DNA from: Dillenia suffruticosa
Taxonomy: Eukaryota; Streptophyta; Magnoliopsida; Dilleniales; Dilleniaceae
Direction of reading: 5' to 3'
Length of the DNA: 64,000 bases
Assembly (NCBI GenBank): GCA_033439265.1
Contig: JAVTVX010000013.1
Coordinates: 20,626,500-20,690,499, forward strand
The translations under genes and the position numbers were made by a program. Position 1 is the stretch's first letter; the number at the start of each line of letters is the position of its first letter. The notes below the pieces were generated by a model. It was given only the letters and a program-made list of their open reading frames with translations. It searched no databases and was not told where the DNA came from. This document shows, one piece after another, positions 1 through 64,000 of this stretch.

Positions 1-1857
1 CTTTCAAGTACGGCCTCTGGGAAGTAGAAGTGAGGGTGCAGATTTTGTAGACGTATTTATTTTGTTATTTTACTCTCCAGGAGGGTCAACTTGGTGTTGT
101 TGAAACTACTAGAACCATGAATTAATTACTATAAATAAACAAATTGGGTGGACTGATATTTGCTGGCCATAAAGGACTCACATGTTCTTCCCCCCCCCCC
201 CCCCTCTCCCCCAAGGAAAATTGTTCACACGGGAAATGCCCCAAGTCTGTGACAAATGAAAATTAGAACCCTAGAGGGAAAATACCATAGTCAAAAAAAT
301 TAACGTTGAATTTGTTTCCTTGAATTAATAGAGCTCCTTGTTGGGGGGGCGGGGGGGGGAGGGGGAAGGGGGTTGCTGGTGACACCTAAGGGTCAATCCC
401 ATCAGTGCCAATCAAAATCAAAGTTCTTAGGACATGAAAGATAAAATGATATTCAGATTAAGTTGAAGAAATCTGAAATACATGATTGAGTGGTGCTACT
501 TTGGTCTTCGGCTGAATAATATATGGGGGATCCGAATAAAACAATGCAACATGTATAATTCTATTTATTTTATTCCAGCCAACCACTAATTATAACATTT
601 CTTTTAATGGGATTGCAGACGTGCCCTTGGCTAATGATTTTCTTTTCATTTTAGCTCATTGATTTCGACAAGGGACAAAATAATTAATTAACTCCCATGG
701 ACAACTAGCACCCAATGAAGAATATCTGGCATACCATGGCTCAAAAAATCGACCAAATTCACAAAGCGAAATCTAAAGAGCAATTTCCCACGGCTATTAT
801 ATGTAACCTTGCGTGATTGTGCAAAAGACTGGCTTCCGTAATCTCAAATTAATTTATATTATAATCTTATTGTACAAGAAACAAGAAAAAGATATAACTT
901 TTAGAGATTCACTGCCCCTAATTAGTTGAAATAAATTGAAAAAGTAAATTTTCTTTTATGACTAAACCAATTTGGAGTTGTCACAACAGTATCCAACGCT
1001 TCTGGATATGCAAAACTATTTAACCTTAAAAAAATAGTATATTTTCCTATAAAAAAAAATAAGTGCAAATTTGGCATAGATGGGATGGGTATATTCGTCT
1101 TTTAATCAGGTAGGGAGTTCAACTCTCTTTGAATACGGAAAAAACAATATTGGGAGATCCGCTCCCACAAAATAGATCATGTAACGGTCGATCCAAATTA
1201 ATCGGAGTAAAATTTTGGATCTTAGGTAGTGGCCAAGTCATGGTATAAAAAAAAATTAATATGTAAATATCCGAGCCGAATTGCAATATTTTCTTAAGGG
1301 CCCCTTTTGTCTTACATGTCTCACGTTACAAAAAAAAAAAAAAAAAAAAAAAATTGTGATATTTTAAAATACACAACTTATCCCTATTTTATATTATTCA
1401 AATTATAATATTTTGAAATACCGAATAAAACTTGGCGTTTGATCCCAATTATAATTAAGTCCAAAATTTATGAAAAGAAAATTGGTAAATTTATCATCTT
1501 TTTTTTTTTTTTTTTCCTTTTTATGCGTGAATATCTGGATTAGACCAGCTAAGTTTCCATTGGCATGAGTGGGAGCCCAAATTTTGGGTCGGATCTAGGC
1601 ATTACTTTTGTTATGCTGGATAAATTTTTGGAATTGAAACAGACCTTCACGCCTCGCGTGAGGTTCCCCCCAACTTGCCTAGATGCTTTGGATTTATTGA
1701 GCCGTAAAGGAAACCGGGCTCAAGGGATCATCCTCTGACCAAATCTTTGCCATGGGCCCACCTGGCTAGCTCGGTCGACCTTGAGTTGGGCCACCTAATT
1801 TCAAACTTTTGCAAATCGAAACTAAATTTACTGATCTAGACATTGGGGTCGTGGTTC

Positions 1858-1882
1858 ATTTATTTATTTATTTATTTATTTT
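1858..1882. repeat. ATTT microsatellite
   Basis: About six tandem ATTT units in intergenic DNA. Confidence 0.9.
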
Positions 1883-3922
1883 TCTAACAAGCACATTAGA
1901 TCTTGATTGGCTAGGATTAGAGCTTGATTGTGGGAAGAGAGAGGAAGAAAAATAGGGTTCTTGTAAACATTCGAATCGGATGAGTCGAAATATGATTTCA
2001 GATATCGGTGATAAAAAAAGAATGAGAGAGAGAGATATTAATATTCATTTCTTTTTCATTCCCTTAACCGCGAAAACACCGGGCCTTGAACGAAAGCTAA
2101 AGGCAACAATATGGTATCTGCAGTGATGAAGTCTAATCTCCTTTAGTATATTTCTATGATTTGATTTACTTTCTACAAGAAATTTAGAATAAGGAAAAAC
2201 ACTTTTTTTCTTTTACCCTTTATGGTTTATAAGTAGGTGAACAATTTCATATTATTTACGGTTACATATTTATATTTGATTCAATGAGTATAATCTTGAA
2301 CTTCTTAATATTTTATTTTTGATGATTTAATTTCAATTTCAAGTAAAAGGATCTTCAATATTTTGAGAATTTTTTAATTTTGAGAAAGAGAAAGAGACTG
2401 TTGCTAAGGCCAGCAAGCCTCAATAGTATTAATTTATATAGTCGGTCACTCTATTTTCTTAATTAGAGATTTTGAATTTGAGATTTAAAAATGACGAAAA
2501 AAGATTTGAAAAAATAAACTCCTAAATGGATCCCATAGTGTTCGAATCAAATTAGTCGGATAAATTTTGGATACCAGATAAAAAAAAAAACTGGATTACT
2601 CATAATTGAATGGTGAAGAAAGAAAAAACAGAGAGATAGAGAGAGAGATAGGCGGAGGAAGGAGGGTTTTGCACATAAATGGCACAACGTGGGGTTCGTG
2701 GTCATTTTCTGCACGCAATGCACGGCAATCATCTTAGCTTCCGCTGGGTCGAAGAAACCTACGGTTACCGCTTTTACCTCGACACCCTGTATTAGACTAT
2801 TTTCTAATATTTCAAAACTTTAAGGAAAAAAACTATATATATATTTTTTGTTTCCATCATTGATATCCGAATTCATACTCTGATTAATTCATTTTGAATG
2901 TCTACGAGAACCCTATTTAATATGCATCTCTTTTAACATAGTTTTTTTATTCTTAAATTTCGAATCTGAAATTTATTAGAAAGATCTAATATTTCAACCC
3001 ACTAAAGTCACTATCCATTAAAAAAAAAAAAAACTAAATACTTTGTTATATCATTGGGTACCAAATATTTCGATCAAGACAAGCCTGTAGACTGTAGCTA
3101 ACGAAATAGAAACTAGTAGACTGGATATAACCGTGGGAAGTTGCCAATTCTAAAGCAAATTTGGTGATAACTTATGTATTTATTTGAAGTGAATAAGAAT
3201 TAATTAGAATTGATGAACAATCTTATTTTATAAAAGAAATTGCTATCAAATTAACCAACTGAGAAATTAGGTTGTTTTGTATTTTTTTAATTAATTTTTT
3301 GTATATTAATATTTTTTTTTTGTTTCCCTACCAAGCGCATCAATCGTATCTTTTGTCAAAAAGGAGGTTGACCAACGTCTTGGACCGTCACTGTCGGAAC
3401 TAGAAAACTTTGTATAATTGTTGTAGTACAATAGTTCGAGATTCAAACAACCAAAAAAATAAAAAATAGTGCGTGATTCATCCTTTTCTATTCCTCCGAG
3501 GGGCTAAAGAAAAGAAAAGGAAAAATAAAAACAAAATCAGAAAAGAAAGAAAGAAAGGGAAATCTTAGGCATCTCGATGCGAGCTGCCTACATGTAAACT
3601 CTTTTGCAAGCAGGTCAATGTTGTGCAGCCATATAACAAAAAGTCCAAATTCGAGTAGAAAAAACGATGATCCCAAAAGTCAATTGTCTATGCAGCCACT
3701 ACTGTGGCGTTTGGCAATACCCTTTATAGATATTTTGTTTTATTTTATTTTTTAATAATTTAAAATACAAATTTATTTTAAAAAAAATAAAAAAATATTT
3801 AAAAATAGATGTAAAATAAATATTATATTGATAAAATTAGCATTAAATGCTTTAGATTCGTAACAGAAGAAAGGAAAAAAAAAAAAAAAGGAACAAAGTC
3901 TCTGTTGGCCAAGTAATGAAAA

Positions 3923-3927
<5 letters not shown>

Positions 3928-3962
<35 letters not shown>
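3928..3962. repeat. AT dinucleotide microsatellite
   Basis: An uninterrupted AT run of about 34 bases after a poly-A stretch. Intergenic. Confidence 0.9.
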
Positions 3963-3964
<2 letters not shown>

Positions 3965-5095
3965 CTGAAAAAGTATGTCATTAATAGATTGAGTATTTGC
4001 TAGATTACCTGTCTAACCCAATAAAATTCCTCTTTTATCTTTTTCTCAAGCTCAACTGTTTTAAACTCTACACGAATCCAACACGCTCAAGTTTGGTTAA
4101 GTGCAGTTGAGTTAGTTTGGAGAACCATTTTGCATTGCCCGTGGTTTTATCTTTAATAAGTGATCCGTACACCACAACCCCACTTGCCGAATAAGGAAGA
4201 TCAGATAAATTTATGGGTAAAATTAAAATTTTAATTTAATGGGTCGAGTGTAAAATGTAAAGGGCAGGTGGCAAACATTGTAATTCTTTCCTTTTTTTTA
4301 GAATCACCCAAACTTTCGTACAAAAAAAAAAAAAAAAAAAAAGAAGCACCCAAATGTAATACAGTTCTTCAACGTATGTAGTTATTTTCCATCGACATGC
4401 ATCACCTAATCTTGCTTTTGAACGCAACTAAGAAAATGTTTTCCATACGAATATTGGTCGACCAAGCGACTGTACCATTCCATCACTTTCGAGATTCGAC
4501 TCGGGGTGGAAGCGAAAAAAATAAATATTGAGAGATCTATCCCTACAAAATAGGCCTTACAACAATCGATTCAAAATAGTCAGAGCAAATCTCTTGATAC
4601 TAAACGGTGATAGCCAAGTTACAAAAAAAAAATGTTTTCCATTGACATGCATAACCTAATATGACATAAATGCATATGTTAAAAGGTTGAAATACTAAAA
4701 GGCCGACCTAACTTAACTCTTTTCCACTGACATGCGTCACCTAATACGAATTTCGAGTTTATGTGTTGACGAAAACGAAACTTGGAAAAATTTTCAATAA
4801 GTCATTAAGTTAATCATCCATTTAACAATTGACTAATACATGTATGAAAAGGTGAAAATGTCAAAAGGACGCCTAATCTTTAAACTTGCTTGCAAAGAGA
4901 TTTCTAGTTCTAGATGGAGAAACAAATCAGAAATTTAATATTTTGTAATGCGTAGAATACTATAGAAATTTTTTAAACATATCTCTCTAACAAAATAAAG
5001 AGACACCATGATTTTGATAAAAAACACATCTCATTGAGGTAGGAGTGTTAATGAAATATTTAAATCACACCCTAGTTGATTTTTGTCCCTAGTTC

Positions 5096-5097
<2 letters not shown>

Positions 5098-5127
<30 letters not shown>

Positions 5128-5128
5128 G
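5098..5128. repeat. TTA trinucleotide microsatellite
   Basis: About ten perfect TTA units in intergenic DNA. Confidence 0.9.
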
Positions 5129-5861
5129 TTTTGGTGCATGTGAAGTCCTAGGTCTCTACATCAACGTACGAGAATAAAGTCTAACCAATGCACATATTTG
5201 GTTGCAAAAGGAATCCTTTGAAACGAGTAACTTGCAAAATTCGTGTGGCAATAAATCAATTGTTTTACTAGCACCCTTTACTATGATTCTCTCCATATTT
5301 TGATAAATTGTCGTGATAAATATGGTTTGCGTGATCTAAACTAAATTCTTTCATCACATTTTTTGATTGTATACTGTGCACTGCTATCTCAAGGCCCATA
5401 ATTTATCTCAACCAAGAGAGCAAATAAAAACATTTTTCTTTTTCAGGAACAAAAATTATAATCAATTAGTGTCATCTGTGGCCATTTAAAATTCTAAAAT
5501 TCAAAAGGTATTCACCTTAATGATAGGGGCATTTATGGAAACTATTCCTTAATGAATGGCATTAGTATATGCATAATAACACATAATTTTGCACACTCGT
5601 TCATCTTTGGACCAGAATTTTCCATAATCTTAATAACCCCTCCACGGCAGGGGAACCACACTTTATTTCACATTTAAAACTATGAAGTAAGGCATACATA
5701 TTTCAGGGATAATCACCGGCGAACCATTATGCCCTTCTGCACTTTTATTTTACAAGAACTGATTTTCGCTCAAAGCTATGCTTAGTACTACTCTGTATTG
5801 CTAATTTCACAAGATATAAAAATTTTGAACTAAGGGTTCTGCGGGGCATTATATGGATCAA

Positions 5862-8800
5862 TCAAGTGGCGCACTTTTTGGGTATTGCCATCAAGGGTAC
5901 AGCCTTCCTCGTGGCCACTCCAACCCGATCGGCATCCACTGATTCTCTTGTGGTAAATTTCTCGAGCTTCCAATCGTAATTGTGTAGCAGGGATCCAACC
6001 ATAATGTGCAGCATACGGTGTGCTAGAGAAACGCCTGCACACATCCTCCTACCAGCACCAAATGGGATTAGTTCATAATGTTGTCCCTTGTATTCAATTT
6101 TCAAATCCAAAAATCTCTCTGGTTTGAAGCTGTTTGGGTCCTCCCAAGTGTCTGCGTCTCTTCCAATTGCCCAAACATTCACGAAAACTCGTGTGCCTTT
6201 GGGAATGTCATAGCCCATGAAATTGGTGTCTCTGACTGCACGTCGTGGTACTAGGAAAGGAACTGGTGGATGCAATCGCATTGTTTCCTTAACCACGGCT
6301 TGCAAGTATGGCAGATCGTCAATGTGGCTCTCTTCAACCTTGTTGTTTCGTCCAACCACACGAGTGAGCTCTTCTTTGGCCTTCGCCATGCACTCTGGTT
6401 TGCACAGTAATTCTGTTAGTACCCACTCTGCGATGCTACTAGTTGTTTCTGAACCGGCCATAAATAGTCCCTGCACTCAAATATATTTTGGTATAATTTA
6501 ATAATTTGATGCATTAAAATCAAGATTTAACCACGAGTTCCCCCCTTTAATTTCAATTTTTGATTTATATATAAATTATGATTAAAAAAAGAATTTTAAT
6601 TATTGTGACTTATAAAACAAATTTTGTACCTTATTTTTTCACTGTAAAATAATGATATCAGGTGTAACATTGCTATATTATGACATATTTGGGATCTAGC
6701 AATTTTGTGAACAAATTGATTGATCTATCTTACCAGACATTTTCTCAATGATTGATAATTGAGAGAGAAAAAAGACAAAATATAGATCAAAATGATTAGA
6801 TTGATTGATATATATATGATCATTAATCTTTTTTTTCTAATTTCTTCTCTTTTCCTCTAGATTGATTTTTCTCTCATATCGGAGGAAAATGAATCAAAAC
6901 AAAATTAATTATACAACCGATTTGTATTATTACTTTAAGATAAATCTCAAATATCTCGGGTGTGTTTTATTGAAGAAGAATAGAAACCATAGGATGCTTG
7001 AGAAAGAAGGGACAGGAGGATTTTATTTGCGAACTTTTTTTATTATTTTTACTTTATTTTGTCTTATGTGTAATACTTTTAGTTAAATTGGTAGGAAAAG
7101 AGAGGAGTGGAAGTGGAAATAATTTCTTTTGGTAAAATTAATTAAAGTTATTCTTATATTAATAAATTTAAGTCCAAATAAAGGTGAATTAACTCCTATC
7201 AATATTTCAGAAAACGGGCATTTTCCACACGAAATTTGGCCCATCATGTTTCAGGAGCAATGGCTGCTGCGATCATGCAGGGTAGACCAGCTGCAATTGC
7301 GCTCTGACATTGTGAAAATTAAGCATAGACGTGGGAGGTGAGTGCTAAGTATCTGGGGGCACAGGACAAATGGCTAATCTTTTAGTGGGGGATACTATGC
7401 TAGCAACAATGGCGCCGGACGTGGGACCCTCTTACTAATTTAGAATTTAGCAACAAAGTTGCTTATGTGTTTTGTCCCACCTAAGTACATATAAGAATAA
7501 TAGACCAACGGAGAGAAACACTTGGTAATTGTTTAACTAAAGTAGATATAAGTATGGAAAATTTGAAAAGAGAGAGAAACTATCGATTAAATGATAGAAA
7601 TGGTGATTTAATAAGAATAAATTATACTTTCATAATTAAGGTTATTTAGTTACTTCAATTCACTTGTACAATAATCCCACATGACGGATAAAAAAAAATG
7701 AAGGGATAATACTTTATTTTATACATTCTCAAAATTCTATAATTTTTTCTCTTAATCTCACAGTAATAGAAGATCCGAATATTTTGTACATAAGGCTACT
7801 ATTGACGCGTCCAATGAATTTGTTTTCATTTATTTTATTTGATTTATAATATTTTTGGCTAAATTAAAAATTAGAATATAAAATTTTGTAAGCAAACATA
7901 ATTTCTTTTATTAAATTTATTATACTGATAATTTTTTATTATGAAAATTGAACTTAATTTAAGTGAGCAAGCTAATTTTGACTTTGCCAAATGGTGTCTA
8001 TCTCTTAACATTTATAAAACACGTGTCTATCTTTTTTCTTTTTTCTTTTTTCTTTTTCTTTTTGGGTGGGTTTTCTTTTCATTATTGAGTGCTGAGAGTC
8101 GCCTCTCCTTGCACTTCATACTTGTCATTCTCATCTCAAGTATTGTTAGAAATTTTTGAAAAATTCAAATTCGATGAGTTAATATCAAAATAAAGTTAAT
8201 AGAAAAAAAACAAATTTAAATGTGATAAAAAATAAAAGAAATTTAAATTGAAATGTATTTGACCGGATTTTGATATTACATTCAAATCTCTACACAATTA
8301 ATTTTATTTTTCTATTTTGAATGTTTAATTAAATTCTATAATGTTGAACAATAATTTGATATAATAATTATAGGGTTTTAATGGTTGTTGAGAGCCTGGA
8401 TAAACCTTCTCCTAACGTATTGGATCATTAATCCAAAGTTTTTAATTTTATACCATCTATTGAATGAAATCGAGAGTTTAAAAGATTTATACATGTCTCA
8501 AGAATCATTTTAGAGGTTTTGCAATAGCCGGAAGTGGAGGAGAAAAGCATGGATGGAGGTAATCCTAAAATCTGATTTTTGTTCCCATTAAATTTTGGAT
8601 CAAATTTTATATTAGAAACATATGTTAGGTTTGACATGCATACTTTCAAAGTATTCCACCTGGGTTTTTTGGGGGGCCCAAAAGTCACTTGAATCGGGAA
8701 AAAAGAAAAAAAATAATTCTCAATTATGGAGGGGACACAGTTTTCCTGATAATTATTCTGAGCAGAAAATTTCTATAGATATTTTATTAACCAAACTATT

Positions 8801-9979
8801 TTGAGTAACCAAATGATGGAGCTTAATTTTTGTAGAATGTACAGCATATTCAAAGATTTTTAATCTTGGGCCCACATCTCCCATTACTTGCATTGCCTTT
8901 TCTGGACTAGTTATTAATATCAGATCCAAAAGCATTTTGAAAAATTATGTGCAACTTTTTCATGGCCTAAATGTCAAGGGAAAAACTTAATATCCATTTA
9001 ATCATTTACCTAACCAGAACTGCTTATATAAACTACCATTCAGTTAAACTAAAGCTGAATTCATAACACGAGGTCTTACCAGCACAAGGATATTGATTTC
9101 GTGCTCGGAGAGCTTGGTCAGTTCATCTTTCCCATCTCCTTCGAACTCGATCAACACATCAAGAAAATCCTTGGGCCTGTTGTGCTCCGCTCCCTTGCTC
9201 ATTTCGTCCAAGCGCTCCTTCACGTAACCTGAGACGATCCTGAGCGCCTCGCCTGTGACACGGTTCATCCTTCGCCTCAAACCTTGCATGTCCAGCCGGC
9301 TCAGCCATGGGAATGCGTCGGACATGTTTGGTTTCGCCACACATTCTGCAAGTTCATTCACCGCCTCAAAGAACTTGGTTCCTTCCTTAGAATTCTGGTC
9401 CACCAAGTCCCGGGAAAACACAAGGCTCCCTATCATGTTGAACGAGGTTAAGTACATGAAGCGTCCCACATCTATTGGGAGTGAATTAAGGGCCTCCATA
9501 TCGATCCATCCAATCATTTGGTCCACACACTTGCGCCTAATGGGTTCAGTCTCATTGAGCCGCTTCACCACCAACATGTCCACGGTGTATATGCGCTTCA
9601 ACACCCGCCAAAATGAGCCATAGGGCACCAACCCGAGAATGGTCTTGTGCAAGTCATGGCATTTCATGCAATCCACTATGGCTCTGTCCGCAAAGTCCAA
9701 GTCATATTTCTTGAACAATACTGCAGCGGTCTTGGCTGATGTAATTGCCACTGTTCGGACTGCACCTACTTTCAGCCCGATCACTGGCCCGTATTTTTCC
9801 TTCATCTTGGCTATGTTCCGGTGTGGCATTTCGCCTGCTAAGTCTAATATGTTGCCAACTATCGGCCAGCCCGGCGGGCCGGGCGGAAAGTTGCCTGCCT
9901 TTTTGCGGTGGAGGAGGCGAATTAGGACGGGTAAGAAGCATATCACGCACCGTACAATGAAATTCCAAGTGAACTCCAT
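5862..9979 (-). CDS. Cytochrome P450, CYP76 family (CYP-1), two exons
   Basis: Exon 1 is 9080-9979 and exon 2 is 5862-6470, joined in phase 0 with a GT donor at 9079 and an AG acceptor at 6472. This gives 502 residues, the usual length for a plant microsomal P450. Visible features: an N-terminal membrane anchor (about residues 3-23), the proline-rich hinge FPPGPPGWPIVGN (31-43), the I-helix oxygen-activation motif AGSETTSS (305-312), the ExxR pair within KETMRLHP (E362, R365), FKPERF (415-420) and the heme loop FGAGRRMCAG with ligand Cys444. I chose ATG 9979; the frame upstream reaches only a TTG. The overall pattern (RRKCVDQM, EFEGDGKDELTKLSEHEI) recalls the CYP76A group. Its relatives hydroxylate monoterpenoid alcohols or iridoid precursors at the ER membrane using a P450 reductase. 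The true substrate is unknown. The intron, 2.6 kb, is far longer than the 110 bp in CYP-3 and CYP-4. It is the only copy here with Gly in the I-helix AGSET motif. Confidence 0.9.
6471..9079 (-). other. Long intron of CYP-1
   Basis: The intron of about 2.6 kb is bounded by GT (9079) and AG (6471-6472), read on the minus strand. It is AT-rich with no recognisable transposon coding sequence. Positions about 7771-7843 match about 16235-16312 beside the CYP-2 pseudogene. The small open frames inside it (for example 6862-7086, 7129-7341, 8428-8688) show no family motif. Confidence 0.7.
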
Positions 9980-10084
9980 TGTATTCAATAGGCAAGCACA
10001 AGATTACAGAAAAAGGAAGGATGGAGAGAGTGCACGAAAAGAAAACCCTTGTTGTTGAGTGATTTGACTCCAAGGAAGCCCTAT

Positions 10085-10092
10085 TATTTATA
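10085..10092 (-). promoter_or_regulatory. Putative TATA box of CYP-1
   Basis: TATAAATA on the minus strand, about 106 bases upstream of the CYP-1 start codon. The spacing is similar to the TATATAA in front of CYP-3 and CYP-4. Assigned by motif and position only. Confidence 0.55.
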
Positions 10093-11237
10093 CATATGCT
10101 CAGGTTCTAGAATTAATGACTCGTTGTAATGATTTGGATTTTAAAGTATTTTAGCAGACATAGTTGAGGTGTAGACATGGGGAAAATAACCTAATTTCAG
10201 ATAGCTCTAGGCCGTTGTCCTGTTGCGCGACTTTAACGAAAGATAATTATATATTAATCAAAAATAATTTTTATTCACAAAGTGACAGATGTTTACTGCT
10301 TAATTATTTTGAATTAAAATAATTTCTTTTAATTTTTCCAACGAGGAAACAATAAAAGTTTGGACAAAACTATATATTAATCATAGTATAACGTTTTTTT
10401 TTTGCGTTACGGTATTAATCGGTATCCTGATTCATATTTCGATTAATCCGATTTAGCATTTGCAGTGGTCCATTAAGAGGTCTATCATCTCAATATAGTT
10501 TTTTTCATATCAAAACCGCGAGTTAAATTTAAGAATTTGATTAAGAGATTTAGTATCATATCTTATTACATCAACTGTCTATTAATATATAGGTTATCGA
10601 TATCAAGTGTTTTGGTCGATGTATCTGGACGGCTTTTATGTGTAAAAACAACAATTAATCTTGCATATAATGTGACATATATCTTGAACGGACATTAAAA
10701 AAAGAAAAAAAAAACGATTATTCATTTTCGTTGTGAGTGTTCAAATCAAACAATGTGTGATTTAGCTTGGAGTTTGAGTTGTGATAATATCGGTATGCCC
10801 CCTTGTGAATATATTATTATGCATCATCCAAGGAGAAGGAACTTTTCTAATTTTTTTTTTTTTTTTTTGAAGAAAGATGGTTATATCAAACTCTTTTTCC
10901 CTCTTTTGTTTAGTAAAAAATCTTTTAAAAATCTTTAAAAAAATTTTGAGCAGAAAGGAGAAACATAGAAGCTCGAATAGATCATAGTAAAATATGTAAA
11001 CATCTCCCTTTCCTCTGTGCGGGAACGATACGTTTTGGTGACCACAAATGATTCCAAAGGCGTCCCTCTCGAGTTTCAGGCATTTTTCTAGATTGATGTT
11101 GTCTTTTCTCACCTAACCAAATTATAAAAAATAAAAAAAAAATAAAATAAAATAAAATAAAATAAAATAAAAAAAAAATCTTTCTCCCACATTATAACAT
11201 GAAGAGTTGATTTTCGTGGCATTTCTCAAATAACCAC

Positions 11238-11490
11238 AATGTGTTCGTGGCTTTGTTTCAGTGTATTTCCTTAGTTAAAGTCAAATGCTATGTGCGAACG
11301 TCCCCATCTATGAGGAATATGCAAATGGGAGTAATTATTATTACCATGACGCTTTGTGGGACTTGGTGCGCTCGTGGTTTTGTTTGACTGTATCTAAACA
11401 ATCAAAGATCAAATGCCAAGTGGATACGTCCCCATCAGTGAGGAACATGCTAATGGCAGTCGTTATTACCACCGTCCGCAGTGGGGCACT
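11238..11490. repeat. Diverged tandem duplication, unit about 125 bp
   Basis: Two adjacent units share blocks in the same order: a TCGTGG start, GTCAAATGC or ATCAAATGC, CGTCCCCATC, TGAGGAA, and a TTATTA/ACCA tail. The units differ by many substitutions, so the duplication is old. It has no coding meaning that I can see. Confidence 0.6.
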
Positions 11491-12574
11491 TTTCGTGAGT
11501 TTTGCACCAACTTAAACACATACTAACACAACAAATACTAATATATATATTATTCCTAGTAGGGTGCATCGCCATATAGTCGAATTACGTAACTCTACAA
11601 TTATAGTTATATATGTGATAGTTAAATATCATGATCCTAATAAAATTTTAAAATTATATATTAGACATATCATATAGGGTGTCGTGTAGTCTGGGCGTTT
11701 CAAGTACTTTTGAAGATCGATGGGCTTTTTAGAAGGCATATTTGGTATTCCCCGATGAACGGACGACAAATGAATTGCCAATCTACGAAAATCTGTTCAG
11801 AAAATGTCACGGTGGCCCCAGCTTATCTCAATTTATCTTAATTTGCACTTCCCTTCTTCTAAGTTCTAACAACACTCCCACCAACTCTTTTAAAGAGTGA
11901 ATTGACCTAATTGCCCTTGACATGATACGGAGCGGATATAAATTTATTGCCCAAAAAAATATGATACACCTTCGTAATTTGAAAAACAACGATAATAAAA
12001 ATAAATAAATAAATAAGAATTCTTTTAAATTGCAATTTCAAAGATATTGTTTATCATTAATTTGTTCCCTTAAAAATGGATATAAAAGAGCCAAATGTGG
12101 CTATTAACGAACCAAGTCGCGAGAGAAGTTGTTCCTGCTCGATTCATTGGGCAACTTCATCTAGCATCTGTTCCATGATGGCAGTCAACTTCTAGGTTTT
12201 TGTTTTTTTTTTTTTTTTAAAGGACATATTGTCCTCTTGAGATACTTTTGCTAATTGTACTGTCTTTTTTTTCTTATAAGTTACAAATTCTAAAATATGA
12301 TTTGCATTAAGAAGAGTTATTTTGTACCATATAAAAAAATTATGAGCTTATATCTACTTAATTTTCAAAACAACACTATGAATGGTTTAAAGAAAATGCT
12401 AATCGACCGGTGTCACTTTTGAAGGGCATTAATAGAGCAAGATAAAAGTGGCAATGTAATTGATAACAAAACTAATGGGAAACATGAATAAATTATATTA
12501 CTGTAACCACATAACGGCTTCCATTAAAAAATTATATATATCCATACACACAAACTCTCTTAAAAAGGGAGATG

Positions 12575-12617
<43 letters not shown>

Positions 12618-12646
12618 ATATATATATATATATAGAGAGAGAGAGA
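12575..12646. repeat. Compound AC-AT-GA microsatellite
   Basis: About 13 AC units run into about 17 AT units (one break) and then about six GA units. Confidence 0.9.
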
Positions 12647-12874
12647 AGGATACGAACACGAAAATAAAGAAATAGAATTTGAGAGAGTCAAACTTTTAAT
12701 TAATCCTATAATATTAGAAACGAATTAGTCAGAATAAAAATCGAACACCGATTTATGAAAACAAATATATATATATAAAGAACATTTTGAAGATAAATGC
12801 CGTCGATGTCATTGTATCCTAAAAGAGCTCCAAAATGGGTATAGCATAGCGCCCGGATTGAATGTTTCGTCCAT

Positions 12875-12937
<63 letters not shown>
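12875..12937. repeat. CT microsatellite
   Basis: About 31 uninterrupted CT units. The Arg-Glu repeat open frame on the other strand is an artefact of this run. Confidence 0.95.
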
Positions 12938-12938
<1 letters not shown>

Positions 12939-13367
12939 AATAATCAAAATGTCTGAAAACATGGAGATATTGGAGAAAAGGGCATATGTGACATTCTTGG
13001 CAGGAAATGGGACTATGTGAAAGGAGTGGTGGGATTAGCCTAAGGGTTGAGAAAGGCAAAGAGCGAGTGCCCGCTTTTGGTAGCCATATTGCGCAAGGAG
13101 CATGGCCAAACTCTTGAGTGTCAAAGTTGTATTGGAGAGACGGATCCTGTTTATTTTAATTCCGTTCTATCAGACTGTACATCATTTATTATATGGTTGC
13201 TATTGAATTCTCCCTTTTCATTGTGGAACGAATTAACTTTTCCATGAGTGCATTGTTTGTCACTTGGTCGGACAATAAGGTCTTTAAATTTTGAGGTCTA
13301 ATTGAAAATCAATCAGATAACGATGATTCCAGACATGTCTTGAGAAAATAAAAATGTTTTCTCGGCA

Positions 13368-13545
13368 CCGACTTGCTAAACTAGATCTTCTTTGGCCTCA
13401 TCATTTTGTAGCATGCCTATGTTTTTTGCTTCTCTGTCCTGGTCCTGGTGTCGCCCCCTGGACCTCATTACTTGGTAACTTGCTAAGTAGATCTTATTGG
13501 GCCTCATCATCTTGCAGCATGCCTATGTTTTTTTTATTCTTCGTA
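13368..13545. repeat. Direct repeat pair of about 65 bp
   Basis: Positions about 13368-13432 and 13481-13545 share ACTTGCTAA, TAGATCTT, GGCCTCATCAT, TTG(T/C)AGCATGCCTATG and a T-rich tail. They are about 113 bp apart and moderately diverged. Confidence 0.65.
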
Positions 13546-14469
13546 TTTGGTTTTTCTTTTAGGTGCTAGGCCTTTTGTGGCGTGGTTGTAGACTTCTTTC
13601 GAAAAGCTTGCTATTGCTGGTAATGTTCCCTCCACTCGCGTAGGAAAAAACAATGCTCTGCTCTGGAAAAAAAATACCATGCCAAAACTTCCCTATACAC
13701 TGTTGGTCGGCAACATTCTGTTATGTGCTAATTGATGACTCCTAATTTCCTACTTAATTGACCTTCAGTTTAATTAGGATTAACATTTATTTTCCCATCT
13801 TCACCAAAAAAATATTTATTTTCCCATCAGTTCAGCTCAGATTCTGCTTAATATAGTCTATTTTTCTAATGGAGGCATATTCGGCGAATTCTGAACATTT
13901 TGGAGGAGGTCCGGCTAATATCATTTGGAGCCTAATTGCAATTGAATTCTAATGGGTGTCTTATGGTCAAGTCAGGATACAATCCAAGTCCAGGACAGAC
14001 CCAGACCTATTAAAGCCCAATGATATGCGGGCCCATGATTGGTTGAAGCCCAATCAAATGCAGAGCACGATGCACTTTCTAGTTCATGAGGGATACCGCG
14101 AGTGCAAGACCTAGGCTGGCAATCCAAGAGAATCATGGAACTTGCGCAGCCAAGCAAGAGAGGAAAAGGAACCAAGAAAAAAAGTCTGAAATTGGGAAGT
14201 AGAAGATCTCAGAAACGAAGAAAGTCCTTAGGCCCAAGGCAAAGAAAAGAAAATAGAAAGAATTGGAGCCGTAGGATTGAAGGAGCACGGAGCAGACAAA
14301 AGGGACAGAAGGAAAGAGACGAATTCTTGAGCGACAAACACGAATTTTCACTTGGTTTTACAGGAAATGATTTCTCACTCAAACCTAGCACAAAACTTAC
14401 TGCGACCATAGATACTATTGTAATTTAGGACAGCCAAAAATGTTGGGAGCGTGTGTATGTATTATAATC

Positions 14470-16165
14470 TCAATTAGCAGCACGCCTTTTGGGAATTGCC
14501 TTCAAAGATTCAGCCTTCCTTATCGACACCCCTACTCGATCAACATCCATTGATTCTCAGGTTCCCAATCATAGCTGTGCAACAATGAGCCCGCAACAAG
14601 GTGCAGCATACGGCTTGCTAGAGGAAGACCCGTGCATATCCTCCTGCCGGCACCAAATGGGATTAGTTCATATTGTTGGCCCTTGAACTCAATTTTCGAA
14701 TTCAAAAACCTCTCTGGCTTGGAGCTGTCAGCATCTTCCCATGACCCGGAGTCCCTACCAATTACCCAAGCATTCACAAAAACTTGTGTCTTTTGGTATG
14801 GCATAGCCCATAAATTTGGTGTCTTTGACCGCACGCCGGGGTACTAGGAAAGGAATTGGTGGTTGCAATCGAAAGGCGTCCTTAACCCCAGCTTGCAAGT
14901 AGGGCAAAGCATCGATGTGACTCACTTCCATTTTGTTGCTTGGTCCAACCACGCGAGTGAGCTCTTCCTTAACCTTGGCCATGCACTCTGGACTGCAGAG
15001 TTAACTCTGTCAATACCCACTCTGTGGTGCTACTAGTTGTTTCTGAAGCAGCCATAAATAATTCCTACAAACAAATTGCAGCCAAATTGTTTGATTGTCA
15101 ACAGTTTAATGGCAAAGGTGAAATACAGCCCTTAAATATTTTGGGTTTTTATTTTGGTGCATGTAAGTTGATTGTTCTGATAAAAGCATATTCACGTCTA
15201 CAGCCACAAACTCCGGTGGATGGAACATGGTCCTCCTGTCATGTTAAGCAACAGGATATACTCCCTCATTTTGTACCCTCACGCCAATGCCACATTTTCA
15301 TCTGCGACACGTAGCGTTCGATGACCAATTAATACAATTTTTTGTTGGGTCCACATATGCTCATCCACCAAATAACAGAAATAATCAATAACATGACTAG
15401 ACTCTGGAAAGACAAACAAAATCCTTATGTATGAGGTATGAGTTTGAAAGCGACATCTTAACCCATCCGATTCCGTAAGAACAAAACCTTGCTATCAGAT
15501 GGCATCATAATTTTTTTTTTTAATGTTCCATTAGAATAGTGATTAATAGCTTTTATACATTATTCCTTCAAGAATTGATTTATTGTGGTTCAGTAAGACA
15601 CAAGGTGTTGCTTGCTATACTGTTTAATTTTCCCTTTTTTCTTTAAAAAAAAAAAAAACCATTAAAATGATCATTTCTGGGCATTGAAAACCTTTGCTAA
15701 AAAACATTTCATAGTCAAGTGTTTGGATTTTGTTTGATGAAACAAAAAATTGTGGATGAACTATGATGACACTATGATATGTGCAAAAGTGACTTACCAG
15801 CACAACAATATTTATTTCATGCTCCGAGAGCTTGGTGTGCTCCTCTTTCCCATCTCCTTCAAATTCAATCAACACATCAAGGAAATCCTTCGGCCTGTTC
15901 TGCTCGACTCCCTTACTCATATCTTTCATGCTCTCCTTCACAAAACTAGAAGCAATCCTGAGCGCCACACTAATGTCACGATTCATCCGGCGCCTCACCC
16001 CCTGCAAGTCGAGCCAGCTCAGCCATGGGAATGCATCAGACACGTTTGGTTGCCCTGCATACTCCAAAATACGGTTCATCGCTCCAAAAGGTCTGGGGAC
16101 AGCATAAGGTTGCCTACCATGTTGAACAAGGTCAATTACATGAAGCGTCCCACGTCTATGGGGTT
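14470..16165 (-). pseudogene. CYP76-type P450 pseudogene (CYP-2), 5' truncated
   Basis: The exon 2 remnant is 14470-15064, the intron is 15065-15797 and the 3' part of exon 1 is 15798 to about 16165. The splice sites (donor near 15797, acceptor near 15066) still look usable. Recognisable motifs: AASETTSS, FRLQPP in place of the usual LRLHPP, SKPERF and an intact heme loop FGAGRRICTG. Lesions visible by comparison with CYP-3: the first half of exon 1 (anchor, hinge, about 180 residues) is missing; there is an in-frame TAA where the others have a Tyr codon near 16140; an internal deletion near 16085-16105; a one-base insertion near 15000; a two-base loss near 14787; and another frameshift near 14565. 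The gene cannot give a working P450. Intron-like sequence, not an exon, lies upstream of the truncation. Confidence 0.88.
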
Positions 16166-16468
16166 TATATAATTATAGACATTTGCACGTTCACAAAATT
16201 TGTAATTAAAATTCTTTTGAAATTAAAAATTATAAGACCCGAATGAACTTGTTTGTACGTAAGACTCCTACTGACGCGTCTAATGAACTTGTTTTCATTT
16301 ATTTTATCTAATAGCACAAATATAGAAAAAAAAAAGAAAAAAGATAATTCTCAACTTATTGTGGTTATTTAAGCAACAGGATATTCACCCCATCTTGCAC
16401 CCTCACGCTAATGCCACATTTTCATCTGCGACTCGTGGGGTTCGATGACCGATTAATACAATTTTTTG
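15244..16468. repeat. Direct repeat pair of about 100 bp flanking the CYP-2 exon 1 remnant
   Basis: Positions about 15244-15344 (inside the CYP-2 intron) and 16369-16468 (upstream of the truncated exon 1) match over their whole length. Shared blocks include TTAAGCAACAGGATAT, CACCCTCACGC, AATGCCACATTTTCATCTGC and TTCGATGACC, ending in AATACAATTTTTTG. They lie in the same orientation about 1.1 kb apart. Confidence 0.85.
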
Positions 16469-17069
16469 GCTCTTGGCTCTGGCGTTGGCTTCTGCTTTGA
16501 CTGAACTGGTTCCAACCTAGATCTGAAGACGGGTATGGGTACGGGTGTGTGGATAATCTTTGTTACAAAATAAGCTTTTATATCATATAGAAAATTACAA
16601 AATAATATAAATATGAATATAAAATATAGATGAATATAATTATGGTATCATGTTAGAAATTAAGAGTAATATAATAATATGAAATTTATTACTTAATTAT
16701 CTTAATAAATTATTACAATAATTTAGATTTATTTAAAAATTCATTATTATAGATATAAAAATATAAAAAAAATTAAATATATATCGAAATTTATTGATTT
16801 AATTTTGATATATAATTTATTTTCCAACAATTATATTATCTCTAAACTTCAATTTTCGTTTCTCTTTTGATCTAGAAAAATGTGGTTCAGAACCCAAAAC
16901 GCCAAACATTAAGAAGGCCTAGATGACGGCCCATAAGGCCACCCTAAATTACCTCTAAAGTTTTGAACTTTGATAATGTCTCTCTTGAACTTTGAGATTC
17001 AGTAAAATGGGTCGTTTGTCGATTTTTTTATTAAATTTAACCAAGTGTAGTTATACAATGTTCATTTTG

Positions 17070-17104
<35 letters not shown>

Positions 17105-18400
17105 GGCCTCTCTTATCCATTTCGTGGTGTGTTACCACTAACTTTTGTGTTTAATTTTTTTGATGGGCTAATCAATTTACTGCCGGACCAAATGAGAAAA
17201 ATATTGTGTTTTAGTATTTTTTAGAATTGGTTTCCCTTTTTTGGGGGGACGACTGTTCGAGAATTGTTATCGTGCAATGATTTTTCATATCATAATTATC
17301 AAAATCGAACTGAATCACGATTCAATCATGATCAGACCGATATTGAAAAAAAATGGTTTGATTTAAATTAAATACCGTTTTAGTAGTAAAATCATGAATC
17401 AAAACGATTCAATCACAATTCTTTATTAAACCGTCCTTCACAGTCTGATCATGGCTTTTTTATCATGAAACTTTATTGAAAAAATATACCGCTCATTTTC
17501 CTTTTCTCTTCATTTATACACCCCTCTCCTTATTCTCTCTGTATCCATATGAGATGAGATAAAAATGCTACATCTCTCTCCTTGTTTTTCTTTATAATCT
17601 ATATCCATTCGATGTAAGATAAAAATATTTTGACATTTCATTCAATTGGATCGGGCATCAATAGGGTTCAAAAATCTTCCAAAAATAATATCATTCAACT
17701 TATATTATATCAAAAATATAATACATGTGCCTATTTCATGTAAAATTATTTTTGCAAGTCATAATTTTGAAATTTTTTGATTTTTTAATTTATTACTTAT
17801 TAAATAAATTAATATAAATGCATTTAGTTTGCACATAATCTCTCTATATTTCATGAATGTTATACTTTTTTTTTCAATTATAGATATGATTTATTTATTT
17901 TATTTTTATTTTTTAATATTGGTTTTATAAATGATTGTTAATTTTATATTTATTAAAATTTTATTTTTTATTTGATTGGGATAAAAAATTAAATTTAATA
18001 TATTTATTTATTTTAAAAATTAATTTTATATATTTTTTAATTATTATTAAATAATCAGTGATTTGATCATATTAATTTACAATTAAAATGATTAAATTAA
18101 AATATTAAAATCGATATACGGTAAGATTATAACAGCACTGACGTTGATCTTGAAATGTGGACTTCAAAAACCCTAATCAACAATGTTAAAAGGGTAATTA
18201 CGACGTCTGGTGTCATGATTAATGTCCATCAACCACTTATTGATATTTCATCCGCGGGCGATCGGAGACAAATACGAATTTCCGTTTCCCATAAATTCAT
18301 CTCTCCCCTCCCCCCTCTCCCTTTCCCAACTCGAATGCTGCAAGCGACGCCGTTTTCAAAAGTCAAGACTCCTCAGAATCTCTCATTTCTGCGAATCAAA

Positions 18401-18458
<58 letters not shown>

Positions 18459-18768
18459 TCTCTCTCGATCTCTCTCGACTACTTCTCGACAATACTCGCG
18501 CTTTTTTATTCACACGACGAGTTTAATGTTTTCTATTTCCACGTAAATACATAAGAGCAGAGGGACACCCATTTGCCTTACTTCAAATGTCATTCAAGAG
18601 GATGCTGAAATAATCACAATTCTGTTTAAATATAATATTGATTAACTAAATTATTTCTAAAAATAAAATTTTAAAGAAATAAAAAGAAAATTTAAAAATA
18701 ATTAATACTTTGTTAATTTTTTTTATAATAACTCTTGAGGTGACATAAAGTTTTTTTTAACTATGATT
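16469..18768. other. Intergenic, AT-rich repeats
   Basis: No gene recognised. About 16556-16825 is one copy of an AT-rich dispersed repeat also seen near 26735-26990 and 27205-27417. A poly-A run lies near 17078-17104 and a CT microsatellite at 18404-18456. The plus-strand frames at 18155-18554 are shadows of the CT run. Confidence 0.5.
18404..18456. repeat. CT microsatellite
   Basis: About 26 CT units, followed by imperfect CT-rich sequence. Confidence 0.95.
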
Positions 18769-19382
18769 CTACGAAGTATTGATATAGTCTTTGCTCCAAA
18801 CCACATCTTTGTGAATTTCTTTTCTGTCCCTGGTTGTTTCAAAAGGTGCTATGAAATCATTTTTGAATCTTGTTTTTCATATCCTTAATTTGTCTTTTAT
18901 GCTAAATAAGGCTATAAATAAACCAGATTAGTAAAAACAAATGTCACATCATTATTTCCAGGACGGCAAATTCTTTTTTTTGACTTTTTTTAAAAAAATA
19001 AAAATAAAATACATATAGCCCTAATGCCCCGAATATAATTTATTCGCTTTGACCGTTAAATACTAACATTTTAGGTACAAAGCATATAATTTTGCCTCAA
19101 AACTAAAATAATTCTAATGAACAAGAGTTGACCAGCCATTTCATTGTCCAAAAGCCTCTGGAAGCATAGGCCAACATTACTTGAAAATTAATTCCAAATA
19201 TGAAGCAATTCAGCATTTTCACAGGTCAACGTAGGTTGACCATTATGACCACATTTTTAAGTTACATTAAGTAATTTGTGAACGCAAGCTTAGCCCTTAA
19301 AGCTTATTACAACAAGCTACATTTTTGTAATTTACGAGGGTAAAAGTGTGTTCGGAAAAGGTTCTAAAAGGGATTATTTATG

Positions 19383-20998
19383 TCAAGCGACACGTTTTGT
19401 GGGAATTGCCATCACTGGTTCGGCCTTCCTCATCGACACCCCTGTTTGATCGACATCCATTAATTCTCGGGTGGTCATGTTCGTAAGCTCCCAATCGAAG
19501 TTGTGCAGCAAGGAGCCGGCAATAAGGTGCAGCATACGGTGTGCTATAGGAATACCGGGGCACATTCTTCGTCCTGCTCCGAATGGGATTAGTTCGTGGT
19601 GTTGTCCTCTAAACTCAACTTTGGAGCCCAAAAACCTCTCTGGCTTGAAGCTGTTTCCGTCCTCCCAAATCTCGCTGTCCCTTCCAATTGCCCAGGAGTT
19701 CACAAAAACTTGTGTGCCTTTTGGTATGTCATAGCCCATAAACTTGGTGTCTTTGACTGCGCTTCGTGGTAGGAGGAAAGGAAGTGGTGGATGTAGCCGT
19801 AAGGCTTCCTTAACCACGGCTTGCAAGTATGGCAAGTCATCGATGTGGCTCTCCTCAACCTTGTTGTTTGGTCCAACCACGCGAGCAAGTTCTTCTCTAG
19901 CCTTGGCCATGCACTCTGGCTTGTGGAATAACTCTGCCAAGATCCACTCTGTGGTACTGCTAGTAGTTTCTGAAGCAGCAATGAAGAGCTCCTACACCCG
20001 CAAAACATTTTAGATTTCAAACCCTTTGATAGGGAGAGATAAATATATTTTTTTCCTAATTGTAAATATTATGATAAGTACTGTAATAAAAGAGGTTTTA
20101 CCAGCACGACGACAGTGATTTCTTGCTCGGAGAGCTTGGTGAGCTCATCTTTCCCGTCTCCTTCAAACTCTATTAATACGTCGAGAAAATCCTTGGGCCT
20201 GTTGTGCTCCACTCCCTTTTTCCTCTCCTCCATGCGTTCCTTTAGGAACCCTGAGGTGATCCTCAGTACATCACCCATGTCACTGGTCACTCTCCGCCTC
20301 ACCCCTTGCAAGTCAAGCCACCTCAACCAAGGGAATGCATCAGACATGTTAGCTTTCCCTGCCCATTGAATCATTCCATGCATGGCCTTGCAAAACTCGG
20401 ATCCTTCCTTAGAGTTGGGGTCCAACAAGTCTCGTGACAACATAAGATTGCCTACCATGTTGAACAAGGTCAAGTAGATAAAGTGTCCCACGTCTATTGT
20501 GTGTGGCTTGCGGGCCTCCTCATCTAGCCATGCAAGCATTTGGTCCACGCACTTGCGCCTAATGGGCGCGGTCTCATTGATCCGCTTAGCCACCAGCATG
20601 TCCACGGTGCATATGCGCCTTAGCACACGCCAATACGTGCCGTGAGGCGCCAACCCGAGCGAGCGCTTGTGGTAGTCATGGCATCTCATGGAGTCCACTA
20701 TAGCCCTATCTGCAAAGCTCAAGTCGTGGTTCTTGAAAAATTCTGCTGCAGTTTTGGCTGAGGAAATCACCACGGTGCGGGCTGAGCCAATCTTAAGTCC
20801 GATGATCGGCCCGTATTTTTCTTTCATGCGGGCCAAGTCCCGATGTGGCATCGACCCTGACAAATCTACTATGTTACCAATGATGGGGTAGCCTGGAGGG
20901 CCGGGTGGGAAGTTATCGGGCTTTCTACGGCGGAAGAGGTGAATAAGGATTGGTGTGAAGCAAATCACACACCATACAATGGCATTCCAAGTCTCCAT
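19383..20998 (-). CDS. Cytochrome P450, CYP76 family (CYP-3), two exons
   Basis: Exon 1 is 20102-20998 and exon 2 is 19383-19991, with a 110-bp GT-AG intron in phase 0; the product is 501 residues. I chose the ATG at 20998 because the TATA box is about 100 bases upstream and the encoded start METWNAIVW aligns with MELTWNAIVW of CYP-4. The longer open frame upstream is leader sequence. Features: membrane anchor, hinge FPPGPPGYPIIGN, I-helix AASETTSS (Ala where CYP-1 has the usual Gly), KEALRLHPP (ExxR), FKPERF and heme loop FGAGRRMCPG with Cys443. It is expected to be an ER-bound monooxygenase of the CYP76 type, perhaps on terpenoids. The substrate is not known. It differs from CYP-4 by only three protein positions that I can find: a missing residue 3 (Leu), Asp/Asn just before the hinge, and Asn/Ser in VVGP(N/S)NK. 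Confidence 0.93.
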
Positions 20999-21096
20999 TG
21001 TACTGAATCGGCAAGCACAAGAAAAGAAACAATCAGAGAGAAAGAAGAAATAGAGAGCTGTTGTTGGGTGGCTTGCCTCGAAGTTAACCCCACTGC

Positions 21097-21103
21097 TTAT
21101 ATA
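21097..21103 (-). promoter_or_regulatory. Putative TATA box of CYP-3
   Basis: TATATAA on the minus strand, about 100 bases before the start codon. The same position is kept in CYP-4. Confidence 0.6.
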
Positions 21104-23035
21104 CAACAGGTCGGAATGATTTTTAAAATATTTTATAGCAGACTTTATTGAACACAGATAAAATAGAATTTTCAACTGCAAAAAAATATACATAATGCTC
21201 GTTTTGAAAATGTAATGAATTAGAACGACAGGAAATGCTAAATTTTCTTTTTAAGTTTTAAATGACTTTTTAAAGCAAAAATTATTAATATAATATAAAT
21301 TAATTTAAATAAAATAAAATTAGTTGTGTCAGATTGACCTTTTGAAAACATAACAATTACAAAATTTTGGACCTCTTGGAAATGTGAGCCCATGCCTGAA
21401 TAGTTCAGTTTCTTACGAAAGCAGATAAGATTCGCTTGTACAACCAATGATAGTCGATGGAGAGTCATAGCTACCGGAGGCAGGACCATTTCGAACCAAA
21501 CAAATAACATGAGGAAATGAAAATGTCATATCTCATCAAATAAATTTTGATAAAACTTAGTATGAAAAAACGATCGTACAGCTTGTGAAAATTTGTCTAA
21601 TTTCATCGGAATAATTTGCTTTTTCAAGAAAAAGTCGATAAAAATTGTAATAATAAATATTTTTACTTAGTTTATTAATAAGATGATTTAGTAATAAAAA
21701 TGATTGAATTAATAAAATACCAAATATTAATTCTTCAAATTCTTATGCAATTGTAATTATTCACGGGGACATGATTTCAACAGGGGTCAAGTTTTATGTG
21801 GATTTACAAATCTCGAGTTTTATATTTATTGCTATTAGAACATTCTCTACATATTTCCATAATTTTAAAAAAATTCAACACCAAATTATATATTTAACAC
21901 CCTTAATTTAAAAAAAAAAAGATATCTAAATAACATGATTTTACATCATTAAATCCTGATCGATACCCGTTGATTATTAAAGAAATAAACTAATTTCAAT
22001 TCAGAGGAATTGTACGGTTACCGTACCATAGCCAATTTAAGTAAGGGGTGACGTGCTAATTTTGTAGATAAATATACAAAAATGAAATTAATTAAGCAAT
22101 TTATTATAAAATTGATAAAAATAAGTTGAATTTTAATAGAACGGTAATAAAATGACTGTACTTTTTTAATCTCCTATATGAGAATTTCAAAACTGGCAAC
22201 GATTTATTCATATTAAACTATATCAATGGTCAGAGTCAGAAATCTCAGGTTATCCTTTTTTGACGGGAAAGAGAGGTTCGTTGAAAGTGGGCCCCGACAG
22301 GACAGCCCCGCGTAGAAGACTTTGACCATACGACCCTACCAATTAGACTATCCTATTTCGAGTGTTGAACCGGCGAGGGGAAGCATTTCCCTTGGAGGTG
22401 GTATTCACAGTTTATTTCTACTTATCATCACTATTTTTACTACAATAATTTTGCATAAATCAAATAATTTATAAATTAAATTATATATTATGGTTTATAT
22501 CAATATAATTCAATAAATTTTAACTAATTTAAATAAATAGTAACTAAAAATTCATCGAAATATATTGAGTAACACTTAATATTTAGTTTATTTATTTCAT
22601 AATTTATTTGATTTATATTATATTATCTTTTATTGAAATATAGGATCTAAACCGGTAGATGACTCAGACAAGTAACTGTTGTTATTTTTAATAGAGCAAT
22701 GTTGAATTCTAATAATTTCGTTTTATACAATAATTATACGGAAAGAATTATATCAAAAATGTTATTCAAATAACTTTTCCTCTTTTTTTTTTATCTTGAA
22801 TATAAAATGGTTATATGATAAAATTAAAAAATATTGGATTAGAAATGAAAAAATATATATTAAATTGGAAATGAATTCAATTGTAAATAAAATACAAGAG
22901 TATCATATGATGTGGTTTGAATATATGTAATAAAGACCCAAAAATATATCAGTTAAAAGGACTAAGAGTTTAGATATAGGGTATTTAGAGAAATATCGTG
23001 GTGAATCATTGAAAATTTAAATACAAATTGTTCGA

Positions 23036-24277
23036 GTTATTCGATTTAGCTTTTGTTTTCGAGTTTCAAAAAAAGTTTGGTAATGGTCTTTATATATTAT
23101 ATATAATATTTAATTGTAGGAGATAAATATATCTGAGTACCGTGGGAAATGGGGGAGTTCTGCGGAATGGGAATGGTCATTGGCTTACTGCCTTTGCCCA
23201 AAATGTCGGGCTTGCCACTCGGGTCCTTGCAGAGCATTTGGCAGTTTCAACGGGGTTGCTGGCAATATTCAACCCACCTGACGATACCCAAAAAATTCTC
23301 CTTAATTGGGTTTTTTTTTTTTTTTTGTCCCTTTGAAAAATTGAGTTGAAGACAGATTTTAATATAAAAATAGATGATTAATCAAACTTAATCTAATCCG
23401 ATAACAATTTATAATAAAATAAAATTTTATGATAATGTTATATTATCAAATTAAAAAAAAATTAATATTTATTATAAATTTCATTTTCATTTTCCTTCCA
23501 ATAAACATTACTCTTCATTGATCCGCTCCATCATTCATAACCTCCAAAGCCAAGCTTCACTTTTCCCTCTATGCCCGCCTCTATTCTGCCGGCCATCAAG
23601 GCCCAACTTCACTTTTTCCTTAATCTCCTTCATCGTTGCCTCTCTCTGCCAATGATTTTTTTTCAATCCAATTCTGGATTATTTATGTTGGAAGTTTCTC
23701 TCTGACCTCAATTTTGGATTTTTTTATATTCTACAAACCAATTTATTTATTATTCTTTTATTTACATGATCTTGTTGAAACAATTTTAAGTGAATTTAGT
23801 TTATTCTTTTTCTTTTTCCATACATATCATGTACAGTTTTTGATTTAATTTCAAGGAGATTCTTTATATGGTTTAAATTTATTAACATGGGTTGGGTATG
23901 GGTCAGATATGGGTTTAATATTGGATCGGATCAGAGTTTTAGAAACATATTATATATCGGATTGAATCAAATCTTTTATAAAATTTATAAGATCAATTAT
24001 GATTTTGATCGAAATTGAGTTAGAGTCAAATATAAATATCATAAATAGGGTTTAGGGTTAGATATGCGATTAATTGTCATCCCAATTCCCTAAGCATACA
24101 TCGGATCAAGAATTGTGTAGAGCCATTCTTAAGGTTGACTCTAAGATTGTCTAGCGTTTAATTACGAGGAGAACCAACTTGTGCCCTTGGTGACATTTAC
24201 CCGTGAGTTGCAAGCGAGAAGGCAATTGCCGTGAGATCGAATTCCTGGGTAGGCCCTTCATTTGCCTTCGGGAGCCC
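23036..24277. other. Intergenic, with an RNase H-like scrap
   Basis: Apart from the scrap at 23142-23275 I see no gene. About 23880-24070 is an AT-rich stretch of GGGTT/GGAT-type near-repeats without a clear unit. The sequence up to 24277 is the left flank of the foldback element. Confidence 0.5.
23142..23275 (+). pseudogene. Fragment of a plant RNase H-like (RVT_3) domain
   Basis: About 43 residues read GGVLRNGNGHWLTAFAQN, then a GLATRVLAEHLAVSTGLL-like tail. This pattern (GGVLRN..G.W...F..N.G..T...AE..A...GL) is typical of the RNase H-like domain found at the end of plant LINE-type reverse transcriptases and in derived genes. The catalytic Asp strand before it and the rest of the domain are missing. 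I read it as a degraded retroelement scrap. A short length and no nearby reverse transcriptase keep the confidence moderate. Confidence 0.5.
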
Positions 24278-24286
24278 ATTTCTTTA

Positions 24287-25555
24287 GGGGCATGTACGGT
24301 AATAACCAATAAAAAAAATTAAAATAACTTAAGGGAGAAATTAATTCTGAGAATAACTCATCATTATCACGTGTTGGAGTTGCGGCAAGATATGCCGCGG
24401 GTTAAACACAAGACATGGCCATGTGGCACAATTTGGTGTGTCGCATCTTCAAGATGCGGCAAATCCACGTAGTGCGCCCTGGTGTGCCGCGTCTTGAAGA
24501 CGCGGCATGGCCACGTGGTGCGCCTTAGTGTGTCGGGACAGGGCCGCGGGTCAACATGCCGACCCGCGAACCATTTGAATTTAACACTTGATTTAATTTA
24601 GAAAAATTGAAATTAAACTCTCTAAACATGATGCAATTCGAACGTATTACAACAAATTCTCACCCACTAAGCGGGCCAACGGGCCGCTTCGCAGGTCATT
24701 TGGATCTAATACTTAATTTAATTTGGAAAAACTAAAATCGGACTCTCTAAACATACCGCAACTCGAACGCGTTGCAAAAGGCCTCACTCTACCAAACGGG
24801 CCAACGGGCCGACCTGTAGGCCAATGGGACCTAGCACTTGACTCAGTTTGGGAAAACCGAAATCTAACTCCCTAAACATGTCACAACTCAAATGTGTGAC
24901 AGAGGGTTGTGTTAAGTGCTAAGCCCCATTGGCTCACGAGTCGGGCCATTGGCTCGCTTAGTGGGGTGAGGGTTTTTCGCAACGCATTCGAGTTAGGACA
25001 TGTTTTTCCAAATTAAATTAAGTATTAGGTCCAATGGCTCGCGAAGCGGCTTGTTGGCTGGCTTAGTGGGTGAGAGCTTATCACAACGCATTCGAATTGG
25101 CCCCATTAGCCCCAAACCGAGTCAAGTGCTAGGCCCCCATTGACCCATAGGTCGGCCAGTTGGCCCGCTTAGTGGGTTAAGGTTTTTCGCAACGCGTTCG
25201 AGTTACAACATGTTTAGAGAGTCCGATTTTGGTTTTCTCAAATTAAATCAAGTGTTAGACCCAAACGGTCCACGGATCGACGTGTTGACTTGCGGCCTTG
25301 TCGCGGCACACTAGGGCGCGCCACGTGGCCATGCCGCATCTTGAAGACGCAGCGTACTAGGGCACGCCACGTGGGTTTGCCGCATCTTGAAAACGCGACA
25401 CACTAGATTGCGCCATGTGGCCATGTCGTGTATTCAACTCGCAGCATATCTCGCCACGATTCCAACACACGATAATGGTAGGTTATTTTTAAAATTAATT
25501 TCCCTCTTAGGTTATTTTAAAATTTTATTTTATTTTTATCACCGTACATGTCTCC
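24287..25555. mobile_element. Foldback (long-inverted-repeat) MULE-type element, non-autonomous
   Basis: The two halves are inverted copies of each other along nearly the whole 1.27 kb. The left end begins GGGGCATGTACGG; the right end, reverse-complemented, begins GGAGACATGTACGG. The element is flanked by perfect 9-bp direct repeats ATTTCTTTA (24278-24286 and 25556-25564; a following G also matches). A 9-bp duplication is typical of Mutator-like elements. Each arm carries short GC-rich palindromes (a CCGCGTCTT/AAGACGCGG hairpin at 24485-24507) and several imperfect repeats built on GGGCCAACGGGCCG, CTCTAAACAT and CGCAACGC. No coding sequence is present. Ends and internal palindromes resemble the large MULE at 42826-50195, so it could have been moved by that type of transposase. 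Confidence 0.88.
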
Positions 25556-25565
25556 ATTTCTTTAG

Positions 25566-28138
25566 GTTACCTATGGCCAACACCGGAACGTTTGTGGAGG
25601 GCGATATTGTTGGGGGCTACCTTACACCGTCTTTGGGTGATAGTTAATTCCTCCACCAAAGAGAAAAAGAAAAGGATAGATACATACAACTACACCATAA
25701 TTAAAGAATAAAAAAGATGAGAGCAGAGACAATGAACCAAAAAGTAAAGGGATGTGCAGATGGGTTTGATATTTGAATCAGGCATTTTGCTGGTGGTAGC
25801 CCTCCCATCGCAGTGGAGCGGCTATCCATTTTGTTATCTTCCTTCCACCTTCTTTTTCACCAAAAAATTTAAAGGAAATTGTAAAAAAAAAAAAAAAAAA
25901 AAAAAAGTTCAAGAAGATTTGACGAATGTTGAGCTTTATTTCATAGAAAATTATTCAATAGGATGGGCTGTAAACTTGTCGCTCACAAAAATACAGATAA
26001 TAATTATTTTTTTCATTCAAATTACCAAAAAAAAAAAAAGTCATTGTAAAATATAAATTTGCTTTATCATATAAAGCGACATCAAGCCTCAATATTTTGT
26101 TTTTTTTTTCGTATTTCCATTAACAAGAAATTAAATGAAAAAAAAATAATTATGATATTTTTGGGGTACTTATTGAATATATATAGTGATTATAAAAAAA
26201 TAATTAATTTTGAATATAGACCGGATGAGTTACTAGTCTGATACGTAACCCATTATACCCTACTTTAAAATTTTGTCTTAATGATTAGTTTTAATTATAT
26301 AGTAATAATACTTGTTCTACAATTTTCTAATTTTTTTATTATTATTTTAAAATTAGAAAGAGTCTAAAATTAATAGGTAAAATTTTTATTAGTGAACTTA
26401 GGTGCACCAAGTAACTCCAAAATCATGTATGATAATGAATTATAATTCAATTGATATCGTTTCTCCTCCGTTGTAAAAGTCTCCAATCCACACATCTCTA
26501 GGTACCAAAAAAAAAAAAAAAAAAATCACGTCCTCTCTGTTCTTCCATCTTATCTCCATGGTCATGTTCTCTTGTTCTTCTATTTTTATTATACTTTTTA
26601 TCACAAACAATTACAGAAGTCTCATTCAAGCAAAATAATAAAAGTCATAGAATTCTATTTAAAATATTTATCCCCTTCAAATTTACAGAATTGTTAATTT
26701 CAATATTGATCATTTAAGTTTAGCTAATTAAAAATATAAAATAATATGAATATAAAAAATAGATGAATATTATTGTAAGACCATATTAGAGAATAAAAAT
26801 AATATAGAAATATAAAATCTTATACTTAATTACTTCAATGGAAAATTATAATAAGTTGTATTTATATAAAAAATTTATTATTATAAATATAGAAACAATT
26901 ATTACAAATATAAAAATATAAAAATAAGAAAAAATTAAATATGCATTAAAATCAAATCAATTATTAATTTAATTTTTATATATAACATATTTACTAATTT
27001 CTCTCCTCAAACTTAATACGACGTAGTTAAAATTACTTGAATTTAAAAAATGTGATAGGTGTATGTTGGGGTGACCCAAAAACATGTTTTAGCAACTCTA
27101 AAGAGCGGCTTTTTCTAAAAGGGACCATGAGTCTTCTAGCGATAGCTCTTCTGAAGGCACGCGTAGACGTGGAAATAACCCTTTTGGAAAGGAAACTCGA
27201 TGACAAATTAAAAATATAAAATAATATTAATATAGAAGATAAATAAATATGGTTATAATATCATATTAAAGAAAAAATAATAATATAATAATATAAAATC
27301 TAACACATTGTTTTTTAGATATTTATATAAAAAATCTATTATTACAAATATAGAAATAATTATTATAAATATAGAAATTTAAAAATAAAAAAATTAAATA
27401 TATATCAAAATTAAAAGTTTCCTTTTATTTAGCAAAAGAAATATAAAAAAGAAAAATAAAGAAAAAAAGAAAGAGAAACTAGTTCTATTATAGGATCCCA
27501 ATGGTATTTTAAGCGGGGATAACTTAGAACGGTGAAACTTCCACTCTCACGAGTACACATAAATAAATTGTACTTGCTTCCTCCAATGAAAACCTATGTG
27601 AAAACGGATGTGTCAACAGCTGGCAGGTTGGCAAGACTTCCGACTTTAAACAGATAGAAACTATAGGCGAGGAATAAGAAAAGAAGAAAGGGTTAGAATT
27701 GGGAAAGAGAAAATTTTGCATGAAAAACTCGATTTACAGGATGGATGAATGGCTTTCTTGGTTCTCATTATTTGTTACCAAATGTTCTTCCTTCCCTATT
27801 CTTGCCCTTTACCAAAACTGGAACCTGTCGCTAGAGAGTGAAGAGAAAAAAAGGAAGGGAAAGAGTGTAGGGAGAGGAAGAAGAGAGAGGGGAAGAACGA
27901 GGAAATAATGAGTACTACTGCTGTATTTAATAGAGAATATTTGGTATTAAAAGTAAATCAATAATATTTTGATTGTCAGAATACTTTACTTGCTATTTTT
28001 TTTATATTTCTATATTTATAACGGTGGAATATTTTAATACCCAATTTAAATGTAATAGTGTTATTGAAGAAATGAATGAATAGGGTTTCCGCTTCTCATA
28101 CTTAATTTTGTACGACAGTATCAGTTCGCAAAAGAGAG
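25566..28138. other. Intergenic upstream of the exostosin gene
   Basis: No gene recognised. Two copies of an AT-rich dispersed repeat are at about 26735-26990 and 27205-27417. Poly-A runs lie near 25881-25906 and 26507-26525. The last few hundred bases before 28139 should include the exostosin promoter, but I cannot identify a clear TATA box. Confidence 0.5.
26735..27417. repeat. Two copies of an AT-rich dispersed repeat
   Basis: About 26735-26990 and 27205-27417 share the order ATATAAAATAATAT, ATAGATGAATAT or ATAAATAAATAT, ATCATATTA, TATAAAATCT, TTATATAAAAAAT, ATTATTA(T/C)AAATATAGAAA, AAAAATTAAATAT. A third copy is at about 16556-16825. Family unknown. Confidence 0.55.
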
Positions 28139-28709
28139 ATGGGAAACAATAGGTTGTGTGGATGTTGGACATCGGAATCTTCATCAACAAAGTTGGTTTT
28201 TATTATGATTCCTTTGATTTTAGTATTTGGGTTTGTTTCAGTATGGCGTCCTCCTTCCTTGCATTGGTTTTCTATTTCTCAGTCTTCTTCTTCTTCTTCT
28301 TCTTCTTTCATAAACTCTAGCAATTCATTTCGGGAAGAGACACTTTATAATAATACAAAGGAAAGTGTACCGTTGGATGTAGGAAAATCTTTCGAAGAAA
28401 ATCTTCCTTCTTCTGCTCCGGTTGTTGAAGAAGTTGCTGAAATTCCAAAGCCTGTAAGCATCTTTTCTTCTTTCACAGCTTAATTTTTTTCTTCTTGCTG
28501 TCAAAGCTAAGTAAAGAAATATGCCACAACTAAATCTCTATAAACCCGTGTGTCATTAATGTTTCTGCATAATCTCTTCTCTTTGAAATTGAAATGTTCG
28601 CTCTTCATTTTGAGAGAGAGAGAGAGAGAGAATTTCTAGTTTATCAGGAGCTTGTACATTTATTTACCATTTTTTGTGATTTTTCATCCAAATGAAAACC
28701 TATCTTTGC

Positions 28710-28750
<41 letters not shown>

Positions 28751-31169
28751 GGATTTTGAAGCTTCCCCTGTTTCTGCTTACAGGACAGAGTTGTAAGAAC
28801 TTTGAGAAAATGCAACTCTCATTTTTTCCAAATTTCACCTTTATTCCCCACCCCCAAAGCCCCACAGAAAGAACTTGAGTTCTGATTCATATTTCTAGCT
28901 TCTTTTGTCGAATTACACATTAATTTAACACCGGCATTAATGATTTTTATTAATAACGTCCAAAAAAAATTCCCTCCAAGTTACAACTATCTAATGAAAT
29001 TCCGTGTGTGTGTGTGTGGATGTTGGACATTTTTCTGTTTTATATTTATTTATTAATTGAACCCTTTATTTATTTAGCTACCCATTTTTCATAAATACGA
29101 ACAAAAAACTTGATGATTTTTTTCTGAAAATTTCAGGTTCTAAAGGAATAAGTAAAAAGACAATGAGTGGGAATTCCTTAAGCGAATGTGAACTTAAAAG
29201 AACCGATTTTCTTTATACATACTTATATTTCTTTTCCTTTTTTTTTGGGGGGGGGGGGGAATTCATACCCTATTTACTTGCGCGGTTGATTTACCAATTC
29301 AAGTTTCATATTGAACAAATTGTTACTCATAAATTTACACAATTTCAGATTTTGTTATTGTCTGATTACTCAAAAGTAATCATGCTTCTGTTTGGGTTTT
29401 TTTTTTCGGGGGTGTTCATATGCTATTTACTTGCACAGTTGATTTACCGATTCGTGCTTGGTATTGAACAAATTTTTACTTGGAAGCTTGCACAATTTCG
29501 GGTTTCGTTGTTGTATTGTTAGTTCACAAAGTTTTTATCCATGAATTAATCACATCTTTTTAGAGTAGATTTAGATTTTTTTTTTTAACAAGTATAGCTA
29601 TTGTCTTAATCCGTGGCATATTTCTTTCAAAAAATGAGACGTCACCCACGTAATTACTTTAACTGCTTCCGCTAATGTAACTTATATTGAGCTTCCGTAC
29701 AATGAAACTCAAGTTGTTCCTTCCATGAAGAGACCGCGAAGAAAGTATTCAAGATTAAGGAAACTTGAAGCCGGTCTGAGTAAAGCTCGAAATGCAATCC
29801 TCGAAGCCAAAAATGGTAACAACTCACAAGACCCCGATTACGTCCCACAAGGTCCAATGTATTGGAATCCACAAGCATTTCACAGGTAGACGAATGAGCA
29901 CAACGCCATATATATGTTCCAAATTCACATCACATGTTGTACACTAGGGCCTATAAATTATGACGAATGTTTTTTAAGTGCAGGAGTTATTTGGAGATGG
30001 AGAAAAAGTTTAAAGTTTATGTGTACAAAGAAGGGGAGCCTCCCGTTTTTCACAATGGTCCCTGCCAAAGCATATATTCCACGGAAGGAAATTTTATCGG
30101 TATGATGGAGATAGATAGCCAATTTCGAACAAATGATCCCGATAAGGCTCATGTGTTCTTCCTCCCCTTCAGTGTGGTAATGCTTGTAAAATTTGTCTAT
30201 GTTCCCGACTCTCATGATTTCGGTCTCATTAAGAAGACTGTCTTTGACTATGTCAACGTTATTTCTAACAAGTATCCTTACTGGAATCGAACCCTTGGAG
30301 CCGATCACTTCATGCTTTCTTGCCATGATTGGGTAAGAATACTTCATCACTGCAACCATCTCGTTTACAATAATTAGTCATCTTTTTCTGATTCGTACTC
30401 ATATGTTCTATTATTAAGTAGTTTTAGATGCCTCATTTACAACTAGAATGATTTTCGGTGGCTTTTATTGTTGTGTTGAAGCAAACTAGTACTTGCGGTG
30501 TTGCAGGGGCCAGAGACTTCAAAAGCCGTACCTAATCTATACAAAAACTCGATTCGCGTTCTCTGCAATGCAAACACGTCAGAGGGCTTTAAACCCTCCA
30601 AGGATGTGTCCTTACCGGAAATCAATTTAAGGGGCTCCATCAGCAGCCTTCTTGGAGGGCCATCCCCTTCGAAGAGGCCCATCTTGGCTTTCTTCGCAGG
30701 AGGAGTTCACGGGCCAATTAGGCCATTATTGCTCGAGCATTGGGAAAACAAAGACAACGATATACAAGTTCATAGATACCTTCCCAAAGGTGTCTCCTAC
30801 GATAAGATGATGAGGAAGAGTAGATTTTGCCTTTGCCCAAGCGGGTACGAAGTGGCAAGTCCTAGAGTTGTGGAGGCGCTTTATACTGGTTGTGTTCCTG
30901 TTCTTATTTCGGACCACTATGTGCCCCCGTTTTCTGATGTCCTAAATTGGAATTCATTTTCGGTTGAAGTTCCACTGAAAGACATTCCTAGACTAAAGGA
31001 AATTCTTACAAGCATATCATCAAGGCAGTACATAAGACTGCAAGGCAGAGGTGTGCAAATTAGGAAGCATTTCGAGGTTCATTCTCCACCCCAACGGTAC
31101 GATTTCTTCCATATGATTCTGCATTCCATTTGGCTCCGCAGGCTGAATGTTCGTATTCCTGATCAATGA
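28139..31169 (+). CDS. Exostosin-domain glycosyltransferase (GT47 family), four exons
   Basis: Exons: 28139-28453, about 29692-29885, 29984-30332 and 30507-31169, giving about 506 residues. The start of exon 2 is the least certain boundary: an AG at 29690-29691 keeps frame with exon 1, and a TGA blocks the frame upstream of about 29638. This is a type II Golgi membrane protein: a hydrophobic anchor LVFIMIPLILVFGFV lies near residues 19-33, followed by a Ser-rich linker encoded by TCT repeats. The exostosin domain shows KKFKVYVYKEGEPP, the CHDWGP junction across exons 3 and 4, LRGSISSLLGG, RPILAFFAGG, and SRFCLCPSGYEVASPRVVEA with GCVPVLISDHYVPPF. Plant members with this layout are called probable glycosyltransferases of the At3g07620/At5g03795 type and are thought to act on wall glycans in the Golgi. 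The acceptor is unknown. It is intact and sits between the two CYP duplication blocks. Confidence 0.9.
28613..28752. repeat. GA and GT/GA microsatellites in exostosin intron 1
   Basis: A GA run at about 28613-28630 and a GT run joined to a GA run at about 28709-28751. Both lie inside intron 1. Confidence 0.9.
29255..29518. repeat. Diverged direct duplication in exostosin intron 1
   Basis: Two units of about 110 bp (29255-29364 and 29408-29518) share GGGGG, TTCATA, CTATTTACTTGC, GTTGATTTACC, ATTGAACAAAT and GCACAATTTC or ACACAATTTC in the same order, with a period of about 155 bp. Both are noncoding. Confidence 0.7.
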
Positions 31170-33043
31170 CTTGTTGCGTCTTACAAATTTGCACAACGGA
31201 ATGAGCTACAATTTTCACATAGGTAGCGGAATGCTTTGCTGAAAATATTTCTCTCCATCCAATGGAACCAGCATGGAATGTACTATAATTGTGTCTAGTC
31301 TTTTGTCCAAAACATTAACATTGTTGTGCTATTAATTCCTAGAGATTGTGCCTCTTGCTGCAAGTTGCAGGTGTTGAAGTCGATGATCGGTCTCTTGGCA
31401 TCAAGGCATAATTTTCGGTGCCCAAGAGCTTTGCTCATTTTCACTTCGTGTTATCATGAAAATTCCACGATGTTAAATTAGTTGGAGAAATTACAATTTA
31501 CTGATTTAGTGTTCTTTTTTTCTATCAATTCTTTTCCAACATATCTTCCTCTTTTTTCTTATTTAATTAAAGTTCATAAACAGGGCTCTAATTCCCAACT
31601 AATATTTAGATATATGGAGTTGAGTGGCTGGGATGATCTTCAAGCGGTCATTGTTGTGCATTAATCAAACTCTTACTCGAGAAAATTAGTCCTGAAATAT
31701 TGGTGCCCTGTCCATATACTAAGCTTCCCTGCGCGTATCTCCCTTTTAATGGCAGAGGGAATCTTGTTCATGAGATACAGTATTTTAGACTTCTAAGTTA
31801 ATAGTCATAGACATTGTTTTTTCCAACTCGTCAAACATAGAATTTTTGTCATATTATACTAAAACTGTACACACGTATCTTCGGAAATTTGCTTCGTGAA
31901 ACTAAGAGGCTCTCTGAATTTTGGAGGGCTTCCTATAAGAAATTAATACAGCCCAATTCAGAAGCACGAGCTCTCTACGGTGTACCGCGGCCATCAAGGT
32001 GTGATTCTAACCTTGACCCGACACACTGTCCACATTTCCCTCCTTTGTCCGACTGGATATCCTCTCTGGATGCAGGTGCATAGTTTAAATCTTGAAACTT
32101 ATAAAGTCAAGTATTTTGATGCACTATTCAAACTGGTGCGCTATCCTAATAACTAGAGTAAATAAGAGTTTTAACAAGGCAAAAAACCCAAAAAGAAAAA
32201 AGAAAAAATCAAGGCTGAAAGTTCAAAAAACAGTGGGCCGTTTGTTCTAGGAATTGTCAAGGTTTTTCCTATTCAATATAGGCTTATACTATTAGAAAGA
32301 TCTAAAAATCTAACTTTGAATACAAAAGACAAAATAATCGGAATTGTTTTTAAGAAAAAGTTATGACTAATTTTTTTTTTTTACTTGACTATTAGTATCC
32401 GGATTTTCTAACTAATTCATTTCGAGTATTATAAAATTTAATTTATGAGTGGATTCACTTAATATTTATTTTTTTTATTTTTAAAACTCGAATTTAAAAT
32501 TTTAATTAAAAAAATCTAATTGACCCGCAACATATTGGTTATCACTAATTTATTTCCAACTTTTGAAACCTAGAAAACAATTTGGAGTTCAAGATTTCGG
32601 TATGGAGTTTGAAACCTTCCTCGAAAGCTCGAAATTAAATTTGGTGATTTTCCAACGTATATCCTTATTTTCCAACGTATATCCTTTTCTTACTTGTCCT
32701 CTTTTCTTGGCCATTAACCTTGCTTTCAAGACCCATTGGTTAAAGGGCTGCGTCAAAATTTAGTCAATCATTTTGGGGTCTTGCACATGACTTTAATCAC
32801 TCAAAAACTGCCATTTTTTTAATCGGTCCATTATATTTTGCATTTAAAAAGTAGGGTACAATAGCTTTTACATTTTTTTGTTAATCATAATTGATACATT
32901 GTACAAAAATGCATAGAGCTAATACCTAAAAATTATTTTATTAAATTTGTGTAATAATCAAAAAATACATAACGTGTCACATATTATTTAATTATTAACT
33001 CATTTAGTTTTCCTACCATTATTCCCCAAGCATGCATGCGACT
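31170..33043. other. 3' flank of the exostosin gene and intergenic DNA
   Basis: No further gene recognised. The plus-strand frame at 31889-32083 gives a 64-residue peptide with no family motif. About 32385-32560 resembles dispersed repeat sequence seen near 2870-3010 and 10400-10615. A short direct repeat (TTTCCAACGTATATCCTT, twice) lies near 32650-32690. Confidence 0.45.
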
Positions 33044-33046
33044 CTC

Positions 33047-34008
33047 CACTATCAGAAAATAGACTTTCAGCGACGGAAAAATCCGTCGCTAATATTAGCG
33101 ACAGAAAAAAATCTGTCACCGGGACAAAAAAAAAAATCGAATAAAAAATAGCGATGGAAGCGACGGACAAGGATCCGTCGCTGATTTAAGTTATGAAGAA
33201 AGAAAAAAAAAATGTATAATTGCTCATGCCCACAACCCACCCACATTTTGTGAGACTTGAACTCACGCGCAGAGATTGATATGAAAGCATTTTTGCCGCT
33301 AAACCAAATATGTTATCTAACTTTATATCTTTTTTGTTTTTACTTATTATTTTTATTTCTTATTTCTTAATAATATTAAAATAATATAAAATTATAATTT
33401 ATTATAAATTAATAAATTAATTTTATTATTACTTAAAATAAAATAATAAAAATTTTTTTAAAATAAAATAATATTATTCTTTGCAAAATAAAATAAAAAT
33501 AATAAGAATTATTAAATAAAATTAAAAAATTAAAAAATTAAAAATAATTTATTATAAAATAATAAAATAATTTTATTATTACTTAAAATAAAATAATAAA
33601 AAATTTGCAAAAATAAAATAATATTATTCTTTGCAATATAAAAAAATAATAAGAATTATTAAATAAAATTAAAAATTAAAAATTAAAAAAAATTCATCGT
33701 TAACCCGTCGATAATCCGTCACTAATTTTCCGTTGGTAATCTATCGCTAATTTTTCGTCACTAATCCGTCGCTAAAGACTGTACATACATTTTTTTATTT
33801 TTTTTCCTTCACCAATTCACCGATGGAAGTTAGCGTTATCCGTCACTGATAATTTTATAATTTTTTTAGATTTAGCGATGAAAATATTTCCGTCGCTAAT
33901 CTGTCGCTGATCTCTCGATAAAAAATCTGACATGAATCCGTCGCTATTACCGATGGATATTTTTCCGTCGGTAATTTTCTATCACTAAAACCGTATTTTC
34001 TGATAGTG
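33047..34008. mobile_element. Non-autonomous CACTA (En/Spm-type) element
   Basis: The left end is CACTATCAGAAAATA and the right end is its complement, TATTTTCTGATAGTG. The element is bounded by a 3-bp target duplication CTC (33044-33046 and 34009-34011). Subterminal regions carry many copies of GCGACGGA and TCCGTCGCTAA-like motifs in both orientations, the classic layout for CACTA transposase binding. The 962-bp body has no transposase frame. The middle is an AT-rich tandem duplication (about 33380-33535 and 33541-33690). A tRNA-like pol III box pair lies at about 33245-33312 on the minus strand. Movement would need a transposase from elsewhere. Confidence 0.92.
33380..33690. repeat. AT-rich tandem duplication inside the CACTA element
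   Basis: Two units of about 160 bp share TTTATTATTACTTAAAATAA, then AATATTATTCTTTGCAA and then AATAAGAATTATTAAATAAA in the same order. Confidence 0.75.
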
Positions 34009-34011
34009 CTC

Positions 34012-35635
34012 ACAAACGAAGATCAAACTCTGTTATTTAAACACAGTAGTTCCCTCTATTCTTTTTATCTATCGATTAAGATTTTCACACAATAATTAAA
34101 AAACAATCAAATGAATTTAATTATACAAAATATAATTTAATCTCATTTAATTACTCTTTCTCTCTCTGTTTATATTTTCTCTTTCTCAACAATTTTCTAT
34201 GTCCAGATCAATTATATTTTAGTTTTACTATCAAAATAAGACAAGAGAGATATAAATATACCTAATAAAGATGAAATTTGTGAATATCAATTAATAAATG
34301 CAGTCATTGGATTTAACATAAATACGATAAAAAATAATAATAAAGTTAGTGAAATAAATTATTTCTTTACATTTCTCAGAGTAACACAAAATTCGGAACA
34401 AAAATAACTTTAAAGAAAAAAAGGGATAAATAACTTAAAAGAAAATGATAAATAAAAAGGAAGTAGGATTAGTATTTGATTAAAGTCATTCACACTCATG
34501 TTGCCCAAAAATAAATAAATTCATTCGTAGTATAAATCCAGAATTTGAGTTCATCGGACGATGATGATCTTATTATAATGCCCACGTGGCCTTCCTCCGA
34601 TTGATAAGCCGTTTTATGGCTTTGAGATGGGAAAATATGCCCGGCATATGTGGTAGTTTCAAATTTTGGTGGGGCCCATTACAAGGAACATTTACGGCCT
34701 TTGATTTTTTGTCTTTCTCTAGATCAAGTCACACAGCTCTGTAGTGTGTTGTCCCAGCGATGCACTTTATAATATCTCTAAAAATGGAAAATGAGTCCGT
34801 GTCGATTGCCTTCTCTTGAAGTGTTCTCCTCGTATGTCGTGTAATCTGATTCAAATGAGTCTGCGTTTATTAACTTCTCAGGATCAAGTTTGTTATACTG
34901 AAACCTTTTTTTTTGTAGTAAAATATAGAGTAGAAAATCTTTAACGACATAAAAGAAAAAAACTTTTTAATTCATTTGCATACATGATGGCATCTTTTGT
35001 GTTTCTTTTGTCTTGTTATCAGTTTATTTCCACCTGGAGACACTTTCATTGGCTGTTTATGGTTTACCAACCTCTTAGTAGGGCTGCATTTCTTGACCGT
35101 TTTAGGACTGGAGAATTGACTCGATGGACATCTCTCTCTCTCTCTCTCTCTCACATACCCCTTTTTGTTCGGATGAGCATGGTGAGAATGTTTATGGGTA
35201 CGGTCAGATTGAACCTACGAATGCTGGAAAAAAGCCGTTGATAATGAGTCAAATCTTCATCACCTAGTCTGTTTTTTATTTTTTTTACAGGTTTGCACAA
35301 AGGTTGAATCCAAAATCTAAAAAAAAAAGACACTTATTTATTGCAATAATCTTACATAATAATTGGAGTAACCATTATTTGCTCGACTGCATCATGTCTT
35401 GTTGTCAGTTAATTCTCACCATCTGTCTGGTTACAGTGAGTTCATTGGCTGTTTGTAGTTTTTCCACTGTTTCTCTCTTGAACCGGAGAGAAGATTTGGT
35501 TGTTTGTGGTTTATTTACATTTGTCTCTCTCTTGAATTTAGGAGAAGATTGACAGCCCGCCATCAACTCCGGTGTGAAGCTTTGTTACCCCATACTCTCA
35601 TTAAATCTTAAATTAAAGAAAATTGACTCGATTGA

Positions 35636-35673
<38 letters not shown>

Positions 35674-36156
35674 GAAATCTTTGGACGTCTTTCAGTGCAG
35701 GTAAATCCAAGAAAAAGCAAGATCAAAAAAGCGGATGAAAGAGAGCTTTGGGGAAAGCATATATAATTACACTTGGTTTATCAGAGAGATATATTACACT
35801 TGGTTTGGACTTATTAAACTTTTACCATTATATTTATATTTACATTGTGCATATTTGACTTTCAAATGCTAATATTAGATATTTTTAAATAATAATACTA
35901 AGATTTTGAATGATAAATTTTTATAAATATTAATACGTACGGTATCCGAACAGAGAGGCACTTGTTAAGGGCTCAACAACCCTTTTTGGGCTATCAGGAC
36001 AGTGCCTCAGTCCAGCTAATTACAGTGATATTTGCATAAGGATCCACATAAGGCATTCAAAATAAAAATATATCTCATGTGGGTCTTACAAGGCATTGAA
36101 TATTGACGTACTCGAAGCACTTAAAATAAAGTAAAGCATTTATATTTTTTTGGGTT
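34012..36156. other. Intergenic, with CT microsatellites
   Basis: No gene recognised. CT runs occur at about 35131-35151 and 35637-35670. The sequence before each is related (GTCTTGTTATCAGTT or GTCTTGTTGTCAGTT, TTCATTGGCTGTTT, TTGACTCGATGGACATCT or TTGACTCGATTGACATCT), so about 34990-35151 and 35392-35670 look like an old direct duplication. Small frames here are repeat shadows. Confidence 0.5.
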
Positions 36157-36733
36157 CTACGAAGTATTGATATAGTCTTTGCTCCAAACCACATCTTTGT
36201 GAATTTCGTTGCTGTCCCTGGTTGTTTCAAAAGGTGCTATGAAATCAAAGTTATTTTTCATATCCTTAATTTGTCTTTTATAATAAATGAGGCTATAAAT
36301 GAACCAGATTAGTAAAAACAAATGTCACATCATTATAGCCAGGACGGCAAATTCTGATTTTTGACTTTTAAAAAAATATAATTTATTGACTTTGACCGTA
36401 AATTACTAAAATTTTAGGTGCAAAGCATATTATTTTGTCTCAAAACTAAAATAATTCTAATGAACAAGAGTTGACCAGCCATTTCATTGTCCAAAAGCCT
36501 CTGGAAGCAAATGACAACATCGCCTGAAAATTAATTCCAAATATGAAGCAATTGAGCATTTTTACCGGTCAGTGTAGGTTGACCATTATGCCCTTTTACA
36601 TTTTTACGTTGCATTAAGTAATTTATGAACGCAAGCTTAGCCCTTAAAAGCTATCTATAAATGAGGTGCATTATTGTAATTTACGAGAAGGTAAAAGTGT
36701 GTTTGGAAAAGGTTCTAAAATGGATTATATAAG

Positions 36734-38352
36734 TCAAGCGACACGTTTTGTGGGAATTGCCATCACTGGTTCCGCCTTCCTCATCGATACCCCCGTTTGA
36801 TCGACATCCATTAATTCTCGGGTGGTCATGTTCGTAAGCTCCCAATCGAAGTTGTGCAGCAAGGAGCCGGCAATAAGGTGCAGCATACGGTGTGCTATAG
36901 GAATACCGGGGCACATTCTTCGTCCTGCTCCGAATGGGATTAGTTCGTGGTGTTGTCCTCTAAACTCAACTTTGGAGCCCAAAAACCTCTCTGGCTTGAA
37001 GCTGTTTCCGTCCTCCCAAATCTCGCTGTCCCTTCCAATTGCCCAGGAGTTCACAAAAACTTGTGTGCCTTTTGGTATGTCATAGCCCATAAACTTGGTG
37101 TCTTTGACTGCGCTTCGTGGTAGGAGGAAAGGAAGAGGTGGATGTAGCCGTAAGGCTTCCTTAACCACGGCTTGCAAGTATGGCAAGTCATCGATGTGGC
37201 TCTCCTCAACCTTGTTGCTTGGTCCAACCACACGAGCAAGTTCTTCTCTAGCCTTGGCCATGCACTCTGGCTTGTGGAATAACTCTGCCAAGACCCACTC
37301 TGTGGTACTGCTAGTAGTTTCTGAAGCAGCAATGAAGAGCTCCTACACCAGCAAAACATTTTAGATTTCAAACCCTTTGATAGGGAGAGAGAAATACATT
37401 TTTTTCCCAATTGTAAATATTATGATAAGTACTATAATAAAAGAGGTTTTACCAGCACGACGACAGTGATTTCTTGCTCAGAGAGCTTGGTGAGCTCATC
37501 TTTCCCGTCTCCTTCAAACTCGATTAATACGTCGAGAAAATCCTTGGGCCTGTTGTGCTCCACTCCCTTTTTCCTCTCCTCCATGCGTTCCTTTAGGAAA
37601 CCTGAGGTGATCCTCAGTACATCACCCATGTCACTGGTCACCCTCCGCCTCACCCCTTGCAAGTCAAGCCACCTCAACCAAGGGAATGCATCAGACATGT
37701 TAGCTTTCCCTGCCCATTGAATCATTCCATGCATGGCCTTGCAAAACTCGGATCCTTCTTTAGAGTTGGGGTCCAACAAGTCTCGTGACAACATAAGATT
37801 GCCTACCATGTTGAACAAGGTCAAGTAGATAAAGTGTCCCACGTCTATTGTGTGTGGCTTGCGGGCCTCCTCATCTAGCCATGCAAGCATTTGGTCCACG
37901 CACTTGCGCCTAATGGGCGCGGTCTCATTGATCCGCTTAGCCACCAGCATGTCCACGGTGCATATGCGCCTTAGCACACGCCAATACGTGCCGTGAGGCG
38001 CCAACCCGAGCGAGCGCTTGTGGTAGTCATGGCATCTCATGGAGTCCACTATAGCCCTATCTGCAAAGCTCAAGTCGTGGTTCTTGAAAAATTCTGCTGC
38101 AGTTTTGGCTGAGGAAATCACCACGGTGCGGGCTGAGCCAATCTTAAGTCCGATGATAGGCCCGTATTTTTCTTTCATGCGGGCCAAGTCCCGATGGGGC
38201 ATCGACCCTGACAAATCTACTATGTTACCAATGATGGGGTAGCCTGGCGGGCCGGGTGGGAAGTTATTGGGCTTTCTACGGCGGAAGAGGTGAATAAGGA
38301 TTGGTGTGAAGCAAATCACACACCAAACAATGGCATTCCAAGTCAACTCCAT
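36734..38352 (-). CDS. Cytochrome P450, CYP76 family (CYP-4), two exons
   Basis: Exon 1 is 37453-38352 and exon 2 is 36734-37342, with a 110-bp GT-AG intron; the product is 502 residues. The start is the ATG at 38352 (MELTWNAIVW); the frame upstream reaches only a TTG. All P450 landmarks are present: membrane anchor, hinge FPPGPPGYPIIGN, I-helix AASETTSS, KEALRLHPP, FKPERF and heme loop FGAGRRMCPG with Cys444. It is nearly identical to CYP-3 in protein, and about 1 percent different in exon DNA by my count. It probably catalyses the same CYP76-type oxidation, with the substrate unknown. Its leader carries a 45-bp tandem duplication absent from CYP-3, so expression could differ between the twins. 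Confidence 0.93.
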
Positions 38353-38381
38353 TGTATTCAATCGGCAAGCACAAGAACAGA

Positions 38382-38471
38382 AAGAATGAGAGAAAGGGAG
38401 AGGAAATAGAGAGCTATTGTTGGGTGAAGAATGAAAGAAAGGGAGAGGAAATAGAGAGCTGTTGTTGGGTG
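38382..38471. repeat. 45-bp tandem duplication in the CYP-4 leader
   Basis: Units 38382-38426 and 38427-38471 are nearly identical (two differences seen). Each begins AAGAATGA and ends TTGTTGGGTG. It lies between the TATA box and the start codon of CYP-4. CYP-3 has one unit. Confidence 0.9.
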
Positions 38472-38496
38472 GCTTGCCTCCAAGTTAACCCCACTG

Positions 38497-38503
38497 GTTA
38501 TAT
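38497..38503 (-). promoter_or_regulatory. Putative TATA box of CYP-4
   Basis: TATATAA on the minus strand, about 145 bases before the ATG. The equivalent distance in CYP-3 is about 100; the extra 45 bases are the leader duplication. Confidence 0.6.
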
Positions 38504-38584
38504 ACACGAGGTCGGAATGATTTTTAAAATATTTTATAGCAGACTTTAATTGAACACAGAAAAATTAGAATTTTCTACTTCAAA

Positions 38585-38615
<31 letters not shown>

Positions 38616-40498
38616 GTGGTCGTTTTGAAAATGTGATGAGTTAGAACCACGGGAAATGCTAAAATTTCTTTTAAGTTTTAAATAACTTTTTTAATGCAAA
38701 AATTATTAACATAATATAAATTCATTTAAATAAAATAAAATTAGTTGTGTCCAATTGACTCTTCGAAAACATAACAATTACAAAATTTTGGACCTCTTGG
38801 AATGTGAGCCCAAGCCTGAATAATTCAGTTTCTTACGAAAGCAGATAAGATTCGCTAGAAACCAATGGCAGTCGATGGAGATTGATGGCTACCGGAGGCT
38901 GTACCGTTTCGAACCAAACATATAACATTAAGAAATGAAAATGTCATATCCCATCATGAAGTAATAAATAAATTTTGATAAAACTAAATATGGAAAAACA
39001 TCGTACAGCTTGTGTAAATTTGTCTAATTTCATCGGAATGATTTGCTTTTTCAGGAAAAATCAATAAAAATTGTAATAATAAATTATAGTGATATTTATA
39101 CTACCCATTTTTACTTAGTTTATTAATAAGATGATTTAGTAATGAAAATGATTGAATTAATAAACTACCAAATATTAATTCTTTAAATTCTTATGTAATT
39201 GTAATTATTCACTGGGACATTATTTCAACAAGGATCAAGTTTTTTGTGGATTTACAAATCTCGAATTTTATATTTATTGCTATCAGAACATTCTCTACAT
39301 GTTTCCATAATTTAAAAAAAAAAAAATTCAACACCAAATTATATACTTAACACCCCAATTTAAAAAAAGAAGATATCTAAATTATATGATTTTATATCCT
39401 TAAATCCTGACCGTTGCCTGTTGATTATTAAAAAATGAACTAATTCCAGTTAAGATGAATTATACACCATAGCCAATTTAAGTAAATGGGGTGACGTGCT
39501 AATTTTTTAGATAAATATACAACAATGAAATTAATTAAGCAATTTATTATAAAATTGGTAAAATAAGTTGAATTTTAATCGAACGGTAATAAAATGACTG
39601 TACTTTTTTAATATCCAATATGAGAATTTCAAAATTGGCAACGATTTATTGATATTAAACTATATGAATGGTCAAAGTCAGAAATCTCAGGTTATTTTTT
39701 ATTTTGATAGGAAAGAGAGGTGTGTTGAAAGTGGGCCCAGACAGGACGGCATGGCGGACAAGCCTTTGGCCATACGACCCTACCCTACCAATTAGAGTAT
39801 CCTATTTCGAGTGTTGAACAGGGGAGGGGAAGCATTTCTTTTGAAGGGGTATTCCTAGTTTGTTTCTACTTATCATCACTGTTTTTAATTCATAAATTAA
39901 ATTATCTATTATAGTTTATATCAATATATTTTAATAAATTTTAACTAATTTAAATAAATAGTAACTAAAAATTCATCAAAAATGTATTGAGTAACACATG
40001 ATATCTGATTTATTTATTTCATAATTTATTTGATTTATATAATATTATTTTTATTGAAATAATGGATTTAAATCGGTAGATGACTTAGACAAGTAACTGT
40101 AGTTATTTTTAGCAGAGCAATGTTGAATTCTAATAATTTCAATTTATTCAATAATTATATGGAAAGAATTATTTCTGTTCTGCAACCCAAGTCCACAAAA
40201 AAGAAAGGACATTGTGTGATTTAATCAAAAACGTGATTCAAATAACCTTTCCTCCATTTTTTATCTTGAATATAAATGGTTGTATGGTAAAATTAAAAAA
40301 ATAAAATTAGAAATGAAAAAATATGCATTAAGTTGATAGTAAATTCAATTATGAATAAAATATAAGAATATCGTTTGATATGATTTGAATATATATAACA
40401 AAAACTTAAAAATATACCGGTTAAAAGGATTGAAAACTTAAATATAGGGAATTTAATAAAATATCAAAGTAGATCATTGAAAATCTGAAAATAAATTA

Positions 40499-42816
40499 TC
40501 TGTAAAAATACGATAATTAAGTTTTTAGTTAAAAATATGATTTTAGATAAAAATAAGTGGTATAAAAAAACTCGAACAAATTTAATCATCTCTCTTGTCA
40601 TTTTTAAGTTTTTTCTTTTTTTTTCCTTTTTATTATTTTATTTCATTTTATTAATGTAATTTTCTCTATTTTGTTTTAAATTTTTACCTATATATATTTT
40701 TTCATTTTTGCTATTTCGTGTGTCTTAAATAACCGATTTCAAAATTTGAAATTAAACTCATTTTTGTTCTTATTTTTCATCTTCAATACAGTGAAACCAA
40801 AACTAGTCACAAATGACAAATTATTTTTTACCTCTGATCTTTAATTATAAGGAAATAGTTCAAATTTATTTATTTATCGAAAAACTTTAAATTGACTGCT
40901 TTGAGGTTTTCACTATTACTTAAAATAATATATATTAATAAAGATAAGGAGTTCTCAATTTTCACAAGGAAATTTCGAAGAAACTACGTTGCTTTATATC
41001 CCATTATCTGGTCGTATTGATCGACAATTTTTGACTTGATCACGTTAGAAAAAAATCATCGTTTCCGGTCTAAGGTGGAGTGGAACCAGTGGTCAAAGTT
41101 CTTATAAGAAATGTCTAAATAAGGAAAGGTCTCGTCTTGCGCCGTCCTTTTTGATTTTGCAATGGAAGGAATATATTCCAAAGTTAATTGCTGAATATAG
41201 TAAATAAATTTAATATTAAATGGAATAAATGTTATCTGATAATCTATCTGAATTCAAGTAAATTAAAATTTTAAATTATTAGTATATTTTGATAAATTTA
41301 AATAAATATTTAATTAATAATTAATTATATTATATTAATAAGAATTGTTGTGTAAATTTTAATCTATTTATTTTTTTATTTATTTGAATAATCTAGCATT
41401 ACTCAATAATTAAATATTCATAATTTCTTATTTTTCCTCTTAAAAATATTTTTTTTAAAATTATTTTCTCCACCAAATTATAGCATCTTCTTTCCCCCTC
41501 TTATAGGCAAGACACCGGGCCATGGACACTGACAGAGACATTGGGCTTGACGGGCATAGTCCTTTTTTTTTCTTTTTTTTTTTTTTATTTTATCGTATCT
41601 TAGATATCACCCGATATCTGAGACTTTGCTTCTATTAATCTGAATCGATCACTGTAATAACTTTTTTTCAAAAGATAAGATCCTCGGTGTTAACTCACCA
41701 GGTCAGGCTCCCCCCCCTCCTAACACTTTGATTCAAATTATGCGCACAAACAAAATTCAATTCGTTTTTGTATAGTCAAATACAAAATAATTGACTGCTT
41801 GTGATCCAGAGCCTCCACGGTTCAAGTCCAAATGAGAGAGGAGCTTCAAAGACAAAATGTGTACACGTTTTTTTAAATTACACAAGAAATGTGTCTGCGA
41901 AGGAGAAAAAAATACCCAACAAAATGTGAGAGATTTCCGGCTTCATCACAACAATTTGGAAACAAAATCCGATTACCATCCTCTTATATATATAGATATT
42001 TTAGTGTGGCACAGAATTAAATTAAAACTTAAATATCTATAAATTATACCTTTGGGGATAAAGACAAAAATTATATTCTAGAATTTGATCTATCTCAAAA
42101 GGTCAAAGTTCCCACCAAGTACCTGGACCCTGCCGAGGTCAACAAAATACCAATTAAATCAAAAGAACGAACGAAGGTAGATAGCAAGGGGATGGGAATA
42201 AGCTCTCCCATCGCTGTCCTTTTTTTTTATTACAATGATTATCTATAATTATATTTTAATTAATTTAATTTAAAACTTATAATAACTTATTTAAAAAATT
42301 ATTCTCCTAATATAATTTGTTTCATATTTAAATTATAAGTCAAATTCAGCATCTTGATTAAGAAATTTAACGTCACATCTCATTAGATTAACTGATCGTT
42401 GGTATCACGTCATATCTTTTTTCTTTTGGTATCATGGTTAAATTACCAATTCAATATTTACGGTTTTATCCTGACTAATTTGGATCGATACTTACAAGGT
42501 CGAGGATCACCCCATATCTTTATTGTATGGGTCCGGTTCACAGCCATTTTGAGGGAGAAATCTTGGTTGCCCCTAAACCCCAATAGAATATTTGAGTAAT
42601 CCAATCACAAATAGTTGATATTATAATTTAAAAAAATCATACGGAAATATTATTTATCATAAAAGTTATGGGTATTCAATTAAAAGAAATCAATTGTGAA
42701 GGGTTGGGTTTTGTGCCGCCTCATGTTTGGATGGCTTTCTGATGAACAACTTCGCCCAAGAATAATAATTACGTGACAAACAAACAAATTTTATGACAAA
42801 TGGAGACTTTTAAAAT
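40499..42816. other. Intergenic, no gene seen
   Basis: AT-rich sequence between the duplicated block and the MULE. About 41590-41710 and 42290-42500 resemble the short dispersed repeats seen elsewhere in the window. The small frames at 41857-42042 and 42399-42599 show no motif. Confidence 0.5.
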
Positions 42817-42825
42817 GATACGAAG

Positions 42826-43090
42826 GAGGAATGTACCGAAATAACTTATTTTTTTTAAAAAAAAATTTTAAATATCTAAGGGGAAAAAAATTTCTCCAAA
42901 TGATCCATATTTGTCGCGGGTTGAACCCGCGACCGTATTTGTCGCGGGTTGAACCCGCGACCGTATTTGTCGCGGGTTGAACCCGCGACAAAGCCACGTG
43001 TTGCATCCCGGGAGGGCTCCGAGCGTGGCAGGGTTTCCGCGTATTTGAAACGCGGAACGCTATGCGTTCCGTGTTTCGAACACGCGGAAA
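42826..43090 (+). repeat. Left terminal inverted repeat of the MULE
   Basis: It pairs with about 49910-50195. It contains three tandem 28-bp units (starting 42913, 42941 and 42969), each a 21-base near-perfect palindrome with arms GTCGCGGGTT followed by a CGTATTT-type spacer. The right repeat has only two such palindromes (50060-50080 and 50088-50108). A CACGTG core lies beyond. The inner limit is approximate. Confidence 0.85.
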
Positions 43091-43114
43091 GCCTGGCCTT
43101 CCAGGCCGCGACAC

Positions 43115-44921
43115 GTGACATCCGCATTCTTCACTCGGCATCCGCATTCTTCACTCGGCTTCACTTCTTCTCCCATTTTTCATTCGAAGTCTCCGCTTTC
43201 CTCTCCTCCTCTCCTCCTCTCCTCTCCTCTCCTCTCATCTTCTCTCACGCCTCTCCTCTTCTGCAGACGAAGAACCCTAACAGAAGGGTCCCGAATTTTT
43301 CTGGATCTATCAATTTAGAGGAAAAAAAAGCTGCTGAAATTGCTGAAATTATTGGAGCATTCAAGATTAGACAATATTTTGTCAAAAAATTTCAAAGGTA
43401 TAAAATTTTTCCTATCTCAATTTAAATTATTTTAGATGCATAATTTTATAATAATGTGTATTTGTGAATGCAATTGATATTTTAAATTCAGTAGATTTGT
43501 ATGACATTTACTGTTAATTTTTAATTAATGATGTTTTTAATTAGGTTTTAGTGAGATTAATTAATTTAATAAATATTAAATATGTAGTTAATATAAATTA
43601 ATATGAAATAGTAATAGTTATATTAAACTAATAACTATTATAAAAATTATAGTTGAAATTATTTTAAATGACTATAATTATATTAAATGATTTTTGATTA
43701 AATTAAAAAATTTTAATATAAATGACTATAATAATACTTATAAAATAATACTTATAAATATTAATGTTGATGTTTAAAAAATTTTAAATTGAACGATTAT
43801 ATTTAAAATTAAAATATATTAACATGTAAATGGTACAATATATTAATATTTTTAGTTTAATATAAAAGTATTAGTAAAAATTAAAAATATGTATCAATTT
43901 TTTTTAATAATTTAAAATTTTTATTTCAAAATTATTTAATAAATGATTTTAGTTAATATTTAGTAATTTAAATCAAAATATTAAAATTATTAAAATTAAT
44001 ATTTGTATGAAATTGAAAATTTATTTTTATCATTCCATTATTAAAATTAGTATTATAAATATAAAGTGAGTTTAGGGTTTTAGATTAAATTTAAATATAA
44101 TGAAGATTAAAATTTTGTTAGTAGTAAGTTAATATAATAATTTAGTAGTAATTATATTTTTATTGGTATTTTTAAATAAAAAATAGTAATAGTTATATTA
44201 AACTAATAAATATTATAAAATTTGTAGTTTAAATTATTTGAAATGACTATATTAATATAAAAATATTATACAATAAATTTAAAAATTTTAATATAAATGC
44301 CTATAATAATACTTAGAAAATATTATAAAATATATATTTACAAGTTAAAAATTACAATGAGGTAAATTAAATATTTGAAAATTATAAATTTAAATATTTT
44401 AAAAAATTATAAATTAATACTTTAAAAATACTTTCAAAATATTATAAAATATTATAAATTTTAAAATTTAAAATAAATGACTATATTTAAATATTTTTAA
44501 GTGACCATATTGTAATTAATGACTATATTAATCTATATAAAATTTGTAAATTAAATTATTTGTAATGACTTTACTTATATTAAAATATTATAAAATAAAA
44601 TAAAAAGTTTTAATATAAATGATTATATTAATACATATAAAATATTATAAAATAAATATTTATAAATTATGAATTAAATTTAGAAATTAAATATTTGAAA
44701 ATACTTTTTAAATATTTTAAAAGATTATAAATTAATACTTTAAAAATAGTATTAAATTTTATAAAATTTAAATTTTAAAATAAATGAATATATTTATTGT
44801 TTTAATAAATATAATATTTATTGTTTTATTAATTGATTTATTTTTAAATTGTTGAATTTTTTTGTATGTTTGTTTCATATTTATAAAATGTATAATTTAT
44901 TTTTTTTATATTTATAGAATA
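43115..44921 (+). other. MULE 5' region: probable leader exon and AT-rich intron
   Basis: A perfect 20-bp tandem duplication (CATCCGCATTCTTCACTCGG, 43119-43158) and a CT-rich tract lead to a possible exon ending at an AAAG/GTATAA donor near 43397-43398. About 1.5 kb of extremely AT-rich sequence with internally repeated ATTATAAAATA and TTTAATATAAATGA blocks follows. An AG acceptor sits directly before the ATG at 44922. Read as leader plus intron from signals only. Confidence 0.5.
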
Positions 44922-47462
44922 ATGGCGGATATGGTAAGTCTGTTATGTTATAGCAATGGTGAAATTGTGACGGGAGACGATGGAGTCCGTTATGACCGTG
45001 GTCCAACAAAGTTGATTAAGGTACGGAGAAATTGTAATTTTACTGAGTTGCTGAAAGTAGTATGCAAGGGTGTTCGAATAAATCTGTTGAGACAACATGT
45101 AGAGATTTTTTATCGATTTCCCGTGTCGTATATGGGAGCTAGTAATGTACGGTTTGAATTGGTTCCGATAAGTGATGAGGACGATATTTTGAATTTGATG
45201 GAATTTGCAATAACTAGGGGAGTGGGTGGAACTATTGAGTTGTACATAAAATCATATGATGGTAGAGATTCGATAGTACAAGATTATGATTACATGGAAG
45301 ATTATCCGCATATCGAATCTCGAGTGGATGTTGCTTTTGCAGACGTAGATAATGATGTTGATAAGGAGGAAATGGCGGAAGAAGAGGCAGAAGAATATTA
45401 TGAAGATGAAGAGGAAGATGATGAAATTGGCGATGGGAGTGGTGGCGGTGGTGCAAACCAGTTAATGGTCGGGCATTCGTCAGTGTCTATAAACATTGGT
45501 GGTGGTAGGAGATATGGGGGCGATGGAGTAGAGGAATCCATATCATTCATGACGATCGCACCGGGTGGTGATGGTTATGTGAGATTTGAGGAAGAACACA
45601 GATTGACATATGATAGTTGGAGTTTCAGCGACGAATTGAAAATGGGTATGAGATTTGAGTCGAAAGAGCAGCTTATTCATGCTGTTAAAATGCATCATGT
45701 TGAACACCACTATCAATTTCGGGTTGGTAAATCAACCCCTGAACTTTGGACAGCAATTTATATGCAAAGGGAAGAAGGTTGTAGATGGAGGTTGCGTGCT
45801 TGTAAAACACGGTTACTTGGTGCATTTGTGATTACAAAGGTCGAGGGACCCCACACATGTGTAAATGCTGGGTTGACGCAGGATCATAGGCAGTTGGATT
45901 CAAATTTGATGGCTAGGCATTTGCTTAATTATGTGAGGGAAGATCCCAGCGTGAAAGTTTCTTTTCTTCGAATTGTTATGACCGAGAGAACGACATATGC
46001 AGTTTCTCGTAGAAGGGTTTGGGCAGCAAAGAGAAGAGCTATAGAGATAGTTTACGGGGATTGGGATGAATCTTACAAACAACTACCTCAGTTGTTAAAT
46101 GCAATAGTGGAAAAAAATCCGGGGACACAGGTAAATTGGAAGTTGGGTCCACCTAATGCCAGAGGGGAACAGGTTTTTGAGGCTTTATTTTGGGCATTCG
46201 GTCTGAGTATCTTGGCTTTTAGGAGTTGTAGACAATTGATAAGTATAGATGGGACTCACCTTTATAGGAAATATAATCACAAATTATTGATTGCATACAG
46301 TATGGATGGAGCGAATCATATTGTCCCGTTGGCATTCGGATTGGTAGATGGAGAGTCACTCGCTTCTTGGTCATGGTTTTTGCGATGTGTGCGAAAGTCA
46401 GTTGTTCGAGATAGGGAGGGTCCCATTTGTTTAATTTCAGATCGACATGAAGGGATAAGGGCAACAGTTGTACGTCCAGAGTTCGGGTGGTCACCTCCCA
46501 ATGCTGTGTGGCGATTTTGTATTCGCCATGTCGCTAGTAACTTCAACACGCACCACAAAAGTCAAGCTTGTAAAAGAGTTGTTACGATTGCCGCGTTGCA
46601 ACCACAGCGGAGGAAATTTGATTTATATATGACAAAGATGAAGGAGATTAAAGAAGACGCTCCTGATTATTTTGCAACTATTCCTCTTGAACAATGGACT
46701 CTTTCACATGATGGTGGTGTTCGTTTTGGATATATGACCACAAATATTAGTGAAAGTTTTAATACCGTGTTAAAGGGGGCAAGAAATCTGCCGGTTTCTT
46801 CTTTGGTACTTAAAACTTTTTATAATTGCGTTAACTATTTTCAGACTCGTTTGGGAGAGGCGAATACGGGAATTGGAAGAGGAGAGCGGTACACTAAATA
46901 TGCGTTCGCCATGTTAGGCAGATGGATGAATACGGCTAACCTTCATACCGTCATTTCTTTTAGTAGGGAGCATGGGATATTTGAGGTCGAAACTGGGAAT
47001 AGACAGACACGGTATGGGTACAAGGGAGGCAATAAACACATTGTCAATGTACGGGAAGAGCATTGCACATGCGGGAAATGGCAAACTTATAAAATTCCTT
47101 GCTCTCATGCGATTGCTGCATTAACACGGACGATGATTGATGTGCATATGATCGTCAGAAAATGGTATACATGGGAACATTAACTTAAGGTTTATGAGCG
47201 TAATTTTTTCCCCATTGGAGACCACTCGGCATGGCCCATTGATTCCTACCCTACAATAATTCCCGATATATCCCTGAGACGTCAGAAAGGAAGACCTAAA
47301 TCATCTCGATATCACAATGAGATGGATCTTCGAGAATCATCGACACGGACATCATGCGGCAGTTGTAGTGCTGAGGGTCATAATAGGAGGAGATGTCCGA
47401 GACGAATGAGGTGCGGACTTTGTGGTCGAGAGGGTCACGATCGAAGACATTGTCCATATTGA
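44922..47462 (+). CDS. MURA-type MULE transposase with an in-frame TAA before its zinc knuckles
   Basis: ATG 44922 was chosen because it follows an AG acceptor and starts MADMVSLLCYSNGEIV, typical of this family; the upstream part of the open frame is AT-rich intron. The frame runs 753 residues to TAA 47181-47183 and then continues in the same frame for 92 more residues to TGA 47460-47462. Domains: an N-terminal PB1-like segment (about 1-105); an acidic linker (about 140-190); a MuDR-type DNA-binding region with CRWRLRACK and PHTC; the DDE core with ISIDGTHL (Asp443), ISDRHEGI (Asp507) and a candidate Glu near 575; and a SWIM zinc finger CTCGKWQTYKIPCSH (Cys715, Cys717, Cys727, His729). After the stop come two CCHC knuckles, CGSCSAEGHNRRRC and CGLCGREGHDRRHC. 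The protein would bind the terminal repeats and catalyse cut-and-paste transposition in the nucleus. The single stop removes the knuckles unless it is read through. Confidence 0.9.
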
Positions 47463-47472
47463 CGATAGAGTA

Positions 47473-49247
47473 GTTTTTCTCCTACAGGCATCGGGCTTTT
47501 TGGGGGTCGCTCGACTTTGTTTTATACAGTTGGATTGACATCTCATCACGGCTCTAGTGGAGAGATGGAGGCAGGAGACACACACATTTCATATGCGCCA
47601 CGGTGAGCTTACAGTTACGTTACAAGATGTAGAAGTTATTTTAGGTTTACCTTTAGATGGGATACCCGTTGTCGCTAGGATAACGGGTTTCTCGTGGATT
47701 GGGCTGTGTCAGAGATTATTAGGTGTTATCTCTCCTCGCTCGGCTTTTAAGGGTCATTCATTGAGTATGCCATGGTTGTCAGCTTTCATAGGTCACTTGC
47801 CCCACGATGCAGATTATGATCATATTTTGCGATGGACACGAGGGTATATATTACTATTGATAGGGGGTGTTTTATTTTTTAATAAGAGTGATTATTATGT
47901 ACATTTACAGTATTTATTAGTATTAGATGATTTAGATTACTTTAGTCGTCGTAGTTGGGGTTCTGCGTGCTTAGCTTACTTGTACAGACAGCTTTGTATA
48001 GCATCGCACGCAGATTCGCATAAGATTTGTGGGGCTCTGATTCTTTTACAGATTTGGGCATGGGAGAGATTTTCATGTATTGCTCCTATTAAGCGATCTA
48101 TATATGTCGAGGGGGATGGCCCATTGGCTTTGCGGTGGAGGACGGAATTTGATGTCACTTCCCTTTCTACACACGTCGTGACAGTGTATAGGGAGGCATT
48201 AGATAGATTGACGAGCGATGATATCGTGTGGCAGCCTTACACTGAGAACGTGTTATCTTCCCTCCCCGATTATTGTCATGAGGGTAGGGATATTTGGCTG
48301 ACTCGGGTACCGCTTATCTGTTTCTCTATTGTAGAGTGGTACTTTTCAGATCGAGTGATCCGTCAGTATGGAGGAATTCAGGTCATTCCGGATCACTGCG
48401 ATACTGAGGATCAATTGCACGATATTAGCTTGCGTAGTTCACAGGAGATAGATTGGTCAGTCGAGCATGCCCGTTACATTGAGATTTGGAATCACCGACG
48501 GGATTATGTAGTCCCTATTGACACGTCAGTTGGACCCACTGTCCATAATTCTTACACCGCATGGTACCGCACCATCTCTCGTATATTTATTAGTCGGCAT
48601 GGCGCTTGTTTGGGATATGTGGTAAGTGTGTAATTTAAATTTTTTTAATTTTTTTTTAATTTCATTTTTTATTTTTTAACTAACGTGTATCGAGATCTTT
48701 ATAGCGTGATTCACTACATCATATTCGAGAAGACTCTGAGGATGTTCATATCCGTGGAATAGCGGATACAGCCATATCAGCTTTGAATGATGACATGGCA
48801 TATCTCCTGAGACCTAGACATCCTAGAGGTCGTGCTGAGAGAGGTGACGAGGAGCATCGACCTCGACGGAGCCGAGCGCGACAACGTCCGAGGGCATCTA
48901 CTCATGATGCGTCACCATTTCCATCTCAGCATCCAGAGGACGTTGCAGGACCTTCGAATACATTTGAGGACTCCTCTTCTTTCTACACACCAGTGTTTGA
49001 GTTCCCTCATTTCTCTACTCCTGACGCCCCACAGAGGGGCATTCGTATAGTTGAGGGACAGACACAGTTTCAGAGAAATGATGCACACACGATGTACCAT
49101 GTTTCTCCTCCTCGTTTTAGTGACGTAGGACCCTCACAGATCACACAATTACATGATATGGGTTTATCGTCCCAAGACAACACTACATATATCAGGACAG
49201 ATTTAGATGTTAGACGTTATGATACAAGAAGGCGACGACAACGTTAG
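47473..49247 (+). CDS. Plant mobile domain (PMD) protein encoded by the MULE, two exons, with an upstream in-frame TGA
   Basis: The main coding exon is about 47557-48621 and the second exon 48705-49247 (donor GTAAGT, phase 0); the open part is about 535 residues. LITALVERWRQETHTFHM, ELTVTLQDVEVILGLPLDG and later PMD blocks identify the domain known from MAIN/MAIL1 and many transposon-borne homologues. The part encoded by 47557 on has no ATG at its start. The homologous stretch GFLGVARLCFIQLD lies in the same frame just upstream but is cut off by TGA 47536-47538, so the 5' end is damaged or includes an exon I cannot define. The second exon is Arg-, Ser- and Pro-rich (RPRRSRARQRPRA) and looks disordered. 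The function of PMD proteins in transposons is not known; host PMD proteins help silence transposons and regulate genes. Confidence 0.85.
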
Positions 49248-49909
49248 TTATATATTATGTATTTTGTATCATATATTATATTAATAATAATTCGATTCAT
49301 TTATATATGTTCATTTCTCGGATTTTATTTGTTTCGTTTCTCCTTTTTGTTTTATAAGAAATTAGTTTTTTTTTTTCAAATTGTTATTTTACTTTAACTG
49401 TTTAGATAATACACATATATCATAGTTTTTTTTTTTCATTCTCTATTTTAAAACTCTATTGATTTTGATTATTTATGCAATATGATATTATTTTTATATT
49501 AAATTAATCAAAAATGAAAAATAATATATTAAAATATAATGATTCTTAACATATAATTTTTAGATACTAATACTAATATTTTGTAATGTTACAATTTTTT
49601 TCAATTATGAGAATTTTTTGTCACTATTTTCTAATTTTTAAAAAATTTTAGAATTATTTTTTAATTTTATAATTTTTCATAAAATTATAAAGATAAACTA
49701 ACCTGATTTATTTTAATTATTATAATACATAATTTTGGATCGTCTAAATTAGATATAATTACAAAAATCGAAATTAAATATAATTATAAAAATCGAATTA
49801 AAATAATTAGGGGGTAATACAATTGGGAGATTAAAACAATTTGGAGGGGGGAATGACGTGCGTTTTTTGAAGGGAATGGCGTGCGTTTTTGAGAGGGAAT
49901 GGGATTGGG
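49248..49909. other. MULE 3' internal AT-rich sequence
   Basis: About 0.65 kb of AT-rich DNA between the PMD stop codon and the right inverted repeat. No gene is seen. Confidence 0.6.
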
Positions 49910-50195
49910 GTAATAGCGTGTGTTTGTGGGGTTTCCGCGTTTGCAAAACGCGGAATATGGTTGGTGCAAAACGGAGTAGGGTTTCCGCGTTTGGAAGACG
50001 CGGAATAGGGTTTCCGCATTTCCAAGACGCGGAAACCTCCCCAGCCAACACGTGGCTTTGTCGCGGGTTGAACCCGCGACAAATACGGTCGCGGGTCCAA
50101 CCCGCGACAAATACGGGTTATTTGGGGAAATATTTTCCCCCTCAGGTTTTTTTTAAAATTTTTTTTAAAAAATGGGTCATTTTCGTACATTGCTC
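49910..50195 (-). repeat. Right terminal inverted repeat of the MULE
   Basis: Pairs with the left repeat. It contains CCGCGTTTG/CAAAACGCGG-type hairpins (near 49932-49956, 49985-50004 and 50013-50033), a CACGTGG core near 50049-50055 and two GTCGCGGG palindromes. It ends in the GTACATTGCTC terminus. Confidence 0.85.
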
Positions 50196-50204
50196 GATAC
50201 GGAG

Positions 50205-51030
50205 AGGTTAACAAAAGTTCTGGTCTCATCCACATTTTTTTTTCTTGCTTAATGAGAATGGTAGAGAAGGGCAATGAATATTTGCAAGGGCAAATGACCA
50301 AATCTCAACTACACAAAACTTAAAAACTCTTATTGAAGTTTTTATTTTGATTGTTAGAGGACATATTTTCTTAATTTGAATCCTAATTCAATAATTTTTA
50401 ATAAATACCAAATCTATCCGATTTGAATCCAGACTAAGGAGATAATTCTTCTTCTAATTATCAAATTAAGATACAAATTAGAAATTTTAAAGTTGTGAGG
50501 TAATTTACAGATAGGGGAGTGCACAGTTTACAAAACCTCTTGGGGCATTTTAGCATGTACCACTAAAGATCTAAAGTATGCCATTAAATATCTTAAAAAT
50601 GATTTTTATTCTCTTAAAATTATAATTTCTGCCTTTTCTCTTGGATGTTCTATTTTGCATTTTCAATAAATTTTTAAATTTTACAATATTCAAAATAATA
50701 ATTTTGATAATTAGTTGATAGAAATTATGTACTAATAATGTAATTTATAAATTAGTTAATCATCGAGTTTAAATTTTCGGTGACAATGTGAAAATAGATC
50801 CAACAGAAGAATTGCAATAATTAATTGTCGAATTATGTAAAAATAATGTAATTCACCCTTAGAAAATGCCAAGCTTATCTTAAGGAGTCGGGCGAGCCGC
50901 GCTCATTAGGCCCATGGGCTGATTGGCACCGGCCCGTAGTCCCACTACATCTGGCTCATGCTTAGGCAACTCCCGGTCCCCAGCCAAGAATATGAATTTT
51001 AGCGTTGGAGAGAGAGAGAGAGAGAGAGAT
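50205..51030. other. Intergenic and promoter/leader region of KDTA
   Basis: No coding sequence recognised. The end of the stretch is GC-richer (about 50880-50990) and runs into a GA microsatellite (51009-51028) placed directly before the KDTA start codon. No convincing TATA box is seen. The antisense frame 50880-51068 is a shadow. Confidence 0.5.
51009..51028. repeat. GA microsatellite in the KDTA leader
   Basis: About ten GA units end two bases before ATG 51031. Confidence 0.9.
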
Positions 51031-54000
51031 ATGATGATGATGATTGCGAGAGGGCAGCGAGCATACAAACTCTACAGAGCACTAACATACGGTCTCTCTC
51101 CGCTGCTAAACCTCCACATACGGTGGCGGATATTCCGAGGCCTCGAACATCCTCTCCGGTGGCCGGAGCGTCTCGGCTTTCCTTCATCATCTCGCCCTCC
51201 TGGCCCTCTTCTCTGGTTTCACGCTGTCTCCTTAGGTTTCTCTCTCTCTCTCTCTCTAGATTCTTAGGTTTTCCTCTCTCTCTCTCTCTCTCTAGATTTC
51301 GATTTTGGAATGTTTAATTTTTGAAATTTGTGTAACAGGTGAAGGAATGGCTGTGATTCCAGTGATCAAACATTGTATCCAGCAACGGCCTGATTTAAAC
51401 GTTTTGATGACCACAACTACTGCTTCTGCATTGTAAGCAAAAACCCTAGTTTAGAACTAATGAAATTGTTCATATTGTGTTGGATTTTGGATAGATCTTA
51501 CTTTTTTATGTTATGCTTGGAATTAAATGATAAAAGATCAATTCTAAATGTGGAATTCAAGTGAATTCATTTACTCAAAGCACAATGTAACATGTGAGTT
51601 CAAAGCACAATGTAACATGTGAGTTCAATTCTAATTTTTGTTATTACCTAGTTTTAATTATGATGTAACCGTGTGGACCGGGCCATGACATCTTCTCAAG
51701 TTCATTGCAAATGATGCATAACTATTTCTAGGAGTGAGTGTACCATACTGTGTTGGCGTTGAATATGCCCTTTTGGGCACAAGACATACCATGCTTTGTA
51801 ACTTAGAACAATATAACATTTTTTATAACTTTGGAGTTTACCATGTCCTTTATTTTTTATTTTTTACTTTTTTTTTCTGAAGATTGTTAGATTTGGATGC
51901 CGCATATAATTTTGGAATTTGTTTGGTTGCAAGTAGGGCATTTTTTTTGGGAATTTGATAATCCCTTGAAACCGAGAAGAAGTAGTTTAACTAATTTACA
52001 TCCTTTTCTTTTCTTGATTCAGTGATGTTATAAAGAATTGGCTCCCAGATTGTGTAATTTATCAGGTAAATCTTGTTTTGCCATTATGAGATTTAGTCTC
52101 ATTTCTCTTCCCTCTAATTTGTGTCTAGTTGTGGTACTACGTTGATTCAATTGTGCTCAATTTGGTTTTATTATGAGCATTTGAAGTGCTGTGAACACTT
52201 TTTAAGTTGTTCCAAGCCTTTGGACTGGCACTCTTTAAATTGGACATTGAGAACTGACTAAGGTCACAGAGAATTGAAATCTCTTCGCTATATCTGCATA
52301 AAAGAAAGGTTCTCCTGTGTAAATGAATTTGTCTGTTATTTTGTGTGGTCTTTATAAGATTCCATAAGTTGCATAGCTCATCTATATGAGCAAAGTTCTA
52401 AGAAGAAAAGCCAAGTGTCTGATTTCTTTATTAAAAGTTTGGACGTAGATAACTGAAGATTGTTCATAGAATAAACATATGCTTCTTTCCCCAGTACTGT
52501 TCTTATGGCAGGTACGTTATTCCGTTTGCAGTGGCTATTAACTATCATTAAGTTAGTTGCTCTCTATTGTAGCCGACTCCAGAAGTCAACTGTATTTCTG
52601 TGATTATGGTAATCCTATACATTTTGCAGTATTGTGAGGGGGATCATATTTATTACTATCTTTCTGCAGCAAATAATTTTGCTACCTAGCGACCAGTTCT
52701 AAAAGTCAAGCTTGAACATGGGATTTTAGACAGCTTGTCAAACTTGAATAAACCTCTTATTGAACCTAGCATTAGGCATTCCAAGCATGTTACCAAACAA
52801 TTAATGAGATGATGATGGCAATTTTTGAAATTTGATGTCAGGTGAAATTTAATCAACAGCATTTATGTTCATCACAATAGCAGACAAGGGGCAGCATTTA
52901 GTTAATTAAAATAGTTTCTGCAACCTTAATGCATTGTGAGCTGGAAAAGCTGTTCCTTATTTATTTATTTTTGCAGTCAACAGTGTTGAGATTTTACCAT
53001 TGTTTTTTTTCTGTCATTGTGAATACTTCTTCCTTGAAGTCTCTCTCACTTTCGTGTGTTTGCTTTCTTTTGCTGCTGCCATCTCATGAGTCAAATCTCT
53101 TATTTTGGTTTCAACATTGAGCTCTATAATTCTCATTTAGATTTGCATTAGTACTCACCTAAAGTTGTTTGTGTAAACCAGTTTGCACCAATTGATACTC
53201 CAGTCGCTGTGGATGCTTTCCTCAGCTACTGGAAACCAAATGCAGTTATTATAATGGAGAGTGAATTGTGGCCAAATCTTATCATGGGTGCCTCGAGAAA
53301 TGGTGTAAGTTGTATATGCCCTTGTCTAGAGAAATCATGGATGCCACATGCTTACACTTAGAAAATAGCCTGTTTCTCTTTTTTGTTAGTTGTACTGTTA
53401 TGATTTTATTGAACTCATTAAGAAAATCTAAAATTTTGTATCCATGATGCTCACAGCATTTTGGGACTATGAGATGTGTCTTTCAGCTGATGGTTCTTTT
53501 GCAATCTTTTCTACTATATTTATTTTGAGAAAATCACTATTATCAAAATTTTATGTGGCTCATGTACCTTACATAACGCTGAACTAACATGACCAGCTAA
53601 CTTATTCAAGCTCTTTCCAGATTGCCCTGGCACTATTAAATGGTAGAGTATCCGCAAAATCATTTGAATATTGGTCAGCACCTGAACTTCTTCCACTGAT
53701 TTCGCTTATGCTATCAAAGTTCTCCTTGATTGTTCCACTGGTATGCTCCAATTTTTAAGTTCATCCATTTGCGCCTTTGGCTTTCTCAATCATTCTGTTT
53801 TTATCTCACAGAGCAATATCCAAGCAATCCGATTTCAGCTATTGCAAGCCCCACCATTAGCAATAAACTTCTCTGGTGACTTGAAGTATGGTATGCCCAT
53901 TAATCTATTATGAAGCTACTTCAGTGCGGATGTGAACACCACAAATGGCACAAGCCTGAGTTACCACTGATGAATGGCTTTTACTTTTCATGTTTGCCTA

Positions 54001-57000
54001 ATTCGATTACTATAAACCATTACCTTTACTTTTATTTGAAGCAGCATGAAATAATAGAACAGAGCCATTAAACGAAATTAAGTTTTGTACCATTGGGAAT
54101 TTAAAACCAAGACTTACAGAAAACCTGTTTTCCTTTTCCCTATAGGTGAAAATGCTCAAAATTGGAAGTGATATAAGAGAGCTGTGCAATCCAAATGGGA
54201 AACCATAAAATTCTATCATCTAAGCAGTTATTGATTGGAAAGTTAACTGCAAAATTGATGAGCAATGGAAGGTCCTATATTTTTCTTAACATCTTTATAT
54301 TAAACCTCAGCATGGAGCAAAATTTAGGAACTGACCATAAATTCTGAGCAAGGGAGATGAGTACAAAGATATTAGGATCAACCTTCGTCCGTAATCATGG
54401 TACCATGCACCCCACTTATATCTTGTCACAGCTCCTGTTAGCCACCTTCCTCATTCCAATATCTAGTACCGCAGCTAGCACTTAACAATCAACTTTCACA
54501 TGTGCAACTTGTTATACATTTATACCCGTCAAAGCCATAATATTTTGTCGGAATATGAAGATTCTGCACTATCTACTATGAAGCCTTCTCTTTCTTGCTT
54601 CCAAGTTGAGTTGCAATAGTCCATACCCTATTATTTTTTTTGTATCTAGCTTTTTAAATTCAACAAGTGAGGTTACTTTGTTTTGCTTGTCACTCAGTTA
54701 GCTGTACTAGTGGAGTGTGGTTTCTTTTATCATATCTTGTATCCGTGATGAAACCGGTCAAAGGTTTTGAAAGAATTCTCTCCCATTAAGGCCTCTGCAT
54801 ATGCCAGAAACTAATTACATGGATACAACAATATTTAAAGCTGTGGTTGAAGTATGCAATTGCTTGTTATCACTGGTCTTAGGTTCAACTTTTGCTAGGA
54901 GCATCTTCCGTGTTAAAAAAAAAGGTTTGGAAGGTCTATATTATCTCTGTAAAGTAATTTTTTGTAACTGTTTTGATTGCAGTGAGATCTTTCAGTGTAG
55001 AAAACTGGAAATTGAAATTATCTTCCTTTATAATGTTAGAGTGTTACATTAGACTGTAAATGTGCTAATTTCTTTTTCCATTCATAGACAACATGTTTCT
55101 TTTAACCTCTGTTTCTTCTTTGTTTACAAAACGATGTGAATTTACTGTTCATTTTGCAGCTGTAGCAAGCCTTAACAATTCTGAGACACAGGATCCAAGG
55201 ATCAAAGAGCTCAGTGCACAGCTTGCCAATAGGCCTGTTTGGATGGCTTCCTCAGTACACAAGGGTGAAGAAAAAGGTCAGTTCCTCCTTTGTCTATGCC
55301 CTTCCGATTCATTAAGTAGTTTGCACTTCTGCTTATGAATTACCATAGAGGACCTTGTGTGGTTTCTTTGATGTTTAACAACCTATGTCAGTGGCTGGGT
55401 GTGTTTTGAGTTTAGCGTCTCAAAAAAGATGTAACTTGGTAAATGTTCAATGCAACAGTTTGTCGCAAGATCTAAAAGTTTCTTGGTTGTTCCTTGGTGA
55501 TATTTCTATCATTATCAGCCAAAAATGTTTCTTTTTCTCCAGCGGGCTCCTGAAAAACTCTTTTGCTGTATTTTTCAAATTGGTATTCATTTTTGTTTGC
55601 TGTTAGTGAATTTCTCTGACAACAATATTGCAATTTTTTTGTTACTTCTTTCTTGTTATATGCTCTATCTTCTTGATGCTATATGCTAAATAATCCATTT
55701 TGTCTGATATTGTTCTAGGCTGATGCCATAGCTTCTTGCTAACTATTGAACCAGTAGTATTGCACAGTAATTTGGGAGTATGTAACTTTTCAATAGGGTA
55801 ACTTTTGGAACTCCCACTCTACCTGTCATTCATCTTGTCCAAATAATGATATGATCAAATAGAAATCAATCAAGCTACTAATAAGTTCAAGTGATTTGTA
55901 ATCATGCAAATGCTATGTGTGGACTGGTAATGGTTCTTTCTATTTGCTTTGAAGAGCCAGCCTTACTTCTCCCGGATTAATAAATTTTATGCAACTTTAG
56001 GGCATCAATGTTTCTTCAGTAAAATACTTTTTATACGTGCACTTATGTTGATCAATTTGCAGTGATGCTAGAAGTCCACAAAGTACTTATGCGAATGCAC
56101 CCTGATATTATCACTATTATTGTTCCTCGGCATCCTCAGCTTGGACAAGAGATTGCCATTGTATGTTCCAGATAAGTTCTCCTACTAATATTAAAGCTCC
56201 TGTTTATCATTTTAGTGAGTTGTGTTTGCACATGTTTAAGCAAAGATTCAATCTTTAAAGGGTATTCTTTTTCATTCCTTAAATATTGTTATATTAGTTA
56301 GTATACCATGATTCTTTTGGATGTAAAGACTGCTTCCATTCCCAAACACACCTCATGGTATGATGTTTGGGACATGATCTGCTGTCCCATGCTGCATATT
56401 CTCATTACTATTGCGCCAATCTTTCATTCAGGAATGCCAATTTATCTAGTTTGCTGTTGATTACAAAGGACAAATGCTTGCAGCAGCAAATATCTTCTTG
56501 AAACAATTCTTATTGTATGCAAGATCTTATCTTGTATCACTTTCCTATTGGTGTAGGAAGCTCAATTAGAAGGCTTGAATGTGGCTTTAAGATCTCGTGA
56601 TGAAAGGCTTGTCTCTGAGACAAACATATATGTGGCAGACACCCTAGGTATTACTTTTAATAACGTTTTGATTCTTCTTACTCTCATTTTTGTTTTATAC
56701 GCGATTTTAATATCACGATTTCGGATAAGTATACTCTAGTCGAGTATTGGGTATAATGCGAGTAAGTATTGTTTCCACGAGAATATTTTGTATTACTAAC
56801 TATAAACTACTATTTCTAAGTTGGATAAATCAAATTACAATTACGAATATATTAAAAATCATGAAAATATTTAAGAACTTAGATCAATGGATAAAAACCC
56901 TAGAACATCTATTTCATCTGTTTTTAATCTTTCACATGACTGAATCTTTTCAGTTCCTTTAACTTTATTGACTAAAGAGTTATTGTTGATGATGATAAAT

Positions 57001-58934
57001 TTTCTAAGATTAGATTCACCTTTTGGTCATGTAATGAGTCCCTAATTCAACTAATCAAAACCCAATAGTCATACAATTTTGATTAATTCAAATTTTTTAA
57101 AGTTCTATAGAATATCTATAATTTTAGATTTTCCTTGAATTAATCATCCGTCGATCTCCTTTTCCTTGAATTAATCATCCGTCGATCTCGTAACCTTATG
57201 TGAATTTTATTGTATTGGATTAATTTCCTGCAATTATATTGGTAATACATATATTCAATCTCAAATTATCAAAATGTAGGGCCCTAAAACATTTGAAACA
57301 TTAAATTGAGAAGCGGTGGAGTGAAAGGGAAGTGTTCAGCTGTGCTTGCTATATTCTTGCAACCAAGTTGAAGTTGCTGAAACAGCCATCCAATATTCAA
57401 ATGAATTCAATTTGTGATATAATACAGCTTGTAAAGGAATATGGTTGTCTAACTGCTTTGCCTAATATTATTTCCTTATTGTATGGTATTAACTGAATGC
57501 TTGATTATGGAGAGAGAAAAGGAGAAGGTGTTGAATGTAGAAATCTTTATGTAATTAGACCATCTTTGCACTCTTCACTGCTTTGGAACTCTAGGTTGGT
57601 TCTTTGTGGGTAATTGTGATGTTTAAATGTCTTCATGTATGATTATGATGATCTTATAGAAGCGTCTTCATGTCTGTTGATGATGATCTTATGGAAGCAG
57701 ATCACTAGAACTGTGCATACTATTGCAGAGTTTTCTTTGATTTCACCATTGTATGCCAGATAATCTGCTTTGCAGGTGAATTGAGGCATTTGTATGAGTT
57801 GACACCCATTGCTGTAATTGGAGGCTCCTTTTTGCCTGGTTTGGCTGGCCACAATGTAGCAGAAGCTGCTGCAGCTGGTTGTGCTGTTTTGACTGGTGAA
57901 TATTCACTGTAGAATATATTTTTTCCTGTTTGCTGTTGGACATATTACAGAAGAGGCTTCTTTAATCCACTGGTGATTGCAGGTTGTTTTCTTGGGCACT
58001 TTTCGGACATGGTCATGAAGATGCAAGAATTGAATCCTATATCTGTTCTTCAGGTGTCAGAACCTCATCCTGCTTGTTCATGCCTGCTATAAAAAATTTG
58101 ACTTTTATCATTTTTCCCTTTTGGCTGCTGTGACTATTAATTGCAGAATGCGGCCCTTTTGTCCAATCCTCTGATATCATGGTACCTTTCATATAGCATT
58201 GATAGGATAATCAACCTTGCATTCAGCCACCAAGTTAGAAAGTGTTCGAATCATATGATCACTTTCAATTAGAATTTGGCACGCCTCCTGTCAGATCTTA
58301 GTACATTTTTCAGTACATTTTTAACTGGGTTCCCATTCTTGCATTCTGCCACCAAGTTAGAATGTTTACAAATTGTATGATCACTCTTCAATAAGAACCT
58401 TAAAACACCTTTGGCTTAATTCTTTTCGGGAAAACCGTGACTCCATGAAATATTACTTTTCATTAATAATTCCTTGTAAGAACTTTAGCTTACAGGAACT
58501 TGATAACTAAATGATCTTAGCATGCTTTTCATCAAAACTTCTGCAAATGTAAATGTTTTGAGTCAATGCAGCATTCATTTAGTTAACCGTACAAGTGTTA
58601 TGTCCAAGGATATTACTGAGCTCTAGTATAGGTAGATACCAGTTGAGTGTTGGTTCTTTAGTCATTAATTGGTTAATGGGGCACATTTATGTTATTAAAT
58701 TTTAGTTAATTTATTAATGGAGGATGTTAAGTTATTATGATACATTCTTGATTATTCTTTTTTCAGGTCTCTGGAAAAGCAGAGCTTGTGGAAGCCCTTA
58801 GCATGCTTCTCAGGAAGACTGACGCTTTGGAAGCACACCGGATGGCTTCGAAACAAGCATATCATCATCTATCAGATGGGGTTGTTTTAAATGTTTGGAA
58901 ATTGATCAGTTCCCACATTTTGGAGAAAACATGA
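51031..58934 (+). CDS. KDTA: 3-deoxy-D-manno-octulosonic acid (KDO) transferase, WaaA/KDTA type (GT30), 12 exons
   Basis: Exons: 51031-51235, 51339-51432, 52023-52065, 53182-53304, 53621-53740, 53812-53890, 55160-55276, 56063-56160, 56557-56647, 57776-57895, 57983-58053, 58767-58934. All have GT-AG introns and the phases close, giving 442 residues, the family's usual size. N-terminal landmarks are YRALTYGLSPLLNLHIRWR, RWPERLG and LLWFHAVSLGEG. The Glu after HAVSLG (residue 70) matches the proposed catalytic base of bacterial WaaA, and its codon lies just after the first splice junction. The C-terminal half has IIVPRHP, AVIGGSFLPG, GHNVAEAAAAG and CAVLTG, the GT-B nucleotide-sugar side. Plant KDTA is reported as a mitochondrial enzyme that transfers KDO from CMP-KDO to a lipid A-like acceptor. 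Four in-frame ATGs open the protein; any of them could start it, and the short Arg-containing N-terminus is compatible with mitochondrial import. The gene is intact. Confidence 0.93.
51239..51294. repeat. CT microsatellites in KDTA intron 1
   Basis: Two CT runs (about 51239-51258 and 51273-51293), each followed by TAGATT, immediately after the exon 1 donor. Confidence 0.85.
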
Positions 58935-59300
58935 AACAGATGGAGGAGGTATTTTATTTGATTTTTCAATCTCCTCTGTTGCAAACTGATGCTCGATAGT
59001 TTTTGGTCCTAAACCTATTCTATAGTTAGTTCTGATGCTGAATTGTGACTCTGATGCTTGCAGAGTCATAGACCAGAACTTGAGAATGTTTCTGTACAGA
59101 ATTTGCTTAAGTGGAGCATGTCTTGTCTCCTACTTGCCGGTTCCCATCATCTCAGTTAAACATAAAGTGATCAAGGCCCTCCCTCACCCTCTAAATAAAT
59201 AAATAACTCAATAAGCTTTTATCATAAGTTATTTGGGGTCAGTTATATGATTCAGCTTTTCCATTTATGTGCTAGATAAACTACGAAAAATAAATAATGG
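58935..59300 (+). other. 3' untranslated and flanking region of KDTA
   Basis: No further KDTA coding sequence. A GT-type site near 58949 and a TTGCAG near 59058-59063 could mark an intron in the 3' untranslated region. The stretch ends where caulimovirid sequence begins. Confidence 0.4.
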
Positions 59301-59309
59301 AAAGATGTT

Positions 59310-59816
59310 TTAACATGGTGCATTCTTTAATCCAAAAGGCATGACTAACCATTCATAAAGTCCTATGGGTGTGCTAAAAGCTGTCCATTCTATACTATGC
59401 TGGTGCATCTTGATTTGCCAATATCCTGATTTACAATCTAATTTGCTAAATATATTTCTTCCTTGTATGAGATGTAATAAATTATCCTTAGTTGGTATCT
59501 TATAACTATCTTCGACTGTATTATCATTGAGTCTTTTATAATTTATAACCATTCTTGCTTTACCTCTACGAATTTCACTATGATTTCTAACCATAAATGC
59601 TGCACTTCTATGTTTACTTTTACTTTCTTTAATTAATTTTAAATTCATTAACTCCTTAATTTGTTGTTCAAATTCTAATTTATCTTCTGTACTATATTCT
59701 AAATCTTTAGTTCTTATAACTAGGTCTTCATTTATTAGGTCTAACTTAGCTAACAATTTATTGTTACTCCAGAATTCTAATGGATTTTCTCCTACGAAGT
59801 AGTGATAAACCAACAA
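59310..59816 (-). pseudogene. Caulimovirid reverse-transcriptase fragment
   Basis: About 168 residues on the minus strand. Motifs of the fingers/palm region are clear: RRGKARMVINYKRLND, FSKLDCKSGYWQIKM (the first catalytic Asp region), TAFSTP and MPFGLKNAP. Similarity stops right after GLKNAP, before the YxDD catalytic box, and the frame ends at once in a TAA. Upstream protease and downstream RNase H are absent. The fragment is open but cannot be an active polymerase. The Caulimoviridae assignment rests on this motif style and on the neighbouring movement protein; a Ty3-type retroelement is less likely. Confidence 0.82.
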
Positions 59817-59846
59817 AATCTAAAATAGTTCATAGAAAGTGGTAAA

Positions 59847-60620
59847 ATGATGACATTATTTAAACCAGCGAAGGATAAGAAGGTAATAGAAAGTATAGAT
59901 GAATTAGCAGACATAGATAAGCAAGTAGAAATTTTTAAGAATAACAAGTTAGAATTATTAAATCCAAAAATTTTGTATAATGTAGGAATATTAAGTAAAT
60001 CATCAATTTTTAGACATTTTGAAGAAAAATTTGTAAGTTGTATTAATGAAAACGATCAAGTAAGTATTCAATTAATAGATAAAGAAAGTAGTAAATTAGT
60101 TAAAAAAGATTATAAATACATGCATTTAGGATATATACTTGTAGGAGTTAAAGGATTACATAGAGAAGCATTAGGAACAAGAGTTTTTATTTGTCTTTAT
60201 GATAATAGATTTGTAGATTTAGAACAAGGAATTTTATGTAGCTATGAAATTGATATGAATACTAGAGGAGCAATAATTTATTACTTACCTAATTTTAGTT
60301 TAAATGTTAGAGAATTTTGTAAAAATATTAAAATAGGAATTAAAACAAAGGGATATAAAATGCAAGAAAATTTTGATAATTTAGCAATAAGAGCATTACC
60401 AGCAATACAAATACCTAGTGAAACATACTTAGGAACTGAATGGCAATTAGATACATTTTTAGCAAGATCAAGATTAGAAGCAGATACATGTTATACATAT
60501 AAAGATTTGAATGGAAGGATTAGTTTTAAGTTTGATAATTACAGATATAGAGGAGATATTCAACCTAGTGAGAGTGACGAGACATATAGTTTAACCAGTC
60601 AAGAACATAGAAATGCCTAG
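59847..60620 (+). CDS. Caulimovirid movement protein (30K superfamily) reading frame
   Basis: An uninterrupted 257-residue frame from ATG 59847. The core LGYILVGVKGLHREALGTR followed by DNRFVDLEQG-type sequence is typical of the 30K movement proteins of pararetroviruses, which carry virus through plasmodesmata. The full-length frame inside an otherwise broken insertion suggests a young integration or one that has been little altered by chance. No plant promoter is evident and expression is unlikely. The stop codon overlaps the start codon of the next frame (ATGCCTAG, 60613-60620). Confidence 0.82.
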   Translation: MMTLFKPAKDKKVIESIDELADIDKQVEIFKNNKLELLNPKILYNVGILSKSSIFRHFEEKFVSCINENDQVSIQLIDKESSKLVKKDYKYMHLGYILVGVKGLHREALGTRVFICLYDNRFVDLEQGILCSYEIDMNTRGAIIYYLPNFSLNVREFCKNIKIGIKTKGYKMQENFDNLAIRALPAIQIPSETYLGTEWQLDTFLARSRLEADTCYTYKDLNGRISFKFDNYRYRGDIQPSESDETYSLTSQEHRNA

Positions 60621-60771
60621 AAATAAAAAAGGAAGTTTAAAAAATTTAGAAGCTAGAATAGAACAAATAGAAAAATTAGAAAATATAAATACCGAAGAAA
60701 ATAAGAAAGAAGAAGTCCCAGAAGTAATACCAAGACTTAAGTATAGCCCAAGAGCTAAGATAACAAAATAG
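60613..60771 (+). pseudogene. Small viral frame after the movement protein, probably the start of a longer broken gene
   Basis: Starts MPRNKKGSLKNLEARIEQIE and gives 52 residues, Lys/Glu-rich and likely helical (possible coiled coil). It overlaps the movement protein by 8 bases, the compact spacing used by caulimovirids. At its end the reading appears to continue in another frame (from about 60764), which joins the next entry; this suggests a frameshift. Role not recognised. Confidence 0.6.
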
Positions 60772-61276
60772 GAATAAATATAGAGCCAATCTTATCGAAG
60801 GATTAGATGATTTAGAAATAGTTAGTGTTAACTCAGAAGAATCAGACCCAGATGTATATGAAATTTTTTAGGATAGTAGTAGTGACAATAGTAATAATGA
60901 ACCCAATGAATATAAATATGATTTAGATGATCAGAGAACTCTAGATATACTTGAAAATTTTAATGAAAGAATTTTCATGTTTACAAATATACCAAGTAAA
61001 TGTAGTCAACCAAATCACAAATTTATATTAGGGAAAGGACATTTAAGTACAGCCTGTATACATTGTGGATATTTTCCATCTTCTGAACATAGATATAGAT
61101 GTAATTATTGTTTAATAGAAGTTTGTAGTAGATGTGTAACAATTTATTCGATAGTACATATGGAACAAGTACAAACACATAGGAAACAAAAGGGAATAGT
61201 TAGCAATTACGATTTAGCACAAAGAGTACATATTTTGGAATTACTAGTTTATTTATTTACCTCCCATAAGAAGTAA
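60764..61276 (+). pseudogene. Viral frame with an acidic segment and Cys-rich zinc-binding region, interrupted by one TAG
   Basis: From about 60764 the frame is open except for TAG 60869-60871. The part before and just after the stop is acidic and Ser/Asn-rich. The part from ATG 60977 is 99 residues and carries paired Cys: ACIHCGYF, YRCNYC and VCSRC, with an additional NHKF before them. This looks like a zinc-binding domain but not the CCHC knuckle of caulimovirid coat protein, so its identity is uncertain. It lies downstream of the movement protein in the same orientation and has the same AT-rich codon use. Confidence 0.55.
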
Positions 61277-62269
61277 TGTGCTAAGAGGCAGTAGCTTTGA
61301 GCAAGCACCCTGTAGTAGAACGTTTCCAAGATAAGTGATTGAAGTTCCTTCTCATAAACTTATCTATGGATGTTGCAAACTGTACATGATATGCACAACG
61401 CAGACATATATTCTGAATCGGAAGAATGAGTTCAGTATCTTGCAGTTCATGGAAATATAAAGAAACACCCAAAGGAGCATAGAAAACAGATACATTAATG
61501 CGTATAAGTTGTCTGAGCTTGAGTTGCACTCACTTGTGTAGGAAAGTGATCTACCCTCAAATATTGCTTAAGGTGCAATAATTTGTTTATTATACAAGTC
61601 ATGATAAATTTGCTTTTGAAGTGGCAACTTTTATCTTGAACATGGTTGATATTGAGAAGAAATGGTTTCTTATATCAAACTGAATAATTCCTTGACATAG
61701 CTTCGGTGAGATCAAAACCATTTCTGCATCTTTCACCATTCCAACCAATCTCATTTGACACCTTGCAAGATAATCTGTCTTGGGTCCATCACCATATGAT
61801 TGAAGCTTGAATGAGGGTGCTTCTCTAAGATGCTATTTGCCCCTTGAATTCATTACAAGTTTCTTATTGGAGAGCCCTGGGCTGAATGGATATTGTATGA
61901 TGAGTGTATATGTTCTTCCATAAAAGAATATGTTTAGATAAAAATGAAAATACAAGTGGAACGAAATAGAGCATTTATGCTATCTTATTTTGATCATCTG
62001 GAATAACAGATTATTCTTTTGCAAAGCCTTTCGTCGACATTTCTTTTTGCCTTTACTGCTGTGCTACGATAATTAGATGTAGTTAGTTCTGATATCTGAT
62101 TTTTGCATTGATTTTCAGGGGACAAAGGTTGGCCCTGCATTCTGCATCACTTTGTACCAGGGGAAAATGATTACCATGTTATGCAAAAAGCATATGCACA
62201 CAACTACTGCATTGTCTGGCCTTGCCATTCACACCATAGCCTCTGGTGGTAAGCTGATGATCTTGGAAA
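61277..62269. other. Region between the viral insertion and the SAUR gene
   Basis: No gene recognised. A minus-strand frame at 61281-61529 (82 residues) has no motif I know. Sequence near 62110-62200 has a TTTTCAGG acceptor-like site but no exon that can be tied to KDTA or SAUR. Confidence 0.45.
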
Positions 62270-62632
62270 TTATTTGAGAAGAGGCATTGAACCATTCCAC
62301 AAGCTCCAGCCCTGCTTTTCATTAGTAACATGGCAAGGGCATTTTCTAGCATGCATTCCACACTTGAGAGACTGGATTATCTCTTCAAAAAGAAATTCAT
62401 CACAAGGTAAGGACAACAGTCCATCTTGGTGGAGTCCATATTCTTGATATGCTTGGTCAAGTAGGTTCCTGAAAACTGGATGGTTCGAGTAGTCAGCCCT
62501 GATAATGAACCTTCTTCCAGCTTCCCCCACAGTGACTGCAAAGTGACCAGGGGGAACATCTTGAGGAAGCCCGTTTTCTTCGCACCTGGAAAACTTGGAA
62601 AACTTGCGCCATAGATGCCTCATCTCAGGCAT
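62270..62632 (-). CDS. SAUR family auxin-responsive protein, single exon
   Basis: ATG 62632 gives 120 residues starting MPEMRHLWRKFSKFSR; an internal ATG at 62623 would give 117. The open frame extends further upstream but that part lies near the TATA box and lacks family similarity, so I treat it as leader. The SAUR core is clear: VPPGHFAVTVGE, RRFIIRADYSNHPVFRNLLD, QAYQEYGLHQDGLLSLPCDE and FLFEEIIQSL. A Cys/Lys/Trp-containing tail of about 33 residues follows. SAUR proteins are short, intronless and rapidly auxin-induced; many inhibit PP2C.D phosphatases to activate plasma-membrane proton pumps and cell expansion. I cannot assign the subtype. Confidence 0.9.
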   Translation of the reverse strand: MPEMRHLWRKFSKFSRCEENGLPQDVPPGHFAVTVGEAGRRFIIRADYSNHPVFRNLLDQAYQEYGLHQDGLLSLPCDEFLFEEIIQSLKCGMHARKCPCHVTNEKQGWSLWNGSMPLLK

Positions 62633-62707
62633 TGGATGTGAGAAGCGTGGAAATTTTTCCACAAGGTGGCAGTTGGAGTGGCAGACCAAAAGTTGAAATG
62701 GACGCCT

Positions 62708-62714
62708 ATTTATA
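62708..62714 (-). promoter_or_regulatory. Putative TATA box of the SAUR gene
   Basis: TATAAAT on the minus strand, about 75 bases before ATG 62632. This supports the shorter SAUR start over the longer open frame, which would begin upstream of it. Confidence 0.6.
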
Positions 62715-64000
62715 ATAGAGGACACTACCGTTAGATCCTCTAGAAAATAAGTAGTTATAAACAGCGGAATCCTCAAATGATATGGTAAGCGAGCACCACA
62801 TTTTACTTGATGAAATGGCCAAAGAGTTGTTCAAGATGTTTCGATGTGACTTGGTTTGTCAAGGCTGGTTTATCCTGCCAATAGCTGTGCTTAATTAGTT
62901 TTAGGCAACATTGGATGTAAACACATTGCTCAGTCACGCAGTTATTTACAGATACTTATAATTCTCTTTTTTATGACTAGCATTTTCCAACATAGATGAC
63001 ACTACATTTTTTTTTCTCCGAAATTAGAGAAAATTATGACGGAGCATACTTATGCTTCAGATAGTCTGGGTCTAAGTCTCGTTTTTTTTTTTTTTTTTGT
63101 TATCCTTCATGTGGCATTATTAGTGATATTGTTTGTTGCTTTACGTCAAGAGGCGGAAGAAGAAAAAATATTCCTCCGGTTGTGGTGTTGTTAGTTCAGT
63201 TTGTAAAAACTGAGGCGATATTTGTAAATGTTGAGATCAAGTTTATTAATAGCTGGATTGAGGAGTTAGCTTTTAAGAAGAGAGTGCCCTGTTGTGTAGC
63301 TCAGCCACCCATTGAGATTTTTTCTAAATTTTTAGGGATAATCTACCGATGAACTAAGGTACAAGTCGGGTAATTGGCAATTAGAGAAGTAACAATATTG
63401 ATAGTAGGTACATGATCAAGAAAAAGACCCACCCAGCATGTCTTTGGGAAGGTATGGTCTTTCCTTAATGTGTGCTCATGTGTAGTGCTTCCTCAACGTG
63501 GACTGACAATCCCAAGTGGCTACCTCATCATCGGGCTGAGTTGTTAATCAGGAATTTTTAAGGGAAGAGATCATCTTGGTTTTGTTATGGCATGAAAAAA
63601 GTAATCGAAGAATCAGGTTGTGGGCTTGACCCTCAGATTCAGCTAAAATTGTCTTGAAGAAGTTAGGATTGAACATGGAAGGTATGGGAAATGGTTTTGC
63701 CTCTCCATTTATTTGTGGGATGTTTTTTGTTTTGTTTTTTTGGATACCTTGGCTTGCACACCACCTATCTGAAGTTTCGCTCCTACTAATCTGGATCGAA
63801 CGTTGCAGGACTCATTTTTTAGGGTGGGTCTGTCAACATTGGTCTTTTCGTATTCAGGAGAAGTCGAACGCTCGACCTGATTAGGGGACGAAAGTGCCAT
63901 CCCATTAACAAACATTGGTTTCTTTGTGGGATGTTGAAGACATGAGATTAGTTGACCGATAAGGCATGATCTTAGAATGGTTCTCATTTGAGAATGTTCT
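62715..64000. other. Upstream flank of SAUR and window end, no gene seen
   Basis: No coding exon recognised. A poly-T run lies near 63080-63100. About 63735-63920 resembles the dispersed repeats near 41590-41710 and 10400-10600 (CTACTAATCTGGATCGAAC or CTATTAATCTGAATCGATC). The opposed frames at 63654-63987 are a shadow pair over this repeat. Confidence 0.45.

Follow-up and report, generated by a model that had tools for sequence, protein, structure and literature searches.

A decayed MULE of Dillenia suffruticosa carrying a MURA transposase and a plant mobile domain gene, with a possible anti-silencing role for the latter

The element at 42826-50195 of the window, the whole stretch of 64,000 nucleotides analysed here, is certainly a MULE, and its family in the 596-Mb host genome that was searched, of which the window is one piece, is real. 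The best explanation as a whole, to which we give a probability of about 0.55, is that the window element is a decayed member of a young autonomous MULE family that has many copies and depends on two proteins, a MURA-type transposase and a plant mobile domain (PMD) protein. The pairing of the two is not new: in the available part of Ikeda 2017 (PMC5418596), MULEs with a PMD were described as fusion proteins from rice, other grasses and Amborella, and an anti-silencing function was suggested. The pairing and the anti-silencing guess are already published, and the present analysis adds a fold link, a test of selection, the palindrome arrays and the arrangement of splice sites.

Structure of the element in the window

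The target duplications of MULEs are 8-11 bp long, typically 9 bp. The window element has long terminal inverted repeats, a 9-bp duplication with one mismatch (GATACGAAG against GATACGGAG) and a MULE transposase domain with SWIM, the features of a MULE (Table 1); its two ends, long repeats, duplications and the common orientation of both genes agree with what the preliminary description had claimed. The MURA-type transposase with DDE and SWIM motifs was also borne out: the MULE transposase domain (PF10551, E 3.9e-15) and SWIM (PF04434, E 8.2e-8) both lie above the Pfam cut-offs, the MuDR DNA-binding domain (DBD_Tnp_Mut) was matched at E 1.1e-5, and the residues that we take to be the catalytic DDE acids stand in SIDGTH (46242), SDRHEG (46437) and NISESFN (46743). 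The domains run along the frame from a PB1-like N-terminus, which stays below the Pfam cut-off (E 0.014 for the window element and 0.00018 for P0186), through the MuDR DNA-binding and MULE/DDE domains to SWIM. The PMD was matched by PF10536 at E 1.1e-81 (275.1 bits against a cut-off of 34.9); no Pfam family was found in its exon 2 at E 0.1, and no DUF1985 in the window PMD up to E 0.1.

The element, taken at first to be complete or nearly whole, is a broken copy, because MURA is ended by a premature TAA at codon 754 (47181-47183), downstream of SWIM and upstream of the zinc knuckle, an in-frame TGA interrupts the PMD at 47536-47538, and a deletion spans the junction of the two genes. According to the alignment, about 375 bp that are present in L009-L027 are absent at about 47455, which removes about the last 10 nt of MURA, the spacer, the PMD start codon and about 139 nt of PMD.

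Table 1. Features of the element in the window
Feature	Position	Strand	Basis
Left target-site duplication, GATACGAAG	42817..42825		8/9 bases same as 50196-50204
Left terminal inverted repeat, 136 nt, 82% to 50060-50195	42826..42961	+	arm comparison
Three tandem units with palindrome GTCGCGGGTTGAACCCGCGAC at 42913, 42941 and 42969	42905..42989		motif reading
Inner inverted arm, left end, 71 nt, 97%	42933-43003		arm comparison
Left array, second palindrome type, TTCCGCG ... CGCGGAA	43029..43095		motif reading
Inferred AT-rich 5' intron, leader exon to MURA exon; donor AAAG/GTATAA, acceptor TTATAG/AATAATGG	43398..44917	+	sequence reading
MURA transposase frame to in-frame TAA, 753 codons	44922..47183	+	Pfam domains, frame reading
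Candidate alternative donor GTAAGT, MURA codons 5-6 (after codon 4, phase 0)	44934..44939	+	splice-site scores
Remainder of MURA frame past the stop, zinc-knuckle residues; about last 10 nt lost	47184..47454	+	frame reading, family alignment
PMD exon 1, without start codon and about first 139 nt	47455..48621	+	frame reading; Pfam PMD over 47539-48630
PMD intron, GTAAGT ... TATAG	48622..48704	+	inferred from frames and splice sites; position same in subfamily B
PMD exon 2, C-terminal tail	48705..49247	+	frame reading
Right array, second palindrome type, three units	49926..50041		motif reading
Right array, 21-bp palindrome, exact at 50060, variant at 50088	50060..50108		motif reading
Right terminal inverted repeat	50060..50195	-	pairs with 42826..42961
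Right target-site duplication, GATACGGAG	50196..50204		one mismatch against GATACGAAG

Copies, subfamilies and selection

The left 575 bp of the element matched 40 scored places among 483 candidates, the window itself being one of the 40, and 20 places other than the window's own copy were fetched at 10 kb each. MURA is followed by PMD in 19 of these 20 copies; in the exception, L028, an internal deletion took MURA and the start of PMD, and the remaining PMD is still there. Duplications of 9-10 bp flank all 20 copies and are exact in 16, with one mismatch each in L009, L016 and L028, whereas the duplication of L014 needs both a 2-bp shift and one mismatch to be seen. The preliminary description had looked to many copies with the same gene order and 9-bp duplications for support, and such copies were found, in numbers that go beyond chance. 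The case that it named for a one-off capture, copies lacking the PMD together with an exact host PMD gene, was not encountered in the fetched copies and loci. The PMD search of the genome gave at least 125 matches (117 scored of 1536 candidates), and the seven other PMD loci fetched from these many are at most 48% identical to the element PMD over pieces of at least 90 residues (58% over one 26-residue piece).

Both frames, with 848 codons for MURA and 615 for PMD, are open in seven of the 20 copies (L013, L015, L017, L019, L021, L026 and L027; 19 copies were read and L028 was scored as broken), and six of the seven are at least 99.9% identical to L015 across 5 kb. The window's family has moved recently. 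In L015 the MURA stop lies at 5090-5092 and the PMD ATG at 5322, so that a stop codon and then 229 bp lie between the frames and no single fused frame exists.

Eight further MULE-like loci (L029-L036) were fetched, five of which are close to the window's subfamily, with MURA and PMD pieces mostly 86-98% alike; the divergent loci are L029, L030 and L036. Based on tblastn, L029 and L030 are 75% identical to the window's subfamily in MURA and 57-58% in PMD, with the gene order unchanged, and the PMD intron of L030, which represents subfamily B, stands at the same place as in the window's subfamily. L030 is a 6.3-kb element with an inverted repeat of 219 bp (98.6%) and an exact 10-bp duplication, ACCATGTTTG.

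Selection was assessed on a single pair, L015 against L030, one copy per subfamily, by Nei-Gojobori counts. The dN/dS ratios were 0.143 (95% 0.115-0.179) for MURA, 0.189 (0.135-0.251) for PMD exon 1 and 0.33 (0.18-0.49) for PMD exon 2, and they are approximate because dS (1.02 for MURA, 1.27 for PMD exon 1, the ranges of the two overlapping) is near 1 and close to saturation. Both PMD and MURA are under purifying selection between subfamilies A and B. Within the window's subfamily, changes confined to single copies are near neutral (ratio 1.02 for MURA, 0.82 for PMD), those found in at least two copies have ratios of 0.40 (MURA) and 0.80 (PMD), though from small numbers, and the all-pairs ratios are 0.61 and 0.74, respectively. 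Taken together, these ratios indicate that the PMD was selected along with the transposase over the longer span, somewhat less tightly, and from the purifying selection it follows that the PMD is almost certainly a selected component of the element.

Relatives of the PMD amounted to 792 proteins at E <=0.001, and among the 120 matches listed the closest are mostly of eudicots, the third being from oil palm. Of 69 matches of a Heliosperma MURA-PMD protein, 26 were kept, namely those with both PMD and a MULE-type domain among the Pfam domains listed. MURA stands ahead of PMD in 22 (Heliosperma 4, Vitis vinifera 10, V. piasezkii 4, Aristolochia 2, Asparagus 1 and Dendrobium 1) and PMD comes first in four (Cuscuta, Rhodiola, Centaurea and Apium), all 26 being gene predictions without genomic context, among which false fusions may occur. 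These predicted proteins suggest a wider range for MURA-PMD proteins than the grasses and Amborella named in the available part of PMC5418596. A tree of 62 PMDs was built from 54 of the 119 database PMDs used in an earlier tree and eight loci of this genome, with L037 and L043 left out and none of the sequences named as clade A, B or C. In this tree the three MULE PMDs of the genome form one clade (100/100), far from L038, L039 and L042, which are presumably MAIL-like PMD loci. The expected clustering with other MULE-borne PMDs thus holds among the three but does not extend to Heliosperma and grape: forcing all of these into one group, named after an earlier tree had been seen, was rejected (p-AU 8e-5), so either the association of MULE and PMD has more than one lineage or capture, or many unlabelled rows of the tree are also MULE-borne.

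Fold, end arrays and role of the PMD

The predicted fold of the PMD matches that of VANC21, an anti-silencing protein and its only solved match, and on this model the PMD is probably a sequence-specific DNA-binding protein built on the VANC fold. DUF1985 was weakly matched by 14 of 44 PMD relatives at E up to 1 (best 0.0018), and five of the scores, at 12.5-17.2 bits, fall short of the 35.1-bit cut-off; a link of fold between PMD and VANC was not found in print in the open-licence literature searched. If the fold is right, a domain that probably reads DNA sequence would give MULE-borne PMDs a mechanism, and would account for the DOWN motif, which according to the available part of PMC7156037 occurs in promoters that require MAIN and MAIL1. 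Only tentatively, at slightly under even odds, PMD and VANC may be one superfamily of sequence-specific DNA binders carried by MULEs against silencing, with host MAIN/MAIL as the same module in host use, reading the DOWN motif; transposon anti-silencers and a host silencing pathway would then share a fold and co-evolve with short motif arrays.

Two palindromes mark the ends of the element, one of 21 bp, GTCGCGGGTTSAACCCGCGAC, and another of the form TTCCGCG...CGCGGAA. Across 19 copies, the 21-bp palindrome and its variants were counted 54 times in the arms and zero times inside the elements or in the fetched flanks, and the heptamer TTCCGCG/CGCGGAA occurs 3-8 times on the left and 3-11 times on the right of each copy, with none inside the elements, in the flanks or in the rest of the window. 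L030, the one subfamily B element read, follows the same plan (five matches on the left, three on the right and one further imperfect right copy), and its palindrome, GTCGTGASTTSAASTCACGAC, has mirrored changes against the window's subfamily. The arrays may be bound by PMD, MURA or both. In the mechanism proposed here, the PMD would bind the arrays at the ends of its own element and keep these free of silencing marks, and MURA would then be expressed and able to act, as VANC21 does for VANDAL21; we put the chances of such a role at even.

The predicted splice layout suits a single promoter, with MURA retained or spliced out. In L015, the top two of 383 acceptors (AG sites) lie immediately ahead of the two gene starts: rank 1, the counterpart of the 5' intron acceptor, stands at the MURA start (the donor of that intron comes 12th among those listed), and the other stands at the PMD start. 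The highest-scoring donor follows MURA codon 4 in phase reading into the PMD start. In L029 and L030 the PMD acceptor ranks first of 318 despite a differing spacer (148 identical bases out of 219 aligned), and the donor after codon 4 ranks 4 of 370 and 6 of 374, respectively, but the scores are crude: the inner acceptor of the PMD itself comes 105th of 383 in L015, and that of MURA comes 14th of 318 in L030 and 15th in L029. From these sites, it is about as likely as not that a single promoter serves both proteins, with the PMD made when either the donor behind MURA codon 4 or the leader exon is spliced to the acceptor abutting its start codon; alternatively, the PMD could have its own promoter, or a MURA-PMD fusion could be made.

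The preliminary description had asked whether the PMD is an anti-silencing or a targeting subunit; the first gains a physical basis from the VANC21 fold, and the second is kept as a rival. As a transposition or targeting subunit without a silencing role, the PMD would bind the arrays with MURA for a synaptic complex or for target choice, and the arrays do lie in and beside the inverted repeats, where transposase sites lie, while the PB1-like MURA N-terminus, below its Pfam cut-off, could mediate oligomerisation. The gene predictions of Heliosperma, grape, Asparagus, Aristolochia and Dendrobium that join MURA and PMD in that order (22/26) also point this way, but they may be annotation errors, the L015 frames are set apart, and the sole solved fold match is an anti-silencing protein, which leaves this reading unlikely. 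It is quite improbable that the PMD is a decoy which forms pairs with host proteins of the MAIN/MAIL1/PP7L type, or competes with these for the DNA sites that they use, poisoning host silencing at many loci rather than at its own ends. In the available parts of the sources, MAIN, MAIL1 and PP7L interact and silence TEs (PMC7156037; PMC8616336) and TE-encoded PMDs were proposed as counter-silencing (PMC5418596; PMC8616336), but the element PMD has low identity to the seven other PMD loci and lies far from the MAIL-like loci in the tree, and element-specific arrays that differ between subfamilies fit a sequence-specific binder better. MULEs do capture gene pieces (PMC5418596, available part) and the PMD is nearer neutral than MURA within the window's subfamily, but a functionless captured fragment is barely credible given a dN/dS of 0.19 between subfamilies at dS above 1, the intron place and gene order common to both, the MURA-then-PMD order in predicted proteins of other angiosperm families, and the within-subfamily all-pairs ratio that is high for MURA too, which fits post-insertion decay. 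Two subfamilies with differing PMDs and differing arrays in one genome amount to a natural swap experiment.

Comparison with known systems

MuDR of maize carries mudrA and mudrB, a MURA-type transposase, long inverted repeats and 9-bp duplications. The present element resembles it in having such a transposase with a second gene, such repeats and such duplications, and differs in its second gene, which is a PMD oriented like the first and takes the place of mudrB. In maize En/Spm, TnpA and TnpD arise from a single transcript that is alternatively spliced; a single promoter for two proteins is likewise proposed here, but En/Spm belongs to a different superfamily, and the splicing of the present element is predicted from its sites. 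VANDAL21/Hiun is a MULE, and VANDALs are not known to have long inverted repeats. PMD-bearing MULEs are reportedly also the subject of Babu 2006.

As in the PMD-C MULE fusions of Ikeda 2017 (PMC5418596), a PMD stands beside a MULE transposase in one element, here in 19 of 20 copies. Unlike those fusions, described for several grasses and Amborella in the available part of that paper, the open copies here have two separate tandem frames, which splicing could possibly join; the selection measured, the predicted fold match and the end arrays go beyond what that part reports. In the available parts of PMC5735166 and PMC10398659, the targets of VANC are motif arrays that diverge by repeat formation, and the VANC21 motif is 9 bp long and not a palindrome. 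The present family is like VANDAL21/Hiun with VANC21 in an accessory gene of the same predicted fold and in short-motif arrays in non-coding parts that differ between related families. It is unlike them in its long inverted repeats, in a motif that is a 21-bp palindrome where theirs has 9 bp, in a PMD rather than DUF1985 at the Pfam cut-off, and in arrays that, in the copies read, stay within the ends.

Annotated features of the window

Features located in the window besides the PMD-bearing MULE
Feature	Position	Strand	Basis
Cytochrome P450 locus, first of three	5865-10003	-	
Cytochrome P450 locus, second of three	19386-21250	-	
GT47 exostosin-type gene	28106-31166		
Cytochrome P450 locus, third of three	36737-38484	-	
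Reverse transcriptase (PF00078)	59313-60617 region	-	Pfam match
Movement protein (PF01107)	59313-60617 region	+	Pfam match
SAUR-type auxin-responsive gene	62273-62830		

The second and third cytochrome P450 loci, as judged by eye, closely resemble each other. The reverse transcriptase and movement protein matches are read as pieces of an endogenous pararetrovirus.

Domain context and naming of PMD proteins

Among the 26 predicted proteins with both a PMD and a MULE-type domain, the PMD precedes MURA in four (P0259, P0271, P0273, and P0291), found in Cuscuta, Rhodiola, Centaurea, and Apium, and these reverse-order proteins are possibly independent pairings. A SURF2 domain is joined to the PMD in two further database proteins, P0001 (from a database contig) and P0091 (from Momordica). 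Among the 120 matches listed (P0001-P0120), PMD is the sole Pfam domain in many plant proteins annotated as "serine/threonine-protein phosphatase 7 long form homolog". This label looks misleading for PMD-only proteins, some of which are probably transposon genes.

PMD loci elsewhere in the Dillenia suffruticosa genome

Two related loci, L037 and L043, share only about 25-26% identity with the MULE PMD and probably represent a separate PMD class; stops are present in one of them. A third locus, L041 (G000:C13:1589800-1592800), is a multi-exon host gene in which a partial PB1-like N-terminus, resembling that of MURA, is combined with a PMD, and the transposase core is absent. A PMD-bearing MULE may have been domesticated here, leaving this gene as its remnant. 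Proteins resembling L041 were found in Bauhinia, Lithocarpus, Pistacia, and Macadamia (P0026, P0036, P0053, and P0083).
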